NCBI GenBank assembly: GCA_944324105.1 | Contig: CALUVA010000006.1 | Span: 1 to 33,729, forward strand | DNA length: 33,729 nucleotides | Direction: 5' to 3' | DNA from: an uncultured Elusimicrobiales bacterium | GTDB lineage: Bacteria > Elusimicrobiota > Elusimicrobia > Elusimicrobiales > Elusimicrobiaceae | Part shown: positions 1-33,729 of the stretch, one piece after another | How positions within the stretch are numbered: the first letter of the stretch is position 1 | Layout: every line of letters starts with the position of its first letter | Notes under the pieces: generated by a model | Database searches by the model: none | Seen by the model: the letters and a program-made list of their open reading frames with translations, nothing else | What the model was told of the DNA's origin: nothing | Position numbers and translations under genes: made by a program

Positions 1-969
1 TACCGCATTGCCCAGGTAAAAGACGCCGTTTATAAAAACGGCATATCGTCCTGGCAGGAGGCCACGGCCCTGCCCGCCGAGCTGCGCGGGCAGCTGGAGC
101 AGGAACGGCCGATTTTAAGTTTTACCGTAAAAAAAATGGTGTTATCCGAGCAGGACCGCGTGGCCAAGGCTTTACTGAAACTCAAAGACGGCCTGCTGAT
201 TGAAACCGTGCTTTTAAAGCCGCACGACGGCTGGAGCGTGTGCGTATCCACGCAGGTGGGCTGCCCGATGCGCTGTAGTTTTTGCAGTACGGGGCGCATG
301 GGCTTTAAGCGGGATCTGACGGACGAAGAAATCGCCGACCAGGTGCTGATGTGGTTTCAGTATGTGAAAAAAGAAAAAATTGGAGAACGTATTTCCCATG
401 TGGTATTTATGGGAATGGGGGAGCCGCTGCTGAACTATTTAAACACGGTGAAAGCTGTGCAGCATTTAACCAACCCCGATTTTTTAAACATCGGCGCGCG
501 GCACATTTCCATTTCCACATCGGGAGTGGCTGACAAGCTGCATAAGCTGGCCGTGGATTTGCCTCAGGTCAACCTGGCTGTATCTTTGCATAATGCCGAC
601 GATGACGAACGCAGCAAGCTTATGCCGGTTAACCGTCGCTGGGACTTGGAAGAGCTGCGTAACGCGCTGGATGAATACCTGGCCCTGACAGGGCGGCAGG
701 TGTTTTTGGAATATGCCGTCATAGACGGGGTAAACAACCGGCCTGAGCATATTCGCAAACTGGGCAAATGGATACGAGACAGCAAATTCAGTTATTTGCT
801 GCATGTCAATTTGATTGCTTGCAATTTGGGCCGCGGTCAAAAAACAGATGATCGCGCCGTGCAGGATATGGCTGATGCGCTTAAAGCCATGGGCATTGGT
901 GTAACTATACGCAAAAGTATGGGTAACGACATCAGCGCGGCCTGCGGGCAACTGGCGTCTAAAAATTAG
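1..969 (+). CDS. rlmN: 23S rRNA (adenine-2503-C2) methyltransferase, 5'-truncated by window edge
   Basis: Radical-SAM enzyme that methylates C2 of A2503 in 23S rRNA (and A37 of some tRNAs in relatives). The reading frame is open from base 1, so the start lies upstream; the ATG at 136 is internal. The [4Fe-4S] cysteines of the CxxxCxxC motif are encoded at 262, 274 and 283. A conserved Cys lies seven residues upstream at 241, and the C-terminal AACGQL cysteine, which carries the methyl intermediate in known RlmN enzymes, is at 943. All residues needed for activity in the visible part are therefore present. A strong Shine-Dalgarno for the next gene overlaps the stop region, so rlmN probably heads or belongs to the operon that follows. 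Family call is very secure. Confidence 0.96.
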   Translation, partial: YRIAQVKDAVYKNGISSWQEATALPAELRGQLEQERPILSFTVKKMVLSEQDRVAKALLKLKDGLLIETVLLKPHDGWSVCVSTQVGCPMRCSFCSTGRMGFKRDLTDEEIADQVLMWFQYVKKEKIGERISHVVFMGMGEPLLNYLNTVKAVQHLTNPDFLNIGARHISISTSGVADKLHKLAVDLPQVNLAVSLHNADDDERSKLMPVNRRWDLEELRNALDEYLALTGRQVFLEYAVIDGVNNRPEHIRKLGKWIRDSKFSYLLHVNLIACNLGRGQKTDDRAVQDMADALKAMGIGVTIRKSMGNDISAACGQLASKN

Positions 970-978
970 GAGGGAAAT

Positions 979-1413
979 ATGAAAAAGTTATGGATTTTGC
1001 CTTTTATGCTTCTGGCGGGGGCCTGTGCCACGCTGAGCCAGGCCAATTTGGACTGGATCCCCATTGGCCCGGAATTCCCAAAAAATCAAGCGGCCAATGT
1101 AGAAATTTTAACCGATAAGAATCAGATCACCCGCCCATACGGCAACTTGGGATTGTTGCGTATTAAAAATTTGGAACCTGATCGGGATACTTTAAAACGC
1201 GGGGTGGAAAAAGGACGCAGTTTTGTGGCATCTAAAGGAGCAGACGCTATGTTCTTGGGGCAATATAACAGCGCTGAAGACGGTGCGGCCAATCCTAAAG
1301 TAACGCTGATTATGTATGCCATAAAATATGTGGATGATTTGGATGAAGCAGATCTGAAAGCTATGGAAAATTTTGAAATCGAAGGCGCCTTGAACGCCAG
1401 TGTGGGGATGTAA
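979..1413 (+). CDS. small putative lipoprotein, unknown function
   Basis: A 144-residue protein with a short basic N-terminus, a hydrophobic stretch and a lipobox-like LAGAC ending at Cys16, so it is probably lipidated and membrane-anchored. Position -3 of the cleavage site is Ala, which is less usual than Leu. The mature part is small and mixed alpha/beta in character, with no motif I recognise. The start is set by an AGGAGGG Shine-Dalgarno at 968-974. It sits 9 nt after rlmN and 3 nt before queC, so it is surely co-transcribed. There is no evident functional link to tRNA or rRNA modification. I do not recognise the family. Confidence 0.8.
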   Translation: MKKLWILPFMLLAGACATLSQANLDWIPIGPEFPKNQAANVEILTDKNQITRPYGNLGLLRIKNLEPDRDTLKRGVEKGRSFVASKGADAMFLGQYNSAEDGAANPKVTLIMYAIKYVDDLDEADLKAMENFEIEGALNASVGM

Positions 1414-1416
1414 AGT

Positions 1417-2088
1417 ATGAAGAAAAAAGCCATCGTGCTATTTTCCGGAGGGCTGGACAGCACCACCTGTTTATACTGGGCCCTGGACAAAGGCTATGAG
1501 TGCGAAACGCTGACCGTTTCTTACGGGCAGAAGCATGACAGGGAAGTGCGTTCCGCGCGCCAAATTGCCGACAAACTAGGCGTAAAACAGCATTTTCTTA
1601 CGCTGGATTTTCCGTGGTTGGTATCTAGTTCTTTGGTGGATAAAAACCAGCCTATTCCCGACCAGCCTATGGAAGAAATTGAGAGCGGCAAAATTCCTTC
1701 CACCTATGTGCCCGGCCGCAACCTGGTGTTTTTGTCCGTGGCGGCTTCTTTGATGGACGCCGTCCATGCCGACGCCATAGTGGCCGGCCCCAATGCCGTG
1801 GATTTTTCGGGTTATCCTGACTGTACACCGGCGTTTTTTGACGCGGCGCGCGAAGCGATTAACCGCGGCACCGAGCGCGGTGTAACCTGCGGGGTGGAAG
1901 TGTTGGCCCCGCTGATGGATTTAAACAAAGCCGATATTGTGCGTTTGGGGGCTAAGCTCGGCGTGCCGTTTGAACTGACCTGGAGCTGTTACAACGGAGG
2001 GAACAAGCCTTGCGGGCACTGCGATTCCTGCAAACTGCGCGCGCGCGGTTTTGCCGAAGCGGGCGTAAAAGACGGCAGCGTGCAATAA
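1417..2088 (+). CDS. queC: 7-cyano-7-deazaguanine synthase (preQ0 synthase)
   Basis: Converts 7-carboxy-7-deazaguanine to preQ0 with ATP and ammonia, in the cytoplasmic queuosine pathway. The 223-residue length is normal for QueC. It shows the ATP-pyrophosphatase PP-loop SGGLDST (residues 10-16) and the C-terminal zinc ligands Cys191, Cys199, Cys202 and Cys205. The start lies 3 nt after the lipoprotein stop and lacks a clear Shine-Dalgarno, so translation is probably coupled to the upstream gene. No queD, queE, queF or tgt gene is in the window, so other pathway genes must be elsewhere or preQ0 is used differently. Confidence 0.96.
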   Translation: MKKKAIVLFSGGLDSTTCLYWALDKGYECETLTVSYGQKHDREVRSARQIADKLGVKQHFLTLDFPWLVSSSLVDKNQPIPDQPMEEIESGKIPSTYVPGRNLVFLSVAASLMDAVHADAIVAGPNAVDFSGYPDCTPAFFDAAREAINRGTERGVTCGVEVLAPLMDLNKADIVRLGAKLGVPFELTWSCYNGGNKPCGHCDSCKLRARGFAEAGVKDGSVQ

Positions 2089-2090
2089 AT

Positions 2091-2423
2091 ATGAAGCCTT
2101 ATGTGTATTTAGTTTGTGCTATTGTCTTGGAAGTCGTAGGTACCAATTCTTTAAAAGCCAGCGACGGGTTTACGCGGCTGTGGTTTTCGCTGTTGACGGC
2201 GGCGGCGTATGCGGGTTCTTTTTATTGTTTAAGTCTGACGCTGCGCAGCATTAATTTGGCGGTGGCGTATGCGTTGTGGAGTGCTTTGGGTATTGTGCTG
2301 ACGGGGCTGGGCGGATATCTGATTTTCCGCCAGCGGCTGGACGGGCCGGCCCTGTTGGGCATCGGGCTGATTGTGGCCGGCGTAGCCGTTATCAGTTTGT
2401 TTTCCAAAACGCTCGGACATTAG
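2091..2423 (+). CDS. small multidrug resistance (SMR/EmrE-like) transporter
   Basis: A 110-residue inner-membrane protein with four predicted helices, the standard SMR size. The proton/substrate-binding glutamate of the family is present as Glu14 in the first helix. Tyr60 and Trp63 fall at the same positions as in EmrE. These residues support a proton-coupled exporter of small cations (EmrE, SugE/Gdx or YkkC/D type). The substrate cannot be told from sequence alone. I chose ATG 2091, 2 nt after the queC stop, because it puts Glu14 in register; the longer frame from 2010 overlaps queC and has no family match. Confidence 0.9.
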   Translation: MKPYVYLVCAIVLEVVGTNSLKASDGFTRLWFSLLTAAAYAGSFYCLSLTLRSINLAVAYALWSALGIVLTGLGGYLIFRQRLDGPALLGIGLIVAGVAVISLFSKTLGH

Positions 2424-2432
2424 GGAGGATAA

Positions 2433-2960
2433 ATGATGAAAAATATTTGTTTGGCGGCGGGGATTTTATGTATGGCTTCGGGTCTATTTGCACAGGAAGT
2501 GCAGCCCCCGATGACGGAGCAGGCTTCCGCCGGCCCGCAGACGGTTAAAGCCGCCAAGCTGGTGCCCGCCCAAAAAACCGTGCAGGCGCAAGCACAGCCG
2601 CTGACGCCCGAAGAGCAAAAAGAACGCTTTGACGCGCGCAATAAAGAAATACGCAAACTGACCAAACGTTACCGCAAAACTAAATCCGAGGAAGAAAAAG
2701 CGCAAATAAAAGAGCGTTTGGCGGAAATTGTATCCGAAGCCACGGATGAGGGCATTGCCTGGAGCAAAGAACGCATTGCCGCCACGCGCGCCGATATGGA
2801 CCGCTGGGAAAAAATGATACAGGACCAGGAAGCCAACTTGGAGCAAATCAAAGCCCGGCGGGTGGACGATATTTTAAGCGGGGAAGCGGAAAGACGCCAT
2901 AAACTGGCGCAGAAACGCTGGAAACAGGAAATGAAAGACCGCAAAAAGTGGATGAAATAA
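2433..2960 (+). CDS. exported charged coiled-coil protein, unknown function
   Basis: A 175-residue protein with an N-terminal signal peptide, probable cleavage after Leu-Phe-Ala near residue 20. A Pro/Ala/Gln-rich spacer follows (about 21-60). The rest is a very Lys/Glu/Arg-rich helical region predicted to form a coiled coil. No catalytic motif is visible. A GGGAGG Shine-Dalgarno precedes the paired ATGs at 2433 and 2436. It is the last gene of the rlmN operon, since a strong terminator follows directly. In style it resembles small periplasmic coiled-coil proteins, but I do not recognise the family. Confidence 0.75.
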   Translation: MMKNICLAAGILCMASGLFAQEVQPPMTEQASAGPQTVKAAKLVPAQKTVQAQAQPLTPEEQKERFDARNKEIRKLTKRYRKTKSEEEKAQIKERLAEIVSEATDEGIAWSKERIAATRADMDRWEKMIQDQEANLEQIKARRVDDILSGEAERRHKLAQKRWKQEMKDRKKWMK

Positions 2961-2979
2961 ACGGCGGTGGATATCTTAT

Positions 2980-3013
2980 AACAGGCGGAACAATATTTGT
3001 TCCGCCTGTTTTT
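2980..3013 (+). terminator. rho-independent terminator
   Basis: A perfect 14-bp inverted repeat (2980-2993 with 2997-3010) has a 3-nt loop and runs into five consecutive T's (3009-3013). It lies 20 nt past the last + strand gene and closes the rlmN operon. The convergent ACT gene ends only 20 nt further on, so the hairpin may also help stop transcription from the other side, although the U-tract is poor there. Confidence 0.9.
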
Positions 3014-3032
3014 GTACTCGGTCAAGAAGAGT

Positions 3033-3440
3033 TTAAAACCGGCCGGAGCTTTCCAATGCGCTGAGTGCTTGGGTAATATCGCTCACCACTACGATAAAAC
3101 GGGTGCGGCCGTCTCCCATACAGGCTCCATAAATAGTGGTAATATTAATGTCTTTTTTATGCAGCACATCGCCGATATCATAAGCCAACCCCACGCGGTC
3201 AGGGGTGTCTATACAGATGGCGTCCGTCTTTACGCTGGTGAAACCTGCTTTTGTTAGAGTGTGGCTGATTTCGGCGTTGTAATTGACCGCCACGCGCACA
3301 ACTGCCGCATCAAAACGCACATCCTGGGAAATGGCAATAATACTGACGTGTTCTTTGACGAATAGTTCCGCAAAATTCTTCAACGCACCTGGTTCGTTAA
3401 CCAGGAACACGCTGTACTGTTTTACTACGCTGATGGACAT
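3033..3440 (-). CDS. tandem ACT-domain protein
   Basis: A 135-residue cytoplasmic protein made of two ACT folds (about residues 1-66 and 70-135). The two halves have the beta-alpha-beta-beta-alpha-beta pattern of the YgaE/HTH-less ACT proteins that bind amino acids. The N-terminal half shows the typical ACT opening, with Asn-Glu-Pro-Gly-Ala-Leu at the ligand-binding turn. No catalytic domain is attached, so a regulatory or sensor role is likely. An AAAGAGGT Shine-Dalgarno sits ahead of the ATG. It is the last gene of a three-gene minus-strand operon, 64 nt after the inositol-monophosphatase-family gene. The ligand is unknown. Confidence 0.85.
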   Translation of the reverse strand: MSISVVKQYSVFLVNEPGALKNFAELFVKEHVSIIAISQDVRFDAAVVRVAVNYNAEISHTLTKAGFTSVKTDAICIDTPDRVGLAYDIGDVLHKKDINITTIYGACMGDGRTRFIVVVSDITQALSALESSGRF

Positions 3441-3504
3441 GAAAGAAACCTCTTTGCGTCAAACCCTTGCTGCCGGGGCGGCGCGCGGACGCGGCCGCCG
3501 TATG

Positions 3505-4290
3505 TTAAAGCAATCCTACTTTTATTATATCACACATTTCCCGGTGAATTTTACCGTTGCTGGCCAGTGTCTGTGCGCCAAAAGCGCCAAGTTTTGTCCA
3601 TTTTTTGCCGCGGTAATCGGTTACTTTTCCGCCGGCTTCTTCCAAAATCAGTTTTCCCGCGGAAATATCCCACGGGTTTAAACTGTCTTCCCAATAACCG
3701 TCAAAACGGCCCGCGGCCACCCAGCACATATCCAGCGCGGCCGAACCCAGCCGGCGTACGTCATGGCAGGAAAGGATAAATCTTTTGAAACGGGCCAGCA
3801 GTTCGTCCATGCGCTTTTCACGTTCGTAAGGAAAGCCCGTTACTAACAGGGCATCCTGCAGTTTGCACACGCGGGAAACATGTATTTTTTTGCCGTTAAG
3901 GGTGGCTCCTTTGCCTTTGCATGCCAAAAATAATTCGCCCATACATACGTCATATACGCCGCCCAATACGATATCGTTTTTATGGGCCAGCGCCACGGAT
4001 ACCGAAAAGTGCGGCACGGTGTGGGCGTAATTGGTGGTGCCGTCTATGGGGTCAATAACCCATTTCCAGGCGGAGCCGGTGTTCTTCAGGGCGTTTTCTT
4101 CGGCTAGGAAATCATGCTCCGGAAAGTTTTTTTTAATGATTTGTAGAATCATTTTTTGGCAGGCTACATCGGCCTGTGTAACCAAATTGGCCTTCCCCTT
4201 CAGGCTGTAATTAACTTTACCCAAACGCCGCCGGGCAATGTCCCCGGCGGCTTTTAAACATTCCTGCAATACGGCAAATTCTTTTTTCAT
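3505..4290 (-). CDS. inositol monophosphatase family protein (SuhB-like)
   Basis: A 261-residue Mg2+-dependent phosphatase of the IMPase/SuhB family, of usual length. Metal-binding motifs are all present: LAEEN (Glu64/Glu65), DPIDGT (Asp80, Asp83) and the C-terminal PWDISAG (Asp208). Substrates in this family include inositol-1-phosphate, fructose-1,6-bisphosphate, PAP and histidinol phosphate; the sequence does not settle which applies here. The ATG overlaps the TGA of the upstream nuclease-like gene (ATGA), so the two are translationally coupled. Confidence 0.93.
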   Translation of the reverse strand: MKKEFAVLQECLKAAGDIARRRLGKVNYSLKGKANLVTQADVACQKMILQIIKKNFPEHDFLAEENALKNTGSAWKWVIDPIDGTTNYAHTVPHFSVSVALAHKNDIVLGGVYDVCMGELFLACKGKGATLNGKKIHVSRVCKLQDALLVTGFPYEREKRMDELLARFKRFILSCHDVRRLGSAALDMCWVAAGRFDGYWEDSLNPWDISAGKLILEEAGGKVTDYRGKKWTKLGAFGAQTLASNGKIHREMCDIIKVGLL

Positions 4291-5774
4291 TTCAGTTTTA
4301 ATATGTCCGCTTCTTTTAATTTATTTTCCAGGTACAACATAGCCTTGCAGTCGTCTTCGTTGTACATCAACACTTTTTGCAGCAGTTCATCCCGGCCGGT
4401 TTTAAGCCAGTTGGTAAAATACACCATGCTGTCCATGGCCCCGCAGTCGTCTTGCCGCCAGTTGAAGCCAAAGGCCGGCGCGGCGGCCTTTAAAGAGAAG
4501 CTCGGCGCGGGCAGGTAAAAAGCCTTCTGTACGGCTACTTTCAAGTCATAGCACAAGCTGACCAACAAATTAAGTTTTTGTTCGTCGTGTTTGTTTTCCA
4601 GCGCCATTTTACGCATTTTTTTGGCCTCGTATTCCGTCCAGTGGTACAGGACGGTGTTTGCGGGGTCTTTAATATAATCGTAAAATTGTTCAAAGATTTT
4701 GATTTCTTCTTCGGGAGTTTTGGCCACAAAGGACACATATTTATCCTCTTCTTTGTCCCAAATGCCGATTAAATAGACAAAAGACTGATTGTCTTTGGTA
4801 AAGGTTTCCGTGGCTTCAAAATCAAAATATAAATTGCGTTTTTTGGCGGGAGGGGGAAAGTGTCCTTCTTCCTTTAATACGGGTTTGTGGCGCAGGTAGG
4901 CCATGGAATTATAATAAGCGTCCGTGGCGTAGGGCTCCTCCAGAATGCCGCGTAATTTTTCCAGCCCGGCGCGGGCTACGTCATCGGTGCTAAACATACC
5001 GTAAATCTTCAGACACTGGCGCATTTCGGCGCTTAAAGCGGGCAGCATTTGCAGGTCCTTGCTTTGTTCCACTATTTTATTGGCGTACACACGCCAGGGA
5101 GGATTGGCCGCCTTGGGGGGCTTATGCGCTTCCGGTTTTGCTTTCCCGTCTCGTATCAGACGGAAATAAGCCAGTTCCCGTGTTAGCCGTTCTTCATGTT
5201 CCAGATAGTCCACTTCTGTGGTTTTACCCTTCAGTTCCACGCGGCAGTAGCGCGGGGTATAACCCTGTATGTCAGCCAGGATATGGTTAAGCAAAGATAC
5301 CTGTAAGGCATAGTGTTCTTTTAAATCGTGTGCCCGCTTGAATTGGACGATACGGTAATGGTAGGGGCCAAATACGCTGTTTCCTTCGTCTACGCGCCGC
5401 AGCAGATTGATGCTGCCGTATATGCTGGCTGGCAGGTTCCACAATGCGGCGTTGGCAATAGCAGGCTTGCCGTCGGCCATGGCGCGCAGGGTGCCTTGGA
5501 ATCGGTCGGTATCATTTGTCGCACTGACAAACTCCACTCCCGGAAAATGCTCCCGTATCCAGGCGTCACGGCTGTTGCGGTCCGTGCGGACTTTTAAGTT
5601 TTCATAACGGTTTAGCTCATTGACTGCTTCTTCCGCCGGTGCATGAAAGGCGCACCAGATACCAAAGGGATCCTCCAGCAGGGAAAACATTTTGGAAGCG
5701 TTAAAATCGGTTTTATCCGGCGTGCGGCCTGCGGAAAAACGCATAAAGAGGGTGTCTGTCAGTGTTTCATCCAT
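4287..5774 (-). CDS. TM0106-like RecB/RNase H-fold protein with degenerate RecB half
   Basis: A 495-residue protein resembling the TM0106 family, which couples an N-terminal RecB-type PD-(D/E)XK nuclease to a C-terminal RNase H-like (DEDD exonuclease) domain. The C-terminal half (about 310-495) keeps its signature acidic residues: Asp318 and Glu320 in YFDFE, and Asp474/Asp475 in YNEDDC. In the N-terminal half the expected acidic residues look replaced (Asn in the GSINLL strand, Gln in the IVQFK strand). The Cys cluster that normally links the halves is absent. I chose the ATG at 5772-5774; the frame stays open to 5972, but the extra 66 residues do not look like protein. No Shine-Dalgarno is present; a TAGAAT hexamer lies 7 nt upstream. 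Function is unknown, perhaps nucleic-acid processing. Confidence 0.8.
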   Translation of the reverse strand: MDETLTDTLFMRFSAGRTPDKTDFNASKMFSLLEDPFGIWCAFHAPAEEAVNELNRYENLKVRTDRNSRDAWIREHFPGVEFVSATNDTDRFQGTLRAMADGKPAIANAALWNLPASIYGSINLLRRVDEGNSVFGPYHYRIVQFKRAHDLKEHYALQVSLLNHILADIQGYTPRYCRVELKGKTTEVDYLEHEERLTRELAYFRLIRDGKAKPEAHKPPKAANPPWRVYANKIVEQSKDLQMLPALSAEMRQCLKIYGMFSTDDVARAGLEKLRGILEEPYATDAYYNSMAYLRHKPVLKEEGHFPPPAKKRNLYFDFEATETFTKDNQSFVYLIGIWDKEEDKYVSFVAKTPEEEIKIFEQFYDYIKDPANTVLYHWTEYEAKKMRKMALENKHDEQKLNLLVSLCYDLKVAVQKAFYLPAPSFSLKAAAPAFGFNWRQDDCGAMDSMVYFTNWLKTGRDELLQKVLMYNEDDCKAMLYLENKLKEADILKLK

Positions 5775-6039
5775 TATGTATATTCTATATCTTTTAGGCC
5801 TTCCTTGTATATAAAGAAAGCAAAAAGGCTGTTTCTTCCCATTTTGGTACGGGTTTTGCTGATGTCCGTTTCCCCGGAGCAAGCCGCAGGAGCCTGCGAT
5901 GAGAGTACTGCCTGATTTGTGGTCTGGGGCACTGGAGAGGGGTGGTTGTCTGAGTCGTTTGGACCTTAACAATCATGATACAAAATCAGAGGTTGATTTT
6001 CCGTGTTTTTCTGCGGTTAAATATGATAATATAATACAT
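5775..6039. other. 265-bp divergent intergenic region
   Basis: This lies between two divergent genes that both lack a Shine-Dalgarno and have -10-like hexamers close to their ATGs (5782-5787 on the minus strand; TAATAT/TATAAT at 6027-6035 on the plus strand). It also holds a GC-rich core around 5870-5960 with a 12-nt palindrome built on GCAGG/CCTGC near 5885-5898. I looked for 6S, SRP and tmRNA signatures and found none convincing. A small structured RNA cannot be excluded. Confidence 0.4.
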
Positions 6040-6471
6040 ATGCTAAACGCACTTTTGTTTCAGTTGATTGGTTTTGTCGTGTGTTTCATTTTGCTGTTTT
6101 ATTTTACGGCAAAATACCGCGCCGCTTTGGTACGTGAAACGGATATGGACTATCCGGTGGAAGATTTAACGGTTATGACCGTGGCTAAACCTTCTTTTGC
6201 TTCCCGGGCGTCCATTTTAAGTTCTTTGCAAAATACTTCCGCCTTGGAAGTAACGGACTTAAAAGAAAAAGTGAAAGAGCTTTATTACCGTTTGGAAGAA
6301 TTGAAGTTGGCTCAGGACAAAAACAATGCCGATTTGAGCCGTTTGGTTTCTCGTATGGAGCAGCGGCTATCTACTTTTGAACAGGAATATGTGGCAAAAT
6401 TACAACCAACTTTGCTGAGTCTGATTGAAGATTTGGAAAATATCAAAGTTTCTGAAAGGCCCGAAAAATAG
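6040..6471 (+). CDS. membrane-anchored coiled-coil protein, unknown function
   Basis: A 143-residue protein with one N-terminal transmembrane helix (about residues 3-25). The rest is soluble and rich in Leu/Glu/Lys, with a probable coiled coil from about 65 to 135. No enzyme motif is visible; a structural or scaffold role at the inner membrane is an inference only. The start at 6040 puts the hydrophobic helix at the N-terminus. The frame is open upstream to 5899, but that extension is not protein-like. There is no Shine-Dalgarno, and AT-rich -10-like hexamers end 4-7 nt before the ATG, so the mRNA may be leaderless. A terminator follows at once, so it is monocistronic. Confidence 0.75.
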   Translation: MLNALLFQLIGFVVCFILLFYFTAKYRAALVRETDMDYPVEDLTVMTVAKPSFASRASILSSLQNTSALEVTDLKEKVKELYYRLEELKLAQDKNNADLSRLVSRMEQRLSTFEQEYVAKLQPTLLSLIEDLENIKVSERPEK

Positions 6472-6495
6472 CAAAAACAGTTTTAATTTTGTGTT

Positions 6496-6523
6496 AGCCC
6501 GTCTTAAAAAGGCGGGCTTTTTT
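6496..6523 (+). terminator. rho-independent terminator
   Basis: A 10-bp stem with one G-U pair (6496-6505 with 6509-6518), a 3-nt loop and a run of six T's (6518-6523). It separates the small coiled-coil gene from the megasynthase gene, so the latter needs its own promoter. Confidence 0.88.
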
Positions 6524-6757
6524 ATTACTGTATAATCGTACCTTATATAATGATCGGTGCAAATTTGGCGTTCTTTTTGCTTTACCCTCCTAATCTTCAG
6601 GCGAGGCGCAGTGTCTTTACATTGCTTTGAAATCTGATAATATAAATTAGATTTTAAAAAAATGAAATCTGCAAAAACACCTCCGGTTGGCCTATATACC
6701 CCTAAATTTCATATAATATATCCATAATAGAGTTTTACCAAAAACTCAGGAGACAAA
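6524..6757 (+). promoter_or_regulatory. upstream region of the megasynthase gene: candidate promoters, repeated motif and leader hairpin
   Basis: This 234-bp non-coding stretch is AT-rich. One candidate promoter is TTGGCC (6687-6692), a 19-bp spacer and TATAAT (6712-6717). A second AT-rich candidate lies near 6617-6645. The octamer GAAATCTG occurs twice as a direct repeat (6629-6636 and 6664-6671). Its core is also inverted as AGATTT at 6649-6654, giving an operator-like layout over the upstream promoter. In the leader a 7-bp hairpin (6730-6736 with 6741-6747) abuts the CAGGAG Shine-Dalgarno directly and could affect initiation. All of this is by eye. Confidence 0.45.
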
Positions 6758-9700
6758 ATGAACAATAAAACCAAAGAGCCTATTGCCATTGTCGGCATCG
6801 GCGCCATTATGCCCGGAGCTTTAAATAAAGACGAGTTCTGGCAAAACATTCAAACTGGTAAATATTGCATCACCGAAATCCCCAAATCTTATTGGGACTA
6901 TAAACTTTTCTACAGTCCCGACCATAAAGCCGAAGACAAACTTTATTCCAAAATCGGCGGTTTTATTCCTGAAGGTTTTAAATTTAATTCCATTAAATAC
7001 CGCATTCCGCCGCAGATTGCCAAGCAGATGGACACGGTACAGCACCTGGCCATTGAAACCACGCGCATGGCGCTGGAAGACAGCGGGTATGACAAAAAAG
7101 AATTTAACCGCGACCGCTGTGCGGTCATTGTAGGCAACTCCATGGGCGGCATGAAAAACGAAATGTCCAACACCCGCTTAAACCGCCCCTTCCTCTATGA
7201 AATCTTAAAAGAAACCCCTACTTATAAATCCATGCCTGCGGATGCGGAACAAAAACTGCTGGATGAAATGGACGAAGGGGTTCGCCAAAAGTTTACGCCT
7301 ATCACTGAAGATTCCATGCCCGGCGAGCTGGCCAATGTTATCGCCGGCCGCCTGGCCAATGTCTTTGACGTGCACGGCACCAACTTTACCGTAGACGCCG
7401 CCTGCGCCACTTCGTTGGCCGCTGTGGACCAGGCCGTCAACGGCCTGCGTGAAGGTAATTTTGACATGGCCATCGTGGGCGGTGTGGACCAGATGATGTC
7501 CCCTTCCGCTTACATTAAATTCTGCAAAATTGGCGCGCTGTCCGAAAAAGGTTCCTGCCCCTTTGACGCCAAGGCCGACGGTTTCGTCATGGCCGAAGGC
7601 GCGGGCACGGTCATTTTAAAACGCCTCTCCGACGCCGTCAAAGACGGCGACAAAATCTATGCCGTCATCCGCGCTGTGGGCGCGTCTTCGGACGGCAAGG
7701 GCAAAGGCATTACCGCTCCCAACCCCAAAGGCCAAAAAATCGCCGTACAAAAGGCTTTTGAACAGGTGGAGTACACGCCGGGCGATGTCGGCCTGGTGGA
7801 AGCGCACGGCACCAGCACCCGCGTGGGCGACGCCGTAGAGCTTAACGCCCTGTATGAAATTTTCGGCCCTTACGCCAAACCCGGCACCATCGGTCTGGGC
7901 AGCGTAAAAAGCCAAATCGGCCATGCCAAGGCCGCGGCGGGCATTGCTTCCTTAATTAAGACCTCTTTGGCCTTATATAATAAGGTGTTGCCGCCTTCAG
8001 TCAATTTTGAAACCCCGAACCCGACCGTAGACTGGGCCACCAGCCCTTTCCGCGTGATTACCAAGCTGGAACCGTGGAACACTGACAAGGTGCGCCGCGC
8101 CAATGTATCCGCTTTTGGTTTCGGCGGTACGAACTTCCATGTGGCGCTGGAAGAAATGAACGACGGCCTGCTGAAAAAGACGGAAGACAACAGAGTCTGC
8201 GCCGCCAAAATTTCCAATCCTACCTCCGCCGTACAGGAGCAACAAACCATGAATGCAAATGAGTATAGCCTGCTTGTCCCGGGCGAAAAAATCCAAAGCG
8301 ACGTGCTGACCTTCTCGGCCGACACCAAGCAGGATTTATTCAACGAATTGGGCAAAGCCGTTTTGGCCATTAAATATGACCCGACCTATCTGCCCAGCAT
8401 TTCTTATAAAAACCATATTCAGAAACCCCGCAAATTCGCCGTTTCCATTAACGTGGAAAATCCGGAAAAACTGAAAGAAAAAATTGAATATTTCATCAAA
8501 ATTGCCGGCGGGCAGGATGTATGGGCCCAGGAATCGCTGTATCTGAAAATGAAAGGCATTTATCCGTTTACGCCCAGCGAAAATAAACCCAAAGTTTGCT
8601 TTATGTTCCCGGGTCAGGGCTCGCAGTATGTGGACATGATGAAAGATTTGGCTTCCAAATATAAAGTGGTTATGGATACCTTCATGGAAGCCGACCAGCA
8701 CCTGATTAAAATCATCGGCCAGAACCTGACCGATACATTGTGGAGCAAACCCGGCGAAACCAAGGAGCAGCTGGCCGCGCGGGAAGCCGCTATCAAGAAA
8801 ACCGAAATGACCCAGCCCGCTATGCTGACCGCCGATGTGGCCATGATGCGCCTGCTGTCCTCTTTCGGTCTTAAACCGGACGTAGTCATGGGGCACAGTT
8901 TGGGCGAATACGCCGCCGCCGTGGCCGCTGGTATTTTTGATTTTGAAAACGGTCTCAAAGCCGTCTGCACCCGCGGCAAGGTAATGTCCGAAATTAAAGT
9001 GGAAGACAACGGCAAAATGGCTTCCATTGCCGCCACTGCCGAAGCCGTGGAGCCGCACCTCAAACGCATCAGCGGGTATGTGGCAGTGGCCAATAAAAAC
9101 TGCCCCACCCAGACCGTCATCGCCGGCGCTTCCAAATCCGTGGACGACGCCATTAAAATGTTTACCGATATGGGCATTCAGGCCGTGCAAATCCCGGTGT
9201 CCCACGCTTTCCATTCCGAAATCGTGCGTCCGGCCATGCCGCAGTACCGCGCCTTTTTGGATACGCTGACTTTTAACTCGCCCAAACTGCCCATTACCAC
9301 CAACGTTACGGCGGAATTTTATCCCAATGACCCAGAGAAAATCAAAGATCTCATGGTCACGCAGATTTCCCACTCGGTGGAATGGATTAAACAGCTCAAA
9401 ACCACTTACGATTCCGGCGTGCGCCTGTTTGTGGAATGCGGCCCCAAACGCGTGCTTTCCGCGCTGGCCGCCAGCACGCTGTCTGATAAAAAAGATATTA
9501 AAGTACTGGCCTCTAACCACCCCAAAAAAGGCGGTATTGTGGAGTTCAACGACCTGTTTGCCAACCTGATTTCCTCGGGCATCGCCATTGACTGGAAAGG
9601 CACCGATATCTTTGGCGACAATTCCACCTACAATCCGGCCTTTGTCAAATGGGTGGACGCTTCCGCCACGCCGACTGAAAAGTGCGAAGGCAATATGCCC

Positions 9701-12700
9701 GCCAAAATGGAGCGGCTGCTGGAAGAAGGCGCGGAATGCTCCGTGCGCAAAAATGTGGTCATCAGCGGTATTGCCGCCGGCGGCCCGGGCAGCTGGGACA
9801 AAGTATTCCGCGAAGGCGTGCTGGACGAAATCCTGCAGGGCCGCAATTTGATTGAGCCCGTCAGCAGCGACTGCCAGCAAAAACAAATTGACAAAAATGT
9901 GGAAGTCGTCATCAAATCCAAAGACGGCAATCACCGCATTGAACATTTAAGCTCCGTAGCGCAGGCCGTCAAACTGGCCGCCAAAGCCGGCAGTTTTGAT
10001 TTGGAAAAAGAATTCGGCCTGCCCGCCAAATGGGTGGCGTCCATGGACCGCTGTTTCCAGCTGGCCATCGCCGCCGGTATTTTGGCGCTCAAAGACGCAG
10101 GCATTCCGCTGGTGTTGTATTATAAACCCACTTCCACGGGCGGCTATCTGCCGGACCGCTGGGGCCTGCCGGAAGATATGATAGACAACACGGGCGTGAT
10201 TTTCACTTCCGCCTATCCTATTACCAACAGCATGATGGGGGAATTTGCCCAAAAGCTGACGGCCCTGTTGGAAAACAAAAACGCCAAAGAACTAACCAAA
10301 TTCTATGAAAAATTTATCAACCAGATTTCCGACCCGGCGCTGAAAGCCGAGCTGAAAGCCTGGTACGACAGCGAAATGGCCAAAGTGCCCGCTCTGCAGT
10401 CGTTTACTTCGCAGTTTATTTTAAAGACCATTATCATTGCCCAGTCGCATTTTGCGCAGTGGATCCGCGCCAAAGGGCCCGCCACTTCCATGAGTGCGGC
10501 GTGCGCCAGCACGGCGCAGGCCATTTCCGTGGCGCATGACTGGATACGCCTGGGCCGTGCCAAACGCGTAATCGTTATCAGCGCAGATGATATTACCAAT
10601 GATTCCATTGCCGAATGGATGCTGACGGCCTTCCTGGCCTCCGGCGCCGCCACGACGGAAGCGGACGTGACCAAAGCCGCCCTGCCTTTTGACCGCCGCC
10701 GCAACGGCATGATTGTGGGCATGGGTGCGGTGTCCTTGGTTGTGGAAGAACAGAGCGAAGTGGAAAAACGCGGTATGAAACCGCTGGCCAAACTGCTGGC
10801 CACGGAAATCCGCAACAGCGGCTTCCACGTTACCCGCCTGGATGTGGGGCATGTGGCGCAGGTGATGAATGAGCTGGTTTCCCATGCCGAAAAAGACTTC
10901 GGTTTAAACCGCTCCGACATCGCCAAACAGCTGGTGTTCATTTCCCATGAAACCTATACGCCCGCGCGCGGCGGTTCGGCCAGTGCCGAGGCGTATGCCT
11001 TAAAATCCACCTTCGGCAAAGACGTCAGCTCCGTTATCGTCAGCAATACCAAAGGCTTTACCGGCCACTCCATGGGTGCGGGGCTGGAGGACGCCATTGC
11101 CGTGCGCTGCCTCAACACGGGCATCGTGCCTCCCATTGCCAATTTTAAGGAAGCCGACCCCGAGCTGGAAGGCATTACCTTGAGCAAAGGCGGCCATTAC
11201 GACTTTAAATACGCGCTGCGTCTGGCGGCGGGTTTCGGCTCGCAGATCGGCATGACGCTGCTGGAGAAAATGTGGAGCGTGGGCGACCCGCGCATTTCCG
11301 ATCCGGCCAAACACGAAGCCTGGCTCAAGCAAATTTCCCACCAGGAAAATCCGGTGCTGGAAGTGGAACACAATACCCTGCGCGTAAAAGACAATTACAA
11401 ACACGGTGTCAAACCCTCGCTGGTCATGGAAGGAGCGCAGGCTTTTGTAGATAAAGTCAACGCCATTCATGCCAAAGCGGCTCCGGCTGCGTCTGTAACG
11501 CCTGCGGCCCAGCCCGCACCCGCCGCGGCCCCGGTGGCTGCTGCTCCGGCGGCTGCGCCGAAAGCGGCTCTGCCGAGCCTGAGTGAAGGCGACGTAACCA
11601 AAGATATATTGGCGATTGTGTCCGAAAAGACGGGTTACCCCGAAGACATGCTGGATCTGGACTTGGATATGGAAGCCGACCTGGGCATTGATACGGTCAA
11701 ACAGGCCGAACTGTTCGCCATCATGCGCGAAAAGTATCAGATTGCCAGACAGGAAGGCGTGCAGCTCAAGGACTATCCGACGATTCGCTCCATTATTAAG
11801 TATGCTATCGCCAATGCGGGCAGTGAAGCGGGTGCCGCCTCTGCAGCTCCAGCCGCCGCGCCTGTAACGCCTGCCGTGGCTCCGGTGGCTGCTGCTCCGG
11901 CGGCTGCGCCGAAAGCGGCTCTGCCGAGCCTGAGTGAAGGCGACGTAACCAAAGATATATTGGCGATTGTGTCCGAAAAGACGGGTTACCCCGAAGACAT
12001 GCTGGATCTGGACTTGGATATGGAAGCCGACCTGGGCATTGATACGGTCAAACAGGCCGAACTGTTCGCCATCATGCGCGAAAAGTATCAGATTGCCAGA
12101 CAGGAAGGCGTGCAGCTCAAGGACTATCCGACGATTCGCTCCATTATTAAGTACGCTATGGCCAATGCCGGCACCGAAGGCCAGGCCGCCGCGGCTCCAG
12201 CCGCCGCACCTGCTCCGGCTGCCGCGCCCGTAACGCCTGCGGCCCAGCCTGCTTCTGCCGCGACCCCCGTACAAACGGCGGCTCCGGTGGCTAAACCTGC
12301 TGCGGCCCTGCCGAACTTGGACGAAGCCAGCGTAACCAAAGATATCCTGTCCATCGTAGCCGAAAAGACGGGTTACCCCGAAGACATGCTGGACTTGGAC
12401 TTGGACATGGAAGCTGACCTGGGTATTGATACGGTCAAACAGGCGGAACTCTTCGCCATTATGCGCGAAAAGTATCAGATTGCCAGACAGGAAGGCGTCC
12501 AGCTGAAAGACTATCCGACGATTCGTTCCATTATTAAATATGCTATGGCTAATGCTGGCACTGAAACAGGTGCCGCCTCTGCGGCTGCCGCTCCTGTAAT
12601 GCCTGCGTCCCAGCCCGCGCCTGTCGCGGCCCCCGTGGCTGCTGCTCCGGCGGCTGCGCCGAAAGTGTCCGGTCCGTTGCCGAGCTTGGACGAGGCCAGC

Positions 12701-15700
12701 GTAACCAAAGACATTACGGCGTTAGTGGCTGAAAAAACGGGTTATCCGGAAGACATGCTGGATCTGGACCTGGACATGGAAGCCGACCTGGGCATTGATA
12801 CGGTCAAACAGGCCGAGCTGTTCGCCATTATGCGCGAAAAGTATCAGATTGCCAGACAGGAAGGCGTCCAGCTGAAAGACTATCCGACGATCCGCTCCAT
12901 TATTAAGTACGCTATGGCCAATGCCGGCACCGAAGGCCAGGCCGCCGCGGCTCCAGCCGCTGCGCCTGCTCCGGCTGCCGCGCCCGTAACGCCTGCGGCC
13001 CAGCCCGCGCCTGCCGCGGCCCCTGTGGCTGCTGCTCCGGCGACTGCGCCGAAAGCGTCCGGCCCGCTGCCGAGTTTGGACGAAGCCTCCGTTACGGCGG
13101 ACATTAAAGCCATTGTGGCAGAAAAGACGGGTTACCCCGAAGACATGCTGGATCTGGACCTGGACATGGAAGCCGACCTGGGCATTGATACGGTCAAACA
13201 GGCCGAGCTGTTCGCCATTATGCGCGAAAAGTATCAGATTGCCAGACAGGAAGGCGTCCAGCTCAAAGACTATCCGACGATCCGCTCCATTATTAAGTAT
13301 GCTATGTCCAATGCCGGCACCGAAGGTCAGGCCGCTGCGGCCCCTGCCGCCGCGCCTGCTCCGGCTGCCGCGCCCGTAACGCCTGCGGCCCAGCCCGCGC
13401 CTGCCGCGGCCCCCGTGCAGACGGCGGTCCCGCAAGTGCAGGAAGAGCCTGCCGCCCCTGCCCTGCCCACCATTGAAGTGGACAAAGTGCAGGACGCCGT
13501 GCCGACCGCCGGAAAAGTGGAAAAGCCTTCTGAAGAAATGCTGACCACCAACCCGACCGCACCGATTAAGCCGCATGAGTCTTTGGCCGAACGGCCCGAG
13601 CGCGAAGGGTACGCCGGCGAACACTGCCATGAGAAAAAACTGCGCAGTGTAACCGTCGTGGCGCAGGCCCCGCTGACCGAGCGCGAAAACCGCCGCCTGG
13701 CCAAGGACCGCACCGTGCTGATCTTTGCTGACAATTCCCAGCTCATTAAAGCCTATCAGGAAGAGTTTAAGGAATTGGGCGTCAAAACGCACGTGTTCAC
13801 CACGCTCAAAACCCGCAGCAAAAACACGACTATCGTAAACTGGGAATCTTACGAAGAAACCGAGGCCGCGCTGAAAGAATACGCTGCCGAAGACCCCAAC
13901 ATTCAGGGTATCGTGTACCTGCTGGGTGCGACGGTCAAGAAATTTGACAAGAAAGTCAGCCCGCACAATGAACTGACCAAATACGTCATGCCGCTGTTTA
14001 TTGCGCTGCGCGTATTTGAAAAAGGTCTGTCCAACCGTGCCGACGCCGACACGTTCTTTGCGGTCAACACCAAGATTGACGGTAACTTCGGTTACACGAC
14101 CAAAGATGAGTTTAACCCCATCTCCGGCGCGCTGACCGGCGGCGTTACCTGCTACCGCAAAGACGTGTACGAACGCACCGGCGCCATTTCCAAGCTCATT
14201 GATTTTGAGCCCACGGCCACGCCCGACGAAATGGCCCGCTACACCATGGACGAAGTGCTCCACGGTGATATGCGCCTGATGATCGGTGCGCGTGAAGGCG
14301 GCCGCAGCACCATCCTGTCCGTGCCCGTGCGTTTGGACCGCAGCGAAAAACGCTTTGACCTGGCCGGCAAGACCATTATCTTCACCGGTTCGGGCCGCGG
14401 CATCGGCGCCATGCTCAGCCAGAAAATCGCCGCGCAGTACCACAGCAAAATCATCGTGCTGGACATCATTGAAATCCAGGAAAAGACCCCGCTGTGGGCG
14501 TCCATGAACGAGGCCGAACTGGCCGCGCTGAAGAAGCAAATCTGGGAGGACCTCAAGGCCGACAAGACCCAAAAGGCCACCCCGGTGCTGCTGGAGCGCG
14601 CTTTCGGCCGCGTGAAAGATTCCATCACGCTTTATAACAACCTGCAGAAACTGCGCGAGCTGGGCAGCGAAGTGGAATATTACCACTGCGACGTGATGAA
14701 CAGCTCGATGGTTAAAGAAGTCTGCACGAAGATTAAAGCCAAAAACGGCCGCGTGGACGGAATGATCCACTTTGCCGGACTGGAACGCTCCAAACTCATC
14801 TATGACAAAGACCCCGCGGAATATTACCGCATCTTTGACGTAAAAGCCACGAGTTTTGCCAGCTTCCTGGCCAACAATATCGTGCGCGACGACGGCTTCT
14901 TCGCTTTCGCTTCGTCCATTGCCGGCAAATACGGTAACCTGGGCCAGAGCGATTACGCGTCGGCCAACGACTATTTGGCCAAGTCCGCCTTCTCGCTGAC
15001 CAACCAGGGCTACCGCGCCATCTCCATCGCCATGAGCGCCTACAAGAATGTGGGCATGGGCGTGCGCGCCGGCGTGGAAACCTTCCTCAAATCCAACGGC
15101 GTGGACTTTGTGGATCCCGAAGACGGTATGCAGATATTCCTGGACGAAATCGTGTACGGCGACGTGCCCGAAATCGTGCTGACCGGTTCTCTGGGCCGCC
15201 TGGACTGGGATCACCAGCACCGTTTGGAAATGGATGAAATCGTACCCCGGGGCGCGCAAAACGCGCCCAAGGGCGGCGATAAAGGCGGCAAAGGCGGTTC
15301 TTCTTCCGCCGCGCCCAAAACCGCCGCGGTGGACGTGGCCCTGCCCGACCCGTCGCAGGCCAATCACTTTTTAGGCAAAGTGGCTTCTTTGGAAAAAGGC
15401 AAAGAAATCCACGCCGAAAAAGAATTTAACCTGCAGTCCGATCCGTACCTGGCCGACCACGCCATTGAAGGCACGCCGTATGTGCCGGGCGTGATGGGCA
15501 TTGAAACGTTTATGGAAACGGCGACGGCGCTTTCCGGTTCTGTGCCGCAGGGCTTAAAAGACGTGCATTTTTACCTGCCCATTAAACTGCTGCGCAACCG
15601 ACCCCAGGCCGTACGCGTCATCGGCGCGGAAGCCGGCGGGGATATTTCCATGGAAATAGAGTCCGACTTTATTAACAGCAAAGGCGTTAAAATGGGCAAT

Positions 15701-16210
15701 ACCCGCCGCCACTTTACGGCCAAGGCCCTGCAGAGCGGTTTCGTGTCCACCTGGAATGAGGTTAAAGACCACATTCATTTGGACGTGAACGCCGCCCCGC
15801 AGATTTCCAAAGAGGAAATCTACAAAAAGTATTTCCACGGGCCCAGCTTCCAGGTGCTCGGCGGTATTTTGCGCGCGGACAAAGACAGCTCTTTGGCCGT
15901 CTACAACACCACCCCGCAGCCGCAGTGGAAAGACGGGCAGAAAGTGTTGCTGGCCAACCCGATGCTCATTGAAGCCGCCTTCCAGTGCTGCGGTTTCCGC
16001 GATATGGCCATTGACAACAAAATGACCCTGCCCGACGGCATTAAAGAAGTGGCCGTATTCAAACGCCAGACGCCTCCGCAGAAGCTGTACCTCTACGGGC
16101 GTTTTAAAGGTTTGACCGCCGACGGCAAAACCCTGCACGACGCGTATGTGTTTGACGAAAAAGGCGACGTGTGGGTGGAATTCCACGGCTACCAGGCCAT
16201 CGGCCAGTAA
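6758..16210 (+). CDS. PUFA-synthase-like type I megasynthase: KS-AT-KS-ACP(x5)-KR-DH
   Basis: A 3150-residue cytoplasmic multidomain synthase that should build an acyl or polyketide chain on its own carrier domains. Domains by residue: KS1 6-465 (Cys216, His350, His389, complete). AT 612-905 (GHSLGEY with Ser714; HAFHS with His819, the form usual for malonyl specificity). KS2 997-1505, divergent but with Cys1249, His1397 and His1437 aligned to the triad. Five ACPs 1608-2183 joined by Ala/Pro-rich linkers. KR structural plus catalytic parts 2293-2815 (TGSGRGIG from Thr2543; Ser2720, Tyr2733, Asn2737). Hotdog DH 2868-3145 (HxxxGxxxxP from His2901). No enoyl reductase domain is present. All five ACPs have Thr in place of the expected phosphopantetheine Ser. 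It resembles PfaA-type PUFA synthases but inserts a second KS before the ACPs. The CAGGAG Shine-Dalgarno fixes the start. Product unknown. Confidence 0.93.
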   Translation: MNNKTKEPIAIVGIGAIMPGALNKDEFWQNIQTGKYCITEIPKSYWDYKLFYSPDHKAEDKLYSKIGGFIPEGFKFNSIKYRIPPQIAKQMDTVQHLAIETTRMALEDSGYDKKEFNRDRCAVIVGNSMGGMKNEMSNTRLNRPFLYEILKETPTYKSMPADAEQKLLDEMDEGVRQKFTPITEDSMPGELANVIAGRLANVFDVHGTNFTVDAACATSLAAVDQAVNGLREGNFDMAIVGGVDQMMSPSAYIKFCKIGALSEKGSCPFDAKADGFVMAEGAGTVILKRLSDAVKDGDKIYAVIRAVGASSDGKGKGITAPNPKGQKIAVQKAFEQVEYTPGDVGLVEAHGTSTRVGDAVELNALYEIFGPYAKPGTIGLGSVKSQIGHAKAAAGIASLIKTSLALYNKVLPPSVNFETPNPTVDWATSPFRVITKLEPWNTDKVRRANVSAFGFGGTNFHVALEEMNDGLLKKTEDNRVCAAKISNPTSAVQEQQTMNANEYSLLVPGEKIQSDVLTFSADTKQDLFNELGKAVLAIKYDPTYLPSISYKNHIQKPRKFAVSINVENPEKLKEKIEYFIKIAGGQDVWAQESLYLKMKGIYPFTPSENKPKVCFMFPGQGSQYVDMMKDLASKYKVVMDTFMEADQHLIKIIGQNLTDTLWSKPGETKEQLAAREAAIKKTEMTQPAMLTADVAMMRLLSSFGLKPDVVMGHSLGEYAAAVAAGIFDFENGLKAVCTRGKVMSEIKVEDNGKMASIAATAEAVEPHLKRISGYVAVANKNCPTQTVIAGASKSVDDAIKMFTDMGIQAVQIPVSHAFHSEIVRPAMPQYRAFLDTLTFNSPKLPITTNVTAEFYPNDPEKIKDLMVTQISHSVEWIKQLKTTYDSGVRLFVECGPKRVLSALAASTLSDKKDIKVLASNHPKKGGIVEFNDLFANLISSGIAIDWKGTDIFGDNSTYNPAFVKWVDASATPTEKCEGNMPAKMERLLEEGAECSVRKNVVISGIAAGGPGSWDKVFREGVLDEILQGRNLIEPVSSDCQQKQIDKNVEVVIKSKDGNHRIEHLSSVAQAVKLAAKAGSFDLEKEFGLPAKWVASMDRCFQLAIAAGILALKDAGIPLVLYYKPTSTGGYLPDRWGLPEDMIDNTGVIFTSAYPITNSMMGEFAQKLTALLENKNAKELTKFYEKFINQISDPALKAELKAWYDSEMAKVPALQSFTSQFILKTIIIAQSHFAQWIRAKGPATSMSAACASTAQAISVAHDWIRLGRAKRVIVISADDITNDSIAEWMLTAFLASGAATTEADVTKAALPFDRRRNGMIVGMGAVSLVVEEQSEVEKRGMKPLAKLLATEIRNSGFHVTRLDVGHVAQVMNELVSHAEKDFGLNRSDIAKQLVFISHETYTPARGGSASAEAYALKSTFGKDVSSVIVSNTKGFTGHSMGAGLEDAIAVRCLNTGIVPPIANFKEADPELEGITLSKGGHYDFKYALRLAAGFGSQIGMTLLEKMWSVGDPRISDPAKHEAWLKQISHQENPVLEVEHNTLRVKDNYKHGVKPSLVMEGAQAFVDKVNAIHAKAAPAASVTPAAQPAPAAAPVAAAPAAAPKAALPSLSEGDVTKDILAIVSEKTGYPEDMLDLDLDMEADLGIDTVKQAELFAIMREKYQIARQEGVQLKDYPTIRSIIKYAIANAGSEAGAASAAPAAAPVTPAVAPVAAAPAAAPKAALPSLSEGDVTKDILAIVSEKTGYPEDMLDLDLDMEADLGIDTVKQAELFAIMREKYQIARQEGVQLKDYPTIRSIIKYAMANAGTEGQAAAAPAAAPAPAAAPVTPAAQPASAATPVQTAAPVAKPAAALPNLDEASVTKDILSIVAEKTGYPEDMLDLDLDMEADLGIDTVKQAELFAIMREKYQIARQEGVQLKDYPTIRSIIKYAMANAGTETGAASAAAAPVMPASQPAPVAAPVAAAPAAAPKVSGPLPSLDEASVTKDITALVAEKTGYPEDMLDLDLDMEADLGIDTVKQAELFAIMREKYQIARQEGVQLKDYPTIRSIIKYAMANAGTEGQAAAAPAAAPAPAAAPVTPAAQPAPAAAPVAAAPATAPKASGPLPSLDEASVTADIKAIVAEKTGYPEDMLDLDLDMEADLGIDTVKQAELFAIMREKYQIARQEGVQLKDYPTIRSIIKYAMSNAGTEGQAAAAPAAAPAPAAAPVTPAAQPAPAAAPVQTAVPQVQEEPAAPALPTIEVDKVQDAVPTAGKVEKPSEEMLTTNPTAPIKPHESLAERPEREGYAGEHCHEKKLRSVTVVAQAPLTERENRRLAKDRTVLIFADNSQLIKAYQEEFKELGVKTHVFTTLKTRSKNTTIVNWESYEETEAALKEYAAEDPNIQGIVYLLGATVKKFDKKVSPHNELTKYVMPLFIALRVFEKGLSNRADADTFFAVNTKIDGNFGYTTKDEFNPISGALTGGVTCYRKDVYERTGAISKLIDFEPTATPDEMARYTMDEVLHGDMRLMIGAREGGRSTILSVPVRLDRSEKRFDLAGKTIIFTGSGRGIGAMLSQKIAAQYHSKIIVLDIIEIQEKTPLWASMNEAELAALKKQIWEDLKADKTQKATPVLLERAFGRVKDSITLYNNLQKLRELGSEVEYYHCDVMNSSMVKEVCTKIKAKNGRVDGMIHFAGLERSKLIYDKDPAEYYRIFDVKATSFASFLANNIVRDDGFFAFASSIAGKYGNLGQSDYASANDYLAKSAFSLTNQGYRAISIAMSAYKNVGMGVRAGVETFLKSNGVDFVDPEDGMQIFLDEIVYGDVPEIVLTGSLGRLDWDHQHRLEMDEIVPRGAQNAPKGGDKGGKGGSSSAAPKTAAVDVALPDPSQANHFLGKVASLEKGKEIHAEKEFNLQSDPYLADHAIEGTPYVPGVMGIETFMETATALSGSVPQGLKDVHFYLPIKLLRNRPQAVRVIGAEAGGDISMEIESDFINSKGVKMGNTRRHFTAKALQSGFVSTWNEVKDHIHLDVNAAPQISKEEIYKKYFHGPSFQVLGGILRADKDSSLAVYNTTPQPQWKDGQKVLLANPMLIEAAFQCCGFRDMAIDNKMTLPDGIKEVAVFKRQTPPQKLYLYGRFKGLTADGKTLHDAYVFDEKGDVWVEFHGYQAIGQ
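11531..12153 (+). repeat. exact 272-bp direct repeat covering ACP1 and ACP2
   Basis: Bases 11531-11802 and 11882-12153 appear identical on reading, offset by 351 bp (117 codons), including silent positions and part of the Ala/Pro linker. ACP3 to ACP5 differ at scattered third positions. This is the mark of a very recent in-frame duplication or conversion, and a likely site of copy-number change or assembly error. Confidence 0.85.
11579..13306 (+). repeat. five tandem ACP-coding repeats inside the megasynthase
   Basis: Units lie at 11579-11812, 11930-12163, 12320-12553, 12689-12916 and 13076-13306. Each codes for about 77 residues with the same core (GYPEDMLDLDLDMEADLGID then Thr-Val-Lys-Gln-Ala). 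The Thr codons fall at residues 1646, 1763, 1892, 2015 and 2145. Linkers of about 40-55 residues are almost pure Ala/Pro/Val, as in multi-ACP PUFA synthases, where carrier number raises yield. The units are much more alike than needed for function, which points to recent duplication or gene conversion. Confidence 0.95.
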
Positions 16211-16245
16211 GCGCCTGCGCGCTTTTGCGCGGCGCGGCGCAAGCC

Positions 16246-16965
16246 ATGCAGTATCAAACGCAGTTTATTAAAATTAAGGAACTGCCCCCGGCGGACTCCT
16301 TTCTAAGCTCTTCCGAAAGCGCGTATTTGCAGACGCTGCGCTCGGAAAAGCGGAAGGGGGACTGGCTCGGGGGCCGGTTCGCGTTAAAGACGCTTCTGGC
16401 GCGTGAAAGCGGCCTGCTGCCCGTATGCAGTCTGCCCGCCGCGAAGCCGGAAGGCGCGCCGGAAATGTCGCCCGCCGCGCTACATGTACTTAAGCAAATA
16501 GATATTGTGAAGCTGCCCAGCGGCGCGCCGCAGGTGTTTGTCGGCGCGGTGCCGGACGCGCGCAGCGTCAGCATTACCCATTCGCACGGCTGGGCCGCCG
16601 CGGCGGTGTCTGCGCCGCATACTTTTTTGGGCATTGATTTGGAAAAGACGGAGCCGCGCAGCCGCGCCTGGGCGGAAGAATTTTTTGACCCGTGTGAACG
16701 CGGGGACGGCTCGCCGGCGCACTTAACCAAAGTATGGACGCAGAAGGAAGCCGTAGTCAAACTGCTGGGGCGGGGCCTGTCGCTGAACACGCGCGAAATT
16801 ATCCTGGCCGGAAGCGGCCTCAAACTCACGGGCCGCGCGCTGGAAGCCTGGCAGGGTGCGGGCCGGCCGCAAATTATACTTAACTCCGCCGCATTTGACA
16901 ATGATTTTGTGTTTACCGCAGCCTTTGCTCCCGCCGCCGCGGGCGCGAAGTTTGGTAAAATATAG
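16246..16965 (+). CDS. 4'-phosphopantetheinyl transferase (Sfp/AcpT superfamily)
   Basis: Transfers the phosphopantetheine arm of CoA to carrier proteins; it is very likely the activator of the five ACPs encoded just upstream. The 239-residue protein carries the Mg2+-binding GIDLE motif (standing for GVDIE) and the downstream WTQKEAVVKLLGRGL motif (W..KEA..K). It is of Sfp-like size, not the small AcpS type. I chose ATG 16246, 35 nt after the megasynthase stop; the longer frame from 16171 overlaps that gene. The short gap is GC-rich and lacks a clear Shine-Dalgarno, so translation may be coupled. The carboxyltransferase gene begins 15 nt later. Confidence 0.9.
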   Translation: MQYQTQFIKIKELPPADSFLSSSESAYLQTLRSEKRKGDWLGGRFALKTLLARESGLLPVCSLPAAKPEGAPEMSPAALHVLKQIDIVKLPSGAPQVFVGAVPDARSVSITHSHGWAAAAVSAPHTFLGIDLEKTEPRSRAWAEEFFDPCERGDGSPAHLTKVWTQKEAVVKLLGRGLSLNTREIILAGSGLKLTGRALEAWQGAGRPQIILNSAAFDNDFVFTAAFAPAAAGAKFGKI

Positions 16966-16980
16966 TTTTAGGGAGGGCAA

Positions 16981-18585
16981 ATGATAGAACTTTTTGACAA
17001 TCCCAGAGAGGATAAAAAATCCGACCGTCCGGCTCCCAAAAGCCTGGTCAAATTCCGCCAGATTTACCAGGATGCCATGGCCGGCGCGGGGGAAGAAAAG
17101 AACAAAGCCCAAAAAGCCAAGGGCAAATTTACCGCCCGGGAACGTCTTTCTTATTTACTGGACCGCGACAGCTTTTTTGAAATTAAAAGCCTGGTGGAAA
17201 GCAACTGCCACGATTTCGGCGTATCCGACAAGCACATCAAAGGCGACGGCGTCATTACCGGTTTCGGCCGCATTAACGGCCGGCCCGTGGCCATTTTCGC
17301 GCAGGATTTCACGCAGCTGGGCGGCTCTTTGGGGCTGGCCCACGCCAAAAAAATAGCCGATATTATGGACAAAGCGCTGGAGGCCAAAATCCCCGTCATC
17401 GGGCTTTTGGACAGCGGCGGCGCGCGCATTCAGGAAGGCGTGAGCAGCCTGGACGGATACGGGGAAATTTTTTACCGCAACGTGAAGGCTTCCGGCGTTA
17501 TTCCGCAGATTTCCGTCATTTTGGGCCCCTGTGCCGGAGGGGCGGTGTATTCGCCCGCGCTGACGGACTTCATTTTTATGGTGGAAGGCATCAGCCATAT
17601 GTTTGTCACGGGCCCCAGCGTGGTTAAAGCGGCCACCGGCGAAGAGGTGGATTTTGACACCCTCGGCGGCAGCAAGCCCCACAGCGAACAGAGCGGCGTG
17701 TGCCAGTTTGTGGCCAAGTCGGAGCAGGACTGCTTCCGCCAGGTGCGCGAACTGTTAAGTTTCCTGCCGCAGAACAACCAGGAAAACCCTCCCCTGGAAA
17801 CCACTACCGATATTACCGACCGCCCCGTGCACGTGCTGGAACGCGTGTGCGAAATGGACCCCAAGAAGGCGTTTCGTATTCATCACGTCATTTGGCGCCT
17901 GGCCGACAATTATGAATTTTTTGAAATACACCAGAACTTTGCCAAAAACGTGGTGACGGGCTTTATCCGCATGGGCGGCGAAGTGGTGGGCGTGGTGGCC
18001 AACAATCCGGCCCATTTGGGCGGCGCATTGGACTGCGACGCCAGTGACAAAGCCGCGCGTTTTATCCGCTTTTTAAATGCGTTTAATATCCCCATTTTAA
18101 CACTGGTGGACATCGGCGGCTATCTGCCCGGGGTGCAGCAGGAGCACGGCGGCATTATCCGCCACGGCGCCAAGCTGCTCTACGCCTATGCCGAAGCGAC
18201 CGTGCCGAAGGTAACCCTGGTGTTGCGCAAAGCCTACGGCGGGGCGTATATCGCCATGGGTTCCAAATATTTGCGCGGGGATTTCAACTTTGCTTTCCCC
18301 AGCGCGGAAATTGCCGTTATGGGCCCGCGCGGCGCGGTGGAAATCCTGTATTCCAAGGATTTAAAGAAAGAGGAAGACCCGCAGAAAAAAGAAGCGATGA
18401 AGGAAAAACTGACGCAGGAATATTCCGACAAATTCGCTTCGCCGTACCAAACAGCCATGAACGGCTCTATTGACGAAATTATAGAGCCTTCCGAAGCGCG
18501 CGCCAAAATCATCAGCGCGCTGCGCATTCTGAAAAACAAACGCGATCCGCGCAAACACACCAACACGGGCAATATCCCGCTGTAG
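16981..18585 (+). CDS. acyl-CoA carboxylase carboxyltransferase (beta) subunit, PccB/AccD5-like
   Basis: A 534-residue carboxyltransferase that moves CO2 from carboxybiotin to an acyl-CoA. It has the usual length and the two crotonase-like halves, with oxyanion-hole glycine pairs at GPCAGGAVYSPAL and at the RKAYGGAY region. The family includes propionyl-/acetyl-CoA carboxylases and the alpha subunit of methylmalonyl-CoA decarboxylase. The pocket residue that is Asp in propionyl-specific PccB appears here as Ile424 (codon 18250). As I recall, Ile there allows acetyl-CoA, which would supply malonyl-CoA to the synthase upstream. No biotin carboxylase or biotin carrier gene is nearby. A GGGAGGG Shine-Dalgarno sets the start. 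It is the last gene of the locus. Confidence 0.88.
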   Translation: MIELFDNPREDKKSDRPAPKSLVKFRQIYQDAMAGAGEEKNKAQKAKGKFTARERLSYLLDRDSFFEIKSLVESNCHDFGVSDKHIKGDGVITGFGRINGRPVAIFAQDFTQLGGSLGLAHAKKIADIMDKALEAKIPVIGLLDSGGARIQEGVSSLDGYGEIFYRNVKASGVIPQISVILGPCAGGAVYSPALTDFIFMVEGISHMFVTGPSVVKAATGEEVDFDTLGGSKPHSEQSGVCQFVAKSEQDCFRQVRELLSFLPQNNQENPPLETTTDITDRPVHVLERVCEMDPKKAFRIHHVIWRLADNYEFFEIHQNFAKNVVTGFIRMGGEVVGVVANNPAHLGGALDCDASDKAARFIRFLNAFNIPILTLVDIGGYLPGVQQEHGGIIRHGAKLLYAYAEATVPKVTLVLRKAYGGAYIAMGSKYLRGDFNFAFPSAEIAVMGPRGAVEILYSKDLKKEEDPQKKEAMKEKLTQEYSDKFASPYQTAMNGSIDEIIEPSEARAKIISALRILKNKRDPRKHTNTGNIPL

Positions 18586-18601
18586 TGCAGTTTTGAAAGA
18601 C

Positions 18602-18640
18602 AAACCCCCGCGGCTTGTTTGGCCGCGGGGGTTTTGTTTT
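18602..18640 (+). terminator. rho-independent terminator, probably bidirectional
   Basis: A perfect 13-bp stem (18602-18614 with 18622-18634) with a 7-nt loop, then a T-rich stretch on the + strand. On the minus strand the stem is followed by TTTGTCTTT, so it may also stop the convergent glucanotransferase operon. It ends the megasynthase locus. Confidence 0.88.
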
Positions 18641-18670
18641 AGACAGAAACGGCGGAGAAAGTTTGGCTGA

Positions 18671-21328
18671 TTACCTTCCGCTTTGCCAAATCATCTGGCG
18701 TATTTTGCGGTTGAAATGCTCCTGCTTTACCAGTTCTTCCAGCGTCAGGTGCATGCGGTAGCGCCAGTAGAACGGGGAAACGGCGGGCACGTTAATGCGC
18801 TCTTTTTCCGGGTCCGGCGCGCGCAGCGTTTCATACATAGCTGTCCAGTCCTGAAAGGAAATCAAACACAACATAGACGGGCTTTGCAGGTGCATTTGCA
18901 GGATTTGCTCACACACGTCCGCGGGCATTTGCTCCGGCGGGGTTCCGGGGCGGTGCAGTTCTTCGCGCCAGAATTTTTCCGTCAGGGTGGGATTTTCCCG
19001 CCACCAGGCGCGCAGTACGGACATATCATGCGTGCCCGGAGTGGCTACGGACAGATACGGATAGTTCTGCGTGTTGGCGAAGGTTTCGCCCATTCGTTTG
19101 GGCATGCGTTGTATTTCCAAACTTAAAATTTGCAGTGCGTCCAGTACCTGCGGCACGCAATGAGGAATCATTCCCAAATCTTCGGCGCAGCAGAGCATAC
19201 GTGTAGACTGGGCCAATACGGGTAGTTTTTTAAGTGCTTCCTGCTTCCAAAAGTCGTCCTGCCGGCGGTAAAAATAATCATTGTACAGCTGCTCATAAGC
19301 CTTTTGCTGAGGAAGGGGAAGCGCGCGGAAAGCTTCGCTTTTCAACGCGCCGATGCGCGGGTGATATAATTGCGGGTCCCGCCGGTCCGGCAGGAACAGC
19401 ACTTCCGCCGCCAGCGTATACAGGCCGTCGCGTATTTTTTGTGAGGATTCATCTGTTTGGCTGGCGAAAGCTGTTTGAATTTTGCGTTGCGTGTCGCATT
19501 CTTTACGTAAGGCATACAGGCCGTTTTCGGCGGGGAGCAGAAAATGCTGTTTAACAAATTCCGCATCTTCACCGAAAAGTTCCTGCAACAGCCCGTCGGA
19601 GATATACGGGCGTAAATAAGCTTGGTCAAAGGCCAGCCCTGCGAAGGAAATTTCCCGTGCGCTTAAAGGCAAAGCGGGGGAAAACTGTCCTAAAATCCCT
19701 TGTACGGCATGCAGGGGGATTTCCCAGATGCGGAAAAAACCGAGCACATGGTCTATACGGTAGGCGTCAAAGTAGCGCGACATATGTAAGAAACGCCGTC
19801 GCCACCAGTCATAACCGTCTTTAGCCATTTCTTCCCAGTTATAGGTTGGAAAGCCCCAGTTTTGCCCGATTTCGGAGAAATCATCCGGCGGGGCGCCTGC
19901 CTGCGCGTCCAAATGAAATAAAGCGGACTCAGCCCAAGCGTCGGCCCCGTGAGGGGAAACGCCGATGGGAATGTCTCCTTTAAGTGCGACACCTTTTTCC
20001 CGCGCATAACGGTGCGTATCCAGCAGCTGCATATGCAACAAAAACTGTATATAAAAATAAAAGTGCGCATTTTGACGGTCTTTGGTGTCTGCGGAAAAAA
20101 ATGATTTCAATTCTTGTTCGGAAAATTTGGAATGTCGCGGCCAGCTGTGCCAGTCCGCCGTGCCGAAACGGTCCCGCAGGGCGCAAAACATGGCGTAAGG
20201 AGCCAGCCAGGTATTGTTGGTGTCCCAAAATTCTTTAAATGCTTCGGAAGCTAATACCTGTTTGCCTTCTTTTTTATAAGCCAGGCGCAGACGTTCGTTT
20301 TTAAGTTTGCAGACGCCTTCATAATCCATTTGTGGGGCGGAGTTTAGGCGTGCCCGGCGCGTCTGGAAATATTTTTCTTCCCGCGCCGAAAGTTTAGGCA
20401 GGGAGGAAACGTCGGCATACATAGGGTGGAATGCATACACGCTGACGCAGCTGTAGGGATAAGAGTCCGTCCAGGAGCCGCTTTGTACGGTATCATTGAC
20501 AGGCAGGAGTTGAATGACTTTCTGTCCCGTTAAAACGGCCCAGTCTACCAATTTTTTCAGTGAGCCGAAATCACCCGCGCCCCAGTCATTTTCCGTACGA
20601 ATGGAAAAGACCGGCAGCACTACGCCCGCTGCGCGAGGCTGCGGCAGGGAAAAATGCGGGTATAAATTGGAATAAATGACCGTTTCCCCATCTGCGGGGG
20701 CCGGTCCGTGCAGCAGGCGGTTTTCGCCTTGTTCCCACTGCACCAGACCGCTGTCATCTTTCAAAATAAACTTATAGGCCAGCGGGAAAGACAGCTCAGC
20801 CGCGTTGATACTGACGGCCCATTCATTAATCCCCGAGGGGACAAGCGGTACGGCATTTTGCGGGTCCCATTCACCCAGCTGCGGTGCGGCGGCGCAGAGA
20901 TAGGGTTTTTGCCCTGGTATCAGTCCCGGAATTTGTGCGTGCAAAACTATGGAGGAAGAATATTCCTGGGTATGCTGGGGCTGTATGTCTTGTGTTAATA
21001 CCGCACTGTAGAGCCAGGATTTTTCCGGCAAATCACGCCATAAATCATATAAATCATAGGTTTCCCTCTCGGCGGATAAAAACAGGCAGCGGGCTATGGC
21101 GTTCCATTCGCGCCGCACGGTATGCTCGCCGCGTATGACTTTGTAGGAATATGCCATTTCCGCGTTCTGTGCTGGCAGGATTTCCGTCGTGCCGGACCAA
21201 TGTTCACCGTCCAGGCACTGCAGCGGTACGCGCCGGCGCAAGAGCGCATGGCCTGTTTGTAACAACAATACGGCACAGAGTATTTCATCCTGTGCGGCGC
21301 GGTAAGGAATGTGGAAATGGATTTTCAT
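18671..21328 (-). CDS. malQ: 4-alpha-glucanotransferase (GH77) with N-terminal starch-binding domains, DPE2-like
   Basis: Amylomaltase that transfers glucan segments between maltodextrins and frees glucose. At 885 residues it is much longer than E. coli MalQ. Two CBM20-like domains (about 1-100 and 125-220) precede the GH77 barrel, and an insertion of over 100 residues separates the catalytic motifs. This is the architecture of plant DPE2 and the long bacterial MalQ forms. The nucleophile is Asp526 (RIDH), the acid/base Glu716 (AEDLG), and the third acid Asp768 (THD). There is no signal peptide, so it is cytoplasmic. It begins 9 nt after the sugar-transporter stop with an AAGGA Shine-Dalgarno, so the pair is an operon for maltose or maltodextrin use. 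Confidence 0.94.
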   Translation of the reverse strand: MKIHFHIPYRAAQDEILCAVLLLQTGHALLRRRVPLQCLDGEHWSGTTEILPAQNAEMAYSYKVIRGEHTVRREWNAIARCLFLSAERETYDLYDLWRDLPEKSWLYSAVLTQDIQPQHTQEYSSSIVLHAQIPGLIPGQKPYLCAAAPQLGEWDPQNAVPLVPSGINEWAVSINAAELSFPLAYKFILKDDSGLVQWEQGENRLLHGPAPADGETVIYSNLYPHFSLPQPRAAGVVLPVFSIRTENDWGAGDFGSLKKLVDWAVLTGQKVIQLLPVNDTVQSGSWTDSYPYSCVSVYAFHPMYADVSSLPKLSAREEKYFQTRRARLNSAPQMDYEGVCKLKNERLRLAYKKEGKQVLASEAFKEFWDTNNTWLAPYAMFCALRDRFGTADWHSWPRHSKFSEQELKSFFSADTKDRQNAHFYFYIQFLLHMQLLDTHRYAREKGVALKGDIPIGVSPHGADAWAESALFHLDAQAGAPPDDFSEIGQNWGFPTYNWEEMAKDGYDWWRRRFLHMSRYFDAYRIDHVLGFFRIWEIPLHAVQGILGQFSPALPLSAREISFAGLAFDQAYLRPYISDGLLQELFGEDAEFVKQHFLLPAENGLYALRKECDTQRKIQTAFASQTDESSQKIRDGLYTLAAEVLFLPDRRDPQLYHPRIGALKSEAFRALPLPQQKAYEQLYNDYFYRRQDDFWKQEALKKLPVLAQSTRMLCCAEDLGMIPHCVPQVLDALQILSLEIQRMPKRMGETFANTQNYPYLSVATPGTHDMSVLRAWWRENPTLTEKFWREELHRPGTPPEQMPADVCEQILQMHLQSPSMLCLISFQDWTAMYETLRAPDPEKERINVPAVSPFYWRYRMHLTLEELVKQEHFNRKIRQMIWQSGR

Positions 21329-21337
21329 GCGCGATCC

Positions 21338-22666
21338 TTATGCTTTTTTAGGTGCGGCATTGTCCTGCACAAAAAAGGTAAAAAACGCAGCCAGCAGCAG
21401 ACTCACACCACCCACGCCCACGGCGGCAATGGCGCTGCCGCCCAGCAGGTGTTTCATGACGGGGCCGAAGAACAGGTTCACGCAGATTTGCGGAATTACG
21501 ATAAAGAAGTTAAACACGCCCATATAAAAACCCATTTTTTCGGCGGGCAGACTGTTGGCCAGCAAAGCATACGGCATGGCCAGCAGGCTGCTCCAGGCAA
21601 TACCCACGCATACCATGGGGAAAATCAGCCCCATTTGCGTAAACTTCAGTCCAAATAACGTCAGCCCCAGCGAACCTAATCCGACGGCTCCAATGGTCAG
21701 GCACACAATGTGAATGTATTTGGCGGAAAATTTGGTAGTCAGCCATAAGAGTGCGAACGCAAACACAAACGCTACGCCGTTGTAAATACCAAAGCAGGAG
21801 CTGCCCCAGTTGGCCGCCGTTTCATAAGCCGGCGTGCCGGGTACGGCGTCAAACACGGCCGAAGCGATACCGGGCGTGAAATACACCCACATAATCATAA
21901 ATGCCGCCCAGGTAAAAAATTGCACTACGGCCAAGCGGCGCATGGTGGAAGGCATGGTAATAAAGGCCTGCCACATTTCAGCCAGTGTTTTTTTAAGACT
22001 AAAAGTTTGGGACTGCAGTTTTTTAAACATTTCCATATCCTGCGGCGGATATTCCGGCGTGGTTTTAATGGTAATTAAAATGGCCGCTATCAGCACGACG
22101 GCTCCTGCATAAAAGGAATATCTGACCGTAGCGGGGATGTGCCCCAGAGGGGCCTCGGTGCTGACGCCCAGCGAAGTTAAAATCTGTGGCAGGAAAGAAG
22201 CAATAACTGCACCGGCTCCGATCATCACGCTTTGCATGGCATAACCGGTTTTACGCTGGTTTTCCGGCAAAATATCTCCCACAAAGGCGCGGAAGGGCTC
22301 CATACTGACATTGACGGAGGTGTCCAAAATCCACAGAGCGATTACCGCCATCCAGATGGCCGAAGCCTGCGGCATTAAGATTAAAGCAATGGAGGAGAAT
22401 ATGGCCCCTCCTAAAAAGTACGGGCGGCGGCGGCCGAGTTTGCACCAGGTGCGGTCGCTGAAATAACCGACCAGCGGCTGTACCAAAAGCCCCGTTACGG
22501 GGGCGGCCAGCCACAAAAGCGGGATTTGGTCTTCCCGCGCGCCCAGGCGCGAATAAATGGCGCTCATATTGCCCATTTGCAGGGCCCAGCCAAACTGTAT
22601 GCCGAAAAATCCCAGGCACATCAGCATAATCTGCTTGAAACTTTTTTGTTCGTGTAGTCCGTCCAT
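21338..22666 (-). CDS. MFS sugar transporter, SLC45/GPH-like (probable maltose/disaccharide importer)
   Basis: A 442-residue inner-membrane protein with about twelve hydrophobic segments. It has the MFS signature between helices 2 and 3 (DRTWCKLGRRRPYF, residues about 71-84) and the long GFFGIQFGWALQMGN first helix seen in SLC45-like sugar/H+ symporters. The downstream partner is a maltodextrin-processing glucanotransferase, which points to maltose or short maltodextrins as substrate; that is inference from context. A GGAGG Shine-Dalgarno lies before the ATG. It is the first gene of the minus-strand operon and is transcribed divergently from the EamA gene. Confidence 0.88.
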   Translation of the reverse strand: MDGLHEQKSFKQIMLMCLGFFGIQFGWALQMGNMSAIYSRLGAREDQIPLLWLAAPVTGLLVQPLVGYFSDRTWCKLGRRRPYFLGGAIFSSIALILMPQASAIWMAVIALWILDTSVNVSMEPFRAFVGDILPENQRKTGYAMQSVMIGAGAVIASFLPQILTSLGVSTEAPLGHIPATVRYSFYAGAVVLIAAILITIKTTPEYPPQDMEMFKKLQSQTFSLKKTLAEMWQAFITMPSTMRRLAVVQFFTWAAFMIMWVYFTPGIASAVFDAVPGTPAYETAANWGSSCFGIYNGVAFVFAFALLWLTTKFSAKYIHIVCLTIGAVGLGSLGLTLFGLKFTQMGLIFPMVCVGIAWSSLLAMPYALLANSLPAEKMGFYMGVFNFFIVIPQICVNLFFGPVMKHLLGGSAIAAVGVGGVSLLLAAFFTFFVQDNAAPKKA

Positions 22667-22726
22667 GGTATCCTCCGTATAACTGCCGATACTTTCATTA
22701 TAACAAGATTTTTCCGCGCAGGAGCA

Positions 22727-22754
22727 TTGTGCGTGAAGTCAGAATTGCTATGAT
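22727..22754 (+). promoter_or_regulatory. sigma-70-type promoter for the EamA gene
   Basis: TTGTGC (22727-22732), a 16-bp spacer and TATGAT (22749-22754), with a TG one base upstream of the -10 (extended -10). The leader is about 17 nt and carries an AGGAGG Shine-Dalgarno. Confidence 0.6.
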
Positions 22755-22777
22755 ATATGGGATATTAAGGAGGCATT

Positions 22778-23191
22778 ATGTGGGCCGTATTTGCGCTGTT
22801 GTCTGCGGTGTTTGCCGCACTGACGTCTATTTTTGCCAAAATAGGCATTGAAGGGATTAACTCCAACCTGGCTACTGCTATTCGTACGCTGGTGGTGCTT
22901 GTGTTGGCCTGGGGAATAGTATTTGCCACGGGTGTGCATCACCAGATAGGCGATGTGGGCCGCAAAAGCTGGCTGTTTTTGCTTTTATCCGGCTTGGCGA
23001 CGGGGGCTTCCTGGCTGTTTTTTTACAAAGCCTTGCAAATAGGAGACGCTTCCCGCGTGGTGCCGGTGGACAAACTTAGCGTGGCTATTACTATTTTGCT
23101 TTCTTTTTTCATTTTGCATGAAGCCGTTACTTTTAAGGTGGCGGCCGGCGGGCTGCTGATTACGGCCGGTGCGCTTTTGATGATTTTTTGA
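22778..23191 (+). CDS. half-size EamA-family membrane transporter
   Basis: A 137-residue integral membrane protein with about five hydrophobic helices, matching a single EamA (DMT superfamily) repeat; most EamA proteins have two. Single-repeat members of about 140 residues form a known group and presumably work as dimers. The conserved C-terminal pattern of the family (LDKLS- then AxxxxxxxxxE-like segments) is visible as VVPVDKLSVAITILLSF followed by LHEAVT. Substrate unknown. A strong AGGAGG Shine-Dalgarno sets the start. A weak hairpin and the sigma-factor gene follow. Confidence 0.85.
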   Translation: MWAVFALLSAVFAALTSIFAKIGIEGINSNLATAIRTLVVLVLAWGIVFATGVHHQIGDVGRKSWLFLLLSGLATGASWLFFYKALQIGDASRVVPVDKLSVAITILLSFFILHEAVTFKVAAGGLLITAGALLMIF

Positions 23192-23215
23192 GCCTGCCAA
23201 AAGGCTGCTTTTTTT
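23191..23215 (+). terminator. weak rho-independent terminator
   Basis: A short 5-bp stem (AGCCT 23191-23195 with AGGCT 23202-23206), a 6-nt loop and then seven T's (23209-23215). It overlaps the stop region of the EamA gene and the presumed promoter of the sigma-factor gene. Stem strength is modest. Confidence 0.4.
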
Positions 23216-23217
23216 GA

Positions 23218-23223
23218 TAAGAT
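23218..23223 (+). promoter_or_regulatory. candidate -10 element for the sigma-factor gene, leaderless layout
   Basis: TAAGAT lies 6 nt before the ATG at 23230, with no Shine-Dalgarno between. A weak CTGCCA (-35-like, 23194-23199) lies 18 bp upstream. The spacing would put transcription start at or next to the A of the ATG. Confidence 0.45.
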
Positions 23224-23229
23224 TTAACT

Positions 23230-24339
23230 ATGGAAAACCAATCTTTGGACAGCGTCAACGAATATTTTAAACACCTCGGGCAAATTACGCGCGATATGAA
23301 CCGCGAGGAAATGTCTGCGTTGTGGAAAAAAGTAAAACAAGGCGACAAAGCTGCCAAAAATAAAATGATGGAGATGAATTTGCGTTTGGTTATTCCGACG
23401 GCCAAACGCTTCCAGCGCCCCGGCATGGAGCTGATGGATTTGATAGAAGAGGGGAACCTTGGCCTTCTACAGGCTATAGATAAGTTTCAGCCGGAAAAAG
23501 GCTATCGTTTTTCCACATATGCTGTTTACTGGATTGAACAGTATATCCGTAAATATATTGAAGAGCAGTCCGGTTCCATCAAAATTCCGTCCCACGCGTG
23601 GGGCAATCTCAAAAGATGGTTCAAAGCCTGGAATAATTTAAAAGAAGCCAATGGACGCGATCCGTCCCTGAGCGAGATGGCGGCAGAACTGGATTTAAGT
23701 GCGCGCCAGGTAAAGGCTATTATGGACACGCTTAACGCCGCTACGGGTGTAGACTCGTTGGCCTCTTTGGTGGGAGAAGAAGAGGAACTGACGTTGGAGG
23801 ATATGCTCAGCGATGACGGAAAAGGCAATCCGCATGATGTGTTTTTGCATTCGGAAAATATGAGCGTACTGCGTGAGAGCCTGCAAAAATTAAATGACCG
23901 CGACCGGCAAATTTTGACCATGCGCTTCGGTTTGGCCGACAATGAACCCAAAACATTGGGAGAGGTGGCTGAACAAATGGGGCTATCGCGTGAGCGCGTG
24001 CGTCAAATAGAGGAGCGAGCCGTGAGTGAAATGCGCAAAGCTGCACGGAAGGCCGGTTTGCTGGAAAATATACCGACGGATTTCCGCACCCGTAAACTGC
24101 ATGCAGGGATGTCTGTTAAACAAAAAACAAATGTTTTAGGAGAAGTGATAGATCAAAGTCCGTTGGCGCGTTTACTGCGCCGCCGTGCTGCTGCGCAGGA
24201 AGCCGCCCGTCAAAAAGCGCAAAACGCCGGCGAGAAATCCGCACCGAAAAAACGGGCCAAAAAGGCAGTGCGGGTGAAGGCTCTTTCCACGAAAAAGAAA
24301 ACTACTTCCGCAAAAATAAAAAAGAGTAAAAAGAAATAA
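23230..24339 (+). CDS. sigma-70 family RNA polymerase sigma factor (RpoD/RpoS-like) with basic C-terminal tail
   Basis: Promoter-recognition subunit of RNA polymerase, 369 residues. Region 1.2 (about 5-38), region 2 (40-118), region 3 (120-195) and region 4 (212-275, with the helix-turn-helix GLSRERVRQIEERA) are all present; region 1.1 is absent. At region 2.4 the Gln of RpoD is kept (Gln104), but the following Thr is Arg107 and the first of the two tryptophans is Tyr100. This is unlike a textbook primary sigma and suggests a group 2 or divergent group 1 factor. Past region 4 runs an unusual tail of about 90 residues ending in a Lys/Ala-rich, histone-H1-like stretch. No Shine-Dalgarno; a -10-like TAAGAT is 6 nt upstream. 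Confidence 0.9.
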   Translation: MENQSLDSVNEYFKHLGQITRDMNREEMSALWKKVKQGDKAAKNKMMEMNLRLVIPTAKRFQRPGMELMDLIEEGNLGLLQAIDKFQPEKGYRFSTYAVYWIEQYIRKYIEEQSGSIKIPSHAWGNLKRWFKAWNNLKEANGRDPSLSEMAAELDLSARQVKAIMDTLNAATGVDSLASLVGEEEELTLEDMLSDDGKGNPHDVFLHSENMSVLRESLQKLNDRDRQILTMRFGLADNEPKTLGEVAEQMGLSRERVRQIEERAVSEMRKAARKAGLLENIPTDFRTRKLHAGMSVKQKTNVLGEVIDQSPLARLLRRRAAAQEAARQKAQNAGEKSAPKKRAKKAVRVKALSTKKKTTSAKIKKSKKK

Positions 24340-24352
24340 ATTTTAAAAAGGG

Positions 24353-24380
24353 AAACCCCCGCTATAAAGCGGGGGTTTTT
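24353..24380 (+). terminator. rho-independent terminator
   Basis: An 11-bp stem of the AAACCCCCGCT type (24353-24363 with 24368-24378), a 4-nt loop and a T-run, 13 nt past the sigma-factor stop. Confidence 0.9.
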
Positions 24381-24432
24381 GTGCGCTTTTACTGCCATCG
24401 TTATTTTCTTTTATATCCCTGTGTTTTACGAT

Positions 24433-24474
24433 GAAAAAAGCGTTTTGTAAAGGTAATTGCTATACAAAACGCTT
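24433..24474 (-). terminator. rho-independent terminator of tRNA-Arg
   Basis: A perfect 12-bp inverted repeat (24438-24449 with 24463-24474) with a 13-nt loop. On the minus strand it is followed by a T-run, 12 nt downstream of the tRNA 3' end. Confidence 0.8.
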
Positions 24475-24485
24475 CTGTAAGAATA

Positions 24486-24559
24486 TGCCCCCGGCGGGAG
24501 TCGAACTCGCAACTTTCTCCTTAGGACGGAGCTACTCTATCCAATTGAGTTACGGGGGC
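24486..24559 (-). tRNA. tRNA-Arg (anticodon CCU)
   Basis: On the minus strand it folds as a complete cloverleaf: 7-bp acceptor stem GCCCCCG/CGGGGGC, a D-arm with GG, an anticodon loop with CCT at 34-36, and a T-loop TTCGACT. Imperfections are an A-C opposition in the T-stem and a G-A pair closing the anticodon stem. The 3' CCA is not encoded, so it must be added after transcription. It reads AGG codons. Confidence 0.93.
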
Positions 24560-24621
24560 GTTATCGTTCTATTTTAGCAAGTTTCTATATGGACCGTCCA
24601 AATCTCTAATATAAACATCCC

Positions 24622-24651
24622 TTGCCTGCCGGGCGTATGCTTATTTATAAT
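24622..24651 (+). promoter_or_regulatory. sigma-70-type promoter for the nitroreductase-family gene
   Basis: TTGCCT (24622-24627), an 18-bp spacer and a perfect TATAAT (24646-24651). The short leader carries an AGGAGG Shine-Dalgarno. Confidence 0.7.
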
Positions 24652-24674
24652 ACAGGCAGACAGGAGGTGTATTT

Positions 24675-25268
24675 ATGCCTTTTACCGATATTATAAAGCT
24701 GCGCCGTTCGCGTTATGAGCTGACGGACCGGCTGCCCATATCCGAGGAAAAGCTTGCTGAAATTATCGGGCAGTGTATTTTGTATACTCCTTCGGCGTTT
24801 AACTCACAGCCGGCCCGCGTCGTGTTGTTGCTGGGGGAAAAACACAAACAGTTATGGAAACTGACGGAAGATTGTCTGCGGGAAATTGTGCCTGCGGACA
24901 AGTTTGCTCCAACGGAAAAGAAACTCGCTTCTTTTGCCGCAGCCTGCGGTACGCTGCTGTATTATAACGATAAGGATACAGTACGGCAATTACAGGCGCA
25001 ATTCCCTACATATAAAGACAACTTCCCCATATGGGCCCAGCAGGCCAACGGTATGTTGCAGTTTGCCGTATGGAGCGCTTTGGCCGAAGCGGGGGTGGGG
25101 GCGTCTTTGCAACATTACAACCCGCTGATAGATGCGCGTGCGGCCCAGGCATTTGAGATCCCTTCTTCCTGGCAATTAATAGCACAGATGCCTTTTGGAA
25201 CAGCTGAAGGTATACCGATGGACAAAGCCATCATTCCGCTGGAGAAGCGTTTGTTTGTGAAAAAATAA
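24675..25268 (+). CDS. nitroreductase family protein (HBN1/YdgI-like)
   Basis: A 197-residue, probably FMN-binding oxidoreductase of the compact nitroreductase branch that includes yeast Hbn1/Frm2. The N-terminal RRSRYEL, the TPSAFNSQP segment (residues about 38-46) and the C-terminal G.P....I.PLEKR match that branch. Family members reduce quinones or nitro compounds with NAD(P)H, and some have been tied to fatty-acid signalling. The physiological substrate here is unknown. The promoter and Shine-Dalgarno are clear, and the gene is monocistronic, closed by a strong terminator. Confidence 0.88.
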   Translation: MPFTDIIKLRRSRYELTDRLPISEEKLAEIIGQCILYTPSAFNSQPARVVLLLGEKHKQLWKLTEDCLREIVPADKFAPTEKKLASFAAACGTLLYYNDKDTVRQLQAQFPTYKDNFPIWAQQANGMLQFAVWSALAEAGVGASLQHYNPLIDARAAQAFEIPSSWQLIAQMPFGTAEGIPMDKAIIPLEKRLFVKK

Positions 25269-25283
25269 TATTGATAATCATTA

Positions 25284-25314
25284 AAAAACCCCCGGTTAAA
25301 AACCGGGGGTTTTT
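25284..25314. terminator. bidirectional rho-independent terminator
   Basis: A perfect 14-bp stem (25284-25297 with 25301-25314) with a 3-nt loop, flanked by A's on the left and T's on the right, so it works in both directions. It separates the convergent nitroreductase gene and the first envelope-paralog gene. Confidence 0.92.
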
Positions 25315-25327
25315 GTTTAATTTGTTT

Positions 25328-26587
25328 TTATCTGGCCAAATTAATAGTTCCCCTTGTCCCGGCTTTCGGAGCTGCGGTCGTAATTCCTTTCAGGCCGGAC
25401 TTTAAGAAAGACGCTTCAGAAGGGGACAGCAAACTCATCTGATGCAGTGCTTCTGCGCCCTGGATGCAAATCTTGCGTAGTTCCTCGTCTTTTTCCATGG
25501 CGGCCAGCTGTTTCGGCGTGGCATTGAGGAACAATCGGAAGTTGGTGTTTATGCGATCGGCCTGCTTCTGCGCATGTACGCTGTGGGCCGAAGCACCTAA
25601 AGCCACCAATAAGGCGATTGCCGGCAGATTTTTGGAGTGGAAAATATGACGGCAAATGGCGACCATGCGTTCAAAGAGTGGCATATTTTTTTCTACACTC
25701 CAACGCATCATATGGCGCATATATTCGCTGGCACTGATTTTGCCTCCTCCGATGGAAACAGACATGCCCTCATCAATAAAATGCATAAATTCTTTGCGTT
25801 GTGCTTCCGTAACGGCCTGCAGCCAAGGTTCTTTTAACAACTGGGCACGTAAGGCGGAACGCTGGGAAGTCGGCAGATTTTTATCGAACAGTTTTTCATA
25901 GACATTCAATTCTTTTTCCCAGTCATAGGAATAGCTAAACATGGTCGTATAATGTCCTTTTTTCTGGTTGAAGCGGACCTGTAACTGCTGCAAATCTTTT
26001 TTTAGTTTCACGATTCTGTTATGCATGACGCGAATGGTCTGAGATTTGTTTGCGGAAATGGAACCGGTTTTTTGGAGCTGTTGGGTCAAAGAGGCAATTT
26101 CTTTTTCTAGTTGGGCAATACGGGCCTGCTGCCAGCCTCTGTCGGTGTTAACCAAGCTGTTGTACTGCTTTTTCCATTTGGAGGCTCTAGAGTTGGCAAT
26201 GCCCAGTTGTTCCTGCAAAGCCCGGTTTTGCTCTTCCAATTGCTGAACCAGCGAATATTGCTGTTGGCGTTCCTGTTTGGCAATTTGCTGATATTTTCTG
26301 CTTGTAACCCGGGCATTATGCAACTGGGTTTCAAAATTTCCCGTTAATTCTTTGATTTGTCTCTTGTGCATGATATGCTGTACAATGCCCAAACCCACTG
26401 CGGTGCCGCCTAAACTCAATAGGGCAATTCCTTCGTTGGAAATCCACGGTGCATGTTGGATGTCTTTTTTGGCGCGTTGTTGATATTGGGCCAAAGTTTG
26501 GGGCTCGGCTGGGACATTTTTCGCAAACAGGGCTTGCTGTCCCAGCAGAGAAAAAGAGAGCAATAAAACAAGAAGTTTACGTATCAT
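25328..26587 (-). CDS. envelope protein with coiled coil, paralog 1 of a three-gene family
   Basis: 419 residues, no family recognised. A signal peptide (about 1-22) is followed by a Gln-rich spacer, a hydrophobic segment (about 52-73) and a long coiled coil (about 74-215). Then come a helical domain with a Gly/Ser loop, a second hydrophobic segment (321-340) ending in an AxA-like site, and a C-terminal domain with the motif LFL..(T)..QL..........C. The same order and motif recur in the next two minus-strand genes. I chose the ATG at 26585-26587, with a GAGG Shine-Dalgarno and the signal peptide at the N-terminus; the longer frame to 26659 is not protein-like. The second hydrophobic segment could be a cleavage site that frees the last 80 residues. 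Own promoter and terminator. Confidence 0.8.
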   Translation of the reverse strand: MIRKLLVLLLSFSLLGQQALFAKNVPAEPQTLAQYQQRAKKDIQHAPWISNEGIALLSLGGTAVGLGIVQHIMHKRQIKELTGNFETQLHNARVTSRKYQQIAKQERQQQYSLVQQLEEQNRALQEQLGIANSRASKWKKQYNSLVNTDRGWQQARIAQLEKEIASLTQQLQKTGSISANKSQTIRVMHNRIVKLKKDLQQLQVRFNQKKGHYTTMFSYSYDWEKELNVYEKLFDKNLPTSQRSALRAQLLKEPWLQAVTEAQRKEFMHFIDEGMSVSIGGGKISASEYMRHMMRWSVEKNMPLFERMVAICRHIFHSKNLPAIALLVALGASAHSVHAQKQADRINTNFRLFLNATPKQLAAMEKDEELRKICIQGAEALHQMSLLSPSEASFLKSGLKGITTAAPKAGTRGTINLAR

Positions 26588-26630
26588 ATTTAATACCTCG
26601 GATAGAATGATCGCATTTATGGATAATCTT

Positions 26631-26659
26631 ATTCTAGAAGTTACAAAAGAGGGGAACAA
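26631..26659 (-). promoter_or_regulatory. promoter of envelope paralog 1
   Basis: On the minus strand TTGTTC (26654-26659), an exact 17-bp spacer and TAGAAT (26631-26636). The -35 is preceded by CCC, as in the promoters of the two sister genes. Confidence 0.65.
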
Positions 26660-26699
26660 GGGTCCTAGGGCCCAAAGTCTTTCTAGGCCTTTTTTTCAT

Positions 26700-27686
26700 T
26701 CAGCGTGCCCGTAAGGGGCGGCGTGGGTATGAAGAATATGCCGGTCGTGTCAACAGGGATTTTTCTTCTTCAGTTAAAGGAGTGGCGGCGAGCAGTTCCA
26801 CGGCCTGCACAATTTGTCTGCAGTAGGATAAGGCCTGAGGATAACGAGCCAGTCGGTGTAGCTGTTCATCCGTCGCATCTAAAAACAGGGCAGGATTTGC
26901 CGCCAGGCGTTCCATGGTCTTATCTGAGAAGGAAGATGAAACCAGTAAATCAGTAACAGCCAGTATACCTGTTACAACCAGCATACGTTTGGCAATGACA
27001 AGGTACAAAGAAGTGCTAGAAGATTGAAAGGCTTTTTGTTCCAAAAATTTTAATGCATTTTGCCTTCCGGATTTCTGTTTACGGAGTACGGCTTCATCTA
27101 ATACTTCTATTAACCCCTGCTGCTCAGATAACGGCAAGCGGCTGATGCGCGGGCGGTAATTTTCCATAATATATTTACTGAGAAATGTTTTGGGTTTTAT
27201 CTCTTTGACTGGTTCGTCAAACAGGGATGGTTGTGCTGGACGAGGTGCCAGCGGCTGGGAAGGTTTATCCAGCCAGGATAAGTCTTTTTGTCCATGACTC
27301 GCGGTGGGAGGCAGGTCAAATAAATCGTCAATTAAACCCCAGCTGCGGCGTTTGGCAAACAAATGCCGTGCCGGACTACGCTCGGCCAGTCCTTTTTCCG
27401 GGAACAAACGGGAGTGGCTTTTGGCGGATGATACAGTTTGCCACATACGCTGCTGTGCCAGTTCCGTTAGGGCAGCCATGGCTGCTGTGCCTGCAGAAAG
27501 AACCAATAGACGACGTATATATACTGCTGTTTCAGGGGATTTTTGCAAAATTTGCTGTGCACGGTTGCGCAATGCCTGCAATTCGGCACTGCGTTGTTGA
27601 AAAGACATAGCCCTGGCTTCGGAAATCGGAGTACAAAGCAACAGTACTGCCAGGCAAAAACATAAAAAACGGTGAATGGAAAGCAT
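26700..27686 (-). CDS. envelope protein, paralog 2 of a three-gene family
   Basis: 328 residues, no family recognised. An N-terminal signal peptide (about 1-26) is followed by a short helical part, a hydrophobic segment (about 57-75), then a Pro/Ser-rich low-complexity linker in place of the long coiled coil of paralog 1. A helical domain follows, then a second hydrophobic segment (about 227-250), and the C-terminal domain with NPALFLDA..EQL and a conserved Cys in the helix after it (motif near 264-290). No Shine-Dalgarno; a TACAAT hexamer lies 5 nt before the ATG with a 17-bp-spaced TTGCAG, which suggests a leaderless message. The C-terminus ends in a basic, Arg/Pro-rich tail. Confidence 0.78.
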   Translation of the reverse strand: MLSIHRFLCFCLAVLLLCTPISEARAMSFQQRSAELQALRNRAQQILQKSPETAVYIRRLLVLSAGTAAMAALTELAQQRMWQTVSSAKSHSRLFPEKGLAERSPARHLFAKRRSWGLIDDLFDLPPTASHGQKDLSWLDKPSQPLAPRPAQPSLFDEPVKEIKPKTFLSKYIMENYRPRISRLPLSEQQGLIEVLDEAVLRKQKSGRQNALKFLEQKAFQSSSTSLYLVIAKRMLVVTGILAVTDLLVSSSFSDKTMERLAANPALFLDATDEQLHRLARYPQALSYCRQIVQAVELLAATPLTEEEKSLLTRPAYSSYPRRPLRAR

Positions 27687-27691
27687 ATTTT

Positions 27692-27720
27692 ATTGTAAGT
27701 AAATCCTTTATCTCCTGCAA
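27692..27720 (-). promoter_or_regulatory. promoter of envelope paralog 2, leaderless layout
   Basis: TTGCAG (27715-27720), an exact 17-bp spacer and TACAAT (27692-27697) on the minus strand, only 5 nt before the ATG. A small GGCCTATAGGCC palindrome lies just upstream, around 27738-27750. Confidence 0.6.
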
Positions 27721-27760
27721 GGGTTATTGGACCTGGCCGGCCTATAGGCCTTTGAATCTT

Positions 27761-27785
27761 AAAAAGCCCCGTCTTAAGACGGGGC
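27761..27785 (-). terminator. rho-independent terminator of envelope paralog 3
   Basis: A 10-bp self-complementary stem (27766-27785, GCCCCGTCTT with its complement). On the minus strand it is followed by five T's. It lies 5 nt past the stop of paralog 3. Because the palindrome has no unpaired loop, the actual hairpin must open a few central pairs. Confidence 0.85.
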
Positions 27786-27790
27786 CAAAA

Positions 27791-28750
27791 TTAACGAACC
27801 AATTGTTTGCGAAGATTTTGCCGAAGCGCCTTTTTTTGAGCTGCTGCTTGTTTGGCCGCATACAATGTAAAGGTTTGGGCTTCTTCATCAGTGAGTTTTA
27901 GACTGTATGCTTGATCTATAACTTCTGCCACTTTGCGGCATAAAGCATTTGCACGGGGATTTTTTTCCCAAGCTTTCAGTTGATCAGCGTCGGCTTGCAG
28001 AAATAAAGCCGGATTTTGTTCCAAACGACTCAATCGTGTCTGGGCTTGGGCATCTGCTGCCGGAAAGGCTAAGGTAAACAACAAAGCCGTGACGGCAAAA
28101 CCTTTAATATATTTCTCCACAGCGATAAAAGCTTGTTTGCGGGTAATGTGAGAAGCCTGCCACGTCAGACGGTTTAAATTCAGCAGGGCTTGGGCCGGTT
28201 TCTGTTTAGCCAACAGATCTACTTCACGTAAAAGGGCTTTTATTTCTTCTTCTGGCATGTTATAGAACAAAGAAGTGTTTTCCGTAAGCAGGCGTTTGGA
28301 TAAATCCGTTTTTGCCGAAGGCATAAATTTTTGAACCAGAGACATTTTGGGCGGTTTGGGGGTAGTGGATTTATTTTTTATCTGCAGGATTTGTTCGGCG
28401 GTCTTGGCACGGTTTTGAGCCTGTTCCAATTTCCAAGCAAGTGCTTCATTACGTGCATACAGACGGGAAGAATAGTGTTGATAGTCTTTGATTGCCTGAG
28501 TTAATTTTTGGGTTTCGGCACGCAGTTGTTTATTTTGGCGTGCCAAACTGAATTGTTTGATAAGTAAAGCCCCGCCTCCGATACCTATTGCCGTTAACGG
28601 CAGTAAATAGCGTTTCATCCATGGAGTCTGAGCAACTTGTTGTTTGGCTTTGGTTTGCACCTGTTGTAACGAAGGAAGCGACTGAGCAAAAGAAGAAGAA
28701 CACAAACTGACGGCTAATAGGCAAGCAATCACGCGGGAAGCTGGTTTCAT
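27791..28750 (-). CDS. envelope protein with coiled coil, paralog 3 of a three-gene family
   Basis: 319 residues, no family recognised. A signal peptide (about 1-22, cleavage after SFA) is followed by a Gln-rich spacer, a hydrophobic segment (about 45-66), a coiled coil (about 67-125) and a basic linker. A helical domain follows, then a second hydrophobic segment (217-236) ending in AADAQA, and the C-terminal domain with NPALFLQA..DQL and the conserved Cys. A GGAGG Shine-Dalgarno before the ATG at 28748-28750 fixes the start; the frame open to 28855 is spurious. It is the closest of the three to paralog 2 in the C-terminal motif and to paralog 1 in overall layout. Own promoter and terminator. 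Confidence 0.8.
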   Translation of the reverse strand: MKPASRVIACLLAVSLCSSSFAQSLPSLQQVQTKAKQQVAQTPWMKRYLLPLTAIGIGGGALLIKQFSLARQNKQLRAETQKLTQAIKDYQHYSSRLYARNEALAWKLEQAQNRAKTAEQILQIKNKSTTPKPPKMSLVQKFMPSAKTDLSKRLLTENTSLFYNMPEEEIKALLREVDLLAKQKPAQALLNLNRLTWQASHITRKQAFIAVEKYIKGFAVTALLFTLAFPAADAQAQTRLSRLEQNPALFLQADADQLKAWEKNPRANALCRKVAEVIDQAYSLKLTDEEAQTFTLYAAKQAAAQKKALRQNLRKQLVR

Positions 28751-28783
28751 AAAACCTCCAAGAGTAAGAGAACTTCTTCTTTT

Positions 28784-28813
28784 ATTATAAGCACAAACGG
28801 AACAAAAAAACAA
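28784..28813 (-). promoter_or_regulatory. promoter of envelope paralog 3
   Basis: On the minus strand TTGTTT (28808-28813), an 18-bp spacer and TATAAT (28784-28789). It is again preceded by CCC at the -35. Confidence 0.6.
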
Positions 28814-28936
28814 GGGCGAAATAATTTCTCCGTCGTAATAAACCCTATATTTCACTGCATAAATTCATTCATGTTTTTGGCGGATAAATCTTGCTGTAAG
28901 GTTGGTATTTTTAGGGAAAGGAATATAAAATTTGAA

Positions 28937-28962
28937 ATAAAAAAGAGCCCTTGCGGGCTCTT
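28937..28962 (-). terminator. rho-independent terminator after tRNA-Gln
   Basis: An 8-bp stem AAGAGCCC/GGGCTCTT (28943-28950 with 28955-28962) with a 4-nt loop, followed by a T-run on the minus strand, 4 nt past the tRNA CCA end. It closes the ispE-spoVG-tRNA transcript. Confidence 0.9.
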
Positions 28963-28966
28963 AGAA

Positions 28967-29040
28967 TGGTTTCCGGACTAGGACTCGAACCTAGAATGAC
29001 TGGACCAAAACCAGTAGTGATACCATTTCACCATCCGGAA
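28967..29040 (-). tRNA. tRNA-Gln (anticodon UUG), CCA encoded
   Basis: On the minus strand it is a full cloverleaf: acceptor TTCCGGA/TCCGGAA, a D-arm with GTGA/TCAC, an anticodon loop TTTTGGT (anticodon TTG) and a T-arm CTAGG/CCTAG around TTCGAGT. The discriminator is A, and CCA (28967-28969) is encoded, unlike the tRNA-Arg in this window. The 5' end is only 7 nt past the spoVG stop, so the tRNA is most simply released from the ispE-spoVG transcript. Confidence 0.95.
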
Positions 29041-29047
29041 TTTAAAT

Positions 29048-29368
29048 TTAGGGTGCAGGGTTTTCTTCCTGCGTTTGTCCTGCCTCTGTTGAAGTATGCC
29101 CAGCCTGTGGATGCTTGGCCCGTTCTTCTTCATAAGCTTTTAGGACATTTTCCTCTAAATAGCGGCGGAACTCCTGGTTAATAGGGTGTACCATGTCTTT
29201 ATGGCTGCCGTCAGGCAGTTTGCGCGAAGGCATACACAAAAACACCCCTTTTGTTCCTTCCACTACTTTCATGTTGCGTACAACAAACGCATCGTCAAAT
29301 GTTACACTCGCAAATGCTTTGAGGCGCTCTTCCCCCATTAAGTGAATACGAATTTCAGTTATTTTCAT
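29048..29368 (-). CDS. spoVG: SpoVG family regulatory protein
   Basis: Small nucleic-acid-binding regulator of 106 residues. SpoVG in Bacillus affects septation, and in Borrelia and Staphylococcus it binds DNA or RNA. The conserved core is clear: MKITEIRI at the start, the LKAFASVTFDD strand, FVVRNMKVVEG and the basic MPSRK...KDMVHPI surface. The last about 20 residues are a low-complexity acidic/polar tail. It overlaps the ispE stop by 14 nt, with a GGAGGG Shine-Dalgarno inside ispE, so the two are coupled. The ispE/spoVG proximity also occurs in Firmicutes. Confidence 0.95.
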   Translation of the reverse strand: MKITEIRIHLMGEERLKAFASVTFDDAFVVRNMKVVEGTKGVFLCMPSRKLPDGSHKDMVHPINQEFRRYLEENVLKAYEEERAKHPQAGHTSTEAGQTQEENPAP

Positions 29369-30257
29369 CCTGGCTCCCTCCGAAACGTACGGTGAATACT
29401 TTTCGTCCCTTTTGTTTTATTCTCCCTGCCAAATCTTCGGCCTGGTCCCGGTCGGGGGTTAAAGCGAAAACGGTGGAGCCGGAACCGGACATCAACGGAC
29501 TTGCGCCCAAAGCGAGAAAGTCTTCTTTTACGTTGCGTACGGAACTAACAAACGGCAATACCGCTTCCTCCAGTCTGTTAAACAACAAAGGTTGCCAGTC
29601 TGCCGGAGGAAGACCCTGGCGTATGTACTCTATTAATTTATCTAAATTGGAAAGGCTTGTCAAGACGGTCTGACGCGTCGGTAGACGCAGGCGCCCGAAT
29701 ACCCCCTTGGTGGGCACCGGTGTGTTCGGGTATACCAATACAGCCCAAGGAAGCAAACCAGGTGCAGAAAGCGGGCTCAGTTTGTCTCCAATTCCTTCCC
29801 CTTTTAAAAAACTGTCGGAATATAAGAACAGCGGCACGTCCGCTCCCAGACGTGCGGCTTCTGGAAGCAGTTCCAGCGGATTTTTTTCAAATAGCTGACA
29901 CAGCCCTCGCAGTACGGTGCCTGCGTCGGAGGAGCCCCCTCCCAAGCCGGCGCCAAAAGGGATATTTTTTTCCAAACGGATATGTACGCGCAAAGTCAAG
30001 CCAAAATGTGCCGCAAAAACCCGTACAGCACGCAAAGCCAAATTGTCATCGCCACAACTAAGACCTTCTGCTAAAGGCCCCTGCAAATCCAGCCAAAAGT
30101 CTTCGTTGTCCGAAGTTTCCGCGTCTAATTCTATATGGTCGGCCAAAGACACTTTGGCAAATAGGGTAGATAACTCATGGTAACCGTCTGATCTTTTGCC
30201 AGTAACTTCTAAAAATAAGTTAATTTTGGCCGGGGCCTGCAGTGTTATGTGAGCCAT
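29355..30257 (-). CDS. ispE: 4-diphosphocytidyl-2-C-methyl-D-erythritol kinase
   Basis: Phosphorylates CDP-methylerythritol in the MEP isoprenoid pathway; cytoplasmic GHMP kinase of 300 residues, normal length. Lys11 in the APAKINL motif, the glycine-rich ATP loop GLGGGSSDAG (105-114 region) and the catalytic Asp140 (LGADVP) are present. I prefer the ATG at 30255-30257 (MAHITL), because a TACAAT hexamer lies 7 nt upstream with no Shine-Dalgarno, which fits a leaderless start. An in-frame ATG 9 nt further upstream (30266) would add only three residues and overlaps that hexamer. It heads the ispE-spoVG-tRNA-Gln transcript. Confidence 0.95.
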   Translation of the reverse strand: MAHITLQAPAKINLFLEVTGKRSDGYHELSTLFAKVSLADHIELDAETSDNEDFWLDLQGPLAEGLSCGDDNLALRAVRVFAAHFGLTLRVHIRLEKNIPFGAGLGGGSSDAGTVLRGLCQLFEKNPLELLPEAARLGADVPLFLYSDSFLKGEGIGDKLSPLSAPGLLPWAVLVYPNTPVPTKGVFGRLRLPTRQTVLTSLSNLDKLIEYIRQGLPPADWQPLLFNRLEEAVLPFVSSVRNVKEDFLALGASPLMSGSGSTVFALTPDRDQAEDLAGRIKQKGRKVFTVRFGGSQDENN

Positions 30258-30264
30258 ATATATC

Positions 30265-30270
30265 ATTGTA
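30265..30270 (-). promoter_or_regulatory. candidate -10 element for ispE, leaderless layout
   Basis: TACAAT on the minus strand, 7 nt before the chosen ATG. The -35 region is not close to consensus. The divergent surface-protein gene starts about 100 nt away, so the region 30271-30373 also holds that gene's promoter; I see AT-rich -10-like stretches but no clear pair. Confidence 0.4.
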
Positions 30271-30373
30271 TCTTTTTATGGTCGGAGAGAAAAAGTTTTT
30301 TCGTGTATTGTGCAATAAATATATATCTAAGTGTGTATTAAAAATGAGCAGAAGTATGAAATGGAGGGGAAAT

Positions 30374-31288
30374 ATGAGGATATTTTTTGGGATAGGGGCA
30401 GTGTTGCTTTTTTCGTACCCGGTATATGCGGAAAACAATATTCGAATGGTTACTTATTTCCCGGTTCCGTATGTATCTTATAATGATTTAGAAGTTGTGG
30501 GCACCTGTGATGCCGGGTTGATGGATGTGTGTAATTTGGAGATAGGGAACGAATTGAAAGTTTTTACAAAGAATAACGATAGCAGAGATTTAAATACCGG
30601 CAGTTTGATTGTATAAACCGGTAAATTGGAATTAAACTCCGATTTGTCTGAATCGGTAGTAGATGGAGTCAGTATATTTGCCGGGGAAACCTCTTCTGAA
30701 GAAGGCGTACTGGAATTTGCCCATAATCTGGAAGTAGCGAATATAGATGGAGAGGAAATTCAAAGCGCACAAGCTCAGAATATAGCTTATCTGAAAAATA
30801 TGACATTGTTCGGGGAGGAGTTCCCTTACTGTGATGCGTCGGGTAATGAAATCAGCTGGCAGGAGCTGACTATAAACGGGGAAAACGGCGTATTTCTGGT
30901 ATGCGGAACGGGGGAGAGCTATGAAGTTTCCTGTGAAGATGAGCCTGAACAGGAAAAATGCTGTTCCGGATGCGAAACTTGGGACGGCAGCAGCTGTGTA
31001 CAGAAAACTTGTTCCAGCGGATATGAACTTAATGAATCTACCTGTCAGTGTGAGGCGACAGAAGATGACGACGAATCTGTTACCGCTGGCGTATGGGAGA
31101 AAGGGCTGTCTGTTTCTGGCGGCTGGAGATGCGATAGCAGCTGCAATATTATTTTCGACCCGGAAGACGCCAGTTATAACATTCCGCAAGGTTCTTGTTC
31201 TCCGATAGGAAAGGTCCGCTATGTGGTAAATGACGTAATGGATTCCGTTGCTTGCAGTAGTCTGGGGTCGGGAATTGGCAAGTTGTGA
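30374..31288 (+). pseudogene. secreted surface-type protein gene interrupted by an in-frame TAA
   Basis: A GGAGGGG Shine-Dalgarno precedes ATG 30374. The product starts with a signal peptide (cleavage after VYA, about residue 18), then a conserved-looking segment with MVTYFPVPY and YNDLEVVGTCDAG, suggestive of a repeated beta-structured surface or pilus-associated protein. A TAA at 30614-30616 stops it after 80 residues. The same frame resumes at once (Thr-Gly-Lys-Leu) and runs 224 codons more, through a beta-type region, a Cys-rich EGF-like stretch with spaced Cys pairs, and a C-terminal Cys-containing domain, to TGA 31286-31288. The second part has no start with a Shine-Dalgarno (only a TTG at 30626). 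The frame is kept across the stop, so this looks like a recent nonsense change, sequencing error or read-through. Family not recognised. Confidence 0.7.
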
Positions 31289-31350
31289 GAATGGATAAAT
31301 ATGTTTGTACGGAACAATAAAACATATGATCTCTAAAAGCTGTATAATTA

Positions 31351-31378
31351 AATTCCTCCGCCTAAAGGCGGAGGAATT
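31351..31378 (-). terminator. rho-independent terminator of the MORN-like gene
   Basis: A perfect 12-bp stem (31351-31362 with 31367-31378) and a 4-nt loop. On the minus strand it runs into TTTAATTAT. On the plus strand no T-run follows, so it mainly serves the minus-strand gene, though it may act as a barrier for the pseudogene transcript. Confidence 0.75.
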
Positions 31379-31390
31379 ATGTTAATGAGG

Positions 31391-32461
31391 CTAATCAAGA
31401 GGTTTGCGTTCCGTATTGTGCAGCAGGCTGCCCCAATGGTATTCTTCGTTTAAGAGCAGTTGGCCATCTTCGTTGTAAACCGTACGCGGCCCTTCCAACA
31501 AACCTTCGGTATAAAATTCAGAACTGTGTTTCTGCCCGTTCTGGAAAAAACTGAAACGTTCTCCGTCCAAACGCCCGTTTTTATAGTTTTCTTCGTACCA
31601 AACAGGGCCTTCCGGGAAGTAAATTAAACGTTTGCCGTGTAATTTCCCGTTTTCGAAGGCTTCTTCGCAGCAGGTTTTGCCGTTTTGGTATAAGGTAACG
31701 CGGGAGCCCTGCAATTTGCCGTTTTTATAAAACGCTTTAATGCAGGGAGCTCCGTCTGGATAGCAACATACCCAATCTCCGTCCAGCTGTGAATTCTTAT
31801 AGTGGGCGACGGTTTTTATCAAACCCTCAGTGGCGTAGCTGTAATACTCCGAGGCTCCCTGCAGCTGTCCCTTCACATAGTGTTCACGGGAAACGGGACG
31901 GGCCTTTTCATCATAACGGACCAGCATACCTTCCAGTTTGTTGTTTTTGTACTCGGCATCTGCGCGCAGCAGACCGTTTTCATCAAATTCTTTGGCGGGG
32001 CCATCCGGGATATCTCCCAATAACTCCAAGGTAGCGCCGCTGGCGGATACAGTCTGTTCAGCCACTTCTTTGCCGTCTATATAAAAGGACTGGGTTTTTT
32101 TGTTGACCTTGATAACAGTGCCGTCATAATGGGGCTGGGGCTTGGGGGCAGGGGTAATGACGGGCGTGCCATGCAGGGTGTGATCGGCTACTTCCAGCAA
32201 GACGCCGTTTTTATATTTTTCGGAAAAAGTTATTTCACCGGTGGATAAGTCAACGATTTGCAGGTCCCCGTCCAGCTTACCGTCTTTATAATGTTTTACG
32301 GTTTTGGTGTTGATGTCAAATTCTTCTACTTCCCCTTCGGGCAGCGTACCCGCGGTGTTAATAAGGTTGTGATCTTTGTCCAAAAATTCTTTGGCCAAAG
32401 GCACCGCACGGTAATAGCTGCGGCTGTCGGGGGTAACCAGGCAAATGATTCTCTCTTTCAT
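31391..32461 (-). CDS. MORN/YwqK-type repeat protein, cytoplasmic
   Basis: 356 residues with no signal peptide, built largely of about ten imperfect repeats of the YwqK/MORN-variant type. Their core is Tyr-Lys-Asn-Gly-(Lys/Arg)-Leu-x-Gly followed by a hydrophobic strand and Tyr-x-x-(Asp/Glu)-Gly. The repeats are clearest from residue 165 to the end; the first 60 residues and a Pro-rich stretch near 100-115 are less regular. Such beta-hairpin repeats are linked to toxin-neutralising partners in some bacteria and to membrane or protein contacts in others. No toxin gene is adjacent here, so no role can be assigned. An AGAGAG near the ATG serves as a weak Shine-Dalgarno. Confidence 0.82.
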   Translation of the reverse strand: MKERIICLVTPDSRSYYRAVPLAKEFLDKDHNLINTAGTLPEGEVEEFDINTKTVKHYKDGKLDGDLQIVDLSTGEITFSEKYKNGVLLEVADHTLHGTPVITPAPKPQPHYDGTVIKVNKKTQSFYIDGKEVAEQTVSASGATLELLGDIPDGPAKEFDENGLLRADAEYKNNKLEGMLVRYDEKARPVSREHYVKGQLQGASEYYSYATEGLIKTVAHYKNSQLDGDWVCCYPDGAPCIKAFYKNGKLQGSRVTLYQNGKTCCEEAFENGKLHGKRLIYFPEGPVWYEENYKNGRLDGERFSFFQNGQKHSSEFYTEGLLEGPRTVYNEDGQLLLNEEYHWGSLLHNTERKPLD

Positions 32462-32481
32462 GTGTTTTCTCTCTTTCTTTC

Positions 32482-32487
32482 ATTGTA
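32482..32487 (-). promoter_or_regulatory. extended -10 promoter element for the MORN-like gene
   Basis: TACAAT on the minus strand with TG one base upstream (TGCTACAAT). There is no good -35. The leader is about 15 nt. Confidence 0.45.
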
Positions 32488-32547
32488 GCATACTTTGAGT
32501 GTATATCCGGCGGCCCAGGCAAGCGGAAAAGCTCCCGCCGGGAGCTC

Positions 32548-32576
32548 TTGACAGGGTCTTTCTGGTCTGGTACTCT
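32548..32576 (+). promoter_or_regulatory. strong promoter for trxA
   Basis: A perfect -35 TTGACA (32548-32553), an exact 17-bp spacer and TACTCT (32571-32576). A 7-bp hairpin (32530-32536 with 32540-32546) ends 1 nt upstream of the -35 and may be a regulator site or part of a divergent control region. Confidence 0.75.
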
Positions 32577-32622
32577 TTAAATAATAAAGAAGTTTAATTT
32601 TATGGCCGGAAAGGGGGCGTTT

Positions 32623-32943
32623 GTGAGTGAAGTGATTTTGACGGATGATAATTTTGAAAAAGAAGTACTGCAGTATCAGGGTGCCGTGCTGGTGGATTTT
32701 TGGGCGCCTTGGTGCGGGCCGTGCCGCATGCTGGCGCCTGTGGTGGAAGAGTTGGCTAAGGAGTATGAAGGCAAAGTTAAAGTGTGCAAATTAAACACCG
32801 ATGAAGGCTCCATGACCAGCGCCAAATACAACATTACTTCCATCCCAACGCTGATTTTCTTTAAAAACGGCGAAGTGGCTGGCCAGAGTGTAGGATTGCA
32901 GTCCAAAGCGGCCCTGCAGGAAAAACTCAACTCCCTGCTGTAG
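32623..32943 (+). CDS. trxA: thioredoxin
   Basis: Cytoplasmic dithiol reductant of 106 residues, the usual length. The active site WAPWCGPC places the redox pair at Cys31 and Cys34, and the cis-proline lies in TSIPT near residue 74. I prefer the GTG at 32623 because it has an AAGGGGG Shine-Dalgarno and gives the standard MSEVILTDDNF start; the ATG at 32602 would add seven atypical residues and has no Shine-Dalgarno. The promoter upstream is near-consensus. It is followed 17 nt later by an exported thioredoxin-like gene, so the two are probably co-transcribed. Confidence 0.95.
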   Translation: MSEVILTDDNFEKEVLQYQGAVLVDFWAPWCGPCRMLAPVVEELAKEYEGKVKVCKLNTDEGSMTSAKYNITSIPTLIFFKNGEVAGQSVGLQSKAALQEKLNSLL

Positions 32944-32960
32944 ATTTTCCCGGAGGATAG

Positions 32961-33506
32961 ATGAAACATTTCCTGGCTTTTTTGTTCTGTGTGCTGGCAT
33001 TACCGCTGGCCGCCCAGACATATAATTATGCCGGGCAAAGCCTGTTGCCGGCGGATATGTATGAAGCATTTTTGTCTTTGCCTTCCTTGCGGCAAGAACA
33101 AGAAGATTTGGCTTTCCGCGGGTTTGAGTTAAGTCCTCAACAACAGCAAACATTATCCGACTATGAGCAGTGTTTAAAAGGGCTCATTATGGTGGAAGTC
33201 GGCTTTCCATCCTGCAAGCCCTGCCGTATGCTGGTGGGAGAGATGAATAAGGCGGACGCTTCCGGTTTTTCTCTTTTACAGCAATGGGCCAGTAAAGGCG
33301 GCCGTTTTTATCAACTGGACTGGACCAAAGACAGCCGCAGCCGCGGTGGAGAGAATTTATCGGCCCTGTGGCAGGTACAAAGCGTGCCCGTGCTGCTGTT
33401 TTTTAAAGACGGGCAGCTGCAGGCCCGCTTAAACGGGTTTAATGCGCAAAATCCGGAGTCTTCCTTGGATAAAATAAAGGCTTGGATACAGAGTGCCGGG
33501 CAATAA
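32961..33506 (+). CDS. exported thioredoxin-like protein (CKPC)
   Basis: 181 residues. A signal peptide (about 1-19, cleavage after LAA) sends it to the periplasm. An extra helical part (about 25-70) precedes a thioredoxin fold with the redox motif Cys85-Lys-Pro-Cys88 in FPSCKPCRML and a cis-proline in SVPVLLFF. Likely roles are periplasmic disulfide reduction or heme/cytochrome maturation, but the partner is unknown. A GGAGG Shine-Dalgarno sets the start. It shares an operon with trxA, and a terminator closes the pair. Confidence 0.87.
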   Translation: MKHFLAFLFCVLALPLAAQTYNYAGQSLLPADMYEAFLSLPSLRQEQEDLAFRGFELSPQQQQTLSDYEQCLKGLIMVEVGFPSCKPCRMLVGEMNKADASGFSLLQQWASKGGRFYQLDWTKDSRSRGGENLSALWQVQSVPVLLFFKDGQLQARLNGFNAQNPESSLDKIKAWIQSAGQ

Positions 33507-33519
33507 TTTAGAAGCTTGC

Positions 33520-33557
33520 TCCGGCCCGCAGTTTGTCCGGGCCGGATTTATTCTTTT
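33520..33557 (+). terminator. rho-independent terminator of the trxA operon
   Basis: A 9-bp GC-rich stem (33520-33528 with 33538-33546), a 9-nt loop and a T-rich tail (33547-33557). The tail reaches the start codon of the next gene. Confidence 0.8.
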
Positions 33558-33559
33558 GT

Positions 33560-33729
33560 ATGACTTCTTCCGAACAAACGCTTTTTTTAATTGACGCGCA
33601 CGGGTTTTTGCACCGCAATTACCACGCGCTGCCCAAACTGTCCACTTCTTCGGGGCAGGAAGTGGGCGCGCTGTATGGTTTTGTGCGGTGGCTGATTAAG
33701 CTGCTTAATGAAAAAAATCCCGCCTATGT
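33560..33729 (+). CDS. polA: DNA polymerase I, N-terminal fragment (3' end beyond window)
   Basis: The first 56 residues are visible. They match the 5'-3' exonuclease domain of PolA: the LFLIDAHG metal-binding strand, NYHALP, then TSSGQEVGALYGFVRWL. ATG 33560 directly follows the terminator tail with no Shine-Dalgarno; TATTCT lies 5 nt upstream, another leaderless-type layout. Whether the Klenow half and the 3'-5' exonuclease are present cannot be seen. A stand-alone exonuclease protein is the alternative. Confidence 0.9.
   Translation, partial: MTSSEQTLFLIDAHGFLHRNYHALPKLSTSSGQEVGALYGFVRWLIKLLNEKNPAY

Follow-up and report, generated by a model that had tools for sequence, protein, structure and literature searches.

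A sigma-70-family factor of Elusimicrobiales with altered -10-reading residues and a two-part C-terminal extension

The Elusimicrobiales sequence analysed here, which comes from an Elusimicrobiota bacterium of the gut and is referred to below as the window, is a stretch of 33,729 nucleotides that forms contig C6 of a 1.32 Mb assembly (80.8% complete). It codes for an alternative sigma factor of the sigma-70 family that resembles RpoS and other group 2 factors in layout but is not filed as RpoS. According to the explanation that we consider best overall, and to which we assign a probability of about 0.6, this factor is long established, is held alongside a canonical RpoD, reads -10 elements selectively, and carries behind its region 4 a docking motif followed by a nucleic-acid-binding tail.

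Domain architecture

The open reading frame spans positions 23230-24339 of the forward strand (on which all features described below lie unless stated otherwise), starts with ATG, ends with TAA and codes for a protein of 369 amino acids (P0001). Its assignment as an alternative factor of the sigma-70 family draws on the reading frame itself, on Pfam and NCBIfam models and on orthologs. Regions 2 and 4, which define the family, both score above the curated Pfam cut-offs; domain calls in this frame were accepted at E values up to 0.001. Region 2, responsible for core binding and -10 recognition, covers residues 47-113 (23368-23568; Sigma70_r2, 61.9 bits, cut-off 24), region 3 residues 133-202 (23626-23835; Sigma70_r3, 46.6 bits) and region 4, responsible for -35 recognition, residues 218-270 (23881-24039; Sigma70_r4, 73.1 bits). 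Equivalents of R584, E585, R588 and Q589 are retained in region 4 in all 26 rows listed from the alignment. Because these residues are kept, the holoenzyme would be expected to recognize -35 elements in the manner of RpoD.

At the N-terminus, neither region 1.1 (PF03979) nor region 1.2 was found by Pfam at E up to 0.001; the lack of region 1.1 had already been stated in the initial annotation of this DNA. The NCBIfam rpoS_proteo match begins at residue 2, and residues 5-40 (23242-23349) align with the part of E. coli RpoS that lies upstream of region 2, so that the protein probably retains a diverged region 1.2. At the other end, region 4 is over at approximately residue 275 and 94 residues follow, in agreement with the approximately 90 extra residues claimed before. 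The description of the last 30 residues as nearly all Lys, Arg, Ala, Thr or Ser also holds, as 26 of them belong to these five kinds.

Class assignment

The initial annotation left it undecided whether this protein is the housekeeping sigma factor. A genome-wide search for rpoD answers in the negative: contig C16 of the same genome codes for a canonical RpoD of 571 residues (L001:490-2205) with regions 1.1, 1.2, 2, 3 and 4. The presence of regions 2-4 and the RpoD-like residues of region 4 are what could be said for a housekeeping role, and the second, canonical RpoD leads us to reject it. The tryptophan dyad W433/W434 is missing as well, although it is conserved in 100% of the housekeeping sigma factors tabulated in PMC4593229. 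Moreover, of the 149 genomes sampled from the phylum, 37 lack a match at E 1e-50 or better, and 28 of these belong to a single Endomicrobiaceae-type family. That the 369-residue protein could be the housekeeping factor of the lineage is thus barely conceivable. All three marks of group 1 factors, i.e. region 1.1, the tryptophan dyad and the status of sole RpoD-type gene, are absent. Contigs C13 and C10 each hold a further short sigma factor consisting of regions 2 and 4 only, and sigma-54 was not found in the genome, the assembly of which is 80.8% complete.

Comparisons with curated families and solved structures gave a mixed picture. The best NCBIfam match is RpoS (TIGR02394 / PRK05657; 246.4 bits, cut-off 378.7), followed by the cyanobacterial RpoD/SigA subfamily (239.8 bits, cut-off 384.5) and RpoD_Cterm (215.2 bits, cut-off 354); none of the RpoS or RpoD models reaches its curated cut-off. 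In a Foldseek search the sigma-S chain 5ipl ranked best with a SigA model close behind. The nearest solved structures by sequence are chains of Gram-positive SigA (8x6f, 187.5 bits), with RpoS chains coming second (P. aeruginosa-type RpoS 7f0r, 177.3 bits). Since SigA chains outscore RpoS chains by sequence, likeness to RpoS is a matter of layout more than of descent. A tree of 47 rows, including 29 of the 108 distinct orthologs described below, contains a supported branch (96/93) that splits these 29 from 12 RpoDs; the tree does not separate the orthologs from E. coli RpoS or from a cyanobacterial group 2 factor.

Residues facing the -10 element

Alignment with E. coli RpoD places Y100-W101 (23527-23532) at the W433-W434 dyad and Q104-Y105-I106-R107 (23539-23550) at Q437-A438-I439-T440, precisely as the first reading of this DNA had it. 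These substitutions are no peculiarity of a single sequence. Among 108 distinct orthologs, the position of W433 is occupied by Tyr in 100 and His in 8, invariably followed by the W434 tryptophan; the position of R436 holds Glu in 101, Asp in 6 (an acidic residue in 107 altogether) and Lys in 1; Q437 is invariant; and the position of T440 holds Arg in 105 and Lys in 3. Being fixed across the whole ortholog group, the altered residues mark an alternative sigma factor, not an odd RpoD. Identical duplicates were dropped before this set was assembled, as were L026, L078 and L129, three orthologs truncated at contig ends, two remote matches from Chloroflexi (L119 and L120) and the loci of E. coli and of non-orthologous sigma factors. 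Forty loci were hand-picked from wider match lists, and the fold alignment comprised 56 rows.

Published work gives these positions a meaning. In the table of housekeeping sigma factors mentioned above (its rows sum to 1002) both tryptophans are conserved in 100%, and its authors argue that other residues at these positions weaken promoter opening and tune specificity (PMC4593229). The wedges are ranked WW > HW > QR in PMC10216364, in the account of which the HW wedge of sigma-32 is weaker than WW, and Q437 and T440 are described as facing position -12 (PMC2613000). In the light of these roles, the changes at W433, R436 and T440 suggest that promoter reading should differ from that of RpoD. 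With a Tyr or His wedge in place of Trp433, Glu or Asp in place of Arg436 and Arg or Lys in place of Thr440, the -10 element would be read and melted differently, and weaker intrinsic melting would make this factor pickier about its promoters than RpoD. A promoter preference of this kind, and any role in stress, are inferred. The signature as such provides a defined set of natural variants in which the drift of -10 recognition among alternative sigma factors can be studied.

A conserved motif and helix behind region 4

The initial annotation described the residues behind region 4 as a tail with a basic end. The distal part is indeed basic; the proximal part consists of a conserved motif and a predicted helix, which were overlooked. 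Ortholog alignment, a profile search and a pattern search all delineate the motif, RTRKLHAGMSVKQKTNVLGE, at residues 286-305 (24085-24144). In 62 distinct complete genus-level orthologs (identity at least 59%), all of which possess the extension, residues 285-305 contain R-T-x-K-L-H and K-T-N-(I/V)-L-G, with majority fractions of 1.00 for R286, 0.95 for L290, 1.00 for H291, 0.95 for K299, 0.97 for T300, 0.97 for N301, 0.98 for L303 and 1.00 for G304. The helix is predicted at residues 311-336 (24160-24237) in an AlphaFold2 model of the protein (pTM 0.38), with mean pLDDT values of 80, 87 and 62 for residues 311-320, 321-330 and 331-340, respectively.

Mean pairwise identity declines from 0.81 in the sigma core to 0.67 in residues 285-303, 0.44 in residues 304-323 and 0.17 in the tail. 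Nine pairs of relatives, several of them with few changes, gave dN/dS values of 0.00 to 0.10 for motif plus helix, close to the 0.00 to 0.08 of the core; these ratios indicate that motif and helix are under purifying selection. Searched against 21 genomes, the motif profile matched the sigma gene in 20, the exception (G042) also being without an ortholog. Extra matches turned up in G044, in a 58-residue open frame near a contig start (E 1.7e-8), and in G010 at the level of chance (E 0.3).

The lysine-rich tail

The tail proper, delineated from orthologs, AlphaFold2 and composition, comprises residues 324-369 (24199-24336). It overlaps the end of the helix and is predicted to be disordered from about residue 338, where pLDDT falls below 50. 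Neither Pfam nor NCBIfam revealed a known domain in it at E 0.001; two entries listed by Pfam at E 0.3 are at chance level. All 62 genus-level tails contain 33-55% Lys plus Arg and 0-7% Asp plus Glu. By composition and prediction, the tail matches histone H1-like tails: it is rich in Lys and in Ala, Ser and Thr, poor in acidic residues and predicted to be disordered. The neighbourhoods of the sigma gene provide a yardstick, as 410 non-overlapping open reading frames of at least 100 amino acids from the window and from the loci of 57 relatives were surveyed for charge. In 55 of them the 40 C-terminal residues carry a net charge of 0.30 per residue or more, and all 55 are the sigma gene, although the neighbourhoods are redundant and the scan is hence not a genome-wide survey. 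The sigma gene itself was not picked up in L056, L078 and L108, one of which is cut by a contig end.

Could the tail be a nearly neutral, A-rich extension of low complexity whose length is driven by slippage, with only the sigma core mattering? Several features fit. Its length after residue 323 varies between 26 and 98 residues and its identity is as low as 17%; AAA accounts for 984 of the 1278 lysine codons, so A-rich DNA contributes to the lysine content; and 16 of the 62 tails do not exceed all of 200 nucleotide shuffles in charge. The other 46 do, however; over all 62 tails the median z is 3.4 (lowest 1.6), and the median net charge is 0.40 per residue against 0.15 after shuffling. Acidic residues stay at 0-7% though GAA and GAG are as purine-rich as AAA and AAG, the tail is kept in every one of the 62 orthologs, and dN/dS of motif plus helix is at most 0.10. 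Within the tail dN/dS lies between 0.15 and 0.65 in the eight computable pairs of the nine, with small counts of changes. We regard neutrality as improbable: with charge retained at 17% identity, the tail keeps its charge and not its sequence.

Distribution and origin of the extension

Of the 149 genomes sampled from the phylum, 112 by hand count contain a match that reaches E 1e-50, the other 37 having weaker matches only, in the range of RpoD. The latter include 28 of the 51 members of the Endomicrobiaceae-type family f10, all five members of family f17 and four others. Within the genus, a search of 61 relatives detected an ortholog in 36 of 37 genomes, the exception being an assembly of 83% completeness. 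A search of a plasmid collection yielded only distant sigma factors, all below 60% identity in 530 records; some of them were used as outgroups. Several related records come from the gut of ruminants or the horse. In one genome the ortholog is split into two neighbouring pieces that lie in different frames (G050:C5:15335-16218), which may reflect a broken gene or a fault of the assembly. Three genomes of the sister genus g12 (G067, G103 and G063) have their matches to the sigma gene and to rpoD approximately 1-2 kb apart on opposite strands (L125-L127).

A loose pattern of the motif is present in 84 of the 108 distinct orthologs, comprising all those sampled from f1, the family of the window, and from f2, f7 and f8. 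The 24 orthologs without it are made up of 11 of the Endomicrobia type and 13 that belong to other families in the class and phylum; in nine of the 13 the protein stops no more than 6 residues away from the position of residue 279, i.e. just after region 4. The initial annotation had named a second, canonical RpoD together with tail-less orthologs in close relatives as findings that would speak against it. The second RpoD exists; the close relatives keep the tail throughout (62 of 62), and tail-less proteins occur only at a distance (9 of 108). Rows of f1, f2, f7 and f8 form one group of the tree (support 95/91), a grouping consistent with a single gain of the extension. Members of Endomicrobia and some others of the phylum carry a different extension with DRR motifs (L109-L118, L159, L161 and L162), which in Endomicrobia is rich in Arg and Asp.

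Gene neighbourhood and promoter

Upstream of the sigma gene lie a terminator-like hairpin and a gene of the EamA type, while an MFS gene diverges on the other strand; a tRNA-Arg gene and a gene of the nitroreductase family are situated downstream. The hairpin, followed by a run of T, occupies positions 23191-23206 between the EamA-type and sigma genes and was recorded in a consensus scan that returned 4 sites against a shuffle mean of 2.6. Just past the sigma gene, at 24353-24378, there is a hairpin of 11 bp, seven of them G-C pairs, with flanks of A and T; the scan places it on the reverse strand, and it may serve both. Among 57 loci of the genus, with those cut by contig ends included, 34 yielded the nitroreductase neighbour, 31 the MFS gene and 4 the EamA-type gene.

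Directly in front of the sigma gene, the sequence pattern predicts an extended -10 element (23215-23229), in which TGA precedes TAAGAT (23218-23223), with 6 nt between the hexamer and the ATG. A TANNAT hexamer ends at this distance in 33 of the 57 genus loci, preceded by TG in 32 of the 33, and at 7 nt in 10 more. Control reading frames have a hexamer at the 6-nt place in 10 of 225 cases, their starts being taken as the first ATG and some therefore misplaced. A Shine-Dalgarno-like (SD-like) string within the last 20 nt before the sigma start is present in 3 of the 57 loci. A hexamer so near to the ATG, combined with the rarity of SD-like strings, points to a leaderless mRNA of the sigma gene. 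The arrangement is not confined to it. The pattern TTGNTANNAT followed by 6 nt and ATG has 34 sites in the genome (G000; the example in the window is at 23214-23232) against none for the reversed pattern, and a -10-like hexamer lies 5-8 nt before the start of folD in 28 and of smpB in 30 of the best 30 loci each (L240-L299). Predicted leaderless genes thus look common in the genus. In a paper returned by a literature search for leaderless transcripts and Elusimicrobia, the term occurs solely in an anti-SD table.

We also considered whether the sigma factor regulates itself by way of a special -10 element. Of the 57 genus loci of the sigma gene, 44 have a -10-like hexamer 5-8 nt upstream of the start; TATAAT is not among these hexamers, and two of them have A at -9. 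The corresponding figures for A at -9 are 15 of 28 hexamers for folD and 9 of 30 for smpB. In the genome, TTTGMTATBAT has 12 matches (1 when reversed) and TTTGMTATAAT has 21 (also 1 when reversed). The idea was dropped, as the same motif precedes folD and smpB and looks like a general class of promoters; being a wider trait of the genus, the arrangement of the hexamer gives no evidence for self-regulation.

Possible function of the extension

We propose that the two-part extension was gained in the order of the window and in some sister families of the class. Its proximal part, R-T-x-K-L-H...K-T-N-(I/V)-L-G with the helix, would dock on a protein surface, either of core RNA polymerase or of a regulator, and the distal disordered tail rich in Lys, Ala, Ser and Thr would make electrostatic, sequence-independent contacts to nucleic acid and so steady the holoenzyme on DNA. 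That the motif docks on a protein and that the tail binds nucleic acid are, as inferences, the most likely of the roles considered. The non-specific DNA binding that the initial annotation suggested for the tail is plausible in view of the lysine-repeat tails of other bacterial proteins; those of Streptomyces TopA are described in PMC7398561 as steadying the enzyme on DNA.

A different division of labour would make the extension a regulatory handle, its motif and helix being bound by an anti-sigma factor, an adaptor or a protease and its Lys-rich part serving as a flexible, charged spacer or protease entry site instead of binding DNA. Strong purifying selection acts on motif and helix and not on the basic tail, and in ECF41 factors activity is regulated by a fused extension at the C-terminus, the distal part of which is inhibitory and the proximal part needed (PMC3426412). 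A plain spacer, on the other hand, would not need charge to be kept without sequence, and none of the three neighbours checked in the 57 genus loci is steady enough to be a candidate partner. We hold a handle to be a possible but rather unlikely role. More speculative still, and in our opinion doubtful, is that the extension represents a new built-in module of sigma factors, in which the motif sits on RNA polymerase and the histone-like tail couples promoter use by a stress-type sigma factor to the state of the chromosome, i.e. its compaction or lysine modification. Such a module would have been gained within the class Elusimicrobia and be paralleled by the Arg/Asp-rich extensions of Endomicrobia.

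Should the tail of the docking and DNA-binding explanation, which we prefer, indeed bind DNA, this would be a factor of the sigma-70 family with a histone-like clamp of its own, and the clamp would be a simple means to raise promoter occupancy despite a weakened melting wedge. Orthologs with and without the extension coexist in one phylum and constitute a ready test set. Among the papers listed by our literature search, we found no description of such a sigma factor of Elusimicrobiota or of Lys-rich C-terminal tails on sigma factors.

Comparison with known systems

Among well-characterized factors, RpoS (sigma-38) shares with the Elusimicrobiales protein the lack of region 1.1, a start resembling region 1.2, regions 2-4 and the position as a second factor beside RpoD. 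The differences are YW in place of WW, Glu at R436 and Arg at T440, and the tail, which is absent from E. coli RpoS, a protein that stops shortly behind region 4. With RpoD/SigA of group 1 it has regions 2, 3 and 4 and the -35-reading residues R584, E585, R588 and Q589 in common; unlike them, it is devoid of region 1.1 and of the tryptophan dyad and carries a C-terminal extension. The extension of ECF41 factors, as described in PMC3426412, is likewise approximately 100 residues long, located beyond region 4 and equipped with conserved motifs. ECF factors lack region 3, however, whereas the Elusimicrobiales sigma factor has it (46.6 bits) and therefore falls outside that class. The lysine-repeat, histone H1-like tails reported in PMC7398561 for actinobacterial TopA, HupB and Ku are also C-terminal, Lys-rich and of low complexity, and they also belong to proteins that work on DNA; the tail presented here, known from its sequence, is attached to a sigma factor, occurs in another phylum and is located behind a conserved motif.

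What the first reader, a model, noticed from the sequence alone, without database searches (positions are those of the whole stretch)
25328..28750. Three adjacent paralogous envelope proteins of an unrecognised family
All three have a signal peptide, a Gln-rich spacer, a hydrophobic segment, a variable middle (coiled coil or Pro-rich linker), a helical domain, a second hydrophobic segment and a C-terminal domain with the shared pattern LFL-x-A-x3-QL followed by a conserved Cys and a Leu-x-(Pro/Leu)-(Thr/Ser)-x-(Glu)-(Glu/Ala) end. In paralogs 1 and 3 the second hydrophobic segment ends in an AxA-like site, as if an internal signal peptide could release the last about 80 residues. They are monocistronic or separately promoted, with similar CCCTTG-type -35 boxes. 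The function is unknown.
Basis: partly seen in the sequence, partly recalled or inferred. Interest (0 to 1): 0.66.

Follow-up and report, generated by a model that had tools for sequence, protein, structure and literature searches.

The report
Elusimicrobia envelope protein family with shared promoter
Three neighbouring genes of a bird-gut bacterium belong to a previously undescribed, fast-changing family of exported membrane proteins that share a probable internal cutting site, an unusual fixed last tripeptide and a dedicated on-switch in their DNA that also sits in front of many other exported proteins of this bacterial family.

Summary
The three genes (window 25328-26587, 26700-27686, 27791-28750, minus strand) are true paralogs: C-terminal alignments exceed all 2000 shuffles, z 7.5-14.7. 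No Pfam, NCBIfam, PHROG or PDB match is convincing. The genome is a Candidatus Avelusimicrobium (Elusimicrobiaceae). The family occurs in 18 of 341 Elusimicrobiota genomes: one 17-species clade of that genus (2-7 copies each) plus Elusimicrobium minutum. The trio sits at one vertical locus, empty in non-carriers, and evolves fast and as a mosaic.

(1) The AxA-like end of the second hydrophobic segment continues as [AV]xA-Q and is strongly enriched there; the middle paralog lacks it. (2) 48/64 members end in [ASNTG]-[RYH], typically L-A-R, against 14/327 other proteins. (3) The "CCCTTG boxes" belong to a 17-bp palindrome fused to a promoter, confined to Elusimicrobiaceae (295 sites against 5 control), upstream of exported proteins (33/36 against 18% background), including about half of this family.

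Best model: two-pass inner-membrane proteins of an exported-protein regulon, with a diversified cytoplasmic middle and a periplasmic C-terminal domain that signal peptidase I probably releases. Cleavage, regulator and function are untested.

The parts
25328..26587 (-). Paralog 1 (P1), 419 aa: signal peptide (about aa 1-22), Gln-rich segment, TM1 (about aa 53-70), coiled coil, helical region, TM2 (about aa 321-334), C-terminal helical domain, end -INLAR
   Evidence: ORF and translation; homologs aligned in A6; AlphaFold2 model all-helical, low confidence, mean pLDDT 57
25331..25570 (-). P1 C-terminal domain (aa 340-419) that would be freed by cleavage at VHA|Q
   Evidence: [AV]xA-Q directly after TM2; enrichment
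26631..26673 (-). P1 promoter module: palindrome GGGCCCTAGGACCCTTG, 20-nt spacer, TAGAAT
   Evidence: score 22.8 on a PWM trained on non-family sites
26700..27686 (-). Paralog 2 (P2), 328 aa: signal peptide, TM1, Pro-rich middle with LFxxP and DLSWLDxP motifs, helical domain, TM2 without AxA, C-terminal domain, end -LRAR
   Evidence: orthologs in A7; P2 clade support 100/98
27692..27734 (-). P2 promoter module: AGGTCCAATAACCCTTG, 20-nt spacer, TACAAT; the -10 box ends 5 nt before the ATG, so the transcript may be nearly leaderless
   Evidence: score 23.8
27791..28750 (-). Paralog 3 (P3), 319 aa: signal peptide, Gln/Lys-rich segment, TM1, short coiled coil, helical domain, TM2, C-terminal domain, end -KQLVR
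   Evidence: AlphaFold2 mean pLDDT 73, all helical
27794..28042 (-). P3 C-terminal domain (aa 237-319) that would be freed by cleavage at AQA|Q (ADA|Q two residues earlier is also possible)
28784..28816 (-). P3 promoter: CCCTTG-N21-TATAAT, without the upstream palindrome
   Evidence: palindrome score below threshold
27753..27787 (-). Inverted repeat GCCCCGTC-TTAA-GACGGGGC followed by TTTTT between P3 and P2: terminator-like, consistent with separate transcription (approximate ends)
   Evidence: read directly from the sequence; not listed by the automatic scan
25284..25314 (.). Terminator-like stem of 14 pairs downstream of P1, shared with the convergent nitroreductase-like gene

Best explanation
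The three genes are vertically inherited members of a new, multi-copy family of exported, two-pass inner-membrane proteins of Elusimicrobiaceae. Shown here: homology, taxonomic range, vertical locus, shared promoter/operator, [AV]xA-Q after TM2 in about half of members, fixed C-terminal tripeptide. Inferred: after Sec export and removal of the N-terminal signal peptide, TM1 stops transfer, so the variable coiled-coil or Pro-rich middle stays in the cytoplasm. TM2 (short, preceded by positive charges) acts as an internal signal sequence that carries the C-terminal helical domain into the periplasm. In P1- and P3-type members signal peptidase I then cuts at [AV]xA|Q and frees or exposes this domain, which docks to a common partner through its free end -L-[AS]-[RYH]; P2-type members stay anchored. 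Transcription of much of the family is set by a palindrome GGNC-N4-GNCC centred about 42 bp upstream of the start, overlapping the -35 box of a sigma-70-like promoter, the position of a class II activator site. The same element drives a wider exported-protein regulon that includes secreted peptidases and ankyrin-repeat proteins.
For: Family. Orthologous P1, P2 and P3 clades at a locus between the tRNA/spoVG/ispE side and the nitroreductase/rpoD side; empty in the non-carriers examined where spoVG and the nitroreductase gene are still neighbours (L153-L155, L160). Topology: TM2 is preceded by mean net charge +2.7 and followed by -0.3 (12 aa each); median uncharged run 14 aa. Cleavage site: [AV]xAQ in 30/64 windows before the invariant Arg against 15/1122 other windows of the same proteins; Gln is also common at position +1 of ordinary signal peptides here (19/96 against 4.3% background). 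C-terminus: [ASNTG][RYH] end in 48/64 against 14/327, after unalignable tails. Promoter: 24 of 27 strict element-plus-minus-10 sites in 559 kb lie upstream of family genes. A PWM trained only on 40 non-family sites finds it upstream of 34/67 family, 7/60 other signal-peptide and 4/341 other genes. The -10 box is at the fixed spacing in 25/28 family and 35/40 non-family sites, expected 4.4 and 6.4. Downstream ORFs have signal peptides in 33/36 against 77/424. Element counts: 295 against 5 control in 34 Elusimicrobiaceae genomes, 31 against 21 in 86 other Elusimicrobiota (sums).
Against: No experiment shows cleavage, topology or regulation. The AxA site is missing in P2-type and in several dispersed members, so cleavage is not a family-wide function. 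The E. minutum homologs lack both the AxA-Q site and the LAR-type end. Counts are over related sequences and are not independent events; the signal-peptide and gene calls are simple rules. P3 itself lacks the palindrome. AlphaFold2 confidence is low to moderate and no fold match was found. No domain gives a biochemical activity.
Confidence: 0.42

Rival explanations
1. Same family, topology and regulon, but no internal cleavage: the proteins are permanent two-pass inner-membrane scaffolds, with both conserved ends in the periplasm and the coiled coil in the cytoplasm. [AV]xAQ is only a structural cap of TM2.
For: P2-type and many dispersed members lack the site; both ends are conserved while the middle varies, as expected of a scaffold.
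Against: The site is enriched about 65-fold (odds ratio) at exactly this place, with the same Gln +1 preference as ordinary signal peptides; the hydrophobic run is short, as in signal peptides.
Confidence: 0.33
2. The proteins are surface-exposed or secreted helical antigens or receptors whose variation is driven by phages, host or neighbours; the hydrophobic segments are buried in an assembly rather than in the inner membrane.
For: Very fast, mosaic evolution: against Ca. A. excrementipullorum P1 is 91% identical in DNA (dS 0.27) while P2 and P3 are 56-59% (synonymous sites saturated) and flanking genes are 77-92%. Against G042 rpoD third positions are 92% identical but P1 41%. Membership of an exported-protein regulon.
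Against: TM1 and TM2 are hydrophobic enough to be inserted by Sec; no adhesin or antigen fold found; the conserved parts are the ends, not an anchor plus a variable tip.
Confidence: 0.18
3. On the regulation only: the palindrome is a repressor site or an architectural site rather than an activator site, so the regulon is shut off, not switched on, by its factor.
For: It overlaps the -35 box, which also suits a repressor.
Against: The centre at about -42 is the classical class II activator position, and the -35 hexamers are poor beyond TTG, as is usual for activator-dependent promoters (established knowledge of CRP/FNR class II promoters).
Confidence: 0.3

Closest known systems
Staphylococcus aureus LtaS, a polytopic membrane protein cut by signal peptidase I (SpsB)
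   Same: Signal peptidase cleavage between the transmembrane part and an extracytoplasmic domain (between Ala217 and Ser218; PMC11898559) is the precedent for the proposed internal cut.
   Different: LtaS is an enzyme with several transmembrane segments and no sequence relation; cleavage in the present family is only predicted.
Bacteroidetes Q-rule (Gln after signal peptidase I sites, then pyroglutamate)
   Same: Gln at +1 is frequent in this lineage, both after ordinary signal peptides (19/96) and after TM2.
   Different: The paper reports the rule as Bacteroidetes-specific (abstract) and does not mention Elusimicrobia (PMC5837995); a glutaminyl cyclase of family PF05096 was not found above cut-off in 10 genomes.
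Class II activator-dependent sigma-70 promoters (CRP/FNR type)
   Same: Palindrome centred about -42, directly upstream of the -35 TTG with a 17-18 nt spacer to TAnAAT.
   Different: Half-sites GGNC-N4-GNCC do not match CRP or FNR sites; no regulator was identified.
Polymorphic toxin and contact-dependent systems
   Same: Multi-copy, fast-evolving exported proteins.
   Different: Here the C-terminus is conserved and the middle varies, the opposite of polymorphic toxins; no toxin or immunity domain found.

Membership tests
Any curated protein family (Pfam, NCBIfam, PHROGs) | Match above the curated cut-off | tested here: not met
   nothing above cut-off; weak hits are mostly to the coiled coil of P1
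Signal-peptidase-I-processed internal signal sequence (LtaS-like) | Short hydrophobic segment with positive N-flank and AxA-type site a few residues after it | tested here: met
   P1 and P3 and about half of the family; P2 not
Signal-peptidase-I-processed internal signal sequence (LtaS-like) | Demonstrated cleavage in the cell | not testable with these tools
   no proteomics available
Bacteroidetes Q-rule pathway | Gln in most +1 positions and a glutaminyl cyclase | tested here: not met
   Gln at +1 enriched but in a minority (19/96); PF05096 absent above cut-off; the second, unrelated class of cyclase was not searched
Class II activator regulon | Palindrome at about -41.5 of a sigma-70-like promoter, recurrent upstream of functionally related genes | tested here: met
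Class II activator regulon | Regulator identified and binding shown | not tested
   no candidate regulator sought
Polymorphic toxin systems | Variable C-terminal toxin domain with adjacent immunity gene | tested here: not met
   C-terminus conserved, middle variable; neighbours are housekeeping genes
Mobile or viral gene family | Presence in viral contigs or mobile context | tested here: not met
   no confirmed match in 2.9 million viral contigs; constant chromosomal locus

The most novel reading that the evidence does not exclude
Elusimicrobiaceae use a dedicated, lineage-specific activator and operator to switch on an exported-protein programme. Within it, a multi-copy family makes two-step precursors: signal peptidase I cuts each protein twice, leaving a diversified membrane-anchored cytoplasmic part and releasing a small helical domain that is recognised by its fixed C-terminal L-[AS]-[RYH] end. 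This would be a new kind of paired inside/outside envelope system.
Probability: 0.15. Interest if true: 0.82.

Novelty: new variant of a known kind. Interest (0 to 1): 0.62.

Why it matters
Elusimicrobiota of animal guts are almost unstudied and mostly uncultured. This gives a defined protein family with a testable processing site and C-terminal signal, and a lineage-wide promoter/operator that lists exported proteins probably switched on together. Because E. minutum is in culture and carries both homologs and element, the main predictions can be tested there. A fixed C-terminal tripeptide behind hypervariable tails points to an undescribed recognition partner in the envelope.

Tried and rejected
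Structure route: AlphaFold2 models of P1 (pLDDT 57) and P3 (73), searched against the PDB, gave no match with E below 0.1; low-ranking hits such as MIC60 or chemoreceptors are generic helical noise and were discarded.

N-terminal profile: an HMM of the signal peptide + TM1 region found no convincing family members lacking the C-terminal domain, only signal-peptide or coiled-coil proteins such as an EnvC-like protein next to an FtsX-like gene.

Covariation of the palindrome arms (hairpin idea): rejected by inspecting the listed sites, where position 4 and position 11 vary independently, so a protein operator is more likely than a hairpin.

Glutaminyl cyclase: not found. Viral origin: no confirmed match.

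Generic sigma-70 promoter scan: no excess over shuffles, because the -35 boxes match little beyond TTG; the specific pattern was needed.

C-terminal LAR as a regulon-wide tag: non-family regulon proteins mostly lack it.

Literature: no paper on this family, motif or regulon found in the held library.
Full report
Setting. The window is contig 6 of a 1.32 Mb metagenome-assembled genome, 81% complete, 125 contigs. Its closest named relative carrying the same locus is Candidatus Avelusimicrobium excrementipullorum from chicken gut (L140; genus description in PMC8035907). A second carrier has a single contig of 1,643,562 bases, which I recognise as the size of the E. minutum Pei191 chromosome; that identification is from memory.

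The observation. The ORFs, signal peptides, two hydrophobic segments and LFL-x-A-x3-QL motifs are as described. The similarity is well above chance: C-terminal segments score z = 7.5 to 14.7 against 2000 shuffles each, with none reaching the score. N-terminal regions of P1 and P3 score 9.0, while the middle of P1 is unrelated to the others. BLASTP agrees.

No known family. Pfam, NCBIfam and PHROGs give only coiled-coil noise for P1 and nothing convincing for P2 and P3. Fifty-eight C-terminal domains scanned one by one against Pfam give no recurrent family. PDB sequence and fold searches give no convincing match; the AlphaFold2 models are all-helical, mean pLDDT 57 (P1) and 73 (P3).

Range and copy number. 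A profile of 25 C-terminal domains (A3), then of 58 (A4), finds the family in 18 of 90 Elusimicrobiaceae genomes. Over 341 Elusimicrobiota genomes the same 18 remain, plus two matches with E > 0.003 that I regard as chance. Seventeen are Avelusimicrobium genomes with 2-7 copies; the other is the E. minutum-sized genome, with two clear members. These two already scored 2e-13 and 5e-11 with A3, which did not contain them. A third, more diverged E. minutum protein of the same layout (L225) was noticed by eye. Ranking the genus by IspE identity shows that the carriers are the clade nearest the window (62-79%); only G013 and G059 in that range lack the family.

Locus. P1, P2 and P3 each form an orthologous group (support 100/98 for P2, 93/84 for P3, 95/87 for the P1 group). 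The trio, or part of it, lies between spoVG/ispE and nitroreductase/rpoD in most carriers examined. In non-carriers where these genes are still neighbours, the same gap holds no ORF of the family (L153-L155, L160). The family is therefore chromosomal and mainly vertical, not mobile; viral contigs gave no relative.

Mosaic evolution. Between the window and Ca. A. excrementipullorum, P1 is 91% identical in DNA with dS 0.27. P2 and P3 are 56-59% identical with synonymous sites saturated, while ispE and spoVG have dS 1.0-1.2 and nitroreductase/rpoD 0.6-0.8. Third-codon identity falls from about 86% in P1 to about 40% in P2 and P3. Against G042 the neighbouring rpoD and transporter are 92% identical at third positions but P1 only 41%. 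Recombination appears to have replaced alleles in this region, as in loci under diversifying pressure. The cause of that pressure is not known.

Topology and the internal site. TM2 has a median uncharged run of 14 residues, a positive N-flank (+2.7) and a near-neutral C-flank, which places the C-terminal domain outside. In 30 of 64 members [AV]xAQ lies within 16 residues before the invariant Arg, against 15 of 1122 other 16-residue windows of the same proteins. Gln also follows 19 of 96 ordinary signal peptides in these genomes against a 4.3% background. The site is present in P1- and P3-type members and absent in P2-type and several dispersed ones. Signal peptidase cleavage of a polytopic protein has precedent in S. 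aureus LtaS (PMC11898559). I rate actual cleavage in P1/P3 at about 0.5.

The C-terminal tripeptide. The last residue is R, Y or H in 54 of 64 family proteins against 28 of 327 others; [ASNTG] plus [RYH] closes 48 of 64 against 14 of 327. The preceding 20-30 residues are unalignable. A fixed free end behind a variable tail suggests recognition of the carboxy-terminus by a partner; that is inference. The two E. minutum proteins lack it.

Promoter and regulon. All three genes have CCCTTG-N20/21-TAnnAT upstream. In relatives this is preceded by RGGHCYWWD, giving the 17-bp element RGGHCYWWDDRCCCTTG with the palindrome GGNC-N4-GNCC. The strict element with a -10 box occurs 27 times in 559 kb, 24 of them upstream of family genes, including an E. 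minutum homolog. Genome-wide it occurs 3-23 times in every Elusimicrobiaceae genome sampled (295 sites against 5 for the reversed control pattern in 34 genomes) and is near background elsewhere in the phylum (31 against 21 in 86 genomes); these sums are mine. Downstream of 40 non-family sites (loci L210-L249), 33 of 36 ORFs of 60 aa or more carry a signal peptide, against 77 of 424 background genes. They include an M20-family peptidase, an M10-like metalloprotease (just below the Pfam cut-off) and ankyrin-repeat proteins. A weight matrix trained on these non-family sites scores 12 bits or more upstream of 34 of 67 family genes, 7 of 60 other signal-peptide genes and 4 of 341 others. The -10 box sits at 20-21 nt from CCCTTG in 25 of 28 family and 32 of 40 non-family sites; within 18-22 nt the counts are 25 and 35, against 4.4 and 6.4 expected. 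The palindrome centre is thus near -42, the class II activator position. P3 keeps only the CCCTTG and -10 boxes.

Model and limits. I propose two-pass inner-membrane proteins of an exported-protein regulon, with a diversified cytoplasmic middle and a periplasmic C-terminal domain that is probably released in P1/P3-type members and read by its C-terminal end. Homology, range, locus, promoter and motif enrichment are shown here; membrane topology, cleavage, partner, regulator and biological role are inferred. Statistical counts are over related sequences and should not be read as independent events; signal peptides and genes were called by simple rules, and most genomes are draft MAGs.

Noticed in passing
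L210-L249 (G000, G046, G090, G055, G022, G016); A 17-bp palindrome-plus-promoter element, RGGHCYWWDDRCCCTTG-N20/21-TAnnAT, marks an exported-protein regulon across Elusimicrobiaceae, including genomes without the present family.
   Followed up: partly
L210:656-817, L240:560-718, L245:528-677, L248:2772-2933: The same element precedes a conserved 50-54 aa protein without signal peptide (consensus LRFLLALGGKKVVVMQ...LHVYSD...VSVERIS); function unknown.
   Followed up: no
window 26700-27686 and its orthologs in L144, L145, L147, L148: The Pro-rich middle of P2-type proteins carries repeated LFxxP, DLSWLDxP and SLF motifs; some orthologs read QLSLF, which I recall as the sliding-clamp binding consensus, perhaps by chance.
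   Followed up: no
L024 (G008:C60) and L027 (G016:C2): A dispersed family member appears to differ by a single residue over 381 aa between two species whose trio proteins are about 50-63% identical: recent transfer or cross-binning.
   Followed up: no
window 30242-31288 (+): A signal-peptide protein ORF is interrupted by an in-frame stop at 30614-30616, while the A. excrementipullorum copy (L071:5427-6509) is open: decayed gene or assembly error.
   Followed up: no
window 6758-16210 (+): A 3150-aa multidomain polyketide/fatty-acid synthase-like protein with five near-identical acyl-carrier-like repeats separated by Ala/Pro linkers; a secondary-lipid paper that mentions E. minutum is in the library (PMC3098273).
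   Followed up: no
window 25328-29368 compared with L071 and G042; The chromosome around the trio is a mosaic of segments with very different synonymous divergence, suggesting frequent homologous recombination between Avelusimicrobium species.
   Followed up: partly

What the first reader, a model, noticed from the sequence alone, without database searches (positions are those of the whole stretch)
30374..31288. Surface-protein gene split by one in-frame TAA with the frame kept on both sides
The first 80 codons have a good ribosome site and signal peptide. The next 224 codons continue in the same frame, with structured Cys-rich content and no own start signal. The sequence on either side of the TAA looks like one continuous beta region (TGSLIV, stop, TGKLEL). 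Options are a very recent nonsense change, phase or strain variation, sequencing error, or read-through.
Basis: seen in the sequence. Interest (0 to 1): 0.58.

Follow-up and report, generated by a model that had tools for sequence, protein, structure and literature searches.

The report
Broken copy of a surface-protein gene
In a gut bacterium, one gene of a multi-copy secreted-protein family carries a premature stop and a second frame-breaking change near its end, so it is most likely an ordinary, recently broken gene, not a hidden decoding signal.

Summary
An ORF at 30374 has a ribosome site and signal peptide, hits TAA at 30614-30616 after 80 codons, and continues in frame for 223 codons to 31288. 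The two parts are one gene. The syntenic copy in Ca. Avelusimicrobium excrementipullorum, also divergent from ispE, is an intact 316-aa protein that aligns through the stop without a gap. The family occurs in 63 of 66 genomes of the genus; of 109 matches, the window's is the only one with an internal stop (88 span the site). All 11 aligned relatives have a sense codon there, Lys or Arg in 9. Two lesions in one gene, while 24 other window ORFs are open, favour a recent pseudogene over sequencing error or read-through. Pairwise dN/dS is alike on both sides of the stop (0.25, 0.19, 0.23), so the loss is young. Reads or conspecific genomes were not available.

The parts
30363..30369 (+). ribosome-binding site GGAGGGG, 4 bases before the ATG
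   Evidence: read
30374..30613 (+). 5' part of the gene: signal peptide and the first part of the conserved family domain (motif IRMVTYFPVPYVSY), 80 codons
30614..30616 (+). premature in-frame TAA at a column that is a sense codon in all 11 aligned relatives (Lys or Arg in 9)
30617..30907 (+). rest of the conserved family domain, in the same frame (ends ...GVFLVCG)
30908..31266 (+). Cys-rich C-terminal tail shared with the syntenic copy in Ca. A. excrementipullorum
31258..31267 (+). second lesion (approximate place): net length change that is not a multiple of three relative to the syntenic copy
31267..31320 (+). conserved C-terminal end of the tail (VGNWQVVRMDKYVCTEQ and stop), now out of frame
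   Evidence: counterpart in frame in G001:C3 and G001:C77
31286..31288 (+). TGA met because of the frame change; not the family's natural end
29355..30266 (-). divergent neighbour, named ispE-like from recall, not from a family search; anchors synteny with G001:C3

Best explanation
A recently inactivated copy (pseudogene, or a null allele in this strain) of a multi-copy family of secreted, probably surface-exposed proteins of the Elusimicrobiota genus Avelusimicrobium. Shown: one ancestral gene; an intact syntenic relative; a premature TAA unique among relatives; a second frame-breaking change near the 3' end. Inferred: ribosomes initiate at 30374 and terminate at the TAA, giving an 80-residue fragment (about 60 after signal cleavage) without most of the conserved domain and without the Cys-rich tail. 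The downstream part is not translated for lack of a start site. The loss is tolerated because the genome holds other copies (an intact one on C12 and one cut by a contig end on C113). The order of the two lesions is unknown.
For: Stop unique: 1 of 109 family matches in 66 genomes carries an internal stop; 88 of the 109 span the site. Sense codon in 11 of 11 relatives in alignment A1. Intact syntenic 316-aa protein in G001, named Ca. A. excrementipullorum. Second lesion: the out-of-frame end still reads like the conserved end, which two other sequences keep in frame. Other broken copies exist in the genus: a frameshifted one in G047, and in G001 a copy lacking its first 71 positions and a tail-only fragment. 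Other family copies in the same genome. Pairwise dN/dS alike before and after the stop (0.25, 0.19, 0.23), as expected if nearly all divergence predates a young lesion.
Against: Low dN/dS after the stop and only 4 of 38 family-conserved positions changed (range 0 to 8 among the 11 intact relatives) would also fit a sequence still under selection, or an error in the consensus. dS is about 1.6, close to saturation, so the ratios are rough. The 3' lesion rests mainly on one syntenic relative, and tails vary freely in this family, so an altered tail end could have been tolerated on its own. No reads were seen.
Confidence: 0.8

Rival explanations
1. Assembly or consensus error in a fragmented metagenome-assembled genome; the true gene is intact.
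For: G000 is a 125-contig assembly, 80.8% complete. Spurious pseudogenes from assembly are documented (PMC11017572, abstract seen). The frame after the stop is well conserved.
Against: It needs two independent errors of different kinds in one 0.95-kb gene, while 24 other window ORFs, chosen by me as likely genes, are open. The frameshift is not in a long homopolymer.
Confidence: 0.1
2. Programmed or leaky read-through of the TAA makes a full-length protein (recoding).
For: Frame and conserved residues continue after the stop; dN/dS after the stop below 1. In-frame stops with dN/dS below 1 have been read as read-through in prokaryotes (PMC7918605, passages seen).
Against: The stop is in no other family member. 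TAA is a normal terminator here (14 of 24 ORFs). A read-through product would still lack the conserved C-terminus because of the frame change. The two tRNAs in the window are Arg and Gln with ordinary anticodons (the rest of the genome was not scanned).
Confidence: 0.03
3. Strain-level on/off variation of this surface protein, the window showing an off allele.
For: Variable multi-copy secreted family. A young stop is what a segregating null allele looks like.
Against: No simple repeat, invertible segment or recombinase was noticed next to the gene by reading (no repeat finder was run), and two separate lesions do not revert together.
Confidence: 0.05
4. The short 80-codon product, or a separately started 220-aa product, is itself functional.
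For: Good ribosome site and signal peptide for the first part.
Against: No family member in A1 ends there. Short-tailed members end after the whole conserved domain instead (L010, L016; L061, L063). No ribosome site or signal peptide precedes the second part.
Confidence: 0.02

Closest known systems
Syntenic protein of Ca. Avelusimicrobium excrementipullorum CHK136-6324 (DWVB01000052.1; L002/L056, 316 aa)
   Same: Same place divergent from the ispE-like gene; same domain and same Cys-rich tail; 57% identity over the conserved domain
   Different: Intact: no internal stop, and the tail end is in frame
MVTYFPVPY secreted-protein family of Avelusimicrobium (no name; no Pfam or NCBIfam match reached its cut-off)
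   Same: Signal peptide, conserved domain of about 180 aa, usually a variable Cys-rich tail
   Different: The window copy is the only one of 109 matches with an internal stop
Ordinary bacterial pseudogenes by nonsense and frameshift mutation
   Same: Two disabling changes, intact relatives, redundant copies
   Different: Nothing beyond the lineage-specific family involved

Membership tests
pseudogene / broken gene | disabling change relative to an intact relative | tested here: met
   TAA against sense codons in 11 of 11 relatives; frame change at the 3' end
pseudogene / broken gene | more than one independent lesion | tested here: met
   nonsense codon plus 3' frame change; the second rests mainly on one syntenic relative
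pseudogene / broken gene | relaxed selection in the broken lineage | tested here: inconclusive
   dN/dS alike on both sides of the stop; 4 of 38 conserved positions changed against 0 of 37 in the syntenic relative, but other intact members show 2 to 8
pseudogene / broken gene | no full-length product | not testable with these tools
   needs proteomics
programmed read-through / recoding | stop conserved among relatives at the site | tested here: not met
   1 of 109 matches in 66 genomes of the genus; also the only row with a stop among those listed for 294 genomes of the phylum
alternative genetic code with TAA as sense | TAA not used to end genes | tested here: not met
   14 of 24 window ORFs end in TAA
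MVTYFPVPY secreted family | signal peptide plus the conserved 180-position domain | tested here: met
   model positions 1-180, E 1.7e-64, through the TAA; signal peptide by eye
5-fold beta-flower proteins (Pfam PF21785) | score above the Pfam cut-off | tested here: not met
   14.5 bits against a cut-off of 38 for the window's second part; no hit for four intact relatives

The most novel reading that the evidence does not exclude
The family behaves like a mosaic antigen system: copies in one genome keep near-identical conserved domains but carry unrelated Cys-rich tails, apparently homogenised by gene conversion. Broken copies such as the window gene, and tail-only fragments, would then serve as silent stores of tails that can be recombined onto an expressed copy.
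Probability: 0.07. Interest if true: 0.55.

Novelty: new member of a known kind. Interest (0 to 1): 0.14.

Why it matters
As a stop-codon finding it is ordinary: a young pseudogene. It corrects a tempting read-through or phase-variation reading. It also points to a fast-evolving, multi-copy secreted-protein family of gut Elusimicrobiota with no Pfam or NCBIfam match, whose tails vary strongly between near-identical copies; that family may deserve study in its own right.

Tried and rejected
Pfam and NCBIfam searches gave nothing above a cut-off. A profile search of solved structures gave nothing better than E 0.19. Two AlphaFold2 models, of the intact relative (mean pLDDT 53.4) and of the conserved domain alone (48.3), were too poor to search, so no fold search was made. 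Paper searches: 'Avelusimicrobium' gave 2 papers, of which only the listing was seen; Elusimicrobia with surface protein and pseudogene gave 3, listing only; a general search on Elusimicrobium minutum gave 78 and one on stops and pseudogenes gave 236, 8 of each listed. None was seen to describe this gene or family; that is a statement about these listings only.

Rejected: alternative code (14 of 24 ORFs end in TAA); stop conserved in the family; a separate downstream gene (no ribosome site). One search listed two other rows with stops (L016: TGA and TAA; L010: TAA). These lie past the end of the conserved domain of short-tailed members, so they are natural ends. G041:C30 looked split, but the gap is N letters, so I do not count it as broken. 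Of the 47 loci, 42 were read; L091, L092, L096, L101 and L102, which are short partial matches, were left out. One of the 42 (L093, the same copy as G047:C3) has stops in its match, from a frameshift.

Full report
The ORF from 30374 has GGAGGGG four bases before its ATG and a signal-peptide-like start. It meets TAA at 30614-30616 after 80 codons and goes on in the same frame for 223 codons to a TGA at 31286-31288. The window is contig C6 of genome G000, a 1.32-Mb assembly in 125 contigs, 80.8% complete.

One gene, not two. The second part alone finds relatives whose ORFs run from a signal peptide straight through. The closest by place is G001:C3, which names as Candidatus Avelusimicrobium excrementipullorum CHK136-6324. 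It too lies divergent from the ispE-like gene, and the flanking genes between 20.7 and 30.3 kb of the window match that contig in order. It encodes an intact 316-aa protein that aligns with the window gene across the TAA without a gap.

The stop is peculiar to the window. In an alignment of 11 relatives the column holds a sense codon in every row: Lys or Arg in 9, Thr in 1 and Gln in 1. A model of the conserved 180-position domain finds the family in 63 of 66 genomes of the genus, 109 matches in all. The window's is the only one with a stop inside the domain. By my tally 70 matches cover at least 150 positions and 88 span the site. In 294 genomes of the phylum, 75 have a match, in 7 of 90 genera, and again no other listed row has a stop. 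TAA is an ordinary terminator here: 14 of 24 ORFs that I took as likely genes end with it.

A second lesion. In the DNA alignment with G001 the window has a net length change near 31260 that is not a multiple of three. Beyond it the window still encodes VGNWQVVRMDKYVCTEQ and a stop at 31267-31320, but in another frame. The relative reads IGNWQIADMTKYVCVAEE in its main frame, and a tail-only fragment at G001:C77 ends NWMVADMNKYVCK. So the TGA at 31286 is a by-product, and reading through the TAA would not restore the family's C-terminus. Caveat: tails vary freely in this family, and the tail of this type was found in 2 of 66 genomes, this one and G001.

Timing and selection. Against G001, dN/dS is 0.25 for the 80 codons before the stop, 0.19 for 99 aligned codons after it and 0.23 for 102 aligned codons of the tail. 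dS is near 1.6, so these are rough. The likeness of the values says that nearly all divergence arose while the gene was coding, so the loss is young; it does not show selection today. At positions conserved in at least 80% of the other rows the window departs at 4 of 38, the syntenic relative at 0 of 37, and the other ten intact members at 2 to 8 of 39 to 43. That is inconclusive for relaxation.

Reading. A young pseudogene, or a null allele, in a multi-copy family is the simplest account. G000 holds a full copy on C12 and a piece at the end of C113. Other members are also broken elsewhere: a frameshifted copy in G047; in G001 a copy that lacks its first 71 model positions within a contig and a tail-only fragment just after another gene. 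An assembly error remains possible. PMC11017572 (abstract seen) reports that many purported pseudogenes are assembly errors, but two different errors in one gene are less likely than two real lesions. PMC7918605 (passages seen) argues that in-frame stops with dN/dS below 1 can reflect read-through, often short-lived. The absence of this stop from all relatives and the second lesion speak against that here.

What the protein is. No Pfam or NCBIfam model reached its cut-off for it, no solved structure is close by sequence, and the predicted models are unreliable. Signal peptide and Cys-rich tail suggest a secreted or surface protein; that is inference. Tandem copies in G050 and G047 keep 93-97% identical DNA over the conserved domain and carry unrelated tails, and tail modules recur on other proteins. 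That pattern suggests a mosaic family. It is the most interesting thing seen here, but it is not established.

Noticed in passing
L109 (G050:C2:193000-199000) 815-1909, 2039-3307, 3421-4488; L110 (G047:C4:8500-13000) 834-1901, 2125-3162: Tandem family copies with 93-97% identical DNA over the conserved domain but unrelated Cys-rich tails, as if the domain is homogenised and tails are exchanged.
   Followed up: partly
G041 and G020 contig ends (rows): Several copies stop at contig ends within the conserved domain, as expected if near-identical copies break the assembly.
   Followed up: no
L013, L017: Cys-rich tail modules (NPNQEKCC..WDGSQCV) resembling those of this family sit on a protein with a prepilin-like start; the prepilin reading is by eye.
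   Followed up: no
L020 (G001:C77) around 1500-1860: Tail-only fragment of the same type as the window's tail, directly after the terminator-like end of another gene.
   Followed up: partly
L106 998-1992 (G047:C3): Another family copy broken by a frameshift, in a less fragmented assembly.
   Followed up: partly
window 6758-16210: 3150-aa multidomain protein with several repeated, near-identical carrier-like segments and synthase-like parts; looks like a polyunsaturated fatty acid or polyketide type synthase (by eye, not searched).
   Followed up: no
window 25328-28855 (minus): Three neighbouring ORFs with similar layout (signal peptide, ending in a stretch like NPALFLxAxxxQL), probably paralogs.
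   Followed up: no
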